Origin: Sphingomonadales bacterium
Lineage (GTDB): Bacteria; Pseudomonadota; Alphaproteobacteria; Sphingomonadales; Sphingomonadaceae
Direction: 5' to 3'
Length of the DNA stretch: 64,000 bases
Assembly: GCA_017309275.1 (NCBI GenBank)
Contig: JAFKLT010000041.1
Location: 26,086-90,085 of the forward strand
Of the stretch, positions 1-64,000 are shown piece by piece. The notes under the pieces are model-generated. The model saw only the letters and a program-made list of their open reading frames with translations, was not told the origin of the DNA and made no database searches. The translations under genes and the position numbers were made by a program. Each line of letters begins with the position of its first letter. Positions within the stretch are counted from its first letter, which is position 1.

Positions 1-531
1 GATAGCGACGAGCGTACCTATCTGCGCTACGCCCACATGGCTCGCAACGGAGAGCGCCCCGACCAGCGCAGCGAAAGTATCCCGGTGCAGGTGGGCCTGG
101 TCGGCGAGAACGGCTATCCACACGCCGGAAACGTGGACTTCGTGGACAACCGTGTCGATGCGGCCACCGGCACCATCCGCGCACGCGCCACCCTGGTCAA
201 TCCCGACGGACTGCTTACGCCGGGCCTCTATGCCCGAGTGCGCCTGCCGGGTAGCGGCAGTTTCGAGGCCATGCTGATCGACGACAAGGCCATCCTGACC
301 GACCAGAGCCGCAAGTACGTGTATGTGATCGATGAGAACAACACCGCCCAGCGCCGCGACATCACGCTGGGACGCAAGGCCGAAGGCCTGCGCATCGTCG
401 AGGAAGGTCTAAATCCCGGCGACCGCGTGATCGTCAACGGCATCCAGAAGGTTTCTGTCGGCATGCCAGTGACGGCCCAGGACATTGAAATGGCGCCTGC
501 AGGCCGACAAATCGCCCAGGCGAGCGAATGA
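1..531 (+). CDS. RND efflux periplasmic adaptor subunit (MexE/AcrA-like), C-terminal part
   Basis: The reading frame is open from the first base, so the gene begins upstream of the window and only about 176 residues of the C-terminal half are visible. What remains matches the beta-barrel and membrane-proximal domains of membrane-fusion proteins: NRVDAATGTIRARATLVNPD followed by GLYARVRLPG, and later GLNPGDRVIVNGIQKV near the end. Such proteins bridge the inner-membrane RND pump and the outer-membrane channel across the periplasm. It lies 19 bases upstream of the permease gene and so belongs to the same operon. The MexE-type assignment rests on this tail and on the partners. Confidence 0.9.
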   Translation, partial: DSDERTYLRYAHMARNGERPDQRSESIPVQVGLVGENGYPHAGNVDFVDNRVDAATGTIRARATLVNPDGLLTPGLYARVRLPGSGSFEAMLIDDKAILTDQSRKYVYVIDENNTAQRRDITLGRKAEGLRIVEEGLNPGDRVIVNGIQKVSVGMPVTAQDIEMAPAGRQIAQASE

Positions 532-550
532 GCGCGGAGAGCCAGCCATC

Positions 551-3500
551 ATGAACTTTGCCCGCTTTTTCGTGGACAGGCCGATTTTTGCGGCCGTGCT
601 GTCCATCATCATTTTCGTGGTTGGGTTGATCGCGATCCCGCTCTTGCCCGTCAGCGAGTACCCGGAAGTCGTGCCACCCAGCGTACAGGTTCGCGCCACG
701 TATCCTGGCGCAAATCCGCGCGAAATCGCCGACACGGTAGCCGCACCACTGGAGGCATCCATCACCGGCGTGGAAAACATGCTCTACATGAAGTCCGTGG
801 CCGGTAGTGATGGCGTGTTGGTGCTGACCGTCACCTTCCGTCCTGGCACCGATCCCGACGACGCCCAGGTCAAGGTACAGAACCGTGTCGCCCAGGCAGA
901 GCCGCGTCTTCCCGAAGCGGTGCGCCAGCAAGGTGTGGTGACCGTCAAACAGTCCCACAACGAAACGCTGGTCGTGCAGTTGCGCTCGCCGGGCGATCGC
1001 TATGACGCGCTGTACCTGCGCAACTATGCCGTGCTCCATGTACGCGACGAGTTGGCACGCATCCAGGGGGTGGGCGATGCCAAGATCTACGGCTCTGGCG
1101 ACTACGCCATGCGCTTATGGCTGGACCCCGACAAAATTGCGGCGCTGGGTATGACCGCCGGCGATGTGGTCGAAGCCGTGCGCGAACAGAACGTCCAGGT
1201 CTCGGCCGGTCAACTAGGTGCGCCGCCCAACCCCTCGGGAAGCGACTTCCTCCTGTCCATCAATGCGCAGGGCCGGCTGGTGACGGAAGAAGAGTTCGGC
1301 GACGTCATCGTCAAGACCGGATCGCAGGGTCAGGTCACCCGGCTGCGAGATGTGGCGCGCGTGGAAATGGACGCATCCAGCTACTCGCTGATGTCGTTGC
1401 TCAACAACAAGCCTGCTGTCGCGATCTCTGTCCTTGAAGCCCCGGGCGCCAATGCCATCGAAATCTCGGATCAAGTCCGCGCGAAGATGGACGAGTTGGC
1501 CAAGCGCTTTCCCGAGGGAGTGGAATGGTCGGTGGAGTATGACTCAACTGTCTTCGTGCGTCAGTCGATCAAGGCGGTCGTCAACACTCTGCTGGAAGCC
1601 ATCGGACTGGTGGTGCTGGTGGTGATCTTGTTCCTTCAGACTTGGCGTGCCTCCATCATCCCACTGCTAGCCGTGCCGGTGTCGGTGGTAGGCACCTTCG
1701 CCGTGCTGCTGATGCTGGGCTTTTCCATCAATACGCTCACGCTTTTTGGACTCGTGCTTGCCATCGGGATCGTGGTGGACGACGCGATCGTGGTGGTGGA
1801 AAACGTCGAGCGCAACATCGCCGAAGGGCTGGCGCCGCTGGCTGCGGCCCATCAGGCCATGCGCGAAGTCAGTGGCCCCATCGTCGCCATCTCGCTGGTG
1901 CTGTGCTCGGTATTCGTGCCTATGGCATTCCTGTCCGGCGTGACAGGGCAGTTCTACAAACAGTTCGCCGTCACCATTGCGATCTCCACGGTAATTTCGG
2001 CCATCAACTCGCTGACGCTGTCGCCTGCGCTGGCCGCGCGCCTGCTTCGCCCGCATGGTGCCGCGCCAGACCTGCCCACGCGGGTGCTGGATCGCAGTCT
2101 GGGCTGGATATTCCGGCCGTTCAACCGTTTCTTCCTGCGCAGCGCGGATGGCTATGGAAACAGCGTGTCGCGCATCCTCGGGCGGCGTGGTGCGGTGTTT
2201 CTCGTCTACATCGCGCTACTGGTGGCGACGGGAGCTGTGTTCAAGGCCGTCCCTGGCGGATTCATCCCCATGCAGGACAAGCTGTATCTCATCGGTGTCA
2301 TCCAGCTACCCGAGGGTGCATCCCTGGAGCGCACGGAAGCGCTGGTCCGCCGTGTGAGCGACATCGCGCTCAAGACCGATGGCGTCTACAACGCCGTGCA
2401 GTTCCCGGGCATGAACGGCTTGCAGTCGACCAACACGTCCAATAGCGGCCTAGTGTATTTCGTACTCAAGCCCATCAATGAGCGCAAGCACACTGCAACC
2501 GAGATTGCGGAACAGTTGAACGAGCGCTTCGCTCAGGAGCAGGACGGTCTGGCCTTTGCCATCATGCCGCCCCCTGTCATGGGGCTGGGCGCGGGTTCCG
2601 GGTTCTCTCTTTACGTGCAGGATCGCAACCGTGAGGGCTATGCCGCATTGCAGACGGCGACCACCGAGCTGGCGACGGCCATCTCGCAAGAACCGGGATT
2701 CCAATATCCGATCAGTTCCTATCAGGCCAATGTGCCGCAGCTTGACGCCGTAGTGGACCGCACCAAGGCGAAGGCACAGGGCGTGGCCGTGACCGATCTT
2801 TTCGATACGCTGCAAGTGTACCTGGGTTCGGCGTATGTCAACGACTTCACGCGCTTTGGCCGCACCTTCCGGGTGATGGCTCAGGCGGACGCACCGTTCC
2901 GCAGTTCTGTCGAGGACGTGGTCAAACTGCGCACCCGCAACGCCAATGGCGACATGGTGCCCATCGGCAGCATGGTGGACGTGCGCAAGACATTCGGCCC
3001 CGATCCCGTCATCCGCTTCAACGGCTATCCATCTGCCGACCTGATTGGTGAGTCAGATCCGCGTCTGGTGTCGTCATCGCAGGCATTGCAGCAAGTGCAA
3101 TCCATTGCAGACAAGGTGCTGCCGCCAGGCATGCAACTGGAGTGGACCGACCTCAGCTACCAGCAGGTCACGCAAAGCAATACCGCGCTGGTGGTGTTCC
3201 CGCTGGCGGTACTGTTGGTCTTCCTGGTGCTGGCGGCACTGTACGAAAGCTGGACGTTGCCGCTGGCCGTCATCCTGATCGTGCCCATGAGCCTGTTGTC
3301 GGCCATGACGGGCGTGTGGCTCGCGGGTGGTGACAGCAACATTTTCGTGCAGATTGGCTTGATAGTGCTGATTGGTCTGGCCTCCAAGAATGCCATTCTG
3401 ATCGTGGAGTTCGCCCGTGAACTTGAGCGCAAGGGGCACAGCATCCTCGATGCCGCGCTGGAGGCATCACGCCTTCGTCTGCGCCCGATCATCATGACTT

Positions 3501-3718
3501 CCATCGCCTTCATCGCTGGCGTGGTGCCGCTGATGGTCGGTTCCGGCGCAGGCGCGGAGATTCGCCAGGTTATGGGAGTGACTGTGTTCGCCGGCATGCT
3601 CGGCGTGACCTTGTTCGGTTTATTCCTGACTCCTGTTTTCTACGTCGCGTTACGCAGGCTCGCGACGCGCAAGCCACGTCGCCAGGCAAATGTCGCCATG
3701 GAGGCCACCCATGTCTGA
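551..3718 (+). CDS. RND multidrug efflux permease (MexF/AcrB-like)
   Basis: A 1055-residue inner-membrane proton/drug antiporter, the usual length for hydrophobe-amphiphile RND pumps. It begins MNFARFFVDRPIFAAVLS, the typical start with the first transmembrane helix. The proton-relay acidic pair sits in TM4 (VVDDAIVVVENV, Asp410 and Asp411) and the relay lysine in TM10 (LASKNAILIVEFA, Lys946), so the pump looks functional. The open frame extends to 485, but ATG 551 gives the family's normal N-terminus. It follows the adaptor closely and overlaps the outer-membrane-factor gene by 8 bases (ATGTCTGA), which implies translational coupling. It resembles MexF more than AcrB in its opening residues and in its operon; the substrate cannot be read from sequence. 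Confidence 0.95.
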   Translation: MNFARFFVDRPIFAAVLSIIIFVVGLIAIPLLPVSEYPEVVPPSVQVRATYPGANPREIADTVAAPLEASITGVENMLYMKSVAGSDGVLVLTVTFRPGTDPDDAQVKVQNRVAQAEPRLPEAVRQQGVVTVKQSHNETLVVQLRSPGDRYDALYLRNYAVLHVRDELARIQGVGDAKIYGSGDYAMRLWLDPDKIAALGMTAGDVVEAVREQNVQVSAGQLGAPPNPSGSDFLLSINAQGRLVTEEEFGDVIVKTGSQGQVTRLRDVARVEMDASSYSLMSLLNNKPAVAISVLEAPGANAIEISDQVRAKMDELAKRFPEGVEWSVEYDSTVFVRQSIKAVVNTLLEAIGLVVLVVILFLQTWRASIIPLLAVPVSVVGTFAVLLMLGFSINTLTLFGLVLAIGIVVDDAIVVVENVERNIAEGLAPLAAAHQAMREVSGPIVAISLVLCSVFVPMAFLSGVTGQFYKQFAVTIAISTVISAINSLTLSPALAARLLRPHGAAPDLPTRVLDRSLGWIFRPFNRFFLRSADGYGNSVSRILGRRGAVFLVYIALLVATGAVFKAVPGGFIPMQDKLYLIGVIQLPEGASLERTEALVRRVSDIALKTDGVYNAVQFPGMNGLQSTNTSNSGLVYFVLKPINERKHTATEIAEQLNERFAQEQDGLAFAIMPPPVMGLGAGSGFSLYVQDRNREGYAALQTATTELATAISQEPGFQYPISSYQANVPQLDAVVDRTKAKAQGVAVTDLFDTLQVYLGSAYVNDFTRFGRTFRVMAQADAPFRSSVEDVVKLRTRNANGDMVPIGSMVDVRKTFGPDPVIRFNGYPSADLIGESDPRLVSSSQALQQVQSIADKVLPPGMQLEWTDLSYQQVTQSNTALVVFPLAVLLVFLVLAALYESWTLPLAVILIVPMSLLSAMTGVWLAGGDSNIFVQIGLIVLIGLASKNAILIVEFARELERKGHSILDAALEASRLRLRPIIMTSIAFIAGVVPLMVGSGAGAEIRQVMGVTVFAGMLGVTLFGLFLTPVFYVALRRLATRKPRRQANVAMEATHV

Positions 3719-5312
3719 CTCCACAAGGACTGATTCCGTCATGCTTCAAACGCCATCCCGCATCCGACCATGCCTACGTCGGATGCCACATCTGGTACTG
3801 CTCCCTTTGGTGGCGTTGACGCTGGCAGCTTGCGCAGTAGGGCCGAATTACAAGGCACCTGCCGCGCCCCAGGCAGTGACGTATGCCCGCCAAGACCCCG
3901 TTGCCGTGTCCCAGCTTGTACCGGAGGCCGATGCGCAATTCTGGCGGGAACTGGATGACCCGGTGCTGCACTCTTTGGTGGAGAATGCTCTTCACGCCAA
4001 TCACGACATCCGCATAGCACTGTCGCGCTACGAGCAAGCCAGCGCACTGTCGCGCGAACGTCGCCAAGACTACTATCCGACGCTGGGCGCGTCCGGTGAA
4101 ATCAGTACCCAGCGCGCCAGTGCTGCACAAGCACCGGATGCGTCCCGCTCCGACCGGGATAACGATCTGCATTCGGCTGGCCTATCCGTGATCTGGGAAT
4201 TGGACTTCTTTGGCCGAGTGCGGCGCAGCGTGGAATCGCAGCGCGCCGAGACCGAGGCCAGCGCAGCCGACCTGGCGGGCGTACAAGTGGCTATGGTGGC
4301 CGAGTTGACCGACGCCTATTTCCGCTTGCGCGGCTTGCAAGTGCAATTACAGGTCGCGCGGGACAACGAAATCAACCAAGCCGATACGCTGCGGCTGATC
4401 GAGGTCTTGTTCGAGAACGGCCGGGGCACGTCGTTCGATGCCGACCGCGCCCGCACGCAATTGGCGCTGACACGCTCGCGCATTCCGCCGCTTGAAGCTG
4501 AGGCTGCTGTGGCCGCCCACCGCATTGCCGTGCTCACTGGCCGCACGCCTGCGGCGATGGCCGAAGTGCTGGATCACCCCGCAGCCTTGCCTGAGCTGCC
4601 CGCCCAGATCAACGCCGGTGCACCGGGCGATCTACTGCGTCGCCGTCCCGATGTGGCTGCGGCAGAACGTAGGCTGGCTGCGGCCACTGCGCGTATCGGC
4701 GTAGCCATGGCAGACCTGTTCCCTCGCTTTACGTTGGGAGGGCTGATCGGCACGCAGGCGTTGGGCTTTGGTTCGTTGTTCGAGCGTGATAGTGAAACGC
4801 GAATGATCTCGCTCGGTGTGGGTGGTTCCTTCCTAGACGTGGGCCGGGTGCGGTCGCGCATCGCGGCGGCCAATTCAGCCACTGCCGAAAACTTGGCGGT
4901 ATACGAGCGCACGGTGCTGCGCGCCATGGAAGAAACCGAGAACGCGCTGGTACGCCTATCGCGCGCGCAGACCGAGTACGCCATGCTGGTACAGGCGACC
5001 GAGGCCAGCCGCCGGGCAGCCAAGACGGCTCGCCTGCAATTTGAGGGCGGCGCCATCCATGTTTTGGATGTGCTGGAGGCCGAACGTTCACGCTTGGAGT
5101 CCGAAGACTTGCTGGCACAAAGCGCCACCCGCAGGGCGACGGCGTTGGTGGCGGTCTACAAGACGCTGGCCGGCGGCTGGTCACACGCCTTGCCCGGACC
5201 GCAGGGCGAGGCAGTCGCGCAGCGCCACAAAAGCGGCGACAGGCCTGAACTGGATGAACTCGGTGAGATGAGCGGCTACAACGCTGCGACTCTCAAACGG
5301 CCTTTGTACTGA
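3711..5312 (+). CDS. Outer-membrane efflux lipoprotein (OprN/NodT family)
   Basis: The outer-membrane channel of the tripartite pump, 533 residues. A lipoprotein signal ends in LTLAAC with the lipidated cysteine at residue 41, followed by AVGPNYKAP, a hallmark of NodT-type factors. Two outer-membrane-efflux repeats follow, the second around LPELPAQINAGAPGDLLRRR to the C-terminus. I chose ATG 3711 because GGAGG lies 6 bases upstream and it overlaps the permease stop. An internal ATG at 3783 would give a shorter, more typical signal peptide and is a real alternative. The product would dock to the adaptor and open drug exit through the outer membrane. Confidence 0.93.
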   Translation: MSDSTRTDSVMLQTPSRIRPCLRRMPHLVLLPLVALTLAACAVGPNYKAPAAPQAVTYARQDPVAVSQLVPEADAQFWRELDDPVLHSLVENALHANHDIRIALSRYEQASALSRERRQDYYPTLGASGEISTQRASAAQAPDASRSDRDNDLHSAGLSVIWELDFFGRVRRSVESQRAETEASAADLAGVQVAMVAELTDAYFRLRGLQVQLQVARDNEINQADTLRLIEVLFENGRGTSFDADRARTQLALTRSRIPPLEAEAAVAAHRIAVLTGRTPAAMAEVLDHPAALPELPAQINAGAPGDLLRRRPDVAAAERRLAAATARIGVAMADLFPRFTLGGLIGTQALGFGSLFERDSETRMISLGVGGSFLDVGRVRSRIAAANSATAENLAVYERTVLRAMEETENALVRLSRAQTEYAMLVQATEASRRAAKTARLQFEGGAIHVLDVLEAERSRLESEDLLAQSATRRATALVAVYKTLAGGWSHALPGPQGEAVAQRHKSGDRPELDELGEMSGYNAATLKRPLY

Positions 5313-5326
5313 CAACAGGAGGCGAA

Positions 5327-6271
5327 ATGGAGATTCGACACTTACGCTGCTTTCTCGCTGTCGCCGAAGAACTACATTTCGCCCGCGCGGCGGAGAGGCT
5401 GCACATCGAGCAGTCACCGCTGTCGCGCACTATCAAGGAGCTGGAGGAGAGCCTGGGCGAACAGTTGTTCATTCGTACCAGCCGCAGCACGCGGCTGACA
5501 CGGGCGGGCAAGCTGTTTCTGGAGCATGTGCCGCGCATCTTCACCGCCTTGCAGCAGGCGCGCGATAGCGTGAATGCAGCCACCAACGGCTTCCACGGTC
5601 AGTTGCGTATCGCACTGTCCGACGGCATCACGCCCTCGCGCCTGCCGTCCTTGCTGGCGCTGTGTCGGCAGGAAGAACCCGAAGTCGAGATTCGCCTGTT
5701 CGAGGTACCCTTGTCGCAGCAGATCAAGGGACTGCATGACGACCTTTACGACGTGGGCTTTGCCCAGTCCGATGAAGTTGGAGAAGGCATCACTGCCGAA
5801 GCCGTTTGGAGCGATGCGCTGATGGTGGCGGTTCCTGCACGTCATCCGCTTTTGAAGCACAAGCGCATCCCGCTGGAAGAAGTGCTGCGCTATCCGCTGG
5901 TGTTGTGCGATCCGCACGTATGCGAAGGCCATGCTCGCCAAGTCGAGCGCGTACTGCGCCGGATAGATATGGAGCCGCTGATTGCCGAACGTGTGGCTTC
6001 GTGCGATTTGATGATGGCGTTAGTGTCGGCGGGCTTTGCGCTGGGCCTAGCCGGAGCGCCGCATATCGCAGGCAGCCGTGAGCCTGGGATTGTGGCTCGG
6101 CCGCTGGCGGGTCGCTCACCCATGCTGACCACTTATGTGCTGCACCGGGAAGGTGGATCCTCGGACGTGCTGTCACGCTTTATCGAGCGTGTGCAGGCCA
6201 TCGAATCGCCGGACGGCATCAGAGCCACGCCCCCCCTTGAACCCGATTCCCAAGAGGAAGTCGAGTCATGA
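5327..6271 (+). CDS. LysR-family transcriptional regulator of the efflux operon
   Basis: 314 residues, normal for LysR. The N-terminal winged helix-turn-helix reads HFARAAERLHIEQSPLSRTI (residues 17-36), followed by the usual effector-binding domain. A clear AGGAGG lies just upstream of ATG 5327. It sits 14 bases after the outer-membrane factor on the same strand, so it is probably transcribed with the pump. MexT, which controls MexEF-OprN, is also LysR-type but lies upstream of its operon, so the downstream place here is different. The inducer is unknown. Its stop overlaps the start of the following lipoprotein gene as ATGA. Confidence 0.9.
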   Translation: MEIRHLRCFLAVAEELHFARAAERLHIEQSPLSRTIKELEESLGEQLFIRTSRSTRLTRAGKLFLEHVPRIFTALQQARDSVNAATNGFHGQLRIALSDGITPSRLPSLLALCRQEEPEVEIRLFEVPLSQQIKGLHDDLYDVGFAQSDEVGEGITAEAVWSDALMVAVPARHPLLKHKRIPLEEVLRYPLVLCDPHVCEGHARQVERVLRRIDMEPLIAERVASCDLMMALVSAGFALGLAGAPHIAGSREPGIVARPLAGRSPMLTTYVLHREGGSSDVLSRFIERVQAIESPDGIRATPPLEPDSQEEVES

Positions 6272-6528
6272 CCATGAAGCAGATCGCCCCATTCCTGTTG
6301 GTCGCCGCGCTGTCCGCTTGCGGCCAGTCCGAAACACCGAAACAGGCAACCAATGTACCGACCGTGGAAGAGCTGGTCGCAGATCCTGCGCGCCTGAGGG
6401 AGCTGCGCCGCCAGTGCAAGACCGAACGCCCGACGATGGGAGACGTGCTGTGCAACCGGGTGGCCGAGGCGACGAACAAGCGCTTCTTTGGCTATGGAAA
6501 CACGCCCTACACGCCGCCGAAGTTCTGA
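6268..6528 (+). CDS. EexN/TrbK-like entry-exclusion lipoprotein (first copy)
   Basis: 86 residues with a lipoprotein signal ending LSAC (Cys18). The mature part carries ELVADPARLRELRRQC, a second cysteine pair partner (VLCNRV) and a proline-rich tail TPYTPPKF. This pattern is that of small Eex lipoproteins on conjugative elements, which block entry of a second copy of the same element into the cell. A second, related copy lies at 14176 between trbJ and trbL. It starts inside the LysR stop codon (ATGA) and is followed by a hairpin, so it closes the efflux/LysR transcript. Exclusion activity is inferred from family resemblance. Confidence 0.75.
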   Translation: MTMKQIAPFLLVAALSACGQSETPKQATNVPTVEELVADPARLRELRRQCKTERPTMGDVLCNRVAEATNKRFFGYGNTPYTPPKF

Positions 6529-6570
6529 TTGTTGGCTTTCTGCCGCGAATCTTGATTTTTCTTTCTCGAC

Positions 6571-6604
6571 ACGCCGCCGCGCGCTCACGCCTGCGGCGTT
6601 TTTA
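6571..6604 (+). terminator. Rho-independent terminator after the efflux/LysR/eex transcript
   Basis: ACGCCGC at 6571-6577 pairs with GCGGCGT at 6593-6599, and a run of T follows directly (6599-6603). It separates the cargo operon from traG, which begins 160 bases later. Confidence 0.7.
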
Positions 6605-6764
6605 CTGGTTTCGCCTCTGCATGACACCATGCTTTTTGCATCACCTTGCTGCCGATAACGGTCTTTGACCGGCACTGAACCGGCACCGATCCTGACGCCT
6701 GCGGCACGCCTTTGTGCCGCGTTTTCCACGGGGAATCAGCGCAGGAGAAATCGGAGGCCAGGGT

Positions 6765-8762
6765 ATGCAAGCTCAGGGCGTGTTGTTCGGGCAGATCGCC
6801 GCCGTCTTCGGCATCGTGATCGCCGGTGTGTGGGGTGCCACGCAATGGACCGCCGCCGCCTTGGGCTACCAGCTACGCCTGGGCGCGCCCTGGTTCGACT
6901 TCCACGGCACGCCGGTCTATTACCCGTGGAAGCTGTTCGAGTGGTGGTTCTTCTTCGACGCCTACGCGCCGCAGGTGTTCGACACCGGCGGCATGATCGC
7001 GGCGAGCAGCGGCCTGCTGGCCGTGGTGGTCGCCATCGCCATGTCGGTGTGGCGCTCGCGCCAGGCGCGCAAAGTGACGACCTATGGCTCGGCCCGCTGG
7101 GCCGATGTCGCCGACATTCGCAAGGCCGGGCTGACGCAGCCCGCCGGCGTCTTTCTCGGCCAGCATGACGGCCACTACCTGCGGCACGAAGGGCCGGAAC
7201 ACGTCCTGACCTTTGCGCCCACGCGCTCGGGCAAGGGTGTGGGCCTGGTGGTGCCGACGCTGCTGTCCTGGCCGGCATCCGCCGTCATCCACGACATCAA
7301 GGGCGAGAACTGGCAGATCACCGCTGGCTGGCGCAGTCGATTTAGCCACTGCCTGCTGTTCAACCCGACCGATGCCAGTTCGGCGGCCTACAACCCGTTG
7401 CTGGAAGTGAGGCGCGGCGCGCACGAGGTGCGCGACGTGCAGAACATCGCCGATATCCTGGTCGATCCCGAAGGGGCGCTGGAGAAGCGCAACCACTGGG
7501 AGAAGACCAGTCATGCGCTGCTGGTCGGCGCGATCCTGCATGTGCTCTACGCGGGAGAGGACAAGACGCTGCGCGGCGTGGCGAACTTCCTCAGTGACCC
7601 GGCTTGCCCGTTCGAGCTGACGCTGCATCGGATGATGACCACGCGGCATCTTGGAGATGTACCGCATCCCGTTGTCGCGTCCGCCGCCCGCGAAGTGCTC
7701 AACAAGTCGGACAACGAGCGTTCCGGCGTGTTGAGCACCGCCATGTCGTTCCTCGGCCTGTACCGTGATCCGACCGTGGCCGCAGTCACGTCGCGCTGCG
7801 ACTGGCGCATCGCCGATCTGATCGCGTCTGCATCCCCTGTGTCGTTGTATCTGGTGGTGCCGCCTTCGGACATCAGCCGCACCAAGCCGCTGATCCGGTT
7901 GATCCTCAACCAGATCGGGCGACGGCTCACCGAGTCGCTCGATGGCAGCGACGGCATTGAGCGCCGCCACAAGCTGTTGCTGATGCTCGACGAGTTCTCG
8001 GCTCTGGGGCGCCTGGACTTCTTCGAGACGGCGCTGGCCTTCATGGCCGGCTACGGCATCCGCAGTTTCCTGATCGCGCAGTCGCTCAACCAGATCGACA
8101 AGGCGTATGGGCAGAACCATTCGATTCTGGACAACTGCCATGTGCGCGTGACCTTCGCCACGAATGACGAACGCACGGCGAAACGGATCTCCGAAACGCT
8201 GGGCACGGCTACCGAACTGCGTGCGCAGCGGAACTACGCAGGCCATCGACTTGCGCCGTGGCTCGGCCACCTGATGGTGTCCCGCCAAGAGACGGCGCGG
8301 CCGCTACTGACGCCCGGCGAAGTCATGCAGCTTGCGCCAGACGAATCAGTGGTGATGGTGTCCAGCGTCGCGCCGATCAAGGCCAAGAAGTTGCGCTACT
8401 ACGCTGATGCCAATTTCAAGCAGCGGGTACTGCCGCCGCCTGCGCTAACGGCAGGCCGCTATGCCGATGTGCCGCCTGCACGTCCCGATGACTGGAGCGG
8501 TTTGGCGATCCCGGCCGTGCCTGCGGCACAGGCCACGGCATCTGCCGATGACCTGGGTGGCTCCGACGACGGCGGCCCCCGCCGTCAGCCCGAGCTGTCC
8601 GAAACCGTCGCCTACGACCCCGAACCCGATTACACGCCCAGCGACTTGGCGCTGCTCGATGACGACGACATGCCCCCGCTGCTTCCCGACCAGTTCGACC
8701 CCGCCCTGCAACGCACGGCGCGGCTGGCATCTCTCGACCCCAACGACGGAATCGACATATGA
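6765..8762 (+). CDS. traG: TraG/VirD4-type conjugative coupling protein
   Basis: The hexameric inner-membrane ATPase that links the relaxosome to the type IV secretion channel, 665 residues. Two hydrophobic segments lie in the first 100 residues, then Walker A APTRSGKGVG (Lys157) and Walker B LLMLDEFSALG (Asp409, Glu410). The open frame runs back to 6714, but ATG 6765 has GGAGG about 8 bases ahead and gives a sensible first membrane helix. The stop overlaps the next start (ATGA). The gene order traG followed by trbB to trbI is that of Tn4371-family integrative and conjugative elements. Confidence 0.94.
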   Translation: MQAQGVLFGQIAAVFGIVIAGVWGATQWTAAALGYQLRLGAPWFDFHGTPVYYPWKLFEWWFFFDAYAPQVFDTGGMIAASSGLLAVVVAIAMSVWRSRQARKVTTYGSARWADVADIRKAGLTQPAGVFLGQHDGHYLRHEGPEHVLTFAPTRSGKGVGLVVPTLLSWPASAVIHDIKGENWQITAGWRSRFSHCLLFNPTDASSAAYNPLLEVRRGAHEVRDVQNIADILVDPEGALEKRNHWEKTSHALLVGAILHVLYAGEDKTLRGVANFLSDPACPFELTLHRMMTTRHLGDVPHPVVASAAREVLNKSDNERSGVLSTAMSFLGLYRDPTVAAVTSRCDWRIADLIASASPVSLYLVVPPSDISRTKPLIRLILNQIGRRLTESLDGSDGIERRHKLLLMLDEFSALGRLDFFETALAFMAGYGIRSFLIAQSLNQIDKAYGQNHSILDNCHVRVTFATNDERTAKRISETLGTATELRAQRNYAGHRLAPWLGHLMVSRQETARPLLTPGEVMQLAPDESVVMVSSVAPIKAKKLRYYADANFKQRVLPPPALTAGRYADVPPARPDDWSGLAIPAVPAAQATASADDLGGSDDGGPRRQPELSETVAYDPEPDYTPSDLALLDDDDMPPLLPDQFDPALQRTARLASLDPNDGIDI

Positions 8763-9247
8763 GCCAATACCGATTGAACCTGTTCATCCAGCACGAGCAC
8801 GCCAAGCGTCTGGACGAGCTGGCCGCGAAGAAAGGCGTGTCAAAGTCCAGCATCGTCGCCGCTGCCTTGGCGTCCTGGCTGTCACCCGATGCCGGCGACC
8901 AGCGTGAGGCCGCCATCGCCAAACGACTGGATCGCCTGTCGCGGCAGGCCGAGCGCCTGGAGCGTGACCAGAACATCCAGATCGAGACGCTGGCGCTATT
9001 CGTCCGCTACTACCTGACCGTCAGCACGCCGGTGCCGGAGGCCCATCAGGATGCGGCTCGCGCGCAGGGCAAGGCGCGCTTCGAGCAGTTCGTCGAACAG
9101 TTAGGCCGCCACCTGCTGCGTGGCCGCAGCCTGGTACGGGACGTGGTGGAAGAACTGCATCCCCAGGATCGTGAGTTCGAGATGCGCATGGATGACGCGG
9201 CCGCGATGGCCGCCGCCCATGAACGCACTGCGGAGCGTGCGTCATGA
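8759..9247 (+). CDS. Ribbon-helix-helix (CopG-like) protein between traG and trbB
   Basis: 162 residues. The first 45 fit a ribbon-helix-helix DNA-binding fold: YRLNLFIQHEHAKRLDELA followed by GVSKSSIVAAALASWL. The rest is helical and charged, with a likely coiled coil (AKRLDRLSRQAERLERDQ). It overlaps traG and trbB by ATGA at both ends, so it is made with the transfer genes. A gene of this type is common at this place in Tn4371-like elements; it may regulate the operon or assist the relaxosome, but neither role is shown by the sequence. Confidence 0.8.
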   Translation: MSQYRLNLFIQHEHAKRLDELAAKKGVSKSSIVAAALASWLSPDAGDQREAAIAKRLDRLSRQAERLERDQNIQIETLALFVRYYLTVSTPVPEAHQDAARAQGKARFEQFVEQLGRHLLRGRSLVRDVVEELHPQDREFEMRMDDAAAMAAAHERTAERAS

Positions 9248-10314
9248 GTGCCGTTCCTCAAATCCCGCCCGAACCGCGCTCATCCGCTGCAGCATCCCAG
9301 GATCGCCGCATCCAGATGCTGCGCACGGCGATGGGGCCGGTGATCGCCGCTGCGCTGGAAGACCCGGACGTGGTGGAAGTGATGCTCAACCCCGACCGGA
9401 CATTGTGGGTGGATCGGCTGTCGTCTGGCCGTGCGCCGCTCGGCGTCGAACTGCCCGAAGCCGATGGCGAACGCATCATCCGCCTGGTCGCCGCCCATGT
9501 CGGTGCGGAGGTGCATCGCGGCCAACCGCTCTTGACCGCCGAACTGCCTGAAACCGGCGAACGCTTCGAGGGCATCCTGCCGCCCGCCGCACCCGGCCCG
9601 GCCTTTGCGCTGCGCAAGCGTGCCGTGAGCATCATCGGTCTGGATCGCTATGTGGCTGATGGCATCCTGACCACTGGGCAGGCCGAGTTTCTGCGTCATG
9701 CCGTGCGCGAGCGGCACAACATCCTGATCGCCGGAGGCACCAGCACCGGCAAGACCACGCTGGCCAATGCCTTGCTGGCCGAGATCGCCGCCACCGGCGA
9801 CCGCGTGCTGGTGCTCGAAGACACCATCGAACTGCAATGCGCGGCCCGCGACCATGTGCCGCTGCGCACCCGCGCCGGCGTCGTGTCCATGACCGAGCTG
9901 GTGCGGGCCACGATGCGCCTGCGGCCCGACCGCGTGATCGTCGGCGAAGTGCGCGGCGGCGAAGCGCTGGATCTGGTGAAGGTCTGGGGCACCGGCCACC
10001 CCGGCGGCATCGCCACCATTCATGCCGGCTCCGCGTTGGGCGCGCTGCTGCGCCTGGAGCAACTGATCCTCGAAGTGGCGGTGAATCCGCCCCGCGCCCT
10101 GATCGCCGAGGCGGTCAATGTCGTGATCCACATCGCAGGCCGCGGCCGCAAGCGCCACGTCGAAACCATTTCCCGCGTCGTCGGTTTCGACGGCGCGGGC
10201 TACCGCCTGGCGGATGCGCTGGAAGCGACGCTTCCCGAGCTGCCGCCGGTTCCTCTTACAGCCGCTGCCGCTACGCCTTCCTCGATCCCTGAACAACCTG
10301 GAGAACTGCCATGA
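9244..10314 (+). CDS. trbB: TrbB, VirB11-type secretion ATPase
   Basis: 356 residues, the traffic ATPase that powers pilus assembly and DNA transfer at the cytoplasmic face of the channel. Walker A is GGTSTGKTT (Lys170). The Asp box LVLEDTIELQC, the His box region (GTGHPGGIATIHAGSA) and VIVGEVRGGEALD are all present and intact. It is coupled by ATGA overlaps to the ribbon-helix-helix gene and to trbC. Confidence 0.95.
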   Translation: MSAVPQIPPEPRSSAAASQDRRIQMLRTAMGPVIAAALEDPDVVEVMLNPDRTLWVDRLSSGRAPLGVELPEADGERIIRLVAAHVGAEVHRGQPLLTAELPETGERFEGILPPAAPGPAFALRKRAVSIIGLDRYVADGILTTGQAEFLRHAVRERHNILIAGGTSTGKTTLANALLAEIAATGDRVLVLEDTIELQCAARDHVPLRTRAGVVSMTELVRATMRLRPDRVIVGEVRGGEALDLVKVWGTGHPGGIATIHAGSALGALLRLEQLILEVAVNPPRALIAEAVNVVIHIAGRGRKRHVETISRVVGFDGAGYRLADALEATLPELPPVPLTAAAATPSSIPEQPGELP

Positions 10315-10697
10315 CGCACGTTGATGCTTTCCGTCTTTCTGTAAACCCGCTTTCCCCGCTGCCCATGCTGGCGCGTTTGCATCGCCTGGCCCGACCCGCA
10401 GGACAAGGGTTGCTGCTCGCGGTGTTGATGCTGTTGCTGGCGGGCACGGCGCAGGCCGCCGGTTCCTCAATGCCGTGGGAAGGCCCGCTGCAATCCATTC
10501 TCGAATCCATCCAGGGGCCGGTAGCCCGCATCGTCGCGGTGATCATCATCATCGCCACCGGCCTGGCGTTGGCCTTCGGCGATACCAGTGGCGGCTTTCG
10601 CAAGCTGATCCAGATCGTCTTCGGCCTGTCCATCGCCTTCGCGGCTTCGAGCTTCTTCCTGTCGTTCTTCAGCTTCTCCGGCGGGGCCGTCGTATGA
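10311..10697 (+). CDS. trbC: TrbC, VirB2-type pilin precursor
   Basis: 128 residues. A signal-like hydrophobic stretch ending GTAQAAG is followed by two membrane helices (VARIVAVIIIIATGLALAFG and the C-terminal region), as in TrbC/VirB2 major pilins. TrbC of RP4 is processed and cyclised by TraF; a TraF gene is not in this window and would lie to the left in a complete element. The start and stop both overlap neighbours by ATGA. Confidence 0.9.
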   Translation: MTHVDAFRLSVNPLSPLPMLARLHRLARPAGQGLLLAVLMLLLAGTAQAAGSSMPWEGPLQSILESIQGPVARIVAVIIIIATGLALAFGDTSGGFRKLIQIVFGLSIAFAASSFFLSFFSFSGGAVV

Positions 10698-10963
10698 GCA
10701 CGGCCACCGATCTTCCGGGCTTTGAAGTGCCGCTGCATCGCTCGCTGACCGAGCCGATCCTGCTGGGCGGTGCGCCGCGCACCGTGGCGATTGCCAACGG
10801 CACGCTGGCCGCCGCCGTCGGGCTGGGCCTGCAACTGTGGATTCCCGGCGTGGTGCTCTGGATCGCCGGCCATTCGCTGGCGGTCTGGGGCGCGCGCGTC
10901 GATCCGCAGTTCATGCAGGTCTTCGCCCGGCACATCAAGCACAAGCCGCTGCTGGACGCATAG
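10694..10963 (+). CDS. trbD: TrbD, VirB3-type inner-membrane protein
   Basis: 89 residues with the TrbD opening pattern (FEVPLHRSLTEPILLGGAPR) and two closely spaced membrane segments. ATG 10694 overlaps the trbC stop as ATGA, which fixes the start. VirB3 proteins bind the VirB4 ATPase, encoded immediately downstream as trbE. Confidence 0.9.
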   Translation: MSTATDLPGFEVPLHRSLTEPILLGGAPRTVAIANGTLAAAVGLGLQLWIPGVVLWIAGHSLAVWGARVDPQFMQVFARHIKHKPLLDA

Positions 10964-10975
10964 GGGAGTGCCGAC

Positions 10976-13423
10976 ATGCTGAACCTTGCCGAATACCGCC
11001 AGCGGCCCGCACTGCTGGCCGACTGGCTGCCCTGGGCCGGGCTGATCGGGCCGGGCGTCGTCTTGAACAAGGATGGCTCGTTCCAGCGCACGGCACATTT
11101 TCGCGGGCCGGATCTGAACAGCGCCACGCAAGGCGAGCTGATCGCCACGTCGGCACGCTTGAACAACGCACTGCGCCGCCTGGGGTCGGGCTGGGCCTTG
11201 TTCATCGAAGCCGAGCGCTGCGCAGCGGCGGGCTATCCACGTTCCGATTTCCCCGAGCCGTTGTCCTGGCTGGTGGAGGAAGAACGCCGTGCAGCCTTCG
11301 AGGAATCCGGCCACCACTACGAGAGCGCCTATCACCTGACGCTGGCCTACCTGCCACCAGAAGAATCCCGCGCCCGTGCCGCCAAGATGCTCTATGAGAA
11401 TGCGCCGGGCGATGGCGTGGACTGGCAGGGTCGGCTGGAAGCCTTCGTGGCGGAAACGGATCGCGTGTTCGACCTGCTCGACGGCGTGATGCCGGAGATT
11501 GCCTGGCTCGATGACAGCCAGACACTGACTTACCTGCACGCCACGGTGTCCACGCGGCGCTACCGCGTCGGCGTACCCGAGGTGCCATTCCACATCGACG
11601 CATTGCTGGCCGACTCCGCGCTGGTCGGTGGTCTGGCACCCATGCTGGGCGATCAGCACCTGCGCGTGGTGTCGGTGCGAGGCTTTCCGACCTCGACTTG
11701 GCCGGGGATTTTGGACGACCTCAACCGCTTGGGCTTCGGCTATCGTTGGGCAACCCGGTTCCTTTGCCTCGACAAAGCCGAAGCGGAAAAAGAGCTTGGA
11801 CGCCTGCGTCGCCAGTGGTTCGCCAAGCGCAAGAATGTCGTCGCGCTGTTGCGTGAAACGATCTTCCAGCAGGAAAGCCCGCTGGTCGATACCGACGCCA
11901 ACAACAAGGCCGCCGATGCAGACGCCGCCTTGCAAGAACTGGGCAGCGATCAGGTGGCCTTCGGCTACCTGACGGCTACCGTGACAGTGCTCGACACCGA
12001 CCCTGCCGTGGCCGACGAGAAGCTGCGCATGGTAGAGCGCGTCATTCAGGGGCGCGGCTTCGTCACCATCCCCGAAACCTTGAACGCGGTGGATGCCTGG
12101 CTGTCGTCCATTCCCGGTAACGCCTACGCGAATGTGCGCCAGCCCATCGTCTCGACGCTGAACCTGACGCACATGATGCCGCTGTCCGCCGTGTGGGCCG
12201 GGCCGGAGAAGAACGCGCATCTGGATGGCCCGCCGCTGATCGTCACCCGCACCGATGGCGCGACGCCGTTCCGGCTGGTGACGCACATCGGCGATGTGGG
12301 CCACACGCTGGTCGCCGGGCCAACCGGCATGGGCAAGTCGGTGCTGCTCGCCACGCTGGCAATGCAGTTTCGCCGCTATCCCGGCTCGCGCATCTTCGCC
12401 TTCGACATGGGCCGCTCGATGCGCGCCACCATCCTCGGGCTGGGCGGCGAGCATTACGACCTCGGCAATGACGGGGCGATTGCTTTTCAGCCATTGGCCC
12501 GCATCGACCAGGAGGGCTACCGCACCTGGGCCGCCGAATGGGTGGAAGGCCGCCTGTTGCATGAAGGTGTCGTCATTGGCCCGGACGAGAAGGCTGCGAT
12601 CTGGTCGGCACTAGGCAGCTTGGCCGGTGCGCCAGCGGAGCAACGCACGCTGACGGGCCTGTCGGTACTGCTGCAATCGAACGCACTGCGCCAGGCGCTT
12701 GCGCCCTATGTGCTGGGCGGTGCCCACGGCAAGCTGCTGGATGCCGATGCCGACCGCCTGGGTTCCGGCGGCGTGCAGTGCTTCGAGATGGAAGAACTGA
12801 TGCACAGCAAGGCGGCGGTGCTGGCCGTGCTGGGCTACCTGTTCGCCCGCTTCGATGAACGCTTCGACGGCGCGCCCACGCTGCTGATCCTCGATGAAGC
12901 CTGGCTGTTCCTCGATGACCCTGTGTTCGCCGCCCGCATTCGCCAGTGGCTCAAGACGCTGCGCAAGAAGAATGTCAGCGTCATGTTCGCCACGCAGTCG
13001 CTGGCCGACATCAAGGATTCGAGCATTGCACCGGCGGTGATTGAAAGCTGCGCCAGTCGGATCTTTCTCCCTAATCCGCAGGCCACCGAGCCGCAGATTC
13101 GCACGATCTACGAAGGCTTTGGGCTGAACTCTCGCCAGATCGAGATCGTGGCGACCGCGCAGCCCAAGCGGGACTACTACTACCAATCGCGTCTGGGCAA
13201 TCGCCTGTTCGACCTCGACCTGGGGCCAACCACGCTGGCCTTCGCCGGGGCATCCACCCCACAAGACCAACGCGACATGGATCGCATGCTGCTGGACGCA
13301 GGCACACCTGGCTTTGCCGGTGCCTGGCTACGTCATCGCGGCCTCGATTGGGCGGCCGACCTGTTGCCGTCCGCACCGGCGGCCACTTCCTTTCTTTCCC
13401 AACCACAGGAGAACTTGCCATGA
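10976..13423 (+). CDS. trbE: TrbE, VirB4-type secretion ATPase
   Basis: 815 residues, the usual TrbE length. The N-terminal CagE/TrbE/VirB domain starts at MLNLAEYRQRPALLADWLPW. The ATPase domain has Walker A AGPTGMGKSV (Lys454) and Walker B LLILDEAWLF (Asp640, Glu641), both intact. It energises assembly of the mating channel. ATG 10976 follows trbD by 12 bases with GGGGAG ahead of it; its TGA overlaps the trbJ start. Confidence 0.95.
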   Translation: MLNLAEYRQRPALLADWLPWAGLIGPGVVLNKDGSFQRTAHFRGPDLNSATQGELIATSARLNNALRRLGSGWALFIEAERCAAAGYPRSDFPEPLSWLVEEERRAAFEESGHHYESAYHLTLAYLPPEESRARAAKMLYENAPGDGVDWQGRLEAFVAETDRVFDLLDGVMPEIAWLDDSQTLTYLHATVSTRRYRVGVPEVPFHIDALLADSALVGGLAPMLGDQHLRVVSVRGFPTSTWPGILDDLNRLGFGYRWATRFLCLDKAEAEKELGRLRRQWFAKRKNVVALLRETIFQQESPLVDTDANNKAADADAALQELGSDQVAFGYLTATVTVLDTDPAVADEKLRMVERVIQGRGFVTIPETLNAVDAWLSSIPGNAYANVRQPIVSTLNLTHMMPLSAVWAGPEKNAHLDGPPLIVTRTDGATPFRLVTHIGDVGHTLVAGPTGMGKSVLLATLAMQFRRYPGSRIFAFDMGRSMRATILGLGGEHYDLGNDGAIAFQPLARIDQEGYRTWAAEWVEGRLLHEGVVIGPDEKAAIWSALGSLAGAPAEQRTLTGLSVLLQSNALRQALAPYVLGGAHGKLLDADADRLGSGGVQCFEMEELMHSKAAVLAVLGYLFARFDERFDGAPTLLILDEAWLFLDDPVFAARIRQWLKTLRKKNVSVMFATQSLADIKDSSIAPAVIESCASRIFLPNPQATEPQIRTIYEGFGLNSRQIEIVATAQPKRDYYYQSRLGNRLFDLDLGPTTLAFAGASTPQDQRDMDRMLLDAGTPGFAGAWLRHRGLDWAADLLPSAPAATSFLSQPQENLP

Positions 13424-14163
13424 AGACCAAGCCCCGTCTGCTGTCTGTCTCGCTTGCCGCCGTGCTGTCGGTGTCGCTGCTAATCGTTCAGCCCGCATCC
13501 GCGCTGACGGTGTTCGACCCGTCCAACTTCGTGCAGAACACGCTGACCGCCGTGCGCACGTTGGAGCAGATCAACAACCAGATCAACCAACTCCAGAACG
13601 AAGCACAGATGCTGATGAACCAGGCGCGCAATCTGGCGAATCTGGACTTCAACATCGTCAATCGCCTGCGCTCGACGCTCGCCACGACCGAACGCCTGAT
13701 CGCCGAGGCACGCGGCCTGGCCTACGACGTGCAGAGCATGGATGCGACCTTCGCCCGGCTGTACCCGGAGCAGTACGCCGCGACTGTCAGCGGCGACCAG
13801 ATGGTGCGCGACGCGCAGGAGCGCTGGAAGAACACCTTGAATGGCCTGCATACCGCGATGCGGATGCAGGCGCAGGTGTCGCAGAACCTGGCAAAAGACG
13901 AAAGCGCACTGTCCGATCTGGTCAGCCAAAGTCAGTCCGCCACCGGCGCGCTGCAAGCCATGCAGGCGACCAACCAGCTTCTGGCCTTGCAGGCCAAGCA
14001 GTCCATCCAGGCGCAGCAACTCCAGATCACGCAGGAACGCGCCGCCGCGCTGGAACTGGCACGCCAAGCAGCGGCTGTCGAGCGTGGCCGTGAAGTGACG
14101 CGCCGCTTCCTGGGTGATGGCACGCCGTACACGCCGCAGCGCGTGGATTTCTACGGCAACTGA
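13420..14163 (+). CDS. trbJ: TrbJ, VirB5-type pilus-associated protein
   Basis: 247 residues with a Sec signal peptide (cleavage after QPASA), then long helices and a coiled coil (INNQINQLQNEAQMLMNQAR), as in TrbJ. It is exported and takes part in pilus assembly and mating-pair contact. The longer open frame from 13348 is a read-back into trbE; ATG 13420 overlaps the trbE stop as ATGA and gives the correct signal peptide. The tail TPYTPQRVDFYGN resembles the tail of the first Eex-like lipoprotein. Confidence 0.92.
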   Translation: MKTKPRLLSVSLAAVLSVSLLIVQPASALTVFDPSNFVQNTLTAVRTLEQINNQINQLQNEAQMLMNQARNLANLDFNIVNRLRSTLATTERLIAEARGLAYDVQSMDATFARLYPEQYAATVSGDQMVRDAQERWKNTLNGLHTAMRMQAQVSQNLAKDESALSDLVSQSQSATGALQAMQATNQLLALQAKQSIQAQQLQITQERAAALELARQAAAVERGREVTRRFLGDGTPYTPQRVDFYGN

Positions 14164-14175
14164 CGGGAGACGGCC

Positions 14176-14478
14176 ATGCGATGCGTTTCCTTGCTGCTTC
14201 CCGTGCTGCTGGTCGCTTGCAGCCAGCAGCCGACCGAAGACCTGGTCGCTGATCCCGTGCGGCTCAAGGCTTTGCGTGTGCAGTGTGCCGCCGACAGGAC
14301 GGCCGCAGGCGAAGACGCCTGCCTGCCCGCGGCCGACGCTTTCCGGCGGCGCTTCGTCGCCGGTGAAACCGGGCCTGACGAGTTCCGCACGTTGGCCGAT
14401 CTGCCGCCGATCCCGCCGAGCTTCGACTCGCCCATCAGTGACCAGGGCGCCATGCCCTTCGAGGGGGACGTGCCATGA
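14176..14478 (+). CDS. trbK: TrbK-like entry-exclusion lipoprotein (second copy)
   Basis: 100 residues with a short lipoprotein signal ending LLVAC (Cys15). The mature part begins DLVADPVRLKALRVQC, closely matching the stretch in the first copy at 6268, but the C-terminus is different and acidic. It lies between trbJ and trbL, exactly where RP4 has trbK, whose product excludes further copies of the plasmid. The stop overlaps trbL by ATGA. The symbol is given by position and family resemblance. Confidence 0.8.
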   Translation: MRCVSLLLPVLLVACSQQPTEDLVADPVRLKALRVQCAADRTAAGEDACLPAADAFRRRFVAGETGPDEFRTLADLPPIPPSFDSPISDQGAMPFEGDVP

Positions 14479-15869
14479 ATGACGTGACCGTGATCGACCG
14501 ATTTCTCGCTACCTTCTCGCGCTACATCGACTCGGGCTTTGGGCTGCTGCAGGGCGAAGTCGCGTTCCTCACCGCCACGCTGATCGTCATCGACATGACG
14601 ATTGCCGGGCTGTACTGGGCGATGAGCCACGCCACCGATCAGGGCGATGATGTGATCGCCAAACTGCTGCGCAAGGTGCTTTACGTCGGTGCCTTCGCCT
14701 ACATCATCAACAACTTCAACTGGCTGGCCAGCATTGTCTTCCGCTCGTTCGCGGGCCTCGGCCTGACGGCCAGCGGCTCGACGATGAGCATGGGCGAATT
14801 CCTGCAACCGGGACGCTTGGCCAAGACCGGCATCGACGCGGCGGCCCCCATTCTTGAGCAGATCAGCGACATGGCGGGCTTCCCCGAAGTGTTCGTGAAC
14901 ATGACGCCCATCGTGGTCATGTTCCTGGCCTGGGCGGTGGTGATCCTGTGTTTCTTCGTGCTGGCGATCCAGCTTTTCATCACGCTGATCGAGTTCAAAC
15001 TGACCACGCTCGCGGGCTTCGTGCTGGTGCCGTTCGCGCTGTGGAACAAGACCAGCTTCCTCGCCGAGAAGGTGCTGGGCAACGTGGTGTCCTCGGGCAT
15101 CAAGGTGCTGGTGCTGGCCGTCATCGTCGGCATCGGCTCGGGCCTGTTTGCCGAGTTCCAGGTGCATCCGGCCGAGCCGTCCATCGACCATGCAGTGGTC
15201 ATCATGCTGGCCTCGCTCACGCTGCTGGCGTTGGGGATCTTCGGGCCGGGCATTGCCACCGGGCTGGTATCCGGTGCACCGCAGCTTGGCGCAGGCGCGA
15301 TGGCCGGTGCTGCGATTGGTGCCGCAGGCGCGGCGGTTGCCGTAGGTGCCGCCGCCACCGGCGTGGGCGGTGCCGTGATGGCCGGAGCGCGCATGGCACC
15401 GGCTGCCGCCAAGCTCGCCGGGGCTGGCGCGCGGGCCGCGACTTCGGCGGCTGGCAGCGCGAAGTCGGCTTTCCAGGCCGGTTCTGCCGCTGCGGGCGGC
15501 GGAGCCAAAGGCGCGATGGCTGGACTGGGCAGTGTCGCCAAGGGCGGCGCACAGGCCGCTGGCCAGCGCGCCGGTGCAGGCATCAAAGCGGCGGCAGCCA
15601 AGGCGGCCGCGCCATTCAAAGCAGGCTGGCAAGGCTCCGGCACCGATGGTGGCTCAGGCGGTGGCGCTGCCAGTTCCGGGCAGGCCACCGCAGGCGATGC
15701 CGCTGGCGACACGGCCAACGCGCAGAAGCAGGAAAAACCGGGCTGGGCCAAGCGCCTGCAACGCCGCCAACGACTCACCCAGGCCACCACCACGGCCGCG
15801 CACACGCTGCGCGGTGGCGACGGCGGCGGTTCGGGCCAAGGCCCGAGTCTGCGAGATTCCGATAGCTGA
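14475..15869 (+). CDS. trbL: TrbL, VirB6-type polytopic channel protein
   Basis: 464 residues. The N-terminal 270 residues contain several membrane helices (for example VVMFLAWAVVILCFFVLAIQ), as expected for the inner-membrane channel component. From about residue 270 the protein is a low-complexity Ala/Gly-rich stretch (GAGAMAGAAIGAAGAAVAVG and onward) ending in a basic tail, the normal TrbL architecture. Coupled to the trbK-like gene upstream; trbF follows after 17 bases. Confidence 0.93.
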   Translation: MNDVTVIDRFLATFSRYIDSGFGLLQGEVAFLTATLIVIDMTIAGLYWAMSHATDQGDDVIAKLLRKVLYVGAFAYIINNFNWLASIVFRSFAGLGLTASGSTMSMGEFLQPGRLAKTGIDAAAPILEQISDMAGFPEVFVNMTPIVVMFLAWAVVILCFFVLAIQLFITLIEFKLTTLAGFVLVPFALWNKTSFLAEKVLGNVVSSGIKVLVLAVIVGIGSGLFAEFQVHPAEPSIDHAVVIMLASLTLLALGIFGPGIATGLVSGAPQLGAGAMAGAAIGAAGAAVAVGAAATGVGGAVMAGARMAPAAAKLAGAGARAATSAAGSAKSAFQAGSAAAGGGAKGAMAGLGSVAKGGAQAAGQRAGAGIKAAAAKAAAPFKAGWQGSGTDGGSGGGAASSGQATAGDAAGDTANAQKQEKPGWAKRLQRRQRLTQATTTAAHTLRGGDGGGSGQGPSLRDSDS

Positions 15870-15886
15870 CTTTCAAGGAGAACGCC

Positions 15887-16591
15887 ATGCGATTCAAACG
15901 ACCGCAGGTGCGCTATGCCGATACGCCGCAGCCTGCCACCCCGTATCAAGCCGCTGCCCAGGTGTGGGACGAGCGCATCGGCTCGGCCCGCGTGCAGGCC
16001 AAGAACTGGCGATTGATGGCCTTCGGCTGCCTGGTGCTCGCGCTGCTGATGGCCGGTGGCCTGGTGTGGCGCTCGGCCCAATCCATCGTCACGCCCTATG
16101 TCATCGAAGTCGATCAGTCCGGCCAGGTGCGCACCGTGGGCGAAGCGGCCACGCCGTACCGGCCCACCGATGCGCAGACGGCACACCATATCGCGCGGTT
16201 CGTGACGCTGGTGCGCTCACTGTCCATCGACCCCATCGTCGTGCGCCAGAACTGGCTCGATGCCTACGACTACACCACCGACCGAGGCGCGGCGGTGCTT
16301 AACGACTATGCGCGGGTGAATGACCCGTTCGCCCGCATCGGCAAAGAGTCGGTAACGGTACAGATCACCAGCGTGGTTCGCGCCAGCGATGCGTCGTTCA
16401 ACGTGCGCTGGATGGAACGCCGCTACGTCAATGGCGCGGCGGCCGGGCTGGAGCGATGGACGGCGGTGGTGTCCATCGTGCAGCAGACCCCGCGCACCGA
16501 AGAACGCCTGCGCCGCAACCCGCTGGGCATCTACGTCAATGGCCTGTCGTGGAGCCGTGAACTGGATTCGTCTGAAGGAGTGAAGCCATGA
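15887..16591 (+). CDS. trbF: TrbF, VirB8-type assembly factor
   Basis: 234 residues: a cytoplasmic N-terminus, one membrane helix (LMAFGCLVLALLMAGGLVW) and a periplasmic NTF2-like domain, as in VirB8/TrbF. These proteins form the periplasmic scaffold of the inner-membrane complex. AAGGAGA lies 7-8 bases before ATG 15887. The stop overlaps the trbG start as ATGA. Confidence 0.92.
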   Translation: MRFKRPQVRYADTPQPATPYQAAAQVWDERIGSARVQAKNWRLMAFGCLVLALLMAGGLVWRSAQSIVTPYVIEVDQSGQVRTVGEAATPYRPTDAQTAHHIARFVTLVRSLSIDPIVVRQNWLDAYDYTTDRGAAVLNDYARVNDPFARIGKESVTVQITSVVRASDASFNVRWMERRYVNGAAAGLERWTAVVSIVQQTPRTEERLRRNPLGIYVNGLSWSRELDSSEGVKP

Positions 16592-17580
16592 ATGTGCCTT
16601 TCCGTTTTTACGCTTTGCCGCTTGTCGTGCTGGCCTTGGCCGGCTGCGCCACGCAGGGCAAACCCCCGCCAGTGATTTCCTTGGATGAGCCGGTACAGGC
16701 GGAGCCTTTGCCGGAAATGCCTGTGCCGATCGAGGTGGTCACTATTGCAGAGCCACTGCCATTGCCTGAGCAGTTGAAGCCAGTGCCGGAGGAAAAGGAT
16801 GCGAAGCCTGCGCCTGAACCGGCTGATGAGACGGTACGTGTCTCGAAAGCCAATGCCGAGGCACGGGTGGCTCCGACGCGCGAAGGCTATGTCAATGCGA
16901 TCCAGGTCTGGCCGTATAGCGATGGCGCGCTGTACCAGGTCTATGCGTCAGTAGGTCGCGTGACGGTGATCGCGCTCCAGCCTGGCGAGGAACTGGTGAC
17001 GGTCGCTGCGGGCGATACCGTGCGCTGGATCGTCGGTGACACCTCCAGCGGCAGCGGGGCCGATCTGCGCGTCAATGTGCTGGTCAAGCCTATCCGTTCC
17101 AGCTTGAAGACCAATCTGGTCATTACCACCAGCCGCAGGACGTACCTGCTGGAACTGACTTCGACCGACAAGGCATGGATGGCGTCGGTGTCCTGGGACT
17201 ACCCGAAAGACCGAATGCTGGCCTTGCGGCGCCAAGCCCAAGCCGCCAACGCTGCCGCGCCGGTCGATGCAGGCTTGTCGCTGGATAACATCCGCTTTCG
17301 CTATGCAATCAGCGGCAGCAATCCATCGTGGAAACCGCTGCGCGCTTTTGATGATGGCGAGAAGGTCTATATCCAGTTCCCGGCAGGCATCGCCCAGGGC
17401 GAGCTGCCGCCGCTGTTCGTCATCGGCGCACAGGGCGACGGGCAACTGGTGAACTATCGCTTCCGCTCGCCGTACTACATCGTGGATCGCCTGTTCGGTG
17501 CAGCAGAACTGCGCCTGGGGGCCGACAAGGGCGATATGGTGCGCATCGAGCGCGCGGATGGCATCGTCGGGAGGAACTGA
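16588..17580 (+). CDS. trbG: TrbG, VirB9-type outer-membrane-complex protein
   Basis: 330 residues with a signal peptide ending LALAGC, so possibly a lipoprotein. A proline/glutamate-rich linker follows, then a VirB9 beta domain (YANAIQVWPYSDG-like start and YRFRSPYYIVDRLF near the end). With TrbI it would build the outer-membrane core complex. Only 2 bases separate it from trbI. Confidence 0.92.
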   Translation: MNVPFRFYALPLVVLALAGCATQGKPPPVISLDEPVQAEPLPEMPVPIEVVTIAEPLPLPEQLKPVPEEKDAKPAPEPADETVRVSKANAEARVAPTREGYVNAIQVWPYSDGALYQVYASVGRVTVIALQPGEELVTVAAGDTVRWIVGDTSSGSGADLRVNVLVKPIRSSLKTNLVITTSRRTYLLELTSTDKAWMASVSWDYPKDRMLALRRQAQAANAAAPVDAGLSLDNIRFRYAISGSNPSWKPLRAFDDGEKVYIQFPAGIAQGELPPLFVIGAQGDGQLVNYRFRSPYYIVDRLFGAAELRLGADKGDMVRIERADGIVGRN

Positions 17581-17582
17581 GC

Positions 17583-18860
17583 ATGAGCCAGGACGACACT
17601 CCCGACCTTGCCACGCCGCAGGCGGACAAGATGGCACCCGAGGCGGTGGCGCTGCGCGCCCAACCGCGCCCGGTCACGCGTCTGAACCGACGCACGCTGG
17701 CCATCCTCGCTGGCGGCCTGTCGGTTGGCGTGATGGGCGCGCTGATCTGGTCACTGCAACCGCAGCAACGCGGCGCGGGCGAATCCACCGAACTGTACAA
17801 CGTGGATCGTGTATCGCGCTCGGAAGGCCTCGACCAACTTCCTGCCGACTATTCCAAGTTGCCAGCGCTGCCGCCCGACGTGCCGGAGCTGGGGCCACCG
17901 CTACCGGGTGATCTGGGGCCGGCCATCGTCAATTCGCAGCAGCCGGTCGCCGCCACCTATGCCGCGCCCGGCTACGACCCCAACGATGCGCTGCACAAGG
18001 AAGCAGAAGCGGCGGCAGCTTCAACGGTGTTCTTCCGCACCGGCTCCCCGCAGGCCGCGCCCGTGGCGCAGTCGCAAGTCGCTGCCGCGCCGGGCTTCGC
18101 CGCCAATGCCGCTTTCGATCCACTGGCCGCTGGCCCGGCCTCGACGGCGGCCCAGCCTGCTGATCCGACTGCCGTGCAGAACCGGCAAGACCAGAAAGAG
18201 GCGTTCCTGACAGGCGGTTCTACGGAAACCCGTAACTCCGGCAACCTGCAAATGCCCACCTCGCCGTATCAGGTGATGGCCGGAACGGTCATTGCCGGGG
18301 CACTGGTCACGGGCATCAAGTCCGACTTGCCGGGCGACGTGATCGCCACGGTGACGGAACCGATCTACGACACGGCCACTGGCAAGTTCCTGCTGATCCC
18401 GCAGGGATCTCGCATACTGGGCAAGTACAACAGCCAGGTCAGCTACGGCCAGAGCCGCGTGCAGGTGGTGTGGAATCGCATCATCCTGCCCGACACGTCA
18501 TCACTCACGCTCGACAACCTGATCGGCACCGACCCGGCAGGCTATGCCGGTCTGGAGGACAACGTGGACTGGCATTGGGATCGGATCTTTGCAGGTGCCG
18601 TGCTGACCACGCTGCTGGGTGTCGGTGCCGAACTGGCTGCACCTGAGAACCGCCAGGACGGCGATCGCGTCATCATCGCCGGGCGCGACAGCCTGCAGGA
18701 CACCGTGAACCAGGTCGGCCAGGAAGTGACCCGGCGCAATCTCAACATCCAACCCACGCTGACCAGCCGCCCCGGCTTGCCGGTGCGCATCATCGTCAAC
18801 CGCGATCTGGTGCTACGGCCTTATCAGCCGCTGTTCTTCAACAAGGGGACTTCTCGATGA
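17583..18860 (+). CDS. trbI: TrbI, VirB10-type core-complex protein
   Basis: 425 residues. One N-terminal membrane helix (LAILAGGLSVGVMGALIWSL), a long Pro/Ala-rich periplasmic linker, and a C-terminal VirB10 domain from about residue 225 (SPYQVMAGTVIAGALVTGIK, then LLIPQGSRILGKYNSQVSYG). VirB10 proteins span both membranes and gate the channel. It is the last transport gene of the cluster and overlaps the DUF2274 gene by ATGA. Confidence 0.94.
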   Translation: MSQDDTPDLATPQADKMAPEAVALRAQPRPVTRLNRRTLAILAGGLSVGVMGALIWSLQPQQRGAGESTELYNVDRVSRSEGLDQLPADYSKLPALPPDVPELGPPLPGDLGPAIVNSQQPVAATYAAPGYDPNDALHKEAEAAAASTVFFRTGSPQAAPVAQSQVAAAPGFAANAAFDPLAAGPASTAAQPADPTAVQNRQDQKEAFLTGGSTETRNSGNLQMPTSPYQVMAGTVIAGALVTGIKSDLPGDVIATVTEPIYDTATGKFLLIPQGSRILGKYNSQVSYGQSRVQVVWNRIILPDTSSLTLDNLIGTDPAGYAGLEDNVDWHWDRIFAGAVLTTLLGVGAELAAPENRQDGDRVIIAGRDSLQDTVNQVGQEVTRRNLNIQPTLTSRPGLPVRIIVNRDLVLRPYQPLFFNKGTSR

Positions 18861-19102
18861 GCACGACCAAGAAACTGCGGCTGGGGCCGCTACCCAAGAC
18901 CGAAAGCGTCAAGCTGACCTTCGCTTGCCCGGCCAGCTTGAAAGCCGATCTCGACCGCTACGCCGCGCTGCATGCGCAGGCGTATGGCGAGGCGGTCGAT
19001 GCCTCGACGCTGATCCCGCACATGCTGGAGGCGTTCATGGCGGGGGATCGGGGATTCAGGAAAGGAAACGGCAGCAAGGCCGTGCCACCGAAGCCAAGCT
19101 GA
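18857..19102 (+). CDS. DUF2274-domain protein at the end of the trb operon
   Basis: 81 residues with the DUF2274 pattern: KLRLGPLPKTESVKLTFACP, then SLKADLDRYAALHAQAYGE and a helix (LIPHMLEAFMAGDRGF). This small gene regularly follows trbI in Tn4371-family elements. The alternation of strand and two helices suggests a ribbon-helix-helix-like DNA binder, but no function is established. It starts inside the trbI stop and is followed by a terminator-like hairpin. Confidence 0.85.
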   Translation: MSTTKKLRLGPLPKTESVKLTFACPASLKADLDRYAALHAQAYGEAVDASTLIPHMLEAFMAGDRGFRKGNGSKAVPPKPS

Positions 19103-19349
19103 AGATGCACTGGAACCAGACTGACCATCCCTCGAACGCGCAGCCCAACGCTGCGCGTTCTTCGTTCTGGATAGGCTGCGAGGGAATCGGCTAAGATGAC
19201 TGAACAAGCCTGCCAGCCATTGGCAATCTCCATCGCTGCAACGCGACTCGACTCTCTTTCTCCAGGCTCTTATGTGGCTCCCAGCCCACAATGCCGCATC
19301 CTCTGCGAACGGCATGAAACAGAGCTAACCTATTGCCCCGTATATGGTT
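19103..19349. other. Probable right edge of the ICE
   Basis: Base composition changes from strongly GC-rich to mixed shortly after the trb terminator. The stretch holds only a weak 67-codon frame starting at 19196 (opening MTEQACQPLAISI) without a convincing ribosome site. I could not identify an attachment repeat; the integrase-proximal end lies left of the window, so a matching repeat cannot be sought here. Confidence 0.4.
19135..19170 (+). terminator. Terminator of the tra/trb operon
   Basis: A perfect 9-base stem, AACGCGCAG (19135-19143) with CTGCGCGTT (19151-19159), and a T-rich stretch after it (CTTCGTTCT). It lies 32 bases after the DUF2274 stop. Confidence 0.7.
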
Positions 19350-19880
19350 TCAAGCTTCGCGTGATTTCAACAAAATGCTTGACGCCAGCAATTTTTTAGC
19401 GGGCTGAGACCGGTCACGAGCCATGAGATGAATAACTGACCGTCCCGCGTGAAGCAGATAATCGGCAATAATCCGACGGTGGCAGCGCCACCACACCGCC
19501 TCCGCACACATTATCGCGCTGCTCTTGCCATCGCTGCGCGTGAGGAGGCCTTGCAGCCCAGCTTGGAACGGCGCCGTGGTGGCGTAATCGGCATAATTGT
19601 GAAAACTTTGATTTTGCCAAAAGTCGTTGGTTCGCGGGTCGAGTGCAGCCTGCCGCGGACGCCGACCGCCTAGCTCCTTCAAAAAAATATGGTTGATCTG
19701 ATATTCTGCGAGCGTGACGGGCAGGGTGTCTAGATTAAATTGAGGATTGGTTCGAGACCGTGGAATGGAGCGGACGTCGATTAATTGAGTGACGCCGGCA
19801 TTTCGCAAAATCTCGACAAATTCCTCGATCGATCGCGTCGAGTGACCGATTGTGAAAATCGTTCCGTCAATTCCTGCCAT
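19350..19880 (-). CDS. DUF488-family protein
   Basis: 176 residues. Family landmarks are FTIGHSTRSIEEFVEILR at the N-terminus, LIDVRSIPRSRTNPQFN, and the C-terminal CxxCHR-like motif seen here as WRCHRRIIADYLL. DUF488 proteins are common and poorly understood, often encoded beside DNA-repair or stress genes. Here the start codon overlaps the stop of the uracil-DNA-glycosylase-family gene (TAATG), so the two are translationally coupled. Composition is lower in GC than the flanking regions, which suggests acquisition by transfer. Confidence 0.85.
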   Translation of the reverse strand: MAGIDGTIFTIGHSTRSIEEFVEILRNAGVTQLIDVRSIPRSRTNPQFNLDTLPVTLAEYQINHIFLKELGGRRPRQAALDPRTNDFWQNQSFHNYADYATTAPFQAGLQGLLTRSDGKSSAIMCAEAVWWRCHRRIIADYLLHAGRSVIHLMARDRSQPAKKLLASSILLKSREA

Positions 19881-20464
19881 TAGCTTTCGCTCGCTAGCAG
19901 GGCCTGGTTGACAACAGAGCGCAGTTCCGGGAGCACGTCAATTTCGAACCATGGGTTATTCTGCATCCAGATCTGCGATCGCCATGATGGATGAGGCAAT
20001 GGAAAATATCGGGGGAGATAGTTGCGGAAGTCGCGCACACGATCTTCCACCCGACCGCTACCGAGCGCAGCCGCCTGCGCATAACTGCCAACTAGAAGAG
20101 TGACACTTATTATGGGCATTTCGGAAAGGATGCGAGTTCGCCACAATGGCGCACATTCGCTTCGCGGCGGCATGTCGCCGCCTGCGCTCCGGCCCGGATA
20201 GCAAAATGCCATAGGCACGATCGCAACTTTTTCCGGATCATAAAATATGGATGGTGGCAGTCCTGTCCAATGCCGCAGCCGGTCTCCGGATCGGTCCGCA
20301 AAAGGGATGCCCGAATTGTGAACTTTTGAACCAGGAGCTTGGCTCGCTATCAGGATACGTGCGGCTTTGGATGCCTGCAAGACCGGGCGGGCTCCTAGCG
20401 GCAACATGGGGGCGCACATTCGGCATCCGCGCACCTCATCCAGCATCGTTTCGAACGAAATCAT
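19880..20464 (-). CDS. Uracil-DNA-glycosylase-family protein
   Basis: 194 residues. The UDG-superfamily motif A reads ASQAPGSKVHNSGIPFADRS (residues 40-59) and a later HPSW (in LPHPSWRS) corresponds to motif B. Two cysteines near the start (GCRMC) recall the iron-sulphur ligands of family-4/5 enzymes, but the full set of four is not evident. Members remove uracil or related lesions from DNA; some UdgX-like members cross-link to uracil DNA. Substrate class cannot be fixed by eye. First gene of a two-gene unit with DUF488. Confidence 0.8.
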   Translation of the reverse strand: MISFETMLDEVRGCRMCAPMLPLGARPVLQASKAARILIASQAPGSKVHNSGIPFADRSGDRLRHWTGLPPSIFYDPEKVAIVPMAFCYPGRSAGGDMPPRSECAPLWRTRILSEMPIISVTLLVGSYAQAAALGSGRVEDRVRDFRNYLPRYFPLPHPSWRSQIWMQNNPWFEIDVLPELRSVVNQALLASES

Positions 20465-20812
20465 CTACTCGACCTAAGCATCCTGTTTCGTGCTCGCCTA
20501 AAGTTCAACGTCACGCTCGGAAGACAGTTGCGCCAGAAGGCGGAATGCCGACCGGCCCGTTGTATTCGAGCGCGGATTAAACGCGGCGCGACGCGGGTTT
20601 CCTCGGCACAGAGAATAGAGGGCCAAAAGGCTCGCGGACGGATTTAATATCCCCGACCTGCCCGTGTAGAGCAGCAACAATGGCACCCGTGCTGAAATTC
20701 TCCAAATCCCACAAGGAATTTGCAGCTAGGTTATATCGTTCGCGCTCAAGCCATCAAATGCCGACGATCCTGCGGAAGCATGACCGCTCCAATAAGCGTC
20801 CGGGCCAAGCCA
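20465..20812. other. Intergenic stretch without a recognisable gene
   Basis: About 350 bases between the start of the UDG-family gene and the stop of the secreted repeat protein. Short frames exist on both strands, but none shows a ribosome site plus coherent protein composition. The promoter of the UDG/DUF488 unit must lie in its left part; I see no clear -35/-10 pair. Confidence 0.5.
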
Positions 20813-21712
20813 TTATCGGAGGCTGTTACCGAGCATTTGGTCAAGCTCACCATATCGCCGCGTCAGATAGGTCCGCTCGTCGGCATTATAGCCTCCCATC
20901 GCATAGGCGGCATCGAGCCGCACCAGGTCGCTGAGCTGCGCCCGCACCTGCACCGCATCGTTACGGCTAATCCGGCCATTGCGTTCGGATGTCGCCAAAC
21001 GCGTTTCCAGCTGGCTCCACCTGGCGCTGTTGCCGTCATGGCCAAAGCTTCCGCCAAGGCGGCTGTCGATCGCATTGAACCGCGACCACAGATCGGCCTG
21101 CTCGCGTGCATCGAACCCGCCTCGCCGATAGTTGGCTTCGAGCTGCGCCAACGACCGCCAATCGCTGCGAAGCCGCCTCGCCTCCGCCTGTGTCAGGCTC
21201 CGATTCCGCAGCCCCGTCGATATCCGCTGTTCAAAGTCGGCGTTCCGCGTGGACAGCATCTGCCATCGACCATTATCTTGATAACCCCCCTGATCGATTG
21301 GCTGACCGTTATTCTGACCGCCGATCCGCTGGTTCAAGGCGCGATACCGCATCCGCAAATCACTGCGCTGCTGCTGCGACATATTGCCGTTCGCGGAATA
21401 TTGAGCCTCGAGACGGACGATCTCTTCATACTCTCGGCGCATCTGATCGGCCTCGCGTCGGTCTAGTGAGCCATCGCGCACTGCGGTGTCTATGCGTTGC
21501 TCCAGCGCCGCCCGACGCTGAGCGAATGGCCGCCGCCCCTGGTTCCAGTCGGTTTCCAGCGTTTGCTCGCTCGCTTGTTGGTTCGTGCCGAACACTGAAC
21601 CCAGTAGCTGCTCGAGGATATTGCCCTGCTGCTGACGCTGCTCCTGCGCCATTGCCGTTGTAGAGAGCAGGACTGCACCAGCAGCGGCGCCTAGGATGAA
21701 AAAGCTTTTCAT
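20813..21712 (-). CDS. Secreted protein with three tandem helical repeats
   Basis: 299 residues with a Sec signal peptide (MKSFFILGAAAGAVLLSTTA, cut near AMAQ). After a Gln-rich linker there are three repeats of about 65 residues at 67-131, 157-221 and 232-295. Each runs: xxLEQRIxxxxRxGxLxxxEAxxxRxxxxxLxxLxAxYxxxGxxxxxRxxLxxRYxxLxxxLG. The repeats are helical, charged and lack cysteine. The export signal and repeats suggest a periplasmic binding or scaffolding protein; no enzyme motif is visible. The family is not one I can name. It is monocistronic, with its own upstream region. Confidence 0.8.
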   Translation of the reverse strand: MKSFFILGAAAGAVLLSTTAMAQEQRQQQGNILEQLLGSVFGTNQQASEQTLETDWNQGRRPFAQRRAALEQRIDTAVRDGSLDRREADQMRREYEEIVRLEAQYSANGNMSQQQRSDLRMRYRALNQRIGGQNNGQPIDQGGYQDNGRWQMLSTRNADFEQRISTGLRNRSLTQAEARRLRSDWRSLAQLEANYRRGGFDAREQADLWSRFNAIDSRLGGSFGHDGNSARWSQLETRLATSERNGRISRNDAVQVRAQLSDLVRLDAAYAMGGYNADERTYLTRRYGELDQMLGNSLR

Positions 21713-21984
21713 GGGACTGGACCTCTATCGAAAAAGCGGGTGGCTCTTGAGCCGGAGATTTGGCGGGCAAATCCGCCGTTATCGCTCAGGGAAGTTCATT
21801 CTTCGCAAGCGGTGCGGATATCCCGGCTCACCATTTAACGCTCGGGGGGTGCCTCGGTTGCTAAGATCGCATGAAATAGGGGGTATTCGGATTTAATGTG
21901 GAAATATATCCCGCACGAAACATCTTGGTGCACTCGTCCGGCGGCGGTTAGGCTGCAAGCCACGACAAGCTTTGCGAGGCGCCT

Positions 21985-22080
21985 CGCCGCATCGAGCGCG
22001 ACAAGGCCGTGTTTCCGCATGTTGATCGCGGCATTGTGATCCGGGCGCCGAGCAGCGGCATGCCGGCATGATGACTGCTC
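21985..22080 (-). pseudogene. Possible relic of a TnpB (IS200/IS605-type) C-terminus
   Basis: On the minus strand a short frame reads RRPDHNAAINMRKHGLVALD; 22021-22041 encode DHNAAIN. TnpB proteins end with a zinc-finger segment and RuvC III motif of the form DRDxNAAxNIxxxG, which this stretch matches. A single Cys-x-His precedes it, but the rest of the finger and all upstream TnpB sequence are missing. If real, it is a small degraded fragment; a chance match of this length remains possible. Confidence 0.4.
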
Positions 22081-22105
22081 AATGCAAAGAAGCGTTGATC
22101 GTCCA

Positions 22106-22792
22106 TCAGGCCTGTTGAGGGCGAAGTTCAAAGCTGGTGACGTTTGGGTCACCCGACAGGCTGGCGGCGAGGTGCTCGGCGCGGCTTTCGCTATAGCCTT
22201 GCGCGATGGCGCCATATTCTACGACATCGTCGTTCATCGACTGGTCGATGGTGATGGATCGGAGCTTGTGGTCGGCGAGCAGCGTGCCGAAATCGCTCAG
22301 CGCGATCGCCGTTGACCGGCGATAGCGGGCCTTCAGATGCACGATGCGCTGCTGCGGTGCGCGCCGGTCGGTGATCGTGATGGCGGCGAGCACCAACACT
22401 GTTGCGGTCGCCGCAAAGATCGCCAGCTCGTAAAAGCCGATGCCGAACAATATGCCCAGCGTCGCCGTCATCCACAGCGAAGCGGCGGTCGTGAGCCCGT
22501 GGACGTTGAACCCTTCGCGAAAGATCGCCCCGCCGCACAGAAAGCCGATGCCGGTCAAGATACCATGCGCCATGCGCACCGGGTCGATGCGGACGACCTC
22601 GACCGGGGCGTCGTTGAGCCACGCCATCTGATGCACCGCCGACAGCATCAATAGGCAGCAGGAAAGGCCCACCAGGATATGTGTGCGCAGTCCAGCGGGG
22701 CTGGCCCGATATTCGCGTTCGGCGCCGACAATCGCGCTCGCCACAATCGCGCCGATGATCGGCCAGAACAAGTCGGCGTCGAGCAGCTCCAA
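22106..22792 (-). CDS. MgtC/SapB-family membrane protein
   Basis: 228 residues. The N-terminal membrane domain shows the family signature: GAIVASAIVGAEREYRASPA, GLRTHILVGLSCCLLML, then HGILTGIGFLCGGAIF and GLTTAASLWMTATLGILFGI. A cytoplasmic C-terminal domain of about 80 residues follows. MgtC proteins are linked to growth at low magnesium and inhibit the F1Fo ATP synthase in some pathogens; many environmental homologues are uncharacterised. No magnesium leader or PhoP box was recognised upstream. Confidence 0.9.
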   Translation of the reverse strand: MELLDADLFWPIIGAIVASAIVGAEREYRASPAGLRTHILVGLSCCLLMLSAVHQMAWLNDAPVEVVRIDPVRMAHGILTGIGFLCGGAIFREGFNVHGLTTAASLWMTATLGILFGIGFYELAIFAATATVLVLAAITITDRRAPQQRIVHLKARYRRSTAIALSDFGTLLADHKLRSITIDQSMNDDVVEYGAIAQGYSESRAEHLAASLSGDPNVTSFELRPQQA

Positions 22793-23195
22793 TTATTTTG
22801 TCCTGATGATGGCGCCGACGAGACAGCGGATACGGAATGCTACGCAGCGGGATGGCAAGGAAGTTGGCACAAATTTGCAACGCGCGCTGGCTGCGGCGGT
22901 TGCAATGCGCGTTATCGCCGCCGCTTTTGTCGCAAATCTTTGAATCATGGAGAAACGGCGCTGCCGAGACAAGCGGTTGGAAACAGGAAGACCGACGGGA
23001 GGATTTTTGGCGATGCCATGTGTCGTCGAGCCACAGATTGAACCAGCGCAGCCTAGAATTTTTGCTTTTGGCGCGACTGCTGGGGACAATAAATCGTTTT
23101 ATAATTTCGCGAATTGTTGTAGGTTAATGCCTCTTAACGATAGAGAGTGAATTTCTGACGCTTGTTGGAGCTGCGCTTTCGTTTGAGGAGGCGGA
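22793..23195. other. 403-base intergenic region between divergent mgtC and arsR-like genes
   Basis: Holds the promoters of the two divergent genes and no frame I would call a gene. The right part is notably A+T-rich (around 23085-23150), as expected for a promoter in front of the regulator at 23196. Confidence 0.5.
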
Positions 23196-23468
23196 ATGGA
23201 AAAGAAAAAGGCCCGGATGGTGATGAGCGCTCTGAGCCAGGAAACGCGGCTCGCGGTGTTCAAGCTGCTTGTCGATTCAGGCGACGAGGGAATGCCGGCA
23301 GGCGCGATATCGGAGACGACAAAAACATCGCCCACGTCAATGAGCGCACATCTTGCCATATTGTCGCAAGCGGGGCTGGTGAAATCCAAAAAGATCGGCC
23401 GTCAGGTGATTTATCGGGCGGTGCCTCGAGTCATCGATGAGTTGGCGGAATTTCTGAAAAGCATTTAG
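23196..23468 (+). CDS. ArsR-family winged-helix regulator without metal-binding cysteines
   Basis: 90 residues, a minimal ArsR fold: LSQETRLAVFKLLVDSG, then the recognition helix region TSPTSMSAHLAILSQAGLV and the wing SKKIGRQVIYRAV. A strong GAGGAGG precedes ATG 23196. The protein contains no cysteine, so it cannot use the Cys-based arsenic site of ArsR or the common cysteine sites of SmtB-type sensors. No arsenic or metal genes lie next to it. It may be autoregulated or respond to another signal. Confidence 0.85.
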   Translation: MEKKKARMVMSALSQETRLAVFKLLVDSGDEGMPAGAISETTKTSPTSMSAHLAILSQAGLVKSKKIGRQVIYRAVPRVIDELAEFLKSI

Positions 23469-23669
23469 AGACACCTATAACTGATCACGTGTTCGCACGT
23501 GTCGGATGTGGGATCGACGGCTACAACGGATATCCACTCCAACGAAAAGATCGCGCCATCGAGCCGTGAAACCAAAACACCCCATCTTCAGTGGGTAAAA
23601 AAGCGGGCGCCAGGTCAGGCATGCCAATTTTGCCTGTTCCCACAAAAATGAAATGCTATCTGTCCGCTC

Positions 23670-26255
23670 ATGAAATCAGGAATTGAATCAGGCAAGCCGC
23701 CGGTAGTGGCAGCAGGGTGGTCCGAAACCGATCGCGTCGCCGCACTAGCGAGTTATGCTATCCTCGATACCCCGATCGAATCCGAGTTTGATGACGTCGT
23801 TCGGCTTGCGGCCGAAACATTCGCAGCCCCGATTGCGGTCATAAATCTGGTTTCAGATAACCGGCAGTGGTTCAAAGCTGAAGTCGGCATCGGAGCGCGT
23901 GAGCTACCGCTCGACGTATCGATCTGCGCACACGCCATCTTGCAGAATGATTTCCTGGTGGTGCCCGATACACGTCTGGACCAACGGTTCGATTGCAATC
24001 CTTTGGTTCACGTGGAGGATGGCCTTCGCTTCTATGCTGGGGCGATCCTGCGCAGCGCCGTCGGGTTGCCCATCGGCACGGTCTGCGTGCTCGACCGCGA
24101 AGCGCGGCCCGAAGGGGTCACAGCCCACCAGCGCCTCGTGCTGGAAGTCCTGGCACGCCAGGTGATGACCCAGCTTGAGCTGCGCAAGGCACTCGTCGAT
24201 CAGACTCTGCGCAGCAAGGAACTGGCGGTCGAGGTCCGGCAGCGCGCTGACGCCGAAGATGCGCTGCGCGGAATAGAAGAACGCTATCGTCTCGTAAGCC
24301 GCGCTACCAACGATGCGATCTGGGATTGGGATTTGGCTACCAATCACGTCGTCTGGAATGAGGCACTCGAAGCGGCCCATGGGCATAAACCGCATGATGT
24401 CGAGCCCAGCGGAGCTTGGTGGATTGATCATATTCATCCCGATGATCGGGCGCGAATTGATGCCAGCATACATGCGGCAATCGAAGGCGATGCGGACAGT
24501 TGGTCCGATGAATATCGTTTTTGTCGCGCTGACGGTAGCTACGCCGCCATACTGGATCGCGGCCATATTATCCGCCGCGGTGATGGGACCGCGGTGCGGA
24601 TGATCGGGGCCATGCTGGATCTTACCGAACGCCAGCGCACCAGAGCGGTTTTGGCCATGAACGAGGAGCGGCTACGACTTGCAACGGAAGCGGCGGAGGT
24701 AGGCTTCTGGGATGTCGACACCGTCAATGACGTCCTCATATGGCCGCCAATCGTGAAATGCATGTTCGGGATTTCGCCCCAAGTGGCAGTGTCGATGGAC
24801 GATTTTTACGAAGGCATTCACCCAGATGATCGAAGCGCAACAGAAACGGCGTTTGCCGACGCCTGTGATCCTCTCCAGCGCGCGCTCTATGACGTCGAAT
24901 ATCGCACGGTTGGCAAGGAGGATGGTCAGTTGCGCTGGGAGGCCGCGAAAGGACGCGGTTTGTTCGATGACGAAGGTCGCTGCGTTCGCGTTGTCGGAAC
25001 CGCGATCGATGTCACCGCGCGCAAGTTCGCCGAGGCCGAACTTTTGGACCTGAACAATCATCTGGAACGACGAGTGGCGGAGGCAATTGGTGAGCGCGAA
25101 AAGGTCGAGGAAGCTTTGCGCCAGTCTCAGAAGATGGAGGCAGTGGGCCAATTAACTGGAGGCATCGCTCACGATTTTAATAATATGCTGGCGGTAATCA
25201 TTGGCTCGCTCGATCTACTGGGCCGACGCCTTGGGAACGACGACGCTCGCGCGCGACGATATGTCGATGCAGCGGCAGATGCATCGCAGCGTGCAGCCAT
25301 GCTTACCCAGCGGCTCCTTGCCTTCTCGCGCCAGCAACCCCTCAATCCGGAAATTCTCGATGCCAATAAACTGGTGCCGGCAATGTCTGACCTGCTCGCG
25401 CATACGCTTGGCACCGGAATTCGTCAGGAAACGGTGCTTGCAGCCGGCCTTTGGTGCACCCACGCCGACCGGAACCAGCTCGAGAGCGCGATCCTCAACC
25501 TTGCCGTCAACGCGCGCGATGCCATGTCCGATAGCGGAAGATTGACCATCGAAACGCATAACACCTTTATCGACGAGCGCTACGCTGCCGCAAATATCGG
25601 CGTTCCGCACGGGCAGTATGTCATGATTGCGATCTCAGACACAGGTGCCGGGATGGAGCCCGAAGTCATCGCAAAAGCATTTGATCCCTTCTTTACGACC
25701 AAGAGCGTTGGCAAGGGAACCGGCCTTGGCTTGAGCCAGGTTTACGGCTTTGTAAAACAGTCAGAAGGCCACATCAAAATCTATTCCGAGCCGGGCCACG
25801 GAACGACCGTCAAAATTTATCTGCCGCGTTTCGTGGGAGAGGTCGTTGAGCACGAAGTGCAAAAGTATGGCGATCTGCCCCGCGGCGAGCAAAATGAAGT
25901 GATCCTCGTCGTCGAGGATGAGCCTGCAGTGCGCCAGTTCAGTATCGATGCGCTTACGGAGCTTGGGTATCGCGTAATAGAGGCCGACGGCGGGCTGGCG
26001 GCTTTGCGCCTTCTCGACGCTCATCCCGAAATTTCTCTGCTGTTCACCGATATCGTGATGCCAGATATCAATGGGCGTAAGCTGGCCGATGAGGCGGCGC
26101 GGCGTCGTCCAAATCTCAAGATTCTTTATACGACCGGTTATACGCGCAACGCGGTTGTCCACAATGGAGTGGTCGATGCGGGCGTGGAACTGATTGGTAA
26201 GCCGTTCACTGTCGAGCAGCTCGCTGCAAAAATCCGCGCCGTTCTTGAAAGCTGA
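23670..26255 (+). CDS. Hybrid sensor histidine kinase: GAF-PAS-PAS-HisKA-HATPase-REC
   Basis: 861 residues, soluble throughout. Domains in order: GAF (about 20-185), two PAS/PAC modules (about 205-325 and 330-455), HisKA with phospho-acceptor His501 in GGIAHDFNNML, HATPase with DTGAGMEPEV and GKGTGLGLSQVYGF, and a C-terminal receiver with Asp794 in LLFTDIVMPD and a conserved Lys in IGKPF. All catalytic residues are present. The N-terminal GAF with LDTP resembles sensors that detect small ligands or redox state. The PAS domains lack the LOV core cysteine motif GRNCRFLQ. A single-domain receiver is encoded convergently right after it and is a possible partner. Confidence 0.92.
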   Translation: MKSGIESGKPPVVAAGWSETDRVAALASYAILDTPIESEFDDVVRLAAETFAAPIAVINLVSDNRQWFKAEVGIGARELPLDVSICAHAILQNDFLVVPDTRLDQRFDCNPLVHVEDGLRFYAGAILRSAVGLPIGTVCVLDREARPEGVTAHQRLVLEVLARQVMTQLELRKALVDQTLRSKELAVEVRQRADAEDALRGIEERYRLVSRATNDAIWDWDLATNHVVWNEALEAAHGHKPHDVEPSGAWWIDHIHPDDRARIDASIHAAIEGDADSWSDEYRFCRADGSYAAILDRGHIIRRGDGTAVRMIGAMLDLTERQRTRAVLAMNEERLRLATEAAEVGFWDVDTVNDVLIWPPIVKCMFGISPQVAVSMDDFYEGIHPDDRSATETAFADACDPLQRALYDVEYRTVGKEDGQLRWEAAKGRGLFDDEGRCVRVVGTAIDVTARKFAEAELLDLNNHLERRVAEAIGEREKVEEALRQSQKMEAVGQLTGGIAHDFNNMLAVIIGSLDLLGRRLGNDDARARRYVDAAADASQRAAMLTQRLLAFSRQQPLNPEILDANKLVPAMSDLLAHTLGTGIRQETVLAAGLWCTHADRNQLESAILNLAVNARDAMSDSGRLTIETHNTFIDERYAAANIGVPHGQYVMIAISDTGAGMEPEVIAKAFDPFFTTKSVGKGTGLGLSQVYGFVKQSEGHIKIYSEPGHGTTVKIYLPRFVGEVVEHEVQKYGDLPRGEQNEVILVVEDEPAVRQFSIDALTELGYRVIEADGGLAALRLLDAHPEISLLFTDIVMPDINGRKLADEAARRRPNLKILYTTGYTRNAVVHNGVVDAGVELIGKPFTVEQLAAKIRAVLES

Positions 26256-26300
26256 TCGGCCGAGAGGATGATTTCCCCCCAGTCCGGTCGATTAATGGCT

Positions 26301-26663
26301 CTAGCGTTTTTGAGCTCTATCGATTTCATCCAGCACCTTTTCCAGACTGGAAATGGTGAACGGTTTGTGAAGGATGGGATGGTTCGCATACGCTGAGCCC
26401 GGTGGCGCGATAAATCCACCAGTGGTGATGACAAACGCAACGCCACGCTCGTTAAGCCTTTCGACGATGGCCTCGGACGTTTCACCATTTGCGAGATGGA
26501 CATCGACAATCGCTGCGTCGACGTTGCCCTCTTCTATCTTCGCAAGCGCTGCAGTTACATTGTCGAAAGGGCCAACTGGTTCTCGTCCAAGCGCCGCGAG
26601 ACAGTCTTCAAGCATCATGGAAACGAGCGGGTCATCCTCAACGATCAAAATTCTGCTTTGCAT
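26301..26663 (-). CDS. Single-domain response regulator (receiver only)
   Basis: 120 residues forming one receiver domain: acidic pocket VEDDP, phospho-acceptor Asp54 in AAIVDVHLANG, Thr in VITTGG, and the conserved Lys in LHKPF. There is no output domain, so it acts by protein contact or as a phosphate shuttle or sink. ATG 26663 starts directly at the domain; the frame opens 9 codons earlier with TTG. It is convergent with the hybrid kinase and 45 bases apart, which suggests a functional link. Confidence 0.88.
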   Translation of the reverse strand: MQSRILIVEDDPLVSMMLEDCLAALGREPVGPFDNVTAALAKIEEGNVDAAIVDVHLANGETSEAIVERLNERGVAFVITTGGFIAPPGSAYANHPILHKPFTISSLEKVLDEIDRAQKR

Positions 26664-26897
26664 ATTTTGTTCAAACGCAGTTGAGCGCAAACGTCAAGAA
26701 GTGAGTAAATGCAGTAGATTGAGCTTGGGAAAATGGCCCCGTCGATTATCCAGATCGGTCACCCCCCCCAAAAAGTGGTTCCGACCAGGAAAATGAAGCT
26801 CCTAACTTGGGCCGTCATGTCTGCCATTTGGCCACCTCTGCATCCCTTGATGCACCGAAATTGAGATAGATCAAGGAAACCAAAGAAGCGGAGCTTA

Positions 26898-27728
26898 GGC
26901 TCAGGACCCATTGATTTGCGTGGGTGATTATGATTCAGGCTGACGCAAGGAGCCTGAATGATGAGCGATCTATACTGGCTGACGGATGAGCAGATGGCTC
27001 GGCTTCAGCCTTTCTTCCCCAAGAGCCATGGCCGCCCTCGCGTGGATGATCGGCGGGTGCTGAGCGGTATCATCTTCGTCAATCGCAACGGGCTCAGGTG
27101 GCGGGACGCACCGCGGGAGTATGGCCCGGCCAAGACGCTTTACAACCGCTGGAAGCGGTGGAGTGACAAAGGTGTCTTCATTGCGATGATGGATGGCCTC
27201 TCGGCCAAGGGCACCGAGCGCAAAACGATCATGATCGACGCCACCTATCTCAAAGCGCACCGCACGGCATCGAGCCTGGGGGTAAAAAGGGGGGTCCGGG
27301 CCGCCTGATCGGACGCACGAAAGGTGGCATGAACACGAAGCTGCATGCCGTCACCGATGCCGATGGCCGTCCGATCAGCTTCTTCATGACGGCGGGTCAG
27401 GTGAGCGATTACACCGGAGCGGCAGCCTTGCTGGACGGCTTGCCCAAAGCACAATGGCTGCTGGGTGATCGGGGCTATGATGCCGACTGGTTCCGCGATG
27501 CCTTGCAGGAAAATGGCATTACCCCCTGCATCCCGGGACGGAAATCCCGCACGAAACCGGTGAAATACGACAAGCGCAGATACAGAAGCCGGAACCGGAT
27601 CGAGATCATGTTCGGCCGCCTCAAGGACTGGAGGCGTGTCGCAACACGCTACGACAGGTGCTCAAAAACCTTCCTCTCGGCCGTCGCTCTCGCCGCTACC
27701 GTCCTGTTCTGGCTATGAGTCCTGAGCC
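26898..27728 (+). mobile_element. IS5-family insertion sequence (IS427-like group), 831 bp
   Basis: Terminal inverted repeats are visible: left GGCTCAGGACCCAT from 26898 and right, read inward, GGCTCAGGACTCAT ending at 27728. The dinucleotide TA flanks both ends (26896-26897 and 27729-27730), consistent with a TA target duplication. Inside lies a transposase in two overlapping frames. Size and organisation fit the IS427 group of the IS5 family. The ends and both frames look intact, so the copy may be active. Confidence 0.88.
26958..27718 (+). CDS. IS5-family transposase, two frames joined by a presumed -1 frameshift
   Basis: The first frame runs 26958-27308 and contains the N-terminal helix-turn-helix and first catalytic Asp (MIDATYLKAHR). 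The second continues in the -1 frame through the same region and ends at 27718, carrying the second Asp (LGDRGYDADW) and the Y-R-E signature RSRNRIEIMFGRLKDWRR. The frames meet at AAAAAGGGGGG (27284-27294), a plausible slippage site of the kind used by this group. If no frameshifting occurs, only a non-catalytic N-terminal product is made. Confidence 0.85.
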
Positions 27729-27736
27729 TAGCGACG

Positions 27737-27967
27737 TTGAGCCTGATAGCCGGCATATGGCTTGTGCTGCACCTTCGCGATCTAGCCAGCCTTTTCTCGG
27801 CTGACGCTTCGAATGATATCGTTCGCGGTCCAGGCAGACGGAGAGCATTCCGTGCGCGAGTTTGGCTGGCCCTGATAATCTTTAACACTGGCTGGATCGC
27901 ATCAATTTTAATCTGGATCTTCGTGATCGAGGGTTATGCGAACGCAGTTACCGACGCCGCAGGCTAA
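27737..27967 (+). CDS. Small two-helix membrane protein next to the IS
   Basis: 76 codons from TTG 27737 to 27967. Two hydrophobic segments are predicted (LIAGIWLVLHL near the start and VWLALIIFNTGWIASILIWI after a basic loop). The start lies only 9 bases from the IS end. Joining the flanks without the IS places GGAG (26890-26893) about 10 bases ahead of the TTG, so the element may have landed between ribosome site and start codon. No family recognised; it could also be the tail of a longer broken gene. Confidence 0.4.
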   Translation: MSLIAGIWLVLHLRDLASLFSADASNDIVRGPGRRRAFRARVWLALIIFNTGWIASILIWIFVIEGYANAVTDAAG

Positions 27968-28140
27968 TCTGGCACCGTTAAGACACGGCGACGCTGCCGT
28001 AGGGTTTAAGCGACTAAAGATCAGATGACCCGACCAACAGACACTCCTTGTCTTTCTGACGAGCGAGGCGGGTCAATATTGGCCGAATTCCTGTAATTTT
28101 AAGTCGATCTCACGCCTGCGTCTGAAATTCCGCAGCATGG
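27968..28140. other. Non-coding stretch ahead of the IS21 relic
   Basis: No credible frame, repeat or promoter recognised. It probably belongs to the same rearranged insertion zone as the IS5 and IS21 sequences around it. Confidence 0.4.
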
Positions 28141-28345
28141 TTCACCGAACGCTCGCACGTTGAGCGTGGTCGGCTGCGCGAGGCATTAGCAACCGGCACG
28201 GCGTGCGCCGATCTGATCCTCAACATCCTGTCGCGGCGCCGCGAACCGCCTCGACCGCTCACCATCATCATCTCCGAGGAAAGCGCCTCGCGCCATCCGC
28301 CGATCGCCGACTGCGCCCGTTACGACCAGCTGAGGACCTTCGATG
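28141..28345 (+). pseudogene. Relic of an IS21-family istA transposase C-terminus
   Basis: The plus-strand frame starting near 28147 reads REALATGTACADLILNILSR and later IADCARYDQLRT, which matches the conserved C-terminal segment of IstA (CADxVLNILARxR ... ADCxRYDxLR). Everything upstream of it is missing. The frame runs on without its proper stop into the istB relic. Confidence 0.7.
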
Positions 28346-28560
28346 CAGCGGCAAAACATGATGGAAGCGATGCGCGGGCTCAAGGCATGGCGGGCGCGTT
28401 CGACGATGCGATCACCACCGGCCTTCAGCGCCAGCGCACCACGATGGAGAAACTGACCGACCCTCTCCGCGCGTAAGCAACATCGCCATGCTGCCTCGCT
28501 CTGATACCGGATGGCGGCCGCCCGGCTGCCAGTCGGAAGGATGGAGGGTGTGTCCCTCAT
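28343..28560 (+). pseudogene. Relic of an IS21-family istB N-terminus, frameshifted
   Basis: ATG 28343 begins MQRQNMMEAMRGLK, then after a frame change GMAGAFDDAITTGLQRQRTT, and after a second change HRHAASL and YRMAAARLPV. These are successive blocks of the IstB N-terminal domain. At least two frameshifts and one in-frame stop interrupt them, and the AAA ATPase core is absent. Together with the istA fragment this is a decayed junction of an IS21 element. Confidence 0.7.
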
Positions 28561-28721
28561 CTTGAGCCTTATCTTAGCTGACCATTCGGCCGCGACACAG
28601 CTGCTGGAGCGAGCGAGTCCAAACTCGCGCTCCATCACAGAACTGAAGATGTCCAAAGTCGTGAAGGCTTCACAATCCTAAACAGCTGAATTTTGTTATC
28701 TTTCATCAAGGGGAAAAAGCT

Positions 28722-29729
28722 ATGTCCCACGACCTCATGTTCGTGGCACCCGAGCAGCGCGACGAGGTGCGTCGCAGGATCGCAGCCGTGGAACAATTCA
28801 TTGCCGCGCCCGGGCGCAGGGCCGCCGAGGCGGCCGCTGCGAGACTAGGCCTCAGCACGGCCCAGTTCTACAACCTCGTCCGCGCTTGGCGGGCGAAGCA
28901 AAGACCGGAAATAATGATGGGTCGCCATTCGCCGCGCGAGATGCAATCCCGGATCGACCCATTAGTGCTCGATCTCATTGACGAGGTGATCAGCGCGGAT
29001 CGCCGAGCTGCCGCCAGCGTCCTTGTCGAGCGAGTCCGTTCGTTGGCGGCGATCCGCGGTATTGAACTTCCGGACCCGAGCACTGTGGCGCGCTCCGTTC
29101 GACGCAAACGGCCGATGCTACTGACCGAAGAGCATAGGCGGGATGTCGATCTCATCATCGACCATACCGTCGTTGATCTGCCTGTCGACTTCGGTGATGG
29201 TCAAGCCCGACGCCCTCTCGTGACTGTCGTCATCGACGTCGCCTCCGAGGCTCCCGTCGCGTTGTCTATCTCCCGCTCGGTGCCGAGCCAGGCGGCCACC
29301 GCCGAAGCAATATTCGATGCGCTCCGCGGCGGCATCCGACACGCCAACGGTAGGGCAGCGAAGAGACGCATGAGCATCGTGGCGATGTCGGAGAAAGAGG
29401 GTGCCAATGTGGTCGCCACCCTGCGGCAGGCGGGTATCGATGCGGGCCTCATAATGACGGGCGCCCACGGTGGCGGGCTGGTCGTGGAATCGCTACTCGG
29501 ACCGGAACCTGTCGGACTGCGGCTTAAGCAACGGCTCGTATGGCATCACGGCGAAAAGAGGTTGGCTGCAGTGCGTTCAGGTGCCCCGCCGCTGACAATC
29601 GCCGAAGCCGAGACGCTCATCAGGGGACGCCTACTTCACGGTCGTCCCACCACGGCGTTCAGCTCTTTAAGCAACCGCGACCAGGCATATCTGGCCAGGA
29701 GCTTGGCGAAGATCGCTCAAGCCGACTGA
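28722..29729 (+). CDS. Transposase-like protein A: HTH plus RNase H-like core lacking a complete DDE triad
   Basis: 335 residues. An N-terminal helix-turn-helix (AAAARLGLSTAQFYNLVRAWR) is followed by a linker (DPSTVARSVRRKRP) and an rve-like core: LIIDHTVVDLP (Asp147), then LVTVVIDVASEAPVALSISR, as in Mu/TnsB/IS-type integrase cores. The second catalytic aspartate (normally in a DNG-type motif) is missing at the expected place, where the sequence reads LIMTGAHGGGLVVESLLG, and no KGxVER-type glutamate is seen. The tail (LTIAEAETLIRGRL) resembles the helix after the catalytic Glu. It is probably a DNA-binding protein without strand-transfer activity. GGGGAAAAAG precedes the ATG. Gene B converges on it with a 13-base overlap. 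Confidence 0.65.
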   Translation: MSHDLMFVAPEQRDEVRRRIAAVEQFIAAPGRRAAEAAAARLGLSTAQFYNLVRAWRAKQRPEIMMGRHSPREMQSRIDPLVLDLIDEVISADRRAAASVLVERVRSLAAIRGIELPDPSTVARSVRRKRPMLLTEEHRRDVDLIIDHTVVDLPVDFGDGQARRPLVTVVIDVASEAPVALSISRSVPSQAATAEAIFDALRGGIRHANGRAAKRRMSIVAMSEKEGANVVATLRQAGIDAGLIMTGAHGGGLVVESLLGPEPVGLRLKQRLVWHHGEKRLAAVRSGAPPLTIAEAETLIRGRLLHGRPTTAFSSLSNRDQAYLARSLAKIAQAD

Positions 29730-30871
29730 AGCGCGACCAGCGAGGCACGGATCACGGCGGCTAGACGTCCGTCGGTTACGCCACCACCAATGATGTTGGC
29801 TCGGGTCAGAGCGACAATGCGATCGACGTTGTGACGTTCAACCTCCCGCATCCAGATTCCACGTGCTTCTTCTAGCGCCACAATGGGGGCAACTCGACTC
29901 TTGAGGTATTCGTCGATGTCCATATCTGCCAGCAAGGTGCGCCGGGAATTCAACGGTATCCTGCCAATCCGCGGACCAGTCACCTGCTGGACTTGCTGAC
30001 CAAAGGAAAACCCGCCAGCCCGGCCCATCACCAGTTCGCTGACATGCGGCTCCAGCGTCTGGATCAACGACTCAGCGTGTATGTCCGGTGGCAACATCCA
30101 GCCCAAACTCGGCATCGTATCGGGCTGGGGCGGCAGATCGGCCCTGTTAAGCTGAAGAAACGAAAGGCCGGCGGATAAGGCTTCGCGCTGGAGCGCACGG
30201 CCGTTATCTTTTCTGCCGAGCGCCGAGCCTAGAACGAGGCCACTAGCTGTTTCCATCAAGATGGCCGCTACCGCGAGGGCACGCTCTGTTCCGTCGAGAA
30301 CAATCTGGACAGCGGTAAGGTCCAAGACCATTTCGCCACCAAATGCAGCGCGGACAAATTTGGGATCCCCAGTAAGCCGCCGACGTTCATCGCCGACTAG
30401 CCGCTGAAGGCGCTGGAGGACGGTGAGTGCGTGGTTGGCACCCGCGTCGGTCCGGACGAGATCCGGGTTCGCCTCCATGATACGCCTCGCCACATCAACG
30501 TTACGCGAGAGCGGGTTCGAGCGTAACAGGGTCTCGGCTTCTTTCCGAAGCGGACTCTCATCGCTGGCATCTACGCGCCTGCCGCTACGAGTGTCGTGCG
30601 GGACCAGACCGGCGAGCGAGTGGGTGCGCCACGCAACGCGCAAGTTGTAGAAGGCTGCGCGCTTAAGGCGAGCCAGATCGGCGAGCGGCCCGAGTGGCTC
30701 GCCCCGTTCTGCGCGCCAGACGGCTTCGAGCCGATCCAGAAGATTCTTGCGATTCGAAGCAGGAACGGCGTCCAGCACCACCCGATCCCGTTCAGAGATA
30801 CCATCGGGCCACACCAAGGCGATCAGTTGCTGCTGTCGCCGCTCGATATCATCCTGAGCCTCTAAATCCAT
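29717..30871 (-). CDS. Transposase-like protein B: distant relative of A, likewise degenerate
   Basis: 384 residues. The helix-turn-helix region (LADLARLKRAAFYNLRVAWR, residues 63-82) shares the FYNLxxAWR string with protein A. An rve-like strand pair follows: MVLDLTAVQIVL (Asp184) and ILMETASGLVLGSAL. The second and third catalytic residues of a DDE enzyme cannot be found, and the C-terminal helix VALEEARGIWMREVERHN again matches the post-Glu region of transposases. It diverges from the tns operon, sharing the repeat-bearing control region at 30872-31001, and converges with A. A regulator or target-immunity factor is one reading; a relic kept by chance is another. Confidence 0.62.
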   Translation of the reverse strand: MDLEAQDDIERRQQQLIALVWPDGISERDRVVLDAVPASNRKNLLDRLEAVWRAERGEPLGPLADLARLKRAAFYNLRVAWRTHSLAGLVPHDTRSGRRVDASDESPLRKEAETLLRSNPLSRNVDVARRIMEANPDLVRTDAGANHALTVLQRLQRLVGDERRRLTGDPKFVRAAFGGEMVLDLTAVQIVLDGTERALAVAAILMETASGLVLGSALGRKDNGRALQREALSAGLSFLQLNRADLPPQPDTMPSLGWMLPPDIHAESLIQTLEPHVSELVMGRAGGFSFGQQVQQVTGPRIGRIPLNSRRTLLADMDIDEYLKSRVAPIVALEEARGIWMREVERHNVDRIVALTRANIIGGGVTDGRLAAVIRASLVALQSA

Positions 30872-30899
30872 GCGGTTTGGTTAACCATGCAACTGATTA

Positions 30900-30964
30900 A
30901 TGTCTAGTGGTATATGCCTGCTTGACGAAAGATCCCGCACCACCTACTTATCCGATGTCTAGTG
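30900..30964 (+). promoter_or_regulatory. Promoter of the Tn7-like operon bracketed by two 10-bp direct repeats
   Basis: A sigma70-type promoter is visible: TTGACG (30922-30927), 17 bases, TACTTA (30945-30950). The sequence ATGTCTAGTG occurs twice, at 30900-30909 just upstream of the -35 and at 30955-30964 around the expected start of transcription. Both are preceded by similar bases (ACTGAT / ACTTAT). The 55-base spacing is close to five helical turns, so a repressor could bind both sites on one DNA face. The divergent gene B starts at 30871, so the upstream copy also lies in its promoter. Confidence 0.6.
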
Positions 30965-31001
30965 CAGTTCGCCTAGAAATGATTCGGATTGGAGGTGGCG
31001 G

Positions 31002-31163
31002 ATGCCAAAAGATCACAGCGAAGCAACAGGTGCAGACGAGACCTTCGAGCGGCCGCCAATACTGCCGCTGCCTACCGAGGCCGCCGCGCGCCTCTCGACG
31101 TGGCGTCGGCGCAAGTCTCAACGGCAGCGTCGGCCGGTGCCTATCTCGGGATTGTCCCGATGA
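31002..31163 (+). CDS. Short basic protein at the head of the Tn7-like operon
   Basis: 53 codons, MPKDHSEATGADETFERPPI at the start and a very basic C-terminal half (WRRRKSQRQRR). GGAGGTGGCGG gives a strong ribosome site directly before ATG 31002, the best of the operon. The stop overlaps the next ORF as ATGA. No family recognised. The basic tail suggests nucleic-acid contact or a leader peptide whose translation opens the operon. Confidence 0.5.
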   Translation: MPKDHSEATGADETFERPPILPLPTEAAARLSTWRRRKSQRQRRPVPISGLSR

Positions 31164-31366
31164 CGATCTTTGGCGGACAGGCGAGCCCCACCGCTTGGCG
31201 CATCGTCGTCGTAACATTGCGCGGCGACGGATTGCGGTCCGGCACCGTCGACGCGGTGAATCCGTCGACAGGGAATAAAGCGTCACTCCTGTTCGAGGGG
31301 CACGACGACCTGTCGGTTGACGGTCGCGAATATTGCCGCGCGGTGATGCAGGGCCAAAACCGATGA
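31160..31366 (+). CDS. Small protein coupled to tnsA
   Basis: 68 residues starting MTIFGGQASPTAWRIVVVTL, predicted as mostly beta strands, ending YCRAVMQGQNR. It overlaps the preceding ORF and the following tnsA frame by ATGA at both ends, the same coupling style seen across well-translated operons, which argues that it is real. No family recognised and no catalytic motif seen. Confidence 0.5.
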   Translation: MTIFGGQASPTAWRIVVVTLRGDGLRSGTVDAVNPSTGNKASLLFEGHDDLSVDGREYCRAVMQGQNR

Positions 31367-32289
31367 CCCGCGTCAAAGCTCTGAGCAGGACGATCGAATG
31401 CGGTCTGATGGGCGAAGATCCGTCGTCGCCCGCCTGCACTGCCCAAGCAGTGAACTCGGGTGATCCCGTTCCCAAGTGGATTCTGCCCCATCCACACAGT
31501 CTCATTCCCCGAAGGCCACCGCGGTGGGTGAGCCGCGCCCCCCGTCGTGACGCGCCGCACGCGCTCCGTTCGAGAAGTGAAGGCTGGCGTAGTCCTCGCC
31601 TACGCACTGATCCTGCCGGTGGGCCCATGCGCATCAACATGACCTATAGAAATTCGTGCACGACTTCGGCCGACTTCTGCCCGACGATCGGCCACGACGT
31701 TTTCACGGAAGGCGCTTTCGAGGGGATCTATCGGGCGATCCTAACCACAGACGAAGATACCTGCGAGTTTCAGTTTCAGGTCGCGACCATCACCTGGACC
31801 ACCAAGGACGGGCAGGACCGCCACTACACCTTTGACGGCGGGCGGATCACTGTGGATGGCGTCGAGCGGTGGTTCGAGATCAAGGCTCACGCCAGCTACT
31901 TCAAACTGCCCGACGTGGCCGACGTGCTGGACCAAGCGGAACGCGCACTTGCCGCACACGACATCGCTTTGGACCGAATAGATGGATCGGCGTTGCTCGA
32001 TCACGTGCGGCTCCGCGCGGTAAACGGCGTTCTGCGCCATCGGAATGTTCCCTACAGCCGCCGCGATGTGGCTGCTGCGCACGATGCGATTCACCGCGCT
32101 GGTGGCGTCGCTCCGCACGGCGCTGTCGCCGCTGCCATCGGGAGGGGACAGCGCAACGCCGAGGCGATGATGTCGGCAATGCTGATCCGCCGCGAGATTG
32201 GCTTTCCGGTCAACGGCCCCGTGACGGTCGACACGCCAGTCACTCTCTTGCGCCGACCCAACCGACGCCTTTCCCGCTTCGGCACCTAG
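31363..32289 (+). CDS. TnsA-like endonuclease of a Tn7-like element
   Basis: The restriction-endonuclease-fold nuclease that cuts the non-transferred strands so the element leaves by cut-and-paste. Catalytic residues read from the ATG at 31627: Glu32 in EGAFEGIYRAILTTDED, Asp70 in HYTFDGG and the Glu84-Ile-Lys86 triplet in WFEIKAH, which fit the E...D...ExK pattern of TnsA. The helix after it (IALDRIDGSALLDHVRLRAV) matches the end of the domain. ATG 31363 overlaps the upstream ORF as ATGA and gives 308 residues; ATG 31627 gives 220 residues and leaves out an 88-residue, Arg/Pro-rich extension of doubtful coding quality. Confidence 0.72.
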   Translation: MTRVKALSRTIECGLMGEDPSSPACTAQAVNSGDPVPKWILPHPHSLIPRRPPRWVSRAPRRDAPHALRSRSEGWRSPRLRTDPAGGPMRINMTYRNSCTTSADFCPTIGHDVFTEGAFEGIYRAILTTDEDTCEFQFQVATITWTTKDGQDRHYTFDGGRITVDGVERWFEIKAHASYFKLPDVADVLDQAERALAAHDIALDRIDGSALLDHVRLRAVNGVLRHRNVPYSRRDVAAAHDAIHRAGGVAPHGAVAAAIGRGQRNAEAMMSAMLIRREIGFPVNGPVTVDTPVTLLRRPNRRLSRFGT

Positions 32290-32291
32290 TC

Positions 32292-34526
32292 GTGTCTCTC
32301 CCGTGCACCATCGCCATCGGCGACATCATCCACCTCGGCGAGCGCCGGATCCGTTTCGAGGCGGATTTGGGAGACGGGGATTTGCATTTCACCGACGTGC
32401 GCACCGGCGCGCGCGTCCGCGTCGAGGATCCTGACACTGGCGATCCGTCCAGCACGACCATCGAGTGGCTATTGAGATCTTTGAAAGCAGGGCAGATTTA
32501 TTATCAACGCGCTAGCGAGCCCCGGCCCGATGATCGTCGCGGAGACCTGACGCAAGTGGACGAGGACGCCGCCGACACAATCGATCCACTTACGTCTTGG
32601 CGCAGAACATGGGTGCGAGAGGCACGCGCGAATAAGGTGAAGTGCGAGGCGGCCTGCAAGGCTTTCATCGCTCATAGTTACGAGCGAATCTCTAGCGAAT
32701 ACCGCGAGCGGAAGGGACGGACATACAAACGTCCGGGAGCCAGCACGCTCAAACGGTGGATCATCAGAACCCCACAAGATTTCGCGCCGGGCGCCCACGT
32801 ATCAAAGGCTGGTCGCCAGAAGGGGCAGTCTCAACTGACAAACGCAGAAGATGCTCTTGTCCACGAAGCCGCGCTCTACTTCTGGGCGGACAAAGGCGCG
32901 TCGATCGTCGACGCCGAGGCTGTCATGGCGCGAGGATGGAACTCATTGAAACTTAAGGGCGATATTGACCTTGGAGAGAAGAGACCTTCCTATGAGGCGG
33001 TCCGCCTCCGCGTCTGGAGCATTGCCACCTTCGCGACCGTCTTTGAAAAGTTCGGACGAGAGCGGGCCGAAAAGATGTTTGGAGCGGTCGGCGAACCGAT
33101 CGAAGTTCATCGCGCATTCCAGCGGATATTCGTCGACGGAACCGAACTCGAGCAGGTGTGCCTCTTCGGTGAAGACTGGCAGCTGCCTGGAGGCAAGATG
33201 AAGTGCGTAGGCGCGATGGACGCCTTCTCGACCTTTGTCTTCGATCCGACAATTTTTGCCGGTCCCTACCGCGAGGAGATGTCGATCGAGGCGCTGTGCC
33301 GAGTAATGACGCCACCGGATCATCTCACGGAGGAACAACTGGCGTTTCATCCATACGTTGGATGGACGTTCGGAATTCCCGAAGCATGGACGCCTGACAA
33401 TGATCGGACGCTGATAGGACCCGCCTATATTCCCGCGCTGCTGGACTTGGGTTCGCGGTTAGAGCTGCCCGCAACTTACCATTCGGACGCAAAAGCACCT
33501 CTGGAGTGGTGGTTCGGGTGGCTAAAGTCACGCCTCAAGGGATTGCCCGGCACCGTTCTTTCGCCACGCCACAGCCGCGATATCAAGCAGGATCCGGTCA
33601 ATGGCGCGGAAATGGTATCGAGCCAGCTTGTCTACGCCGTCCGGGCCTTAACCTGGGAATACAACACCACTCCCGTGGAGCGGCTCAACTGGCGTTCGCC
33701 GTTCGACGTGCTGATCGCCAGTATGATCGCCAACGGTTCTGCAACCCTAAGCAACCCCCAGCGTATCCGGGCCGAAATGGAGAAAACGGTCAACGACCGC
33801 GTCCTAGCCGACGATGGACTTGAATACGACGGAATCCAGTATCGCGGGCCCGAGGTGGAGGACATCCTTCGTCGGAACTACCACGCCGTTGCATCTTCTC
33901 GTGACGGTCATGAACCCGTCCGACTAAAGGTGTCGATCCGAACCAATGAGGCAAACATCGATTACATCCGTGTTTGGCACGACGACGCGAGGCAGTTCGT
34001 GAAACTGTGGTCCACGCAACCGACCTACACAAATCTGCTTAGCCGATGGGAGCACGACGAATATCGCCGGATGGCCAAGGCGCGTAAGGAAAGATTCGAT
34101 TCGGAGGGACAGCGAGTGCGGTCTCGGACTCGCAGTCTTGAGCAGATCGACGAACAAGCGCCGAAGATGGCGTTCCGTCGGCGTTCAAAGATGTTTACAC
34201 TTTCGCAGTGCGAGGAGGTCCGCCAGCGCTCGGGCGCGCGCGCGCGCCGCCCTGGATTTCTAACATTTCCAGAGCATTTTGTCATTGTCGAGACGTCCAC
34301 CGTTATGCGCGGCGATCCCGGAAAGCCGCCGCCCGGTCCGAAGAAGGAAACTGGCGGAGGCCCGCCCGGCAAGCAGTTCGCAGCCCCCAAGCGTGACGGC
34401 CGTCGCGGCATCTCGCCGGAGCGGCGGCACCCAGAAGACGACATGCAAGACGCCGCAAGCAACAGCATTGACTGGGATGCGCTGAGCCACGTGGCACCCG
34501 ACGACGAATATGACGAAGAGGACTGA
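32292..34526 (+). CDS. TnsB-like DDE transposase (Mu/TniA superfamily)
   Basis: 744 residues from GTG 32292, two bases after the tnsA stop. The catalytic core is complete: Asp282 in IFVDGTELE, Asp369 in WTPDNDRTL and Glu405 in APLEWWFGWLKSRL, with exactly 35 residues between the last two (D,D-35-E). A Mu-type C-terminal domain follows (YNTTPVERLNWRSPFDVL). The last 100 residues are basic and disordered with an acidic tip, the place where TnsB-type proteins contact TnsC. It would bind the element ends and perform strand transfer. The open frame extends to 31869 but that part overlaps tnsA. Confidence 0.85.
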   Translation: MSLPCTIAIGDIIHLGERRIRFEADLGDGDLHFTDVRTGARVRVEDPDTGDPSSTTIEWLLRSLKAGQIYYQRASEPRPDDRRGDLTQVDEDAADTIDPLTSWRRTWVREARANKVKCEAACKAFIAHSYERISSEYRERKGRTYKRPGASTLKRWIIRTPQDFAPGAHVSKAGRQKGQSQLTNAEDALVHEAALYFWADKGASIVDAEAVMARGWNSLKLKGDIDLGEKRPSYEAVRLRVWSIATFATVFEKFGRERAEKMFGAVGEPIEVHRAFQRIFVDGTELEQVCLFGEDWQLPGGKMKCVGAMDAFSTFVFDPTIFAGPYREEMSIEALCRVMTPPDHLTEEQLAFHPYVGWTFGIPEAWTPDNDRTLIGPAYIPALLDLGSRLELPATYHSDAKAPLEWWFGWLKSRLKGLPGTVLSPRHSRDIKQDPVNGAEMVSSQLVYAVRALTWEYNTTPVERLNWRSPFDVLIASMIANGSATLSNPQRIRAEMEKTVNDRVLADDGLEYDGIQYRGPEVEDILRRNYHAVASSRDGHEPVRLKVSIRTNEANIDYIRVWHDDARQFVKLWSTQPTYTNLLSRWEHDEYRRMAKARKERFDSEGQRVRSRTRSLEQIDEQAPKMAFRRRSKMFTLSQCEEVRQRSGARARRPGFLTFPEHFVIVETSTVMRGDPGKPPPGPKKETGGGPPGKQFAAPKRDGRRGISPERRHPEDDMQDAASNSIDWDALSHVAPDDEYDEED

Positions 34527-34528
34527 GT

Positions 34529-35515
34529 ATGGCCAAAGATCCACTCGGAAAGCGGCCCCGCCCGCTCACTGGCAGACGCTTCGCCGACTATGCCGATCAG
34601 GAAACACAGTTACGAGAGGCGAAGATGCGAAAAGTTGTGAAGAATATATGGGTCGAGCACCCGCCGCAGGCAAACGTGATCGGCCGTATCCTCGCATACC
34701 GCTTCGCCACCCTTGAGGGTGCGGAAATTGGCGGGCAAGACGGACTATGCTTCAGCCAGGACAGTCAGATCGGCAAAACGGCCACTGTCACGCGCGTGAA
34801 GCACATTCTCGCCGAGGAACGCGCCGCGAGGGGTGAGTTGCCGAATCCTTATCAGATCATCGTCGTGGGCCTCGATCAGAAGACGTCACTCAAGAGTGTT
34901 CTGCAGGACGTCCTGATACAGATGGAGGACCCAGATTGGGATTATGGCACCGAGAAGCAGCTCAGGCAACGGATCCGTAAGTTCGTCAAACGTCTCGGCG
35001 TTGAACTGATAATTATCGACGAATGCCAGCACTTACAGAAGGGCGGGAATGACGTTGCCGACGTGACGGACGCCTTTAAACGCTTCCTCGACATGGGCAT
35101 CGCACCGTTGGTGTTAGTGGGAAACCTCGATGCTAAGCGAGTGTTCGATCGCAATCCGCAATTCCGCGCCCGTCTTGGGCTCCCGCTGACACTGCCCGCG
35201 CTCGATGTTAAGAAGCGCACCGCGGACGCCGTGCACTTCCGCAACTTCGTCATGGGTTTCGATGCGGCACTCGCGCAATTGGAGGCCTTCGGTAAAACCT
35301 CAGATCTTTCCGCCCCCGCCATGCTCGACGCCTTGCAGGAGGCATCGGGCGGATATTTTGGCCGCGTGGCACGGATAATCCAAAACGCGGCGATTCATGC
35401 AGCGGCCAGGGGAGCGCAGTTCATCGAGGCCTACGACCTCAGCTGTGTTGTTCGCGACTACGCCATCCCCGCAGGTTGGGTCGGCGACGATCCTTTTTCG
35501 ACGCCTAATGTCTGA
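34529..35515 (+). CDS. TnsC/TniB-like AAA+ regulator with an altered Walker A
   Basis: 328 residues. AAA+ features: a P-loop reading QDSQIGKTATV (Gln77 where the first Gly normally stands; Lys83, Thr84 intact), Walker B LIIIDECQHL (Asp164, Glu165), sensor-like LVLVGNLDAKRVF and an arginine-rich FRARLGL. TnsC-type ATPases polymerise on DNA, receive the target signal from TniQ/TnsD and activate TnsA-TnsB. It starts 2 bases after tnsB and overlaps tniQ by 8 bases, so all four are coupled. The missing first glycine may slow but need not abolish nucleotide binding. Confidence 0.85.
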   Translation: MAKDPLGKRPRPLTGRRFADYADQETQLREAKMRKVVKNIWVEHPPQANVIGRILAYRFATLEGAEIGGQDGLCFSQDSQIGKTATVTRVKHILAEERAARGELPNPYQIIVVGLDQKTSLKSVLQDVLIQMEDPDWDYGTEKQLRQRIRKFVKRLGVELIIIDECQHLQKGGNDVADVTDAFKRFLDMGIAPLVLVGNLDAKRVFDRNPQFRARLGLPLTLPALDVKKRTADAVHFRNFVMGFDAALAQLEAFGKTSDLSAPAMLDALQEASGGYFGRVARIIQNAAIHAAARGAQFIEAYDLSCVVRDYAIPAGWVGDDPFSTPNV

Positions 35516-37652
35516 TCATCTCGTTAGGAAACCCGACAGCAGCCTGGTGTCTTCCACGACGGACGTAGCGTTTGATTGTGGATCGGGCTTTGACACCAAG
35601 AAGCGTGGGCCGAGGGGCGTGCGCAACCGCAATGCTTTGCCACCTGGGCGGCGAATCCTTCGCCGCAACGTAAAGCGTCCGCACCTACACGCGTCGGGAT
35701 GGAGCGTCCCCGAACGCAAGATGAAGATCGGCCAACCGCTTCGCTTTCCGACGATTCCGGAAGAATACGAAAGCCTAATCGGGCTCGTGGCGCGGGCTAC
35801 TGCAGACCATGTGCTGCTCGACCTGAACAGGGTGCTTCGTCGGGCAGGCATAAGCATGGACCGGCCCGGATACCTTACTCGACTCGATTCAGCCACGTTG
35901 GAACGCCTCGCTCCCATCATCGGCTGCCCGGTCGAAGAGGTATTGTCTCGAACGATGTGGACCATGTTGCCTCATGCGAAAGCCAGGCGCGCTAGGCTGC
36001 GGGCCAACCACCTCAGCGTGTGGGACATAGAGACCGAGCACCGCAGGATTTCTCCGCTCGCGATTCTCGCTGGCTCCCGCCACCGCGAGTCATGGCTTCT
36101 CCGGATACTGCCATATTGCTCTGTCAGTTTCGAACTCCTTCGATCGGACTGCTCAGAATGCAGTGCGCCTTTGCGATGGAAGAAGTCCGTTGGGATAGAT
36201 GTCTGCGAGACATGCGAACAGGTGGTCGGACCCACCGACGCCGCGTTGCTAGACGAGGAAATGAGGTCAGATTATGCGCTGTTCGCACGCCTCATTTCTG
36301 GTCGAGTCGAAGTGCGCAAGAAGGCTTTTAGCGAACTGAGCCCTGCCGTCCAAGACTTGGATGTTGAAACCCTGATCCGAATGGTCATAGGCATAGGGGC
36401 CTGCTTCCACTTAAAGGACCGCTTCGTAAATCGAAAGTCGATCCACAGACTTCCGCCCGCCCAGCAGGCTGCCATTATATCGACCGGCACCGAAATTCTG
36501 AGGGAATGGCCCGGCGCGCTGCAGCTCCGGTCACAAGAGGAGGCCACCCGGCTAATTGCGGGTGGCAGCGATTACCGAAAGCTGCGGGCCAGATTGCAAA
36601 AGCTGGGCCATCGGTGGTTCGTAAGCCAAAAACAAGCAGACCTCATACGTGACGCGCTCCCCGACATATTTTGCAACGTGCAACGCAGCTTCAAGCCTCT
36701 TTCGGACACGCTTCTGCGCCGTGAAGCGGGCAAACTCCTTGGCTTGGCCGTCAGGCATGTCGATTTGGTTGATGCCGGGCTTCTTGCGGCGGAGGAACTG
36801 GGAGGAGGCGCAAATCGAAGGTTTCGTTTCGATCGTTCGGTCGTGGAGGCGCTACGCAGGCGTATAGACGGATCAATTTCAATGGCCCTGTTTGCGCGGC
36901 AGACCTATCTTCCGACCTACGCGATCGAGAATCTTTGTGACCATGGGATACTCGAGCGCGAAAGTGACCCAGCACTGTTTCACCTTCGCCATGGCTCCAG
37001 CATCACCCGGACGTCCATCGAGTCGCTTCGCGCGGCGATATTCGAATTGGAACGCGGCACAGCCCCGAGCGATGCCGTCCCGCTCGGGACCGCCACGCGG
37101 CGGATTGGAGGCCGCTTAAAGCCATGGGCCGATATCGTAGTCGCATTGCGAGACCGGTCGCTTACGTGCTGGATAGCTCCCAACGCGACTTCGGAGACAC
37201 CCTGGCTACGCAGCATCCTGATTGCGCCTCCCCAATTCGCTCAGTTCGACAATATCGCGATGACCGAGCCACCCGGACAAAGCCCACGATCGCTCGCCGA
37301 CTGTTCGTTGTCCGATGCAAAGGAAATTCTCAACCTTCGAGGCACACCATCAGTTGATCTTCAGGACGTCTTCGCAAAAGAAATCGCGGCATGCGATCAA
37401 CGGGGCCCGCGCAAGGCAGTTCCGATGGCGAAGGTCCTCGAGAAGGCTGAACAAGAAATCGGCATCGGCGAGATCTGTGCACGTGCTAATTGGAACGCGC
37501 GTCAGGCAAAATGGGCGCTGGCACTCTTCGCGAATGATCGCACGGCATGCGGGTGGAACCGCGCCGCAATCGAGAAATCGGGGGTTTTGGAGACGCAAAT
37601 TAACTGGAGCGTCAGAGCGCATCGCCGCGATCCAAGGACGTTGGGGTCGTGA
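35508..37652 (+). CDS. TniQ/TnsD-like target-selection protein
   Basis: 714 residues, long for TniQ and close to TnsD in size. The TniQ opening PEEYESLIGLVARAT lies near residue 85, followed by a zinc-ribbon region with CSEC (Cys215, Cys218) and CETC (Cys233, Cys236). Several helix-turn-helix-like stretches follow to the C-terminus (for example LLRREAGKLLGLAVRHVDLV and EICARANWNARQAKWALALF), which would read the target DNA. ATG 35508 overlaps tnsC by 8 bases; the next in-frame ATG at 35721 would remove 71 basic residues. The position of the element suggests a specific site, not identified here. Confidence 0.78.
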   Translation: MSDHLVRKPDSSLVSSTTDVAFDCGSGFDTKKRGPRGVRNRNALPPGRRILRRNVKRPHLHASGWSVPERKMKIGQPLRFPTIPEEYESLIGLVARATADHVLLDLNRVLRRAGISMDRPGYLTRLDSATLERLAPIIGCPVEEVLSRTMWTMLPHAKARRARLRANHLSVWDIETEHRRISPLAILAGSRHRESWLLRILPYCSVSFELLRSDCSECSAPLRWKKSVGIDVCETCEQVVGPTDAALLDEEMRSDYALFARLISGRVEVRKKAFSELSPAVQDLDVETLIRMVIGIGACFHLKDRFVNRKSIHRLPPAQQAAIISTGTEILREWPGALQLRSQEEATRLIAGGSDYRKLRARLQKLGHRWFVSQKQADLIRDALPDIFCNVQRSFKPLSDTLLRREAGKLLGLAVRHVDLVDAGLLAAEELGGGANRRFRFDRSVVEALRRRIDGSISMALFARQTYLPTYAIENLCDHGILERESDPALFHLRHGSSITRTSIESLRAAIFELERGTAPSDAVPLGTATRRIGGRLKPWADIVVALRDRSLTCWIAPNATSETPWLRSILIAPPQFAQFDNIAMTEPPGQSPRSLADCSLSDAKEILNLRGTPSVDLQDVFAKEIAACDQRGPRKAVPMAKVLEKAEQEIGIGEICARANWNARQAKWALALFANDRTACGWNRAAIEKSGVLETQINWSVRAHRRDPRTLGS

Positions 37653-37653
37653 T

Positions 37654-37713
37654 AGCTTGTAACCGGTCGTATTAGGTCAAATTAGCTTGTAGCCTGTCAG
37701 CTTGTTCTACCCA
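37654..37713 (+). repeat. Direct repeats after tniQ, candidate TnsB-binding end
   Basis: AGCTTGT occurs three times in 52 bases, at 37654, 37684 and 37699. The first two extend to AGCTTGTARCCNGTC, a 15-base repeat with two differences, spaced 30 bases; the third is shorter. Starting 2 bases after the tniQ stop, they have the layout of transposase-binding sites at the end of a Tn7-like element. A matching inverted set was not found on the left, and the exact terminus (expected ...ACA) could not be fixed. Confidence 0.5.
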
Positions 37714-37855
37714 AGGAACGTGGGTCGTTTCAAGATTGGGCGAAGGGGCCGGATGAACATGACGGGTCGCCCACTTTGGCTTCGCTCGGGGAAAGACCTA
37801 TAAGGCCGTGCGCGTCGTCACAGACGCGGCGGCCGGAATGCTGTGAGGGGACCAC

Positions 37856-39025
37856 ATGGCAAAACGTGACTATCTCGACACATTGATGCGCGATCTGGAA
37901 TCGCACACCGAGGTGCGGCGGTTCGGCAGCGGATGGCTTTCGGGCTTTTTCGGCCTGTTGTTCGCGATCAGCGGCTTTTTCATGGTGATCGCGCTCCGCT
38001 TTCCGGAATGGTTCGCGACGCCCGAGCTCGAGATCGTCAAGAATTGGACCGGTTTTCGCGGCGCGGTGCACCTGGTCCTGCTTGTCAGCTATGGCCTGTC
38101 GCTGCTCAGCCTGCTGCTGCGTCCGCGCAAGGTGCTGGGGCTGACCGCGCTGATGATCGGGCTTGGCGCCGCATTGATCGGCGGGTCGAACGTCCAGCCG
38201 CAGGAAACGCGCGACTGGGGTGTTTTCTTTGGGCTCGATTTCTTCGTCGTGAACCTGTTGATCACTGGCTTCATGTTCGCGCCGCTCGAACGTGCCTTTC
38301 CGCACCGCCGCGCGCAGCGGCTGTTTCGCACCGAATGGCGCGAGGACCTGTTCTATTATCTTGTCAGCACGATGTTCGTGCAGGTGCTGGGCTTTCTGGC
38401 GCTGGCGCCGCAGCTGTTCGTCAATGAGCATACCAACAGCTGGGACGCATTCCGCGCGGGCGTCGCGTCGCTGCCGTGGATCGTACAGTTCCTGATCGTC
38501 CTCGTCGCCTCCGACATGGTGCAATATTGGTTCCACCGCACCTTCCACCGCTATCCCTTCCTGTGGGGCTTTCACGCGGTGCATCACAGCGCGAAGTCGA
38601 TGGACTGGCTCGCGGGGTCGCGGATGCACTTCGTCGAGATCATCCTGTTGCGCGCGATCACCTCGCTGCCGCTCTTTACCCTTGGCTTCAGTCCGTCGGT
38701 GATGCAGGCCTATATCGGCTTCGTCTATGTCTGGTCATCGCTGCTCCATGCGAATGTCGGGGGCAATTTCAACCGGCTGGGCCATTGGATCGCGACGCCG
38801 CGTTTCCACCACTGGCACCACGGGCTGGAGCGCGAGGCGTTCGACGTGAATTTCGCGATCCATTTCCCCTGGATCGACAAATTGTTCGGTACCTTTCACC
38901 TGCCGAAGGACCGCTGGCCCGAAAATTACGGCATTCCCGAAGATGTGCCGAAGAAATATTGGGGCCAGTTCCTCTATCCCTGGACGCGCACCGGCAAGAA
39001 GACCGACGAGGCAACGCCGGAGTAA
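37856..39025 (+). CDS. Sterol-desaturase-family membrane di-iron protein
   Basis: 389 residues, polytopic (at least five hydrophobic segments in the first 230 residues). The fatty-acid-hydroxylase histidine boxes are all present: HRTFH, HAVHHS and HHWHH, which bind two irons at the membrane surface. Members hydroxylate or desaturate lipids, carotenoids or hopanoids; the substrate here is unknown. First gene on the chromosome side of the mobile region, with about 140 bases of upstream sequence that should hold its promoter. Confidence 0.9.
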   Translation: MAKRDYLDTLMRDLESHTEVRRFGSGWLSGFFGLLFAISGFFMVIALRFPEWFATPELEIVKNWTGFRGAVHLVLLVSYGLSLLSLLLRPRKVLGLTALMIGLGAALIGGSNVQPQETRDWGVFFGLDFFVVNLLITGFMFAPLERAFPHRRAQRLFRTEWREDLFYYLVSTMFVQVLGFLALAPQLFVNEHTNSWDAFRAGVASLPWIVQFLIVLVASDMVQYWFHRTFHRYPFLWGFHAVHHSAKSMDWLAGSRMHFVEIILLRAITSLPLFTLGFSPSVMQAYIGFVYVWSSLLHANVGGNFNRLGHWIATPRFHHWHHGLEREAFDVNFAIHFPWIDKLFGTFHLPKDRWPENYGIPEDVPKKYWGQFLYPWTRTGKKTDEATPE

Positions 39026-39102
39026 TTCTTTGTCGTTGCACGGGCCGGGTAGGGCAATCTGTCCGCTTGCCAGCGTCGCGGCCGCGCCATAAGGCGCGCG
39101 GC

Positions 39103-39495
39103 GTGAGCCCGCTCGCCGCCTTCCGCCGTCCCGGCATCCTGCTGCTGTTGCCGCTGATCCTCGCGCTCGCCGCGCGGGTGTTCGTCGCGCCGGGGTGGAT
39201 GATCGAGAGCGATGCGGCGGGCTCGATCACGGTACGCGTCTGTTCGGATCCGACGAATCCCGGCGGAACGATGACGATCGCGCTGGAAAAAGCGGGCGAT
39301 CATAAGATGGGCGAAGGACAGCAGCATTGCCCTTGGGGCGCGCTGGCCGCCGCGCCGATCGTGCCCGACGTGCCTGTCCTGCCCGCGCCGTCTTCTGCGG
39401 CCGAGCCGGCCCCCGTCGCCATCCCATCACTTGGCTATGCGCCCGGGATCGCATCGCCGCTTCCGCCGAGTACCGGGCCACCCCTCTTCGCCTGA
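39103..39495 (+). CDS. DUF2946-family small secreted or membrane protein
   Basis: 130 codons from GTG 39103. A hydrophobic N-terminal segment (GILLLLPLILALAARVFVAP) is followed by VRVCSD, then HKMGEGQQHCPWGAL, the His/Cys-containing core of DUF2946, and a proline-rich tail ending TGPPLFA. These proteins are often encoded next to TonB receptors or copper genes, and one follows here after 70 bases. A role in metal uptake or handling is an inference from that context. Confidence 0.72.
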   Translation: MSPLAAFRRPGILLLLPLILALAARVFVAPGWMIESDAAGSITVRVCSDPTNPGGTMTIALEKAGDHKMGEGQQHCPWGALAAAPIVPDVPVLPAPSSAAEPAPVAIPSLGYAPGIASPLPPSTGPPLFA

Positions 39496-39565
39496 TTCAG
39501 CCTGAAACGCCGCCCGCGCACGAAGCGCGGCGCGGACCCATGCCTGTATCCAGGGAAGATTTCCG

Positions 39566-41569
39566 ATGAACAATAATGCCACCCGTGCGGCGCCGCTGCT
39601 TGCGCTCGCCACCTGCTTTGCCGTTTCTCCCGCCCATGCGGCGGAAGAGGCCGATTCCGCGATCATCGTTACTGCGCCGATCGCCAGCGATGCCGCCGAA
39701 CAACGCGCCGCCCGCACGCCGGGGGGGACCGACGTCGTTTCCTATGAAGATTATGCCGACAAGACGGTCGTCAGCTTGCGGGACACGCTCGCCTTTTCGC
39801 CGGGCGTCTATCTTCAGCCGCGTTACGGGCAGGAGGTGCGCATCTCGATCCGCGGGTCGGGCCTGTCGCGGGGCTTTCACATGCGCGGCCTCACGCTGCT
39901 GCAGGACGGGGTGCCGATCAACCTCGCCGACGACAACGGCGATTTCCAGGAGCTCGAGCCGATCTTTTTCGATCATCTGGAGGTCTATCGTGGCGCGAAC
40001 GCGCTCCGCTTCGGTTCGGGGACGCTCGGCGGCGCGGTCAATGGCGTGACGCCGACGGGACGCAGCGCCGAGGGCCTGTATCTGCGCGGCGACGCCGGGA
40101 GCTTCGGCATGGTGCGCGGCCTCGTCTCCGCGGGCGTGGCGAGCGATCGGGTCGATGCGTGGGGAGCGGTGAGCGCCGACCGTTCGGATGGCGACCGCGA
40201 CCATGCCAAGCGGCGCAGCCTGCGATTTCACGGCAATGTCGGGCTGAAGCTGAGCGATGTGGCGACAAGCCGCTTCTATGCCAGCGTCAATGCGATCGAC
40301 CAGCAACTGCCCGGCGCGCTGACCCGCGCCGATGCGCTGGCGACCCCGCGCAAGGCCGCGGCGGCGAGCATCGCGGGCGATCAGGCGCGCGACATCGATT
40401 CGCTGCGCCTGCAGAACCGGACCAGTTTCGACTGGGGTGCGCTGACGCTGGATGTCGGCGGGTTCGTGAACGCCAAGTCGCTTTATCATCCGATCTTTCA
40501 GGTCGTCGATCAGGAGAGCGTCGATCGCGGCGGCTTCTTTCGTCTCGACTATGACGGCGGCATGGTCGCGGCAACTTTCGGCGGCGAGCTGCGCGTCGGC
40601 GACGTCAACTCGAAGCGCTTCGTCAATGTGTCGGGAAAGCGCGGCGCCAAGACCTTCGACGCCAAGCAGGATGCGCGGACCGCAACGCTCTATGGCGAAC
40701 TGCGGTTGACCCCGGTCGAGACGCTGACGCTGGTTGCGGGCGGCATCTATGCCGACGGGATGCGGCGACAGGCGATCGCCTTCAACAGCGCTGCGCCCGC
40801 ACAGGCCGGGACGATCGGGCGCGCCGACTTCAGCGCTTTCTCGCCGAAGGTCGGATTGCTGTTCGAACCCGTCGACGCGGTGCAAGTCTATGCCAATTAC
40901 AGTCGTTCGGTCGAATTCCCCGGTTTCAACGAGCTGGCGCAGATCGCGACCTTCGTTCCGCTGGACCCGCAGCGTGCCTGGACGGCCGAGGTCGGGACGC
41001 GCGGCAAGACCGGGCAATGGAGCTGGGACGTCAGCCTCTATCGCGCCGACATCAAGGGCGAGATGCTGCAGTTCACGGTCGGGCCGGACATTCCCGCCTC
41101 GACCTTCAACGCGGCACGCACGCGGCACGAAGGGGCCGAGGCGGCGCTCGAATGGCACCCCGCCGACTGGCTGCGTTTGCGACAGGTCTATGCCTATAGC
41201 CATTTTCGCTTTCGCGGCGATGCCGAGTTCGGGAACAATCGGCTGCCGGTGGTGCCGCGCCACGTCTATCGCGCCGAGCTTCGGCTAGGCACTGATGCGC
41301 TGCACGTCGCGCCGACCCTCGAATGGGTGCCGCAGGGGCCGTTCGCCGACTATCGCAACCAGGTGCGGACGCCCGGCTATGCGCTGGTCGGCATGACCGG
41401 CGGCCTGCGCGTCGCGGACGGCGTCGACGCCTTTGTCGACATTCGCAACATCGCCGGCAAGAAGGCGATCGGCGACATCAGCGCGGCGATCGCGGTGACG
41501 GCGGCGTCGGCGATCTATTATCCGGTCGAGCGGCGCGCGATCTCTGCCGGTCTGCGCGCGCGCTTTTAG
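39566..41569 (+). CDS. TonB-dependent outer-membrane receptor
   Basis: 667 residues: signal peptide (cut near AHAAEE), a TonB-box-like stretch (DSAIIVTAP), a plug domain (RDTLAFSPGVYLQPRYGQEV, then VYRGANALRFGSGTLGGAVN) and a 22-strand beta barrel ending in the aromatic-type terminus GLRARF. It imports a ligand such as a siderophore, metal complex or cofactor using energy from TonB. FecA-like plug motifs are present, but the ligand cannot be deduced. Linked to the DUF2946 gene upstream; a strong hairpin follows. Confidence 0.92.
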   Translation: MNNNATRAAPLLALATCFAVSPAHAAEEADSAIIVTAPIASDAAEQRAARTPGGTDVVSYEDYADKTVVSLRDTLAFSPGVYLQPRYGQEVRISIRGSGLSRGFHMRGLTLLQDGVPINLADDNGDFQELEPIFFDHLEVYRGANALRFGSGTLGGAVNGVTPTGRSAEGLYLRGDAGSFGMVRGLVSAGVASDRVDAWGAVSADRSDGDRDHAKRRSLRFHGNVGLKLSDVATSRFYASVNAIDQQLPGALTRADALATPRKAAAASIAGDQARDIDSLRLQNRTSFDWGALTLDVGGFVNAKSLYHPIFQVVDQESVDRGGFFRLDYDGGMVAATFGGELRVGDVNSKRFVNVSGKRGAKTFDAKQDARTATLYGELRLTPVETLTLVAGGIYADGMRRQAIAFNSAAPAQAGTIGRADFSAFSPKVGLLFEPVDAVQVYANYSRSVEFPGFNELAQIATFVPLDPQRAWTAEVGTRGKTGQWSWDVSLYRADIKGEMLQFTVGPDIPASTFNAARTRHEGAEAALEWHPADWLRLRQVYAYSHFRFRGDAEFGNNRLPVVPRHVYRAELRLGTDALHVAPTLEWVPQGPFADYRNQVRTPGYALVGMTGGLRVADGVDAFVDIRNIAGKKAIGDISAAIAVTAASAIYYPVERRAISAGLRARF

Positions 41570-41581
41570 GGCAAGGCGATC

Positions 41582-41609
41582 CTCTCCGTCGCTTCGCGGC
41601 GGGGAGGGT
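41582..41609 (+). terminator. Hairpin terminator after the TonB receptor
   Basis: CCTCTCCGTCGC pairs with GCGGCGGGGAGG across a 3-base loop (two G-T wobbles), a very stable stem 12 bases after the receptor stop. There is no T run, so its action may need Rho or be only RNA-protective. Confidence 0.5.
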
Positions 41610-41680
41610 CGGCGCTATGGTCGTTCGATCGACTCGCAATCCAGTTTCATTTGTAACTATTTCATGCTAGGCTCCCGCCC

Positions 41681-42550
41681 ATGACGGATGGCTTTACCCA
41701 TGTTCACGAAGTGCCGCCGCCGGGTGCCGCGGCCGACTGGACGATTTCGCAGAATTGGGATGCTTTCACCGCCGACGAGCATGCGATGTGGGACCGGCTC
41801 TTTGCGCGCCAGTCGGCGATGCTGCCCGGACGCGCGTCGGAGGCTTTCCTGCGCGGCATCGATGTGCTCCGGCTCGAAAAGCCGGGCATTCCCGACTATC
41901 GGGAACTCAACGCACGTCTGACCGATGCCACGGGTTGGCAAGTCGTCGCGGTGCCGGGGCTTGTCCCCGACGACGTGTTTTTCGACCATCTCGCCAACCG
42001 GCGTTTCCCGGCGGGCAATTTCATCCGCACGCCCGAACAACTCGACTATCTGCAGGAACCCGACGTCTTTCACGATGTGTTCGGCCATGTTCCGATGCTC
42101 GCCGATCCGGTGTTCGCCGATTATATGGTCGCCTATGGCGAGGGCGGGCTGCGCAGCCTGCAGTTCGACGCGCTCAAGCAGCTTGCGCGGCTGTACTGGT
42201 ACACGGTCGAATTCGGGCTGATCCGCGAAGCGGGCGGCCTGCGCATCTATGGCGCCGGGATCGTCTCTTCCTATGCCGAAAGCGTGTTCGCGCTGGACAG
42301 CGACAGCCCCAATCGTATCGGTTTCGACCTCGCGCGCGTGATGCGGACCGACTACCGGATCGACGATTTCCAGCAGAATTACTTCGTCATCGACAGCCTG
42401 GGCCAGCTGCTCGACACGACGGTCAATACCGACTTCGCGCCGCTCTATGCCGCGAACGACGCGCTGCCGCCGATCGCCATCGCCGACATTCTGTCGGGCG
42501 ACGAGGTGATCACGCGCGGCACGCAGGATTATGCGACGGCAAAAGCCTGA
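41681..42550 (+). CDS. phhA: Phenylalanine 4-monooxygenase
   Basis: 289 residues, the size of bacterial single-domain phenylalanine hydroxylases. It converts phenylalanine to tyrosine using tetrahydropterin, iron and oxygen. The iron ligands are His131 and His136 in FHDVFGHVPML and Glu177 in WYTVEFGLI. Other conserved stretches are TPEQLDYLQEPD and the substrate loop GAGIVSSYAES. No regulatory ACT domain is present, as usual in bacteria. It converges with prmA with a 3-base gap. No pterin recycling gene (phhB) is in the window. Confidence 0.95.
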   Translation: MTDGFTHVHEVPPPGAAADWTISQNWDAFTADEHAMWDRLFARQSAMLPGRASEAFLRGIDVLRLEKPGIPDYRELNARLTDATGWQVVAVPGLVPDDVFFDHLANRRFPAGNFIRTPEQLDYLQEPDVFHDVFGHVPMLADPVFADYMVAYGEGGLRSLQFDALKQLARLYWYTVEFGLIREAGGLRIYGAGIVSSYAESVFALDSDSPNRIGFDLARVMRTDYRIDDFQQNYFVIDSLGQLLDTTVNTDFAPLYAANDALPPIAIADILSGDEVITRGTQDYATAKA

Positions 42551-42553
42551 GGG

Positions 42554-43525
42554 TCACCAGCTTCCGAAGCTGGCATCCGAGGGGCTGGCACGGTGGAAAG
42601 CGCGTTCCTTGCGTCGCCAGCCATAGCGCCGGCGCTTCACGAGTAGCAGACAAGGCCATTCGGCGCTGCCGCCGCGCGCGACCAGGCGAAAGCCCTGCGC
42701 GCGATAGGCGGCCAGCACCGGTTCCATCTGACGCGCGATCAGTCCGGCGAGGATCGCATGACCGCCGGGCGCGGTGACGCTGGCAATGTCCGGTGCGAGC
42801 GTGATCAGCGGCCCGGCCAGGATATTCGCGATGACCAGGTCATAGGGCGCGCGATGCTTGATCGAGGGATGGTCGGTACCCGGCGCGACCGCCAGTGCCA
42901 GTCGCCCGCCGCCGCGGCCGAGCGGCACGCGATTGATGCCGGCATTGTCGCGCGTGACGAAGATGCTGGCGGGATCGATGTCGGATGCGATCGTCCTGGC
43001 GCGCGGCCAAAGTGCCATCGCAGCGAAGGCCAGCAGGCCGGTTCCGGTGCCGATGTCGGCGATGTTGCGCGGGGTCGTGCCCTGGCGTTTAAGCTGGTCG
43101 AGCATCGCGAGGCAGCCCGCGGTCGTGTCGTGCCCGCCGGTGCCGAAGGCCTGGCTGGCGTCGATCAGAAAGGGGGTGCTGCCCGGCGGCACGCGGTCGG
43201 CATAGCTGCTGGTATGGACGAAGAAGCGGCCGGCTTGCACCGGTTCCAGCCCCTGCTGCGACAGCGTGACCCAATCCTGCTCGACCAGTTCTTCGACGAT
43301 CGGCTTCGTGCCGCTTGCGCTGGGAACCAGCGACTGGAGCAGAGTCAGCAGCGCCGCGCCCGGTCGGTCGTCCATATAGGCGTCGAGCTGCCACCGACCG
43401 GCATCCTCGTCGATCTCGCGCGTCACGACAACGGGTGACTCGGGCATCGCGTCGAGTTCGGGGATTTCGCCCGACAGCGCCTCCGCTTCGGCGCGGGTAC
43501 AGGGGAGTGAGACGAGCCAGCTCAT
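42554..43525 (-). CDS. prmA: Ribosomal protein L11 methyltransferase
   Basis: 323 residues. PrmA trimethylates ribosomal protein L11 with S-adenosylmethionine. The AdoMet pocket is IADIGTGTGLLAFAA; the PrmA hallmarks GTGGHDTT and the catalytic-motif region LVIANILAGPLI are present. The N-terminal domain that recognises L11 is intact in length. A C-terminal basic tail of about 25 residues (RRRYGWRRKERAF) is partly encoded by a palindromic sequence. The start lies directly after the stop of the SDR gene, so they form a two-gene unit. Confidence 0.93.
   Translation of the reverse strand: MSWLVSLPCTRAEAEALSGEIPELDAMPESPVVVTREIDEDAGRWQLDAYMDDRPGAALLTLLQSLVPSASGTKPIVEELVEQDWVTLSQQGLEPVQAGRFFVHTSSYADRVPPGSTPFLIDASQAFGTGGHDTTAGCLAMLDQLKRQGTTPRNIADIGTGTGLLAFAAMALWPRARTIASDIDPASIFVTRDNAGINRVPLGRGGGRLALAVAPGTDHPSIKHRAPYDLVIANILAGPLITLAPDIASVTAPGGHAILAGLIARQMEPVLAAYRAQGFRLVARGGSAEWPCLLLVKRRRYGWRRKERAFHRASPSDASFGSW
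42557..42573. terminator. Palindrome between convergent phhA and prmA
   Basis: CCAGCTTC-C-GAAGCTGG, a perfect 8-base inverted repeat seven bases past the phhA stop and inside the last codons of prmA. It may terminate either transcript; it lacks a T run. Confidence 0.4.
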
Positions 43526-44212
43526 CTAGCGTACATAGCTCGCGCCGTTGACGTCGAGAACCGCGCCCGTCATCGACGCGGGCGCGTCGAGCGCACACCA
43601 GCGTGCCATCTCGCCGACCTCTTCGGGCAGGGCGACGCGGCCCAGCGGAATATCGGTATGCACTACGTCGCCGCTCGCCAGATAGTCGTCGGCCATGCCG
43701 GTCTTCGTAAAACCGGGGCAGATGGCGAAGGCGAGAATATCGTCCTTCGCATAGGCGCGCGCGATCGTCTTGGTCATCGCGACCATGCCCGCTTTCGATG
43801 CGGCGTAATGCCAATGTTCGGCGCTGTCGCCGCGATATGCCGCGCGGCTGGCGATGTTGACGATGCGGCCGGCCTTTCCGCTGGCCTGCCAATGCTGGAC
43901 GGCGCGGCGACATAGCAGGGCGCTTGCCGTCAGATTGACCTGCATCGTGCGGTTCCAGTGCGCGAGCCAGTCGGCATCGCTTTCGTCGATCGGGCTCGCC
44001 TCGAATATGCCGGCGTTGTTGATCAATATGTCGATACGGCCGTCGAGCCGATCGAGGCTGGCCTGCCACAGCGCCTCGGGGGCCGTGGGGTCGGCCAGGT
44101 CGCCGTCGGCGCTCGACAACGCGACGATTTTCGTCGCATCGCCGCGCAGCGCCTCGGCAATGGCGGCGCCGATGCCGCGGCTTGCGCCGGTAATCACTAT
44201 ATGGCTTTGCAT
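43526..44212 (-). CDS. Short-chain dehydrogenase/reductase
   Basis: 228 residues. Classical SDR features: nucleotide-binding TGASRGIGAAIAEAL, NNAGIFEA, the catalytic Ser in VNIASRAAY, and YAASKAGMV with Tyr and Lys of the active site; NG near the C-terminus in LDVNGASYV. The arrangement is close to 3-oxoacyl-ACP reductase (FabG-like) proteins, but such enzymes reduce many carbonyl compounds and the true substrate is unknown. Upstream partner of prmA in one transcript. Confidence 0.88.
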   Translation of the reverse strand: MQSHIVITGASRGIGAAIAEALRGDATKIVALSSADGDLADPTAPEALWQASLDRLDGRIDILINNAGIFEASPIDESDADWLAHWNRTMQVNLTASALLCRRAVQHWQASGKAGRIVNIASRAAYRGDSAEHWHYAASKAGMVAMTKTIARAYAKDDILAFAICPGFTKTGMADDYLASGDVVHTDIPLGRVALPEEVGEMARWCALDAPASMTGAVLDVNGASYVR

Positions 44213-44263
44213 GACCGGGGCTTTAGAGCCCCCGATCAGCCTGCGCTAGAGCAGTTCCCCAGC

Positions 44264-45616
44264 TCAGGCGACGCGGCGGCTGAATTCGCTGGCGGCCTTT
44301 TCCAGCGACTGGAGGCGGTCGCCCATCTTCGCGAATTCCTCGCTCAGCGTGCTGATCTCGCCCGCGACCATGCCCGAATCGTTGCGGATCGACGCGATCG
44401 TCGACGACATGGAGTCGGCGGCAAGCGCGGTTTCGTCGACCGCCGCGGTGATCGAGGTGACCGTCTGCGCCTGCGCGTCCATCGCATCGCGGATGCGCTG
44501 CGCCGAGGTCTGGACCTCGACGATCGTCGCCTGGATCGACTGGTTCGCCGACACCGATCCGCGCGTGGCTTGCTGGATCGCGGTGATCTTGCCCGCAATA
44601 TCGTCGGTGGCGCGCGCGGTTTCGTTCGCGAGGCTCTTCACCTCCTGCGCAACGACCGCGAAGCCGCGACCCGATTCGCCCGCGCGGGCGGCCTCGATAG
44701 TGGCGTTCAGGGCGAGCAGGTTGGTCTGGCCCGCGATCTCGCGGATCAGGCCCAGGATCGATTCGATCGATTCGGCGTGGCGCGACAGCGCTTCGGACAT
44801 CGCAACCGCTTCTCCGGCCTGTTCGGACGCACGCGTTGCAACGCTGGCGGAGGCCTCGACCTCGCTGCGCGCGTCCTCGATCGCGCGGATCAGGCCCGCG
44901 GCGGTCGAGGCGGCTTCGCGCATCGCGATCGCCGATTGTTCGGACGCGGCGGCGACTTCGCTCGTCTTGGCGATCATGCCCTTGGCGGCCTGATCGGCCG
45001 AAGCGGCTTGCCGCGAAAGCTGTTGGCGCGCGGCGTCGGTGTCCTGGACCAGCGAGGCGATCGAGCGGTCGAAATCGCCCGCCAGCGACTGGCGTTCGGT
45101 CGAGATGACGGCGCGGTCGAGCTTGGTCGCATAGCGCTGCATGATATCGAACTCGAGCAAAGCAAGCCGGTTGATCGCGCTCGTCAGCCGGGCCTGGCGC
45201 TGCGTATCGCCCGCGCAGGCGTCGATCACGAATTCGATCGTCAGGCGCAGGCTTTCGGCGATGCACGACATCACCGACGCGAGCGGCAGCTTCACGCGGC
45301 GCGCCATATGCGTGTTCTGACACGCGATCGTCGCGACATCCTGTCCCGCCGCATCGCGATATTTTGTCTCGGTGTGGCGGGCGCTGCCTTTTATGTAGGA
45401 GTCTAGTAGTTCGCCAACGACCTGTCGGTCGATGCTGGGTAACGCGTTGAAAGCACTCCAATAAGCGCGCGCGATATGCTCCTCGCGACCAGCGATGATT
45501 GCGTAGATTTCGGCGGCATCGGCAGCCAGGCGGCCGTCGAGGTCGTAGAAGGGGAAGCGATCCGCCATCAGCACGGGATCGATCTGCTGCTTATGAATCG
45601 GATTTTCCTTCACCAT
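44264..45616 (-). CDS. Soluble methyl-accepting chemotaxis-type receptor with a globin-like sensor
   Basis: 450 residues and no membrane helix. The C-terminal signalling domain has the receptor hairpin tip [17 protein letters not shown]. The N-terminal 180 residues ([20 protein letters not shown] through [18 protein letters not shown]) resemble the protoglobin sensor of HemAT-like receptors, with the His of NTHM as candidate haem ligand. Such receptors sense oxygen or other gases. ATG 45616 has GGAAGCAGG ahead of it; the frame opens at GTG 45664. No che genes are nearby, so it may feed a distant system. The haem assignment is tentative. Confidence 0.75.
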
Positions 45617-45754
45617 GATCCTGCTTCCCTGACCAATCTTCGGACGCGTGAATCTGTCGCTCACCTGTCGTCCGCGAAATACGTCATCCGGATATGCCGA
45701 AGGGATGGTAAAAGCGGTGTTAACCAGCCGCCGAAATTTTCGGGCGCGGCGGCG

Positions 45755-46219
45755 TCAGCCGGCGGTGATCGGATACCCCTCGAACCCCTTGATCGTGCGT
45801 AGCGCGAAGGCGCTGTGCATCGCGGCGACGCCGGGCAGGCGCGAGAGGCAATGGCGATGCAGCCGGTCGAAATCGGCGACATTGCGCGCCGCGACGCGCA
45901 GCCGATAGTCCGACGCGCCGGACAGAAGCTGGCACTCGAGGATTTCGTCGAAGCTTTTGACCGCGCTTTCGAAGGCGCTGAGCGCCTCCTCGCTCTGCGA
46001 GGTCAGGCTGATGTCGACGAACACGTCGAGCTCCATCCCGATGCGGGCGGGATCGAGCCGCGCGGCATAGCCGGTGATGACGCCTTCCGCCTCCAGCGCG
46101 CGGATGCGGCGGTGGCAGGCGGACGCCGACAGCCCCACCCTGTCGCCAAGCTCCGCGACGGGCTTAGGGCCTTCGCGCTGCAGAAGGTTGAGCAGCTTTG
46201 CGTCGATTCGATCAAACAT
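45755..46219 (-). CDS. Lrp/AsnC-family regulator of alanine dehydrogenase
   Basis: 154 residues: winged helix-turn-helix (ELGDRVGLSASACHRRIRAL) and a C-terminal RAM ligand-binding domain. The frame extends upstream to 46378, but ATG 46219 with AGGTG ahead of it gives the family's usual start (MFDRIDAKLLNLLQ). It diverges from ald, whose expression homologues activate in response to alanine. Two direct repeats of ATATTGCGC lie over and beyond its start codon. Confidence 0.9.
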   Translation of the reverse strand: MFDRIDAKLLNLLQREGPKPVAELGDRVGLSASACHRRIRALEAEGVITGYAARLDPARIGMELDVFVDISLTSQSEEALSAFESAVKSFDEILECQLLSGASDYRLRVAARNVADFDRLHRHCLSRLPGVAAMHSAFALRTIKGFEGYPITAG

Positions 46220-46257
46220 ATTGCGCACCTGGAATATATGACGCGAAAATATTGCGC
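46218..46257. promoter_or_regulatory. Paired operator in the lrp-ald intergenic region
   Basis: ATATTGCGC occurs at 46218-46226, overlapping the lrp start, and at 46249-46257. The spacing of 31 bases is about three helical turns, fitting an Lrp-type octamer or dimer pair on one DNA face. The region also holds AT-rich stretches for the two divergent promoters. Confidence 0.5.
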
Positions 46258-46377
46258 GTTTTCGGCGAAAGTAAAGAGGATTTGCAAGCAAATCTTGCCC
46301 ATAGGCTGTTATGTTTATCCGAAGGTTCCGGGTGCCGAAAATTCGGCGCTGACGGCTGAGCCGAATGGAGAGCAGCA

Positions 46378-47493
46378 ATGATCATCGGTACTCCCAAGGA
46401 AATCAAGAATCACGAATATCGCGTCGGCCTGACGCCCGAGAGCGCGCGCGAACTGATCGTCCACGGCCACCGCGTGCTGGTGCAGACCGGCGCGGGCGAA
46501 GGCATCGGCGCGCACGACCGCTTCTATGAGCAGGCGGGCGCAGAAATCGTCGCCACCGCCGAGGAAATCTTCGCCACCTGCGACATGGTCGTGAAGGTCA
46601 AGGAACCGCAGCCGGTCGAGCGCGCGATGCTGCGCCCCGGGCAGATCCTCTACACCTATCTCCACTTGGCGCCCGATCCCGAGCAGACGCGCGACCTGAT
46701 GAAATCGGGCGCGGTGTGCATCGCCTATGAAACCGTCACCAGCCCGCACGGCGGCCTGCCGCTGCTGAAGCCGATGAGCCAGGTCGCGGGGCGCATGTCG
46801 ATCCAGGCGGGCGCGACCGCGCTGGAAAAGGCGCATGGCGGCCGCGGCGTGCTGCTGGGCGGCGTGCCGGGCGTGGCGCCGGGCAAGGTGTGCGTGATCG
46901 GCGGCGGCGTCGTCGGTTTCAACGCGGCGCAGATGGCGGCGGGCCTGGGCGCCGACGTGACGATCCTCGACCGCGATCCCGAAGTGCTGGAACGCGTCGG
47001 CACCTTTTTCGAGGCGCGCGCCAAGACGCGCTTTTCGAACCGCGCGAACCTGGCCGAATGCGTCGCCGAGGCCGATCTGGTCATCGGCGCCGTGCTGATC
47101 CCCGGGGCCGAGGCGCCGAAGCTGGTCGGCCGCGACATGCTGAAGACGATGCGCCCGGGCTCGGTCCTGGTCGACGTCGCGATCGACCAGGGCGGCTGTT
47201 TCGAGACGAGCCACGCGACGACGCACGCCGATCCGACCTATGTCGTCGACGGCATCGTCCATTATGCGGTGGCGAACATGCCGGGCGCGGTCGCGCGCAC
47301 CAGCACCTATGCGCTCAACAACGTCACCCTGCCGCACGCGCTGCGCATCGCCGATCTGGGGTGGAAAGAAGCGCTGCGGCGCGACGTGCATCTTGCGCAG
47401 GGACTCAACGTCTGGAATGGTAAGGTCACGTTCGAGGCCGTAGCGGAAGCGGTGGGAACGGACTATGTGCCTGTGGATCAGGCACTCGCCTGA
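46378..47493 (+). CDS. ald: Alanine dehydrogenase
   Basis: 371 residues, the normal length. It interconverts L-alanine and pyruvate plus ammonia with NAD. The N-terminus [19 protein letters not shown], the substrate lysine/histidine regions ([10 protein letters not shown] and YTYLHLAP) and the NAD fold [15 protein letters not shown] are intact. GGAGAGCAGC precedes the ATG. It is divergent from the Lrp-type regulator and probably serves alanine catabolism. Confidence 0.96.
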
Positions 47494-47510
47494 TAACAAG
47501 GACTTAGACG

Positions 47511-47747
47511 ATGACCGATCAAGCTCCCCCGCCCCCTCACGACGAAGACGAGGAAAATGAGGTGCTGCGCGCCGCGCGCGAGCAGCAGGCGCAGAAGGAG
47601 GCCGCAGAGGCGACCGAGGCTGCCGACCGGCAGGCGGCGGCCAAGGGCGGCAAGAAGATCGGCTGGAAGGCCGCGGCGGGCATCGGCGTCGGTTCGGCGG
47701 CGGTGCTGGCCGCGCTGCTCTATGCGAACCGCGACAAGCTGAAATAA
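47511..47747 (+). CDS. Small C-terminally anchored protein
   Basis: 78 residues: an acidic, Ala/Glu-rich helical N-terminus (EVLRAAREQQAQKEAAEATE), a short Lys/Gly stretch and one hydrophobic segment (AAAGIGVGSAAVLAALLYAN) near the C-terminus. It follows ald by 17 bases with AAGGACT ahead of the ATG. I do not recognise the family; it looks like a small membrane-associated helix protein. Confidence 0.65.
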   Translation: MTDQAPPPPHDEDEENEVLRAAREQQAQKEAAEATEAADRQAAAKGGKKIGWKAAAGIGVGSAAVLAALLYANRDKLK

Positions 47748-47763
47748 GCCGTCGCCATGACAC

Positions 47764-47793
47764 GCGCCGTCCCCGCACTCGCCGGGGCGGCGC
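47764..47793 (+). terminator. Hairpin after ald and the small gene
   Basis: GCGCCGTCCCCG pairs with CGGGGCGGCGC (one unpaired base), a stable GC stem beginning 16 bases after the small gene's stop. A weakly T-rich stretch follows further on. Confidence 0.55.
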
Positions 47794-47896
47794 GCAATCA
47801 TTTATCTTCATTCCTTGCTCCCTAAGCAATTGCATATCGCGCCCACGGCGCTAAACCGGCGCCCATCGACCACTAGAGTCACAAAACGGGGCTGAT

Positions 47897-48340
47897 ATGG
47901 CTGGCAAGGAACCGAGCGCGCGACCGCTCTCGCCGCACCTTCAGGTGTATAAATGGGCGCCATCGATGGCGGTCTCGATCCTTCACCGCGCGAGCGGCGA
48001 CGGACTCGCCATCGTGGGGGCGCTGATGTTCCTGTGGTGGCTGGGCGCCATCGCCGCGGGGCCGGACGCCTATGCGGCCTTCGTCGCCTGCGTCTGGCAC
48101 GATCCGGAGGCGGGGACCTTTCACCAGATCACCAATATCCTGGGCAAGGTCGTGCTGATCGGCCTGACCTGGGCCTTTTTCCAGCATCTCTTCTCGGGCC
48201 TGCGCCACTTCGTGCTCGACACCGGCGCGGGATACGAGCTGAAGACCAACAAGCTGTGGTCGTTGCTGGTCATCCTGGGCGCGGTCTTCGCGACGGCGGC
48301 GACCTGGCTCTATCTCTTTGCGGAGGCGCTCAATGGGTAA
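47897..48340 (+). CDS. sdhC: Succinate dehydrogenase cytochrome b556 subunit
   Basis: 147 residues. It anchors complex II in the membrane and helps bind haem b and ubiquinone. The family motif RPLSPHLQVYKW opens the protein, SILHRASGDGL carries conserved Ser/His/Arg, and three membrane helices follow, with the haem-ligand region LFSGLRHFVLD. First gene of sdhCDA; the stop overlaps sdhD by 8 bases. Confidence 0.94.
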   Translation: MAGKEPSARPLSPHLQVYKWAPSMAVSILHRASGDGLAIVGALMFLWWLGAIAAGPDAYAAFVACVWHDPEAGTFHQITNILGKVVLIGLTWAFFQHLFSGLRHFVLDTGAGYELKTNKLWSLLVILGAVFATAATWLYLFAEALNG

Positions 48341-48737
48341 CGGTACGCGCCTTGGCCGGGTGCGCGGGCTTGGCTCCGCACAGCACGGCTCCCAGCATTG
48401 GTTGCAGCAGCGCCTGACCGCGCTCGGCAACATCCTGCTCGTCACCTGGTTCGTCGTCTCGCTGATCCGCCTGCCGCTGACCAGCTATGCCGACGTGCAT
48501 CGCTGGGCATCGAACCCGACGGCGGCGCTGGCGCTGATCCTGCTGGTGGTCAGCGTCTTCTGGCACCTTCGCCTCGGCCTGCAGGTGCTGATCGAGGATT
48601 ATGTCCATGGCGAAGCGACGCGCCTGCTCGCTCTCGTCCTTTTGAATTTCTACGCGATCGGCGGCGCCGCCTACGGCATCTTCGCCATTGTCCGCATCGC
48701 GCTGGCGCCCGTGGCGCTCGGCCCGGGGGGCATGTAA
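48333..48737 (+). CDS. sdhD: Succinate dehydrogenase membrane anchor subunit
   Basis: 134 residues from ATG 48333 (GGAGG 8 bases upstream; overlap with sdhC as ATGGGTAA). [20 protein letters not shown] at the N-terminus and [20 protein letters not shown] in the second helix are SdhD hallmarks, including the haem-ligand histidine region. Three membrane helices in all. Confidence 0.93.
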
Positions 48738-48738
48738 G

Positions 48739-50541
48739 ATGACCGAAGCCTACAAGATCATCGACCATATCTACGACACCGTCGTCGTCGGCGCCGGCGG
48801 CTCCGGCCTGCGCGCCACGATGGGCAGCGCCGAGGCCGGCCTGAAGACCGCCTGCATCACCAAGGTGTTCCCGACGCGCAGCCACACCGTCGCGGCGCAG
48901 GGCGGCATCGCCGCCTCGCTGGGCAACAACAGCCCCGACCATTGGCAATGGCATATGTACGACACCGTCAAGGGGTCGGACTGGCTGGGCGACCAGGACG
49001 CGATCGAATATATGGTGCGCGAGGCGCCGGCCGCGGTTTACGAGCTGGAACATGCGGGCGTGCCGTTCAGCCGCAACGCCGACGGAACCATCTATCAGCG
49101 TCCGTTCGGCGGCCATATGCAGAATATGGGCGAGGGCCCGCCGGTGCAGCGCACCTGCGCCGCGGCCGACCGGACCGGTCACGCCATGCTTCACGCGCTA
49201 TATCAGCAGAGCCTGAAATATGACGCGGACTTCTTCATCGAATATTTCGCGCTCGACCTGATCATGGAAAATGGCGAGTGCCGCGGCGTGATCGCGCTGT
49301 GCATGGAGGATGGCAGCATCCACCGCTTCCGCTCGCAGGCGGTCGTGCTCGCGACGGGCGGCTATGGCCGCTGCTATTTCACCGCGACGTCGGCGCACAC
49401 CTGCACCGGCGACGGCGGCGGCATGGTGCTGCGCGCCGGCCTGCCGCTGCAGGACATGGAATTCGTCCAGTTCCACCCGACCGGCATCTATGGCGCGGGC
49501 GTTCTCATCACCGAGGGAGCGCGCGGCGAGGGCGGCTATCTGACGAACTCCGAGGGCGAGCGTTTCATGGAACGCTATGCCCCCTCGGCCAAGGATCTGG
49601 CATCGCGCGACGTCGTGTCGCGTTCGATGGCGCTGGAAATCCGCGAAGGCCGCGGCGTCGGACCGCACAACGACCATATCTATCTGCACCTCGACCATAT
49701 CGATCCCGCCGTGCTGGCCGAGCGCCTGCCCGGGATCACCGAGAGCGGCAAGATTTTCGCGGGCGTCGACCTGACGCGCCAGCCGCTGCCGGTCGTGCCG
49801 ACGGTCCATTACAATATGGGCGGCATTCCCTGTAACTATCATGGTGAAGTCGTCACGCTGAAGGACGGCAACCCCGATACGGTCGTCCCCGGCCTGTTCG
49901 CGGTCGGCGAAGCGGCGTGCGTGTCGGTCCACGGCGCGAACCGCCTCGGCTCGAACAGCCTGATCGATCTGGTCGTCTTCGGCCGCGCGACCGGCCACCG
50001 CCTGAAGGAAATCCTGACCCCGGGCGCGGCGCAGCAGGCGCTGCCCAAGGACAGTGCCGACCTGGCGCTGTCGCGCCTCGACCATTTCCGCAACGCCAAC
50101 GGCGGTTCGCCGACCGCGGAAATCCGGACCGAGATGCAGCGCGCGATGTCGCAGCATGCGGCGGTGTTCCGCACCGACGAGCTGATGGCCGAGGGCAAGG
50201 AAAAGCTGACCAAGACCTATCAGCGGATGAACGACGTCCAGGTCACCGACCGCAGCCTGATCTGGAACACCGACCTGGTCGAAACGCTCGAGCTCGACAA
50301 TCTGATCAGCCAGGCGACGGTGACGATGCATTCGGCGTTCAATCGCAAGGAAAGCCGCGGCGCCCACGCGCACGAGGATTTCCCGAACCGCGACGACAAG
50401 ACGTGGATGAAGCACACCATCGGCTGGTTCGAAGGCTGGGGCGGCAAGGGCGGCGGCGTTCGCCTGGATTACCGTCCGGTCCACGAATATACGCTGTCGG
50501 ACGACGCCGAATATATCAAGCCGAAGGCGCGCGTTTACTGA
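48739..50541 (+). CDS. sdhA: Succinate dehydrogenase flavoprotein subunit
   Basis: 600 residues. It oxidises succinate to fumarate with covalently bound FAD in complex II. FAD motif [20 protein letters not shown], the FAD-linking histidine in [11 protein letters not shown], substrate residues in [12 protein letters not shown] and [11 protein letters not shown] are all present. ATG 48739 follows the sdhD stop by one base. The stop overlaps the next gene (TGATG). The iron-sulphur subunit gene sdhB, which usually follows, is not found in the window. Confidence 0.96.
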
Positions 50542-51785
50542 TGGGGGCGGTCGCCCGGACCGTCCCTCTCCGACTGCTGCACCGCTTCGCGCTGGCCGTG
50601 GCGCTGCTGCTCGTGGCGGCGGCCTGGCCGGCCCGCGCGGACAGCTGGGCACCGCCGACGATCACCACCTATGCCTCGGCGAACGGCCAGTACCGGCTGA
50701 CGGTCGTGCCGCGGGATATCGAAAGCCAGCTCGCCTATTTCCAGGCGAAGTCGCGCGGCGAGACGCTGCCCGAACCCGAAGGGCCGCTGGGCCGGTTCGA
50801 GCGGCTGGACGGCGGCGAGTGGGTGTCGGTCTGGAGCCGGGGACTGGTCAACGAAGTCGCGCCGGTCCAGGCGATCGTCAGCGACGACGGCCGCCATGTC
50901 GTCACCTTCGACAATTGGCACAGCACCGGACATGGCGATCATGTCGTCGTCATCTATGGCGATGGCGGCGCGCTCGTGCGGTCGTTGCGGCTCGACCAGA
51001 TCGTGCCGGCCTATTTCATCGACGGGCTTCCCGCCTCGGTCAGCAGCATCCAGTGGCAATCGAAGCCGCCGCGGCTGGACGGGGACGTGATCGAACTGAC
51101 GATTGCCGAACCCGACGACGGCCCGGACCAGCGCGGCGGCTTTCCGTTGCGCGTCGCGCTGGCTGACGGCGGTGTCGCGCCGATCGCGGCCGATGTCATG
51201 GCGCGGCTGGGACCGGCGATGTGCAAGGCGCATGTCGGGGGCGTGCGGTCGTGGAACGCCTATCTCGCCTATCAGCGCGCCGACCTGGTCTATCCCGGGG
51301 CGGCCGACAAGGATGGCTGGGATCGCTACGTCGCCAACGCCATCCTGCGTTTGAAGCCGGCGAAAATGCCTGACGCCGACGATTCGGAAGGCGGCGTGGG
51401 CAGCTGGATGGACGAGATGCCGTTCGAACTTCTGGACCGCGGCGCCTATATGGCGAGCGATTTTCGCAAGGATTTCCGCTTGGCGCTCGTGGTGCCGGCG
51501 TCGGAGATGCCGCGCCGCTGGTTCACCGCGCGCGATCAGGACGCGATGCTGCGCGAGATCGAGGGGCAGGCCGGCAAGATCAAGCCGGGGCAATTGGCGG
51601 GCGTCGAGATGCTGTTCCTGACCGATCAGGCGCATTGGGCGCGGATAAGCGCGCTGCTCGCCCACAGCGGCGCGCGGCTGACTTTGGTCGACATCGCGGT
51701 GCCGGTGCCGCCGCGTCCCGACGACATCGCGCGATTGCCGCCGGCGCGGGAAATCGATCCGGCATGCGGCGGAACGCCGGGCTGA
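50541..51785 (+). CDS. Secreted protein of unknown function coupled to sdhA
   Basis: 414 residues with a signal peptide (LALAVALLLVAAAWPARADS). The mature part starts WAPPTITTYASANGQYRLTV, then contains HVVTFDNWHSTGHGDHVVVI and DGGALVRSLRLDQIVP, a beta-rich pattern; no catalytic motif recognised. Its ATG overlaps the sdhA stop by one base, so it must be translated with the sdh operon. Whether that reflects a role near complex II or only transcriptional convenience is open. Confidence 0.75.
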   Translation: MGAVARTVPLRLLHRFALAVALLLVAAAWPARADSWAPPTITTYASANGQYRLTVVPRDIESQLAYFQAKSRGETLPEPEGPLGRFERLDGGEWVSVWSRGLVNEVAPVQAIVSDDGRHVVTFDNWHSTGHGDHVVVIYGDGGALVRSLRLDQIVPAYFIDGLPASVSSIQWQSKPPRLDGDVIELTIAEPDDGPDQRGGFPLRVALADGGVAPIAADVMARLGPAMCKAHVGGVRSWNAYLAYQRADLVYPGAADKDGWDRYVANAILRLKPAKMPDADDSEGGVGSWMDEMPFELLDRGAYMASDFRKDFRLALVVPASEMPRRWFTARDQDAMLREIEGQAGKIKPGQLAGVEMLFLTDQAHWARISALLAHSGARLTLVDIAVPVPPRPDDIARLPPAREIDPACGGTPG

Positions 51786-52079
51786 TTATTCGCCGAAGAT
51801 GCTCTTGATCGGGTCGAGGTCGGAGAAGGGCGTTTCGACGTCCTGGCCCATCACCCACAGCTTGTGACAGGCGATCACGAAGAACATGACCGCGATCGTC
51901 CACACGATGATCGTCTTGATGATGCGCCAGCGCTTGGCCTCATAGGCCGCGAGCGCGCGGGCCTTGTGGTCGATGCCCAGCTCGCCCTCGAACTCGGCGA
52001 CAAGTTGCGCGCGGCGGGTGCGCGAAATGTTCGCGAGACTCGCGGCCTGCCCATCATTGTTCGAACGGCGATTCGACAT
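51786..52079 (-). CDS. Small single-pass membrane protein
   Basis: 97 residues from ATG 52079 (the frame opens 7 codons earlier at 52100). A charged N-terminal helix (ISRTRRAQLVAEFEGELGID, then ALAAYEAKRWRIIK) precedes one membrane helix (TIIVWTIAVMFFVIACHKLW). It converges end-to-end with the secreted protein gene. Family not recognised. Confidence 0.65.
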   Translation of the reverse strand: MSNRRSNNDGQAASLANISRTRRAQLVAEFEGELGIDHKARALAAYEAKRWRIIKTIIVWTIAVMFFVIACHKLWVMGQDVETPFSDLDPIKSIFGE

Positions 52080-52165
52080 CGCTATACCTTGTGGTCCCAA
52101 CAGTCCTGCATCGAGCCATAAGGAATAGCCCCTGATAAAGGGTTAATCGGCTGGTCGGAATGCGG

Positions 52166-52444
52166 TCAGTCGAGGGCGACGCCGATCAGTTTCAGCCGCG
52201 CCGATGCCCCGCGAAGCAGCGTCAGATCGCGCGGGGGCACGGCCAGCGCGGCCGCCAGCAGCTTGATGACGGCGGCGTTGGCCGCGCCGTCGGCGGGCGG
52301 GGCGCTGACGCGCAGATGCACCGCGCCGTCGACGATCCTGACCTCGTCGCGGCTGGCCCCGGGCGTGACCCGCACCTCGATCCGCCCCGGCGCGGCGAGC
52401 GCGCGCAGGGCGTCGGTCAGCGCGGGGTCGGGACGATATTTCAG
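52166..52444 (-). CDS. DUF167 (YggU-like) protein with a non-standard start
   Basis: About 92 residues: VRVTPGASRDEV, then HLRVSAPPADGAANAAVIKL and LLRGASARLKLI, all typical of DUF167, a small conserved family without known activity. No ATG, GTG or TTG lies at the expected place; the frame is open upstream through the end of the quinone oxidoreductase gene, and CTG 52444 is the best-fitting start, overlapping that gene's stop (CTGA). The exact N-terminus is therefore uncertain. Confidence 0.75.
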   Translation of the reverse strand: MKYRPDPALTDALRALAAPGRIEVRVTPGASRDEVRIVDGAVHLRVSAPPADGAANAAVIKLLAAALAVPPRDLTLLRGASARLKLIGVALD

Positions 52445-53439
52445 ATGGTGACGACCAGCTTGCCGACCGCGGTGCGGTCGCCCAGCTTGGCGATCGCCTT
52501 GCCGCCCTCTTCCAGCGTGAAGCTCTCGGTCACGCGCGGCTGGATCTTGCCCTGTTCCCACAGCTGGAACAGCCGCGCGATGTTGGCGCGGTTGCGCGCG
52601 GGCTCGCGCACGACGAACGCGCCCCAAAAGACGCCCGCGACGTCGCAGCTCTTCAGCAGCGTCAGGTTCAGCGGCAGGCGCGGGATGCCCGCGGGGAAGC
52701 CGACGACGAGATAGCGGCCCTCCCACGCGATCGAGCGCAGCGCGGGTTCGGCATAGTCGCCGCCGACCGCGTCATAGATGACGTTCGCGCCGTTCGGCCC
52801 GACGGCTTCCTTGAACTTGTTCGCGAGTTCCTTCGACTGGTCCTTGTCGAACGGCTGGCGGCCATAGACGACGACTTCGTCGGCGCCGGCCTGGCGAGCG
52901 ATTTCGCCCTTTTCCTCGCTCGACACGCCCGCGACGACGCGCGCGCCGAACGCCTTGCCAAGCTCGACCGCCGCGATGCCGACGCCGCCCGAGGCGCCGA
53001 GCACCAGCAGCGTGTCGCCTTCGGCGATATGGCCGCGATCGACGAGCGCGTGGATGCTGGTGCCATAGGTCATCAGCAGCGAGGCGCCCTCGGCAAAGCC
53101 GTGCGTTTCGGGGAGGTGATAGACATTGTGGACGCCGACCGCGACGGCTTCGGTCATGCCGCCGTTGCCGCAGCCCGCGATCACGCGGTCGCCGACCTTG
53201 AACTCGGTCACGCCCTCGCCAACCTCGGCCACCAGGCCCGCGACTTCGCCGCCGGGGGCGAAGGGGCGCTCGGGGCGGAACTGATATTTATCCTCGATGA
53301 TCAGCACGTCGGGGAAGTTGACGGCGCAGGCCTTCACATCGATCACGATCTGGCCCTTGCCCGCGGTCGGGCGCGGCAGTTCGCCCAATACGAGCGTTTC
53401 GGGGCCGCCGGTTGCGGTCGACAAGAGAGCCTTCATCAT
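52441..53439 (-). CDS. NADPH:quinone oxidoreductase family protein (zinc-independent MDR)
   Basis: 332 residues of the medium-chain dehydrogenase superfamily: N-terminal GroES-like fold (VKACAVNFPDVLIIEDKYQF), RPERPFAPGGEVAGLV, and the NADPH fold LLVLGASGGVGIAAVELGKA. The zinc-binding cysteines of alcohol dehydrogenases are missing, as in quinone reductases. It probably reduces quinones or enones. AGGAG precedes the tandem ATGATG start. Upstream of DUF167 and 15 bases downstream of leuD. Confidence 0.9.
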   Translation of the reverse strand: MMKALLSTATGGPETLVLGELPRPTAGKGQIVIDVKACAVNFPDVLIIEDKYQFRPERPFAPGGEVAGLVAEVGEGVTEFKVGDRVIAGCGNGGMTEAVAVGVHNVYHLPETHGFAEGASLLMTYGTSIHALVDRGHIAEGDTLLVLGASGGVGIAAVELGKAFGARVVAGVSSEEKGEIARQAGADEVVVYGRQPFDKDQSKELANKFKEAVGPNGANVIYDAVGGDYAEPALRSIAWEGRYLVVGFPAGIPRLPLNLTLLKSCDVAGVFWGAFVVREPARNRANIARLFQLWEQGKIQPRVTESFTLEEGGKAIAKLGDRTAVGKLVVTI

Positions 53440-53454
53440 CTTCTCCTTTGGCTG

Positions 53455-54048
53455 TTATGCTATCGCGGGGCGCATCCAGGGGCGGTCCGCGTCGAGCTGC
53501 GCCTCATAGGCGCCGATCGCGGCGTCGCTCTTTTCGGTAAGCGAAATCTCGTCGAGCCCTTCGAGCAGGCACATCTTGCGGAACGGATCGATCTCGAAGG
53601 TGAAGCGGTCCTGGAAGGGCGTCGTCACCGTCTGCGTGTCGAGGTCGACATGCACCGGGTCGGTCTGCGCCACCTCCATCAGCCGGTCGATCGCCGGTTG
53701 CGGCAGGACGACGGGCAGGATGCCGTTCTTGACCGCATTGCCCGAGAAAATGTCCGAATAGCTGGGGGCGATGACGACGCGGATGCCCAGGTCGCCGAGC
53801 GCCCAGGCGGCATGCTCGCGGCTGGACCCGCAGCCGAAATTGTCGCCCGCGATCAGGATCGGCGCGCCCTTGAACACCGGGCTGTCGAACAGATTGTCGG
53901 GGTCGGCGCGCAGGCTTTCGAACGCGCCGCGGCCCATGCCTTCGCGCGTCGTGGTCTTCAGCCAGTGCGCGGGGATGATGACGTCGGTGTCGACATTCTT
54001 AAGCCCGAAGGGAATCGCGCGGCCTTCGACCTTTTCGATCGGGGTCAT
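53455..54048 (-). CDS. leuD: 3-isopropylmalate dehydratase small subunit
   Basis: 197 residues. With LeuC it isomerises 2-isopropylmalate to 3-isopropylmalate in leucine synthesis. [20 protein letters not shown] near the start and [17 protein letters not shown] are diagnostic. The open frame reaches 54246, but ATG 54048 gives the family start (MTPIEKVEG) and overlaps leuC by ATGA. Same transcript as leuC. Confidence 0.96.
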
Positions 54049-55475
54049 GCCATCAACTCCCGCACGTCGGTGAGCTTGCCGGTGACCGCGGCGGCGGCGG
54101 CCATCGCCGGGCTGACCAGATGGGTGCGGCTGCCCGGTCCCTGGCGGCCGACGAAATTGCGGTTGCTGGTGCTGGCGCAGCGCTCGCCCGCGGGCACCTT
54201 GTCGGGGTTCATCGCGAGGCAGGCCGAGCAGCCAGGCTCGCGCCATTCGATGCCCGCGTCGATGAAGATGCGGTCGAGCCCTTCGGCCTCCGCCTGCGCC
54301 TTGACCAGGCCGGAGCCGGGGACGACGATCGCCCAGCGGACGTTGGCGGCCTTTTTGCGGCCCTTGATCACCGCGGCGGCGGCGCGCAGATCCTCGATCC
54401 GGCTGTTGGTGCAGCTGCCGATGAAGATATTCTCGATCGGCACATCCTGCATCCGCGTGCCGGGCTCCAGCCCCATATAGGCGAGCGATTTGGCGGCGGC
54501 GACCTGCTTCGACGGATCGGCGAAGGCCGCGGGGTCGGGCACGACGCCGGTGATCGGCACGACATCCTCCGGGCTGGTGCCCCAGGTGACGCTGGGCGCG
54601 ATGTCGGCGGCGTCGATGACCACGACCTTGTCATAGGTCGCAGCCGGATCGCTCGCCAGGGTCTTCCAATAGGCGACGGCGTCGTCCCAGTCGGCGCCCT
54701 TCGGCGCATAGGGGCGGCCCTTCAGATAGGCGAAGGTGACCTCGTCGGGAGCGATCAGGCCCGCGCGGGCGCCGCCCTCGATCGCCATGTTGCTGACCGT
54801 CAGGCGCCCCTCGATCGACAGCGCGCGGATCGCGCTGCCGGTATATTCGATGACATGGCCCGTGCCGCCCGCGGCGCCGATGGTGCCGGTGATGTGCAGG
54901 ATGATGTCCTTGGCGCTGACGCCGGGGCCGACCTGACCCTCGACGCGCACTTCCATCGTCTTCGACGGCTGCAGCAACAGCGTCTGCGTCGCCAGCACAT
55001 GCTCGACCTCGCTGGTCCCGATGCCGAAGGCGAGCGCGCCGATGCCGCCGTGGCAGGCGGTGTGGCTGTCGCCGCAGACGATCGTCGTGCCGGGCAGCGA
55101 AAACCCCTGTTCGGGCCCGACGACATGGACGATGCCCTGCTCGGGCGCGACCGCGTCGATATAGCGGATGCCGTATTCGGGCGCGTTCTTTTCCAGCGCG
55201 GCAAGCTGCGCCGCGCTTTCGCGATCGGCGATCGGCAATCTGTTGCCCGCGGCGTCGAGCCGCGCGGTAGTCGGTACATTATGATCGGGCACCGCAAGCG
55301 TCAGATCGGGGCGGCGCACCGTGCGGCCGCTCGCGCGAAGGCCGGCAAAAGCCTGCGGGCTGGTGACTTCATGGACGAGGTGGCGGTCGATGAAGATCAG
55401 GCAGGTACCGTCGGGGCGCTGTTCGACGACATGCGCGTCCCAGATTTTCTCATAAAGGGTGCGGGGCCGAGTCAT
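54045..55475 (-). CDS. leuC: 3-isopropylmalate dehydratase large subunit
   Basis: 476 residues of the aconitase superfamily. It carries the 4Fe-4S cluster ligands in FIGSCTNSR and GCSACLAMN, plus [23 protein letters not shown] 55475 starts the protein [17 protein letters not shown] as in relatives; a GTG at 55484 is a less likely start. No leader peptide or attenuator recognised. It diverges from crtZ. Confidence 0.96.
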
Positions 55476-55632
55476 GCGGTCCACTTAAGCCGCCTGGATA
55501 ACAATGCAAGCGAGTGGCGATCAAAAACGCAATTTTCGGTCGCGCGATCGGCAGCCCGTCACGCCCGATCGCGGCGACGAAGGCGACGGCGCGAAGGTGG
55601 CGCGACCGGCACAACCGGTCTATAATCGGCGC

Positions 55633-56151
55633 ATGTCGACGCCCGCCATCATCGCCCTGATCCTCGCCACCGTCGCGGCGATGGAGGGCGTCGCCTGGGC
55701 GAGCCACAAATATATCATGCACGGCTTCGGCTGGGCCTGGCACCGCGACCATCACGAGCCGCACGACAATAGGCTGGAAAAGAACGACCTGTTCGCGATC
55801 GTCGGCGCCGCGATGAGCATTTCGATGTTCGCCGCCGGCAGCCCCATGATCCTGGGCGCGTCGGCGTGGGAGCCGGGGACGTGGATCGGCCTGGGCATCC
55901 TGTTTTACGGCATCATCTATACGCTGGTGCACGACGGGCTGGTCCACCAGCGCTATTTCCGTTGGGTGCCGCGGCGCGGCTATGCGAAGCGGCTGGTGCA
56001 GGCGCACAAGCTGCACCATGCGACGATCGGCAAGGAGGGCGGCGTCAGCTTTGGCTTCGTCATCGCGCGCGACCCGGCAAAGCTGAAGGCCGAACTCAAG
56101 GCGCAGCGCGAAGCGGGGATCGCGGTGGTGCGCGAGGCGCTGGTCGATTGA
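55633..56151 (+). CDS. crtZ: Beta-carotene hydroxylase
   Basis: 172 residues, a membrane di-iron hydroxylase that turns beta-carotene into zeaxanthin, in line with the yellow pigments of sphingomonads. The histidine boxes are HKYIMHG, HRDHH, HDGLVHQR and HKLHHA. Four hydrophobic segments. The open frame extends to 55504, but ATG 55633 gives the family start (MSTPAIIALILATVAAMEGV). No other crt genes lie in the window. Confidence 0.93.
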   Translation: MSTPAIIALILATVAAMEGVAWASHKYIMHGFGWAWHRDHHEPHDNRLEKNDLFAIVGAAMSISMFAAGSPMILGASAWEPGTWIGLGILFYGIIYTLVHDGLVHQRYFRWVPRRGYAKRLVQAHKLHHATIGKEGGVSFGFVIARDPAKLKAELKAQREAGIAVVREALVD

Positions 56152-56498
56152 CCCCACATACGGCCGCGTTGGTCCTGATCGCGAGTGCCCCGCTGGTGGC
56201 GGCGTGCGGCGAGAAAGGCGAGGCGGTTTGCGGCAGCGCCGCCCTGAAAGGCGATTTCTCTCCCATCGGGCAGGCCCGCGACGACCCGGCAGCGGCCGTC
56301 GCGATCGCGACGGCTGTAAAGGTTACAGGCAGCAGCGAAGCGACCTTCGCCGCCGATTATATCGGCCATGAAGGCAAGGCCAGGCGCGATGGGGCCCGCT
56401 GTTTTCAGTTCGTCCCGAAATCCTGCGGCGTCGGCGGTGCTGTGACGATGTGCGTCACGCCCGCGCTCGAGCCACAGGATGTCACGGCATCCGAATAA
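56148..56498 (+). CDS. Small lipoprotein coupled to crtZ
   Basis: 116 codons from TTG 56148, which overlaps the crtZ stop as TTGA. The signal-like N-terminus ends LVAACGEKGE, a good lipobox, and the mature part has four more cysteines (AVCGS, ARCFQ, KSCGV, TMCVT) that could form two disulphides. No family recognised. The unusual start is chosen because it is the only one that includes the signal sequence. Confidence 0.6.
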   Translation: MTPHTAALVLIASAPLVAACGEKGEAVCGSAALKGDFSPIGQARDDPAAAVAIATAVKVTGSSEATFAADYIGHEGKARRDGARCFQFVPKSCGVGGAVTMCVTPALEPQDVTASE

Positions 56499-56501
56499 GC
56501 G

Positions 56502-57182
56502 TCATGCCGTCCGATAATCGGCGGTGATCACGCCCGCTGCGGCGAGTTCGACCTCGTGGCTTTCCTCGCGCCATTCCTCGACCAGCGCCTGGCGTTCCCA
56601 TTCGATCATTGCGGGGTGCGCCAGCATATGGTCGACCCAGGCCTGCCCGGCACCGACGTCGAGGCCATAGGTGCGGATGCGGAAGGCGACGGGGGCGAAG
56701 AAGGCGTCGACGGCGGAAAAGTCCGCGCCCGCGAGCCAGGGGCCGCCGAAGCGGGTCAGGCCTTCCTCGAACAGTTCGCGGATGCGCGTGACGTTCGAGC
56801 GCAGCGCATCGGACATCGGCTTTGGCGTCACGCGGACGCCGACGTTCATCGTGCAGTCGTTGCGCAGCGCCGAAAAGCCGCTGTGCATCTCCGCCACCGC
56901 ACATTGCGCCCAGGCGCGGGCGTCGGGGTCGGCGGGCCAGACCCCGGCATGGCGGTCGGCGAGGTACAGGGCGATGCCCAGCGAATCGTGCAGCGTGCGC
57001 CCCTCGTGCAGCAGCGCCGGAACCTGTCCGGTGGGGGAGAAGCTGCGGAAGGCGTCGTAGTTCACGGGCTTGGTAAAGGGTTCGATGCGATCCTCGAACG
57101 CGATGTCGAGCGCGCTCATCAGCACCCACGGACGAAGCGACCAGCTGGAGTAATTGCGGTTGGCGGTGATCAGCACATACAT
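56502..57182 (-). CDS. Glutathione S-transferase family protein
   Basis: 226 residues. A thioredoxin-like N-terminal domain starts YVLITANRNYSSWSLRPWVL, with Ser in NYSSW as candidate glutathione contact and QVPALLHEGRTLHDSLGIAL containing the cis-proline and the Asp/Ser pair; a helical C-terminal domain follows (LAGADFSAVDAFFAPV). This class is related to zeta/maleylacetoacetate-isomerase-like GSTs. Substrate unknown. It overlaps the next gene upstream by 13 bases. Confidence 0.88.
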   Translation of the reverse strand: MYVLITANRNYSSWSLRPWVLMSALDIAFEDRIEPFTKPVNYDAFRSFSPTGQVPALLHEGRTLHDSLGIALYLADRHAGVWPADPDARAWAQCAVAEMHSGFSALRNDCTMNVGVRVTPKPMSDALRSNVTRIRELFEEGLTRFGGPWLAGADFSAVDAFFAPVAFRIRTYGLDVGAGQAWVDHMLAHPAMIEWERQALVEEWREESHEVELAAAGVITADYRTA

Positions 57183-58147
57183 GCGGCGCGCTCCTGGGCA
57201 AGGATGGGGGAGGTGTAGTCGGGGTCGTGCGCGAAGGGCAGGGCGCCGCCGCCGCGAAGCGCCGCGAGCACGCTTTCGAAGTCGGTTTTCGCGCGCCAGC
57301 CGAAGCGGCGCTCGGCGCGCGACGGATCGTACACGCGGTCGATGGTTTCGGGCAGGACCCAGCCCGCGGCCGCATAGAGTTCGGCGGCATCAGGGTGGTG
57401 GCGGACGATCACCGCGCGCGCGTCGCGTGCCAGTTCCTCGGCCTCTTCGCGCGCGAAGGGCGGCGGGGCCGAGAGGATGAAGGTGTCGCAGCCGATCCGC
57501 GGCGCGGCCTCCAGCGCCGCGAGATGCGCCGCGGCGGCATCCTCGACCGTCAGGCGGCGGTTCAGCAGCTCGTTGGCCTTCAGATTCGGGCCGCTGGGCA
57601 CCGCATGCGTATCATCGTCTTCGGGAAAGAAACGGCCGGTGCGCAGGATCGCGACATGGATGCCATGCTCGCGGTGCACCAGGCGGCAGGCCTGCTCGGC
57701 CGCGAGCTTGGTGATGCCATAGATGTTGCGCGGTTCGATCGGCCCGAAATCCTCGTCCATCCACCATGCGCCCGCCGTGCCCGCGCCCGCGCGCACGTCG
57801 GCGCGTACCATCAGCGAGGTGGTGGAGGTGAAGAGGAACCGGTCGTTGCCGGCCGCGACGGCGGCCTCGATCAGGTTGAGCGTGCCCGTTGTATTGACGT
57901 CGATGAAGGCCTGGCGCGGGTAGCGGACGATGTCGGGCTTGTGCAGTGCGCCGCCGTGGATGACCGCCTCGATCCCATGATCGCCCATCGTCCGGTCGAC
58001 GAGCGCGCGGTCGGCGACGGTGCCGATCACCTGGGTATGCGCGCCGGGAACGACGTCGAGTCCGATGACGGCATGGCCATTGCCGGTCAGCAGCGGCGCG
58101 AGATAGCGCCCCAGCCAGCCCGACGATCCGGTCAGCAGCACGCGCAT
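57170..58147 (-). CDS. NAD-dependent epimerase/dehydratase family protein
   Basis: 325 residues of the extended SDR type: nucleotide motif LLTGSSGWLGRYLAPLL at residues 4-20, the Thr/Ser-containing FLFTSTTSLMV and YGITKLAAEQ with the active-site Tyr and Lys. The frame opens at 58213, but ATG 58147 gives the natural start MRVLLTGSSG. Such proteins act on nucleotide sugars or related compounds; no sugar genes are nearby. It precedes and overlaps the GST gene. Confidence 0.87.
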   Translation of the reverse strand: MRVLLTGSSGWLGRYLAPLLTGNGHAVIGLDVVPGAHTQVIGTVADRALVDRTMGDHGIEAVIHGGALHKPDIVRYPRQAFIDVNTTGTLNLIEAAVAAGNDRFLFTSTTSLMVRADVRAGAGTAGAWWMDEDFGPIEPRNIYGITKLAAEQACRLVHREHGIHVAILRTGRFFPEDDDTHAVPSGPNLKANELLNRRLTVEDAAAAHLAALEAAPRIGCDTFILSAPPPFAREEAEELARDARAVIVRHHPDAAELYAAAGWVLPETIDRVYDPSRAERRFGWRAKTDFESVLAALRGGGALPFAHDPDYTSPILAQERAACMC

Positions 58148-58246
58148 CGACGATTCTCCTCTCGGCCCCCGGCGCGCGCCTGATACACAGGCCGGGGAGG
58201 GCGGAGCAAGCATGTCCCGCGCGGCCAGGCGCGAGCGACGGGCAAG

Positions 58247-59527
58247 CTATCGCTTCAAATTCACCGCCGCCGGGCCGCTGCCCGCGCCGCCGCCCGTCAC
58301 CGGCGGCAGTTCGCTGAGGTCGAGCCAGCGGCCGTCGCTATGCTTGTGATAGCTGTCGATCACCGCGAAGGGGATGCGGAAGGGGAACCCCCAATCGCTG
58401 TTCCACATCGCGACGACGCCGGTCCGCGTGGCCGGTTCGAAAATCATCGTCGCGCGATAGCCCGACACCGCGCCCGAATGGCCTTCGAGTCGGTAGCCGT
58501 CATAGGAAAAGCTGCGCCAGCCGAGGCCATAGGTCGCGTCGCTGTTGGCCTGCCGCAGGGTGCCGCCATAGAGCCGCTCGGTACGCACGCGCCCCTCATG
58601 CGCGATCTTCAACGCCGCCTTTGGCAGCACGTCGGGGCGGTTGCCCATCATCGCCTGCATCCATGTGGCGAAATCGACGATATCGCTTTCGACGCCCGCC
58701 GCGGCGGGAACGCGCCAATAGGCCTCCTTGAGCGGGCGGACCTGTGCGCCGCGGTGCGGCCTTGCCCAATCCTTGGCGTTCGTCAGCCGCTCCATCCCAT
58801 ATCCCGCGCTGATCATGCCGAGCGGGCGGAAAAAGCGGCTCTCGACCGCATCGGTGAAGGGTTCGTTCGCGGCCTGCGCCAATATCTCGCTCGCGGTGTC
58901 GAAGGCGATGTTCTGATAGGTGTGGCAGGTGCCGGGTTCGCATTGCAGCGGCGCGCCGGACAGGCTGCTACGCAGCAGCGCGGGATCCTGTCCCTCCTCC
59001 AGCTTTTCGTCATAGGCGTTCTTGGTCAGCCCGGTGCGCTGCGCCAGCAGGTCGCCGAAGCTCAGCCGCGCCTCGGCGCCGCCCGGCAAATGCAGCGAAG
59101 TGCGCCAGTCGGCGACCGGACGATCGAGGTCGACCGTGCCGTCATTGGCCATGGCGCCGGCGAGGGCCCCCGTCGCGGTCTTCGAAACCGAGGCCCAGCG
59201 GAACAGCGTTTGCGGCGTCACCGGCGCGCCGGTCGATTTGTCCGCGACGCCATAGGTGCGCACGAAGCGCAGTTCGCCATCCTCGACCACCGCGACCGCC
59301 AGCCCGGCCATTTCGGGCCGCTGCGCCAGGTCGGACAATTGCCGGTCGAGCGTGCGATAGTCGATCCGCCCCCGCCATTCCTCGGGCGTGTCGGGCAGGT
59401 TTTCGGCGGACTTGAACGGGATATCAACGCTGGCGAGCATGTGGCTGCCGCCGAGGGCGCGAACGCCGAACCAGCCGGTCAGGACCAGTGCGGCGACAGC
59501 GATGAGACCTAATAGAATGCGGGGCAT
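58247..59527 (-). CDS. Serine hydrolase of the beta-lactamase/class C family
   Basis: 426 residues with an N-terminal membrane anchor (ILLGLIAVAALVLTGWFGV). The SxxK motif is WASVSKTATG and the YxN motif is YQNIAFDTASEI; a HSG triad (EGHSGAVSGY) completes the active site. Class C-like serine hydrolases include esterases, DD-peptidases and D-aminopeptidases as well as AmpC; true beta-lactamase activity is not implied. ATG 59527 gives the better signal; ATG 59554 would overlap scoB. Confidence 0.87.
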   Translation of the reverse strand: MPRILLGLIAVAALVLTGWFGVRALGGSHMLASVDIPFKSAENLPDTPEEWRGRIDYRTLDRQLSDLAQRPEMAGLAVAVVEDGELRFVRTYGVADKSTGAPVTPQTLFRWASVSKTATGALAGAMANDGTVDLDRPVADWRTSLHLPGGAEARLSFGDLLAQRTGLTKNAYDEKLEEGQDPALLRSSLSGAPLQCEPGTCHTYQNIAFDTASEILAQAANEPFTDAVESRFFRPLGMISAGYGMERLTNAKDWARPHRGAQVRPLKEAYWRVPAAAGVESDIVDFATWMQAMMGNRPDVLPKAALKIAHEGRVRTERLYGGTLRQANSDATYGLGWRSFSYDGYRLEGHSGAVSGYRATMIFEPATRTGVVAMWNSDWGFPFRIPFAVIDSYHKHSDGRWLDLSELPPVTGGGAGSGPAAVNLKR

Positions 59528-59537
59528 GGACTCGGGA

Positions 59538-60194
59538 TTAGATGGCGACCTCATATTTGGCCGTCGTCTTAGCCGCGACTTCCTCCGCCGTCACCCCCGG
59601 CGCGAGCTCGATCAACTTGAACGGGCTGTCGTGATCGTCGCGCCGGAACACCGCCAGGTCGGTGATGATCATGTCGACGACATTCTTGCCGGTCAGCGGC
59701 AGGGTGCACGCCGGGATGAATTTCGGGCTGCCGTCCTTGGCATTATGTTCCATCACGACGATGATCTTTTTGACGCCCGCGACCAGATCCATCGCGCCGC
59801 CCATGCCCTTGATCATCTTGCCCGGGATCATCCAGTTCGCGATGTCGCCATTTTCGGCGATCTCCATCGCGCCGAGGACGGTCAGGTCGATGTGGCCGCC
59901 GCGAATCATCGCGAAACTGTCGGCGGACGAGAAATAGGCCGACTGCGGCAGTTCGCTGATCGTCTGCTTGCCCGCGTTGATCAGGTCGGCATCCTCCTCG
60001 CCCTCAAGGGGGAAGGGGCCGATACCGAGCATGCCGTTTTCCGACTGCAGCGTGACCGTCATCCCCGCGGGAATATGGTTCGCGACCAGCGTCGGAATGC
60101 CGATGCCCAGATTGACGTAATAGCCGTCCTGAAGCTCCTTTGCGGCGCGCGCCGCCATGTCGTCGCGCGTCCAGCCCTTGGTTTCTTCGGCCAT
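59538..60194 (-). CDS. scoB: 3-oxoacid CoA-transferase subunit B
   Basis: 218 residues. With subunit A it moves CoA from succinyl-CoA to acetoacetate, opening ketone-body or polyhydroxybutyrate-derived acetoacetate for use. The catalytic glutamate is in [13 protein letters not shown], and [14 protein letters not shown] is diagnostic. ATG 60194 overlaps the acid phosphatase stop by one base (ATGA-type junction). That phosphatase gene separates it from scoA. Confidence 0.92.
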
Positions 60195-61111
60195 CAATTC
60201 GGCTCCCATTGCTTGTCGGAGGGGAAGGCGTCGTCCCAGCCCAGCTTTTCCCAGGGGCCGTAGACGGGGTTGGGGAACAGGAACCAGCCCTTGTCCCACA
60301 GCGCGGCGGCGGCGGGGCCGGTCGCCAGCGCCATGCGGGTCGCGGCGGGCAGGTCCCTGGCGTTGAACTGCTGGCTGAAATCGCCGAGCTGGTCGCCGCC
60401 CAGGATGATGACGCAATATTTCGCGGCGATCGCCGCGCGGCGCGGGTCCTTGCTCGATCCGCCGGCATCGTCGCCCATCAGGAACAGCGTTTCGCCATGC
60501 TTGAATTCACCCAGCCCGGCGGCGCGAAGCGTATCCTCGCTGCCCTTCGCATTCGCGGCGGTGCGGTTGGTGTTCGCGATGACGGTGATGCCCGCCGCGC
60601 GCAGCCGGTTCACCATCTCGACCGTGCCGGGCATCGCGATCGCCTTGCCCACGCCGGTCTTTTCCCACTGGTCCCAGACCTTCGGATCGAACGCCGTGCC
60701 CTTTTCGGCGAAATAGCGCATCGGGCCGAGGTTCCAGATCAGCGTTTCGTCGGCGTCGAACACCGCGGCAAAGGGCTTTTTGCCGCACGGTTCAAAGGTC
60801 GGCGCCTCCATCCCGGCGCCGGGCGCGAGGACGACGCTGTCCTTCGGCCGCTGCTTGATGCGCCACACGCCATAATCGGCGATCCGCGCGTTGGTCGCGC
60901 GCACGGCGGCCGCCGCCTCGGGCGAGCCATAGAGATATTGCAGCGCGACCGGCGGCTTGGCGGCTTCGGTCGGAGCCGGAGCCGGAGCGGCGGGCGCTGG
61001 TGGCGGAGCGGCGGGCGGGGCCGGGGCCGTCGCGACCTCGGCCGGCGCGCTCGCGCAGCCGGCAAGCAGCAGCGCGCCGCCGATGGCGCCGATGGCGGGG
61101 CCGCGCATCAC
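60194..61111 (-). CDS. Acid phosphatase lipoprotein (class C/e(P4)-like, HAD superfamily)
   Basis: 305 residues. Lipoprotein signal ending LLLAGC (Cys19), a long Ala/Pro linker, then the HAD motif [10 protein letters not shown], motif II in VIANTNRTA and the late acidic motif MGDDAGGSS with LGGDQLGDF. Class C acid phosphatases dephosphorylate nucleotides outside the cytoplasm. The gene sits between scoA and scoB with ATGA overlaps at both ends, although a secreted phosphatase has no obvious link to CoA transfer. Confidence 0.87.
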
Positions 61112-61818
61112 GCCGTCTCGCGCGGGCGCGTGGTGCGGAATTCGATCTTCTTGTCGTAGGGGGCGCCGACGATCATGCGCTTCACATAAATGCCGGGCAG
61201 GTGGATCGCGTCGGGATCGAGGCTGCCGGTGGGGACGATCTCTTCGACCTCGGCGACGCAGATCCTGGCCGCGGTCGCCATCGGCTGGTTGAAGTTGCGC
61301 GCGGTCTTGCGAAAGATCAGATTACCGCTCTCGTCGGCCTTCCATCCCTTGATGATCGCCAGGTCGGCGAAGATGCCGCGTTCCAGGATATAATCCTGTC
61401 CGTCGAAACTCTTCACTTCCTTGCCCTCGGCGACGAGCGTGCCGACGCCGGTCTTGGTGTAGAAGCCCGGAATGCCCGCGCCGCCCGCACGGCAGCGTTC
61501 GGCCAGCGTGCCCTGCGGACAGAATTCGACCTCCAGCTCGCCCGCCAGATATTGACGTTCGAATTCCTTGTTCTCACCGACGTAGGACGAGATCATCTTT
61601 TTGACCTGCTTGGTGCGGAGCAGCTTGCCCAGGCCTTCGCCGTCGATGCCCGCATTGTTGCTGGCGATCGTCAGGTCCCGGGTGCCCGCGTCGCGGATCG
61701 CGTCGATCAGCCGTTCGGGGATCCCGCAGAGGCCGAAACCGCCCGCGCAGATATGCATGCCGTCGAAGAGCAGTCCCTCGAGTGCGGCAGCGGCGTCGGA
61801 ATAGCGCTTGTTCCCCAT
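61108..61818 (-). CDS. scoA: 3-oxoacid CoA-transferase subunit A
   Basis: 236 residues. [18 protein letters not shown] holds the CoA-binding glycine cluster and [14 protein letters not shown] follows, as in ScoA/AtoD. GGAGG lies 7 bases before ATG 61818; the frame opens earlier at 61854 without a better site. First gene of the three-gene unit scoA-phosphatase-scoB, divergent from a LysR regulator that probably controls it. Confidence 0.93.
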
Positions 61819-61862
61819 GAAACAGCCTCCTTGATCGATTTGAAGGCGCGACATTGGCGCAT

Positions 61863-61874
61863 TTGATCCATCAA
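61863..61874. promoter_or_regulatory. Palindromic operator between scoA and the LysR gene
   Basis: TTGATCCATCAA, a perfect 5-base inverted repeat around a CC centre, lies in the 88-base divergent intergenic region. A second TTGAT half-site (from 61832) lies nearer scoA. The size and position fit a LysR-type regulatory binding site that would control both genes. Confidence 0.5.
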
Positions 61875-61906
61875 TTCTAATTACTCTATTTTTCGATTAT
61901 ACATAA

Positions 61907-62824
61907 ATGATGTCTATCAATCGCGTCTCGCTCTATCATCTCGAAACCTTGTTGTGGATCGACCGGCTCGGCACCTTTTCGGCGGCGGCGGAGCGGCTCA
62001 ACACGACGCAGCCCGCGGTGTCGGCGCGGATGCGCGAACTGGAACAGCGGCTGGGCACCGCCTTGTTCCATCGCGACGGGCGCGGGATGTCGCTGACCGC
62101 CGCGGGGCGCAAGCTGGTGCGCGACTGCGATCCGCTGCTCCGCGACATGCAGATCGCGCTGCTCGGCAGCGGCGGTTATGGCGAGGCGAGCGGCGTGGTG
62201 CGGATCGGCGCGGGCGAGATCGCGGCGGCAAGCTGCCTTCCCGGCTTCGTCGCGGGGCTGAAGGTCGACATGCCCAACGTCGGCCTGGAGATCGAGATCG
62301 ACCTGACCGCGAACCTGATCCAGCAATTGCTCACCGGGCGGACCGACATGGTCTTCGCCGCAGGGCCGATCGCGCATCCCGCGCTGAAGACCGCGCCGAT
62401 CGGGGCGGTGGACCTGGTCTGGCTGGCGAGCCCGGCGGTCGCGGCGCGGTTTGGCGGCGACGGGGGCGACCGGCCGATTCCCGTCTGGTCGCTCGCCAGC
62501 CCCTCGCCGATCCACGGCCGGATGCGCGATGCGATCGCGGCGTCGCGGATCGCGAAGGAATCGCTCAACCTGTGCAACAATGCGCGCACGATGATCGACA
62601 TCGCCAGGGCCGACGGCGGCGTCGGCATCTTTCCCGAACCGATGGCGCGGGCGGAGGTGGCGAGCGGCGCGCTGGTCGAACTGGCGGACATGCCCGCGCT
62701 GGCGCCGGTCGAATTTCACGTCGCGATGCGCGTTTCGGACACCGAACCGCTGCTGTCGCGCATCTTCGACCGCGCGGCGCAGCTGAGCCTGACCGCGGCC
62801 GCGGGCGTTGACATCGATCAATGA
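61907..62824 (+). CDS. LysR-family regulator divergent from scoA
   Basis: 305 residues with the LysR helix-turn-helix (FSAAAERLNTTQPAVSARMR, residues 25-44) and the two-lobed effector domain. ATG 61907 or 61910 may be the start. Its divergence from scoA over a short intergenic region with a palindrome is the classical LysR arrangement, so it probably regulates the ketoacid CoA-transferase genes in response to a pathway compound. Confidence 0.9.
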   Translation: MMSINRVSLYHLETLLWIDRLGTFSAAAERLNTTQPAVSARMRELEQRLGTALFHRDGRGMSLTAAGRKLVRDCDPLLRDMQIALLGSGGYGEASGVVRIGAGEIAAASCLPGFVAGLKVDMPNVGLEIEIDLTANLIQQLLTGRTDMVFAAGPIAHPALKTAPIGAVDLVWLASPAVAARFGGDGGDRPIPVWSLASPSPIHGRMRDAIAASRIAKESLNLCNNARTMIDIARADGGVGIFPEPMARAEVASGALVELADMPALAPVEFHVAMRVSDTEPLLSRIFDRAAQLSLTAAAGVDIDQ

Positions 62825-62890
62825 AGCGCGCCCGGGCGCCGCGCATGATCTCCCCACCGGGCAAGGCCCGCCAGACAAAGGAGGTCTCCC

Positions 62891-63700
62891 ATGCGTATGA
62901 TCCTCGTCCATGCCGATCACGACAAGGCCAATGAGGCGCGGCTGCAGACCGCGCTCGATATCGCGCGGTGCCAGCGCGCGCACGTCACCCTGCTGATCGC
63001 GACGCCCTTTCAGCAATTCGTCGCGGTCGACCCGTTCGGCGGCAGCTATCTGCTGCGCGAGGCGATGGCGAAGTCGCAGGCCGAGGATGCAGCGCTGGAG
63101 GCCGCGCTGTCGGTGCGCCTGGAGACCGAGGACGTGCCGTGGGACGTCGTCGTCGCCGACGGCGATATCGTCGGCTCGCTCGCCGCCGCCGCGACCTTTG
63201 CCGACCTGGCCGTCGTCAGCCTGCCGGGCAAGCCGGGCAGCCGGGCGATCGGCCCCGAACTACTGGCGGGCGACCTTGCGCTCGCGACGTCTGTGCCGGT
63301 CCTGGCGCTGCCGCGCGATTGCGAGCGGCTGGACCTCGACGCACCCGCAATGGTCGCGTGGAACGGCAGCCCGGAGGCGGCGAACGCGCTGCGCGCGGCG
63401 GTGCCGCTGCTGCGCGGACGCGAGGTCGTGCTGGTGTCGGTGGGCAAGGACGACGGCACGCTACCCGCCGGCGATGCGCTGACCTATTTGTCGCGGCACG
63501 ACATTCATGCCGAGGCGCGCATCGTCGATCGCGGCGGGGTGACGGTCGAGGAGGCGCTCGAAAAGGCGGCGGATGCGATGGGCGCGGGGCTGATCGTCAT
63601 GGGCGCGTTCGGCAAGAGCCGGCTGCGCGAGACGCTGTTCGGCGGCGTGACGCAATATCTGGTGACCGCCGGACGCATCCCGCTGCTGCTCGCGCACTAG
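62891..63700 (+). CDS. Universal stress protein (two UspA domains)
   Basis: 269 residues made of two tandem UspA folds (about 1-140 and 145-269). The second ends GAGLIVMGAFGKSRLRETLF then a Gly/Thr-rich segment, the ATP-binding G-2x-G-9x-G type loop. AAAGGAGG precedes the ATG. Such proteins aid survival under stress; the trigger is unknown. It is a single-gene unit after the LysR gene. Confidence 0.9.
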   Translation: MRMILVHADHDKANEARLQTALDIARCQRAHVTLLIATPFQQFVAVDPFGGSYLLREAMAKSQAEDAALEAALSVRLETEDVPWDVVVADGDIVGSLAAAATFADLAVVSLPGKPGSRAIGPELLAGDLALATSVPVLALPRDCERLDLDAPAMVAWNGSPEAANALRAAVPLLRGREVVLVSVGKDDGTLPAGDALTYLSRHDIHAEARIVDRGGVTVEEALEKAADAMGAGLIVMGAFGKSRLRETLFGGVTQYLVTAGRIPLLLAH

Positions 63701-63730
63701 CGCGGCGGGCGCCGGCGCCGCACTGGCCTG

Positions 63731-64000
63731 TCAGGGCAGCGGCAGCTCCAGCGCGGCGGACAGGTCGGCAAGCGCCTGTTCGCCGCTCGTCACCTTGATC
63801 GCATGCATGCCCAGCGCGCTCGCCGGCTTGCAGTTGATGCCGAGGTCGTCGAGGTAGACGCAGCTCGCGGGCTCGACCGACAGCGCCTCGCACATCATCA
63901 GATAGATGCGCGGGTCGGGCTTGCGGACGCCGGCCTTGCTCGATTCGATGACATGGTCGAAGCGCGCCATGATGTCCGCGACCTCGTTCGCGGCCTCGAC
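63731..64000 (-). CDS. HAD-superfamily hydrolase, C-terminal part (cut by window end)
   Basis: The frame enters from beyond the right edge; about 89 residues are seen. FDHVIESSKAGVRKPDPRIY contains the conserved motif-III lysine region of HAD-IA enzymes, and CVYLDDLGINCKPASALGMH is motif IV with its Asp pair. The catalytic aspartate motif lies outside the window. Phosphatase or haloacid-dehalogenase-like activity is possible; epoxide-hydrolase-associated HAD proteins look similar. Confidence 0.85.
   Translation of the reverse strand, partial: VEAANEVADIMARFDHVIESSKAGVRKPDPRIYLMMCEALSVEPASCVYLDDLGINCKPASALGMHAIKVTSGEQALADLSAALELPLP

Follow-up and report, generated by a model that had tools for sequence, protein, structure and literature searches.

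Beside the transposition operon of a Tn7-like transposon from a Sphingomonadales bacterium lie two genes, A and B, whose products resemble the transposase TnsB but appear, from their sequences, to have lost its complete catalytic triad. What might a transposon use such a pair for? The genes were analysed within a 64,000-nucleotide stretch of DNA (the window), together with related loci; W denotes the window's own element, L-numbers the relative loci and G063 a related genome. The results suggest that A and B are probably transposase-derived DNA-binding regulators of the tns genes, acting as repressors. A search of the open-access (PMC) literature turned up no account of such a pair of dead TnsB relatives.

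Gene organisation and mobility

Gene A (28722..29729, + strand) is an open reading frame for a protein with a helix-turn-helix (HTH) and an RNase H-like, TnsB-type region, and it matches transposases and TnsB. Gene B (29717..30871, − strand), also open and identified by profile matches as a homologue of A, is convergent with it, and the 3′ ends overlap tail to tail by 13 bp. The initial annotation had described both frames, the shared string FYNLxxAWR (FYNLVRAWR in A, FYNLRVAWR in B), the strand-pair strings IDHTVVDLP and VLDLTAVQI, and the position of the pair beside tnsABC-tniQ with B divergent from tnsA; all of this was confirmed.

Four genes follow to the right on the + strand: tnsA (31363..32289, start uncertain, profile match from 31540); tnsB (32292..34526), whose DDE triad is intact (FVDGTEL, TPDNDRT and APLEWWF); tnsC (34529..35515), of the TniB/AAA+ type (Pfam TniB, 2.5e-13); and tniQ (35721..37652, start inferred), which encodes about 640 aa. 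Pfam gave no match for the TniQ of W, and 10 of the 27 TniQ proteins scanned did match. An operon-like row of tnsA, a DDE tnsB, an AAA+ tnsC and tniQ was found in W and in the complete relatives; in L110, L117, L119 and L132 either tnsB or tniQ is broken into two frames. The family is like other Tn7-like transposons in its core genes and their order, its DDE TnsB and TniB-type TnsC, its 5-bp duplications and its insertion at gene ends or tRNA genes, and differs from them in also carrying the A-B pair. A small open reading frame of 53 aa, with GGAGG in front, lies at 31002..31163 on the + strand, and a relative of it in L010 matches at 49% over 35 aa (E 4e-7).

The right end of W is at 37746, and repeats precede it at 37653..37694 on the + strand (TAGCTTGTAACC at 37653 and TAGCTTGTAGCC at 37683); GCTACAAG is present at the left end too. 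The left end, at the 3′ end of ligA, is not in the window but on a different contig of this genome (C93:5246), and the 5-bp duplication GGCCG is found at 37747-37751. The G063 element occupies the same ligA position, its duplication being GCGGG instead. Between A and the right end the two elements are 99.3% alike, as against 84.8% for ligA and 82.5% for the right flank, and the simplest reading is that they are two recent separate insertions at ligA. L015, from another genome, is an 8842-bp element whose open reading frames of at least 90 aa are A, B, tnsA, tnsB, tnsC and tniQ only. It has TGATAGA ends, repeated ATAAGTTGTCC-type sites and a GGCGC duplication, and empty GGCGC sites were seen in the 3′ end of rnhA in at least 6 of 19 relatives compared. 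End repeats and a 5-bp target duplication were thus determined for L015 and for W/G063. Among 28 elements, right-hand flanking genes within 6 kb were shared only by L015 and L110 and by one unrelated pair (L128 and W).

Relationship of A and B to TnsB

Profiles of A, B and TnsB were built with relatives from whole genomes and compared with one another. The A profile matched the B profile with a probability of 99.8 (E 2e-30) over 302 columns, in agreement with the annotated kinship of the two proteins, and TnsB was matched by A with E 3e-10 and by B with E 7e-7. The TnsB chain of ShCAST (7svw) was also matched, by the A profile at E 4e-10 and the B profile at E 5e-4, the region concerned comprising the HTH and the initial strands of the catalytic domain. 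Sequence profiles therefore place the HTH and RNase H-like region of both proteins with TnsB and the DDE transposases, and the transposase kinship proposed earlier held in this HMM-HMM check. On A and B, Pfam returned weak HTH matches only; NCBIfam matched A alone, far under the cut-off, the better match being to IS481 transposases; PHROGs linked A to a transposase family (E 1e-10); and PADLOC gave no match for A or B.

A and B are 335 and 384 aa long, against about 740 aa for TnsB, and the global profile alignments stop at about column 570 (A) and 610 (B) of the 843 TnsB columns. Judged by length and alignment, both proteins appear to be without the C-terminal β-barrel and the TnsC-binding tail.

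The catalytic residues D, D and E are each present in all 31 TnsB sequences. In A the first Asp was found in 17 of 36 sequences, the second in 1 of 36 in the D2 column paired by hhalign (9 of 36 in the best nearby column) and the Glu in 3 of 36. In B the first Asp is kept in 33 of 34 sequences, the second occurs in 1 of 34 in the D2-paired column and 20 of 34 in the column three residues further, and the Glu in 7 of 34 in its paired column and in 2-3 of 34 in neighbouring ones. In strict columns no A sequence (0/36) has a complete triad, and B has no conserved Glu column at all. When shifts of a few columns were permitted for D1, D and E, some form of all three was shown by one A (L112, 1/36) and by 12 of 34 B sequences; since random stretches of equal width hold Glu as often as B does (0.49 vs 0.53), these loose triads of B are at chance level. 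In the window, A keeps D147 and E256, which aligns with the catalytic Glu, and has no D2, and B keeps D184, has D263 three residues beyond the D2 column and has no Glu. The earlier statement that neither protein has the second Asp or the Glu is therefore correct for the Glu of B and wrong for that of A; for the second Asp it stands for A, and in B it is the canonical position that is empty. Its broader points, that the DDE triad is lost in both proteins and that dead TnsB relatives occur in a conserved layout with tns, are supported, and on this evidence A and B are dead relatives of TnsB.

Distribution

A and B are part of a family of Tn7-like transposons found in the Sphingomonadaceae. The association with tns that had been proposed for the window recurs elsewhere: in 31 of 37 loci examined A and B are convergent beside tns (in one of these, L129, the contig ends after tnsA and tnsB), and in three more they are co-directional, two of these having extra A copies. 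The remaining three are L017, with a single dead relative, L135, a TnsB locus that gave an A-like match, and L136, which is another part of the L113 region. As these loci had mostly been found via A, the reverse survey from tniQ was important. In 396 Sphingomonadales genomes 32 close tniQ loci were found (E<1e-100), and both A and B were present in 26 of them, once across a contig break. As for the other six, one has a rearranged A-like frame (L152), one is without adjoining tnsA-tnsB, two run off the contig and two are complete elements without A and B (L150 and L153). The fetched stretches of the more distant elements L154-L159 and L163-L165 contained no A or B.

In a search of GTDB contigs for close relatives A had no match and B matched one locus; on plasmids A had two matching records and B one, and a search of phages with B gave no match.

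A-B and tnsABC-tniQ are inherited separately

The inheritance of the two blocks was compared by distances, trees and AU tests in 21 elements. The set left out L110, L111, L117, L119 and L132-L134 (split or partial genes), L127, L129 and L131 (not fetched to both ends), and also L113, L115 and L123. The distances of A and B were correlated (Spearman 0.75, reached by 0 of 500 permutations), as were those of tnsA, tnsB, tnsC and tniQ among themselves (0.61-0.80); for A or B with any tns gene the values were −0.03 to 0.08 and not significant. A and B shared 9 of 18 tree splits, and TnsB, TnsC and TniQ 12-13 of 18 among themselves, against 0 of 18 between the blocks. In AU tests the A-B data rejected the tns tree (ΔlnL 1671) and the tns data rejected the A-B tree (ΔlnL 9575). 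Within the blocks, TniQ data accepted the TnsB and TnsC trees, the joined tns data rejected the TnsC tree by 41 and the TniQ tree by 162 log units, and the A and B data each rejected the tree of the other (30 and 50 log units; AU 0.0009 and 0.0003). This tree conflict shows that, in the 21 elements, A-B is a cassette exchanged among elements independently of tnsABC-tniQ. L015 and L110, a pair outside the 21, share both blocks, and L113, L115 and L123 share tns (TnsB 74-98%) and have related A-B, so the figure of 0 of 18 splits is valid for the tested set.

The extent of the cassette could be seen in the closest pair, L116 and L117, whose A and B are 75% and 83% alike and whose TnsB proteins are 18% alike. 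Their similarity continues for about 180 bp beyond the start of B and ends before tnsA, showing that in this pair the DNA immediately upstream of B is part of the exchanged cassette. In the tns-similar pairs L117/L119, L121/L137 and L120/L128 similarity begins only at about tnsA, with two extra short matches further left in L120/L128. The dN/dS values were 0.21 (A) and 0.18 (B) for L015/L110 and 0.12 (A) and 0.07 (B) for L116/L117, with dS saturated; the value of 0.88 for B between W and G063 comes from only 7 changes.

Repeats and a predicted promoter between B and tnsA

The gap between B and tnsA was analysed in 28 elements (27 for the stretch upstream of A) against 100 shuffles, the A and B starts in relatives being guessed by script. 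Direct repeats at a level of no more than 5 in 100 shuffles were found in 13 of 28 gaps, the other 15 having no pair at that level, and in the controls in 1/28 inside B, 3/28 inside tnsB, 1/27 upstream of A and 2/28 inside tniQ. Half of the gaps (14 of 28) had the motif TTGAC on the strand reading into tns; on the opposite strand it was present in 3 of 28, and in each control in 2 of 27-28 stretches. In seven elements (W, L010, L014, L015, L110, L112 and L119) it lies between the two repeat copies.

In W a putative operator copy of the TGTCTAGTG type (30901..30920, + strand; TGTCTAGTGGTATATGCCTG at 30901) is followed by TTGACG (30922..30927, +), the putative −35 of the tns promoter, then by TACTTA (30945-30950, +), a candidate −10 of this predicted promoter, and then by the second putative operator copy (30956..30975, +; TGTCTAGTGCAGTTCGCCTA at 30956), 55 bp from the first. 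This pair is borderline on its own, at 5-14 of 100 shuffles, and gains support from L010. The repeat type of W is the same in L010, shorter in L014 and L111 and a variant in L112. L015 has the same plan in other letters, ATGTTGC...TTGACG-17-TACTTA...ATGTTGC, with a spacing of 57 bp, and in L116, L117 and L119 the copies are of a TTCTA type and 44 bp apart. In close pairs the repeat letters were shown to follow the A-B type and not the tns type: L116 and L117, whose TnsB proteins are just 18% alike, have a 78-bp block in common (73/78 identical), and GTCTA(G)-type copies are common to W, L010, L014 and L111, with TnsB at 15-34% in the listed pairs.

Over 378 pairs, the similarity of the B-upstream stretch correlated weakly with B identity, at 0.16 (1/1000 permutations), and almost as strongly with TnsB identity, at 0.10 (26/1000). 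The A-upstream stretch also correlated with A identity (0.16, 1/1000; 378 pairs), so linkage alone may explain part of the correlation between the gap and B. For the right end and TnsB identity the value was 0.06 (135/1000; 378 pairs), which is not significant; the three best right-end matches were the tns-similar pairs L117/L119, L121/L137 and L015/L110.

Seven elements (W, L010, L015, L110, L116, L117 and L119) were scanned with up to 3 mismatches, starting 2.5 kb to the left of A and ending 0.8 kb to the right of tniQ, and no further copies of the motif were found. In L015 and L110 both transposon ends are within the scanned stretch and the motif is in the gap only. This, and an A-B phylogeny unrelated to that of TnsB, disfavours the binding to the ends that the initial annotation had suggested; the repressor or immunity factor that it had also named is favoured, acting at putative operators in the gap. 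Between the A-upstream and B-upstream stretches no common motif was found beyond shuffles except in single cases (L121, score 13 against a null maximum of 11, and L132, 12 against 11). Perfect inverted repeats upstream of B (4/23, 0.7 expected) had no common motif. Repeats by tnsA are present also in 2 of 10 elements without A/B.

Role of the pair

These results are best explained, and we think with fair probability correctly, by a co-inherited, exchangeable pair of dead TnsB relatives that binds and represses at operators in its own gap. A and B would bind the paired gap repeats through their transposase-derived HTH, probably as a heterodimer, given that the sites are direct repeats and not palindromes. 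Bound at the predicted promoter, the pair would repress tns and hold transposition down once an element is established; tns would be released when the element entered a new cell or when A-B was lost. Activation of tns by A-B would be as compatible with the data as repression. Control of this kind in non-CRISPR Tn7-like elements has, to our knowledge, been little studied.

In temperate phages the immunity region, a regulator with its operator, is exchanged as a unit and adjoins a divergent operon. A-B, too, is exchanged as a unit and lies beside a divergent operon, and, if it does control tns, would travel with its putative operators in the same way, the A-B types being different control or immunity groups. 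It is possible, although we lean against it, that the likeness extends to immunity groups in the phage sense, an exchangeable dead-transposase heterodimer and its operators setting the timing of jumps and the elements tolerated, regardless of transposase and target. If the regulatory reading is true, a transposase has become a dedicated, paired regulator in a transposon family whose members trade it as a module, much as phages do with immunity regions; the operators predicted for several A-B types make the question of control directly testable. Co-opted repressors are carried by Tn7-like CASTs (PMC9938897; PMC11406308). The CAST regulators CvkR (MerR) and RtaC/RtbC (Xre) provide element-encoded DNA-binding control of transposition genes, as A-B would, but belong to unrelated families, A-B being a TnsB-derived pair.

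Four other roles fit the data less well than regulation of tns. The accessory target function mentioned in the initial annotation is unlikely. Like TnsF, A-B would in that case be a dead recombinase whose task is to bind the attachment site and pass it on to TniQ. In PMC10293859, TnsF of Tn6022 is described as an inactivated tyrosine recombinase used in this way, and selectors as a modular component of Tn7 elements; A-B is modular too. A-B would resemble TnsF in having been kept, after loss of catalysis, as a DNA-binding part of a Tn7-like element. Close tns genes also do not fix the site, which differs between L117 and L119 (TnsB 74%, TniQ 54%), no tRNA being found in the L117 stretch. However, in the few cases tested the insertion site did not follow A-B. 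W and L010 share an A-B type (A 64%, B 69%) but differ in site, W being at ligA and ligA being intact in the L010 genome bin, a metagenome bin. L111, L119 and L122 are all by tRNA-Thr(CGT), at distances of 265 bp, 263 bp and 1.8 kb, despite unlike A-B (A 19-28%, B 17-27%); their tns genes are somewhat closer than their A-B (TnsB 30-44%). L121, of another tns group, is by tRNA-Thr(CGT) as well, in the opposite orientation. In addition, the long TniQ co-varies with tnsABC. A-B differs from TnsF, a target selector (PMC10293859), in fold, in not tracking the target site in the tested cases and in adjoining the predicted tns promoter.

A and B might instead be non-catalytic structural subunits of a mixed transpososome, taking the place of two idle TnsB protomers. 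They are homologous to TnsB, and in the ShCAST strand-transfer complex two of the four TnsB protomers are catalytically idle (PMC9527255). Such a role is nevertheless quite improbable: A-B does not co-vary with TnsB (0/18 splits shared), elements without A-B exist, and the best right-end matches were between tns-similar elements, although the correlation with TnsB over all pairs was not significant.

Frequent exchange and diversity would also suit a swappable defence cargo acting on the ends or promoters of other mobile elements, and at least one of these transposons has defence-like cargo. This is very unlikely, as A-B is present in the cargo-free six-gene element L015, PADLOC gave no match and the repeats at the predicted tns promoter would be left unexplained. 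That A and B are merely decaying transposase remnants, as lost catalytic residues, fast divergence and A frames that are partial or interrupted (L111, L133, L134) or rearranged (L152) might suggest, is scarcely credible when most pairs are open at a mean identity of about 22-24%, the A and B trees are similar and dN/dS is low in two pairs.

Origin of the pair

Against 385 genomes of the class, strong matches of the B profile were confined to the family, with four weak ones elsewhere, one of which (L140) is a long open reading frame with DDE-like motifs. In 398 genomes of the phylum, five matches at E≤1e-8 lay outside the family, all of them long open reading frames. By eye, all five are full DDE TnsB proteins with TnsC adjoining.

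When 34 A and 34 B sequences were placed in one tree, the two groups separated (support 85/79) and had a similar internal order, the pattern that a single old duplication would give. An origin from the element's own TnsB is less likely: the median score of the A profile was 9 bits on 32 own-clade TnsB proteins and 59 bits on 13 others, and that of the B profile 0.5 and 32 bits, respectively, although long branches may distort these values. Since both profiles score higher on the TnsB of other elements, it is possible that A and B were captured from another Tn7-like element.

Variation was seen in the arrangement of the dead, TnsB-related proteins A and B among the related elements from other genomes. 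In L115 (11223-16738) and L113, B is accompanied by two or three copies of A, all in the same direction, and these rows are an expanded dead-transposase array. At L152 an A-like frame (1633-2826) has its RNase H-like part preceding the helix-turn-helix; this may be a circular permutation or joined remnants. The element L017 (8701-18408) contains a single dead relative together with two copies of tniQ, and another of its genes appears MerR-like by eye.

A small protein is encoded between B and tnsA in L012 (17211-17732) and L134 (6602-7231). The two versions are 44% alike and resemble, by eye, a stand-alone TnsB N-terminal domain; profile matches revealed other TnsB N-terminal fragments in L115, L123 and L136. 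L012 itself is an element on a plasmid of S. parapaucimobilis (10804-28506), with VWA, PP2C and C4-topoisomerase genes on the left side of A, which L134 has as well. On the right side of tniQ it carries genes for TIR, S8 peptidase and caspase-like proteins. These flanking genes of L012 are possibly defence cargo.

Significant direct repeats were found at tnsA in two of the ten elements lacking A and B (the more distant L154 and L157). These may be TnsB sites or sites of another regulator. A palindromic repeat of 75-80 bp, of the CCCCGGACTTGATCCGGGG type, occurs in many copies per genome (G000, G063 and G008); it adjoins the right end of the element in G063, and in G008 one is found between the end of ligA and the desaturase gene.

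The window carries genes for an RND efflux pump with its outer-membrane factor at 485-5309, and at 6714-18857 a set of conjugation genes that includes those for VirD4/TraG, TrbL and TrbI. Provided that the assembly of contig 41 is correct, this whole region (485-18857) is apparently transposon cargo. An IS5-type insertion comprising two adjacent ORFs, its family assigned by eye, occupies 26899-27723. It is missing from the G063 copy of the element, which is elsewhere 96-97% identical to the window, and is therefore recent.
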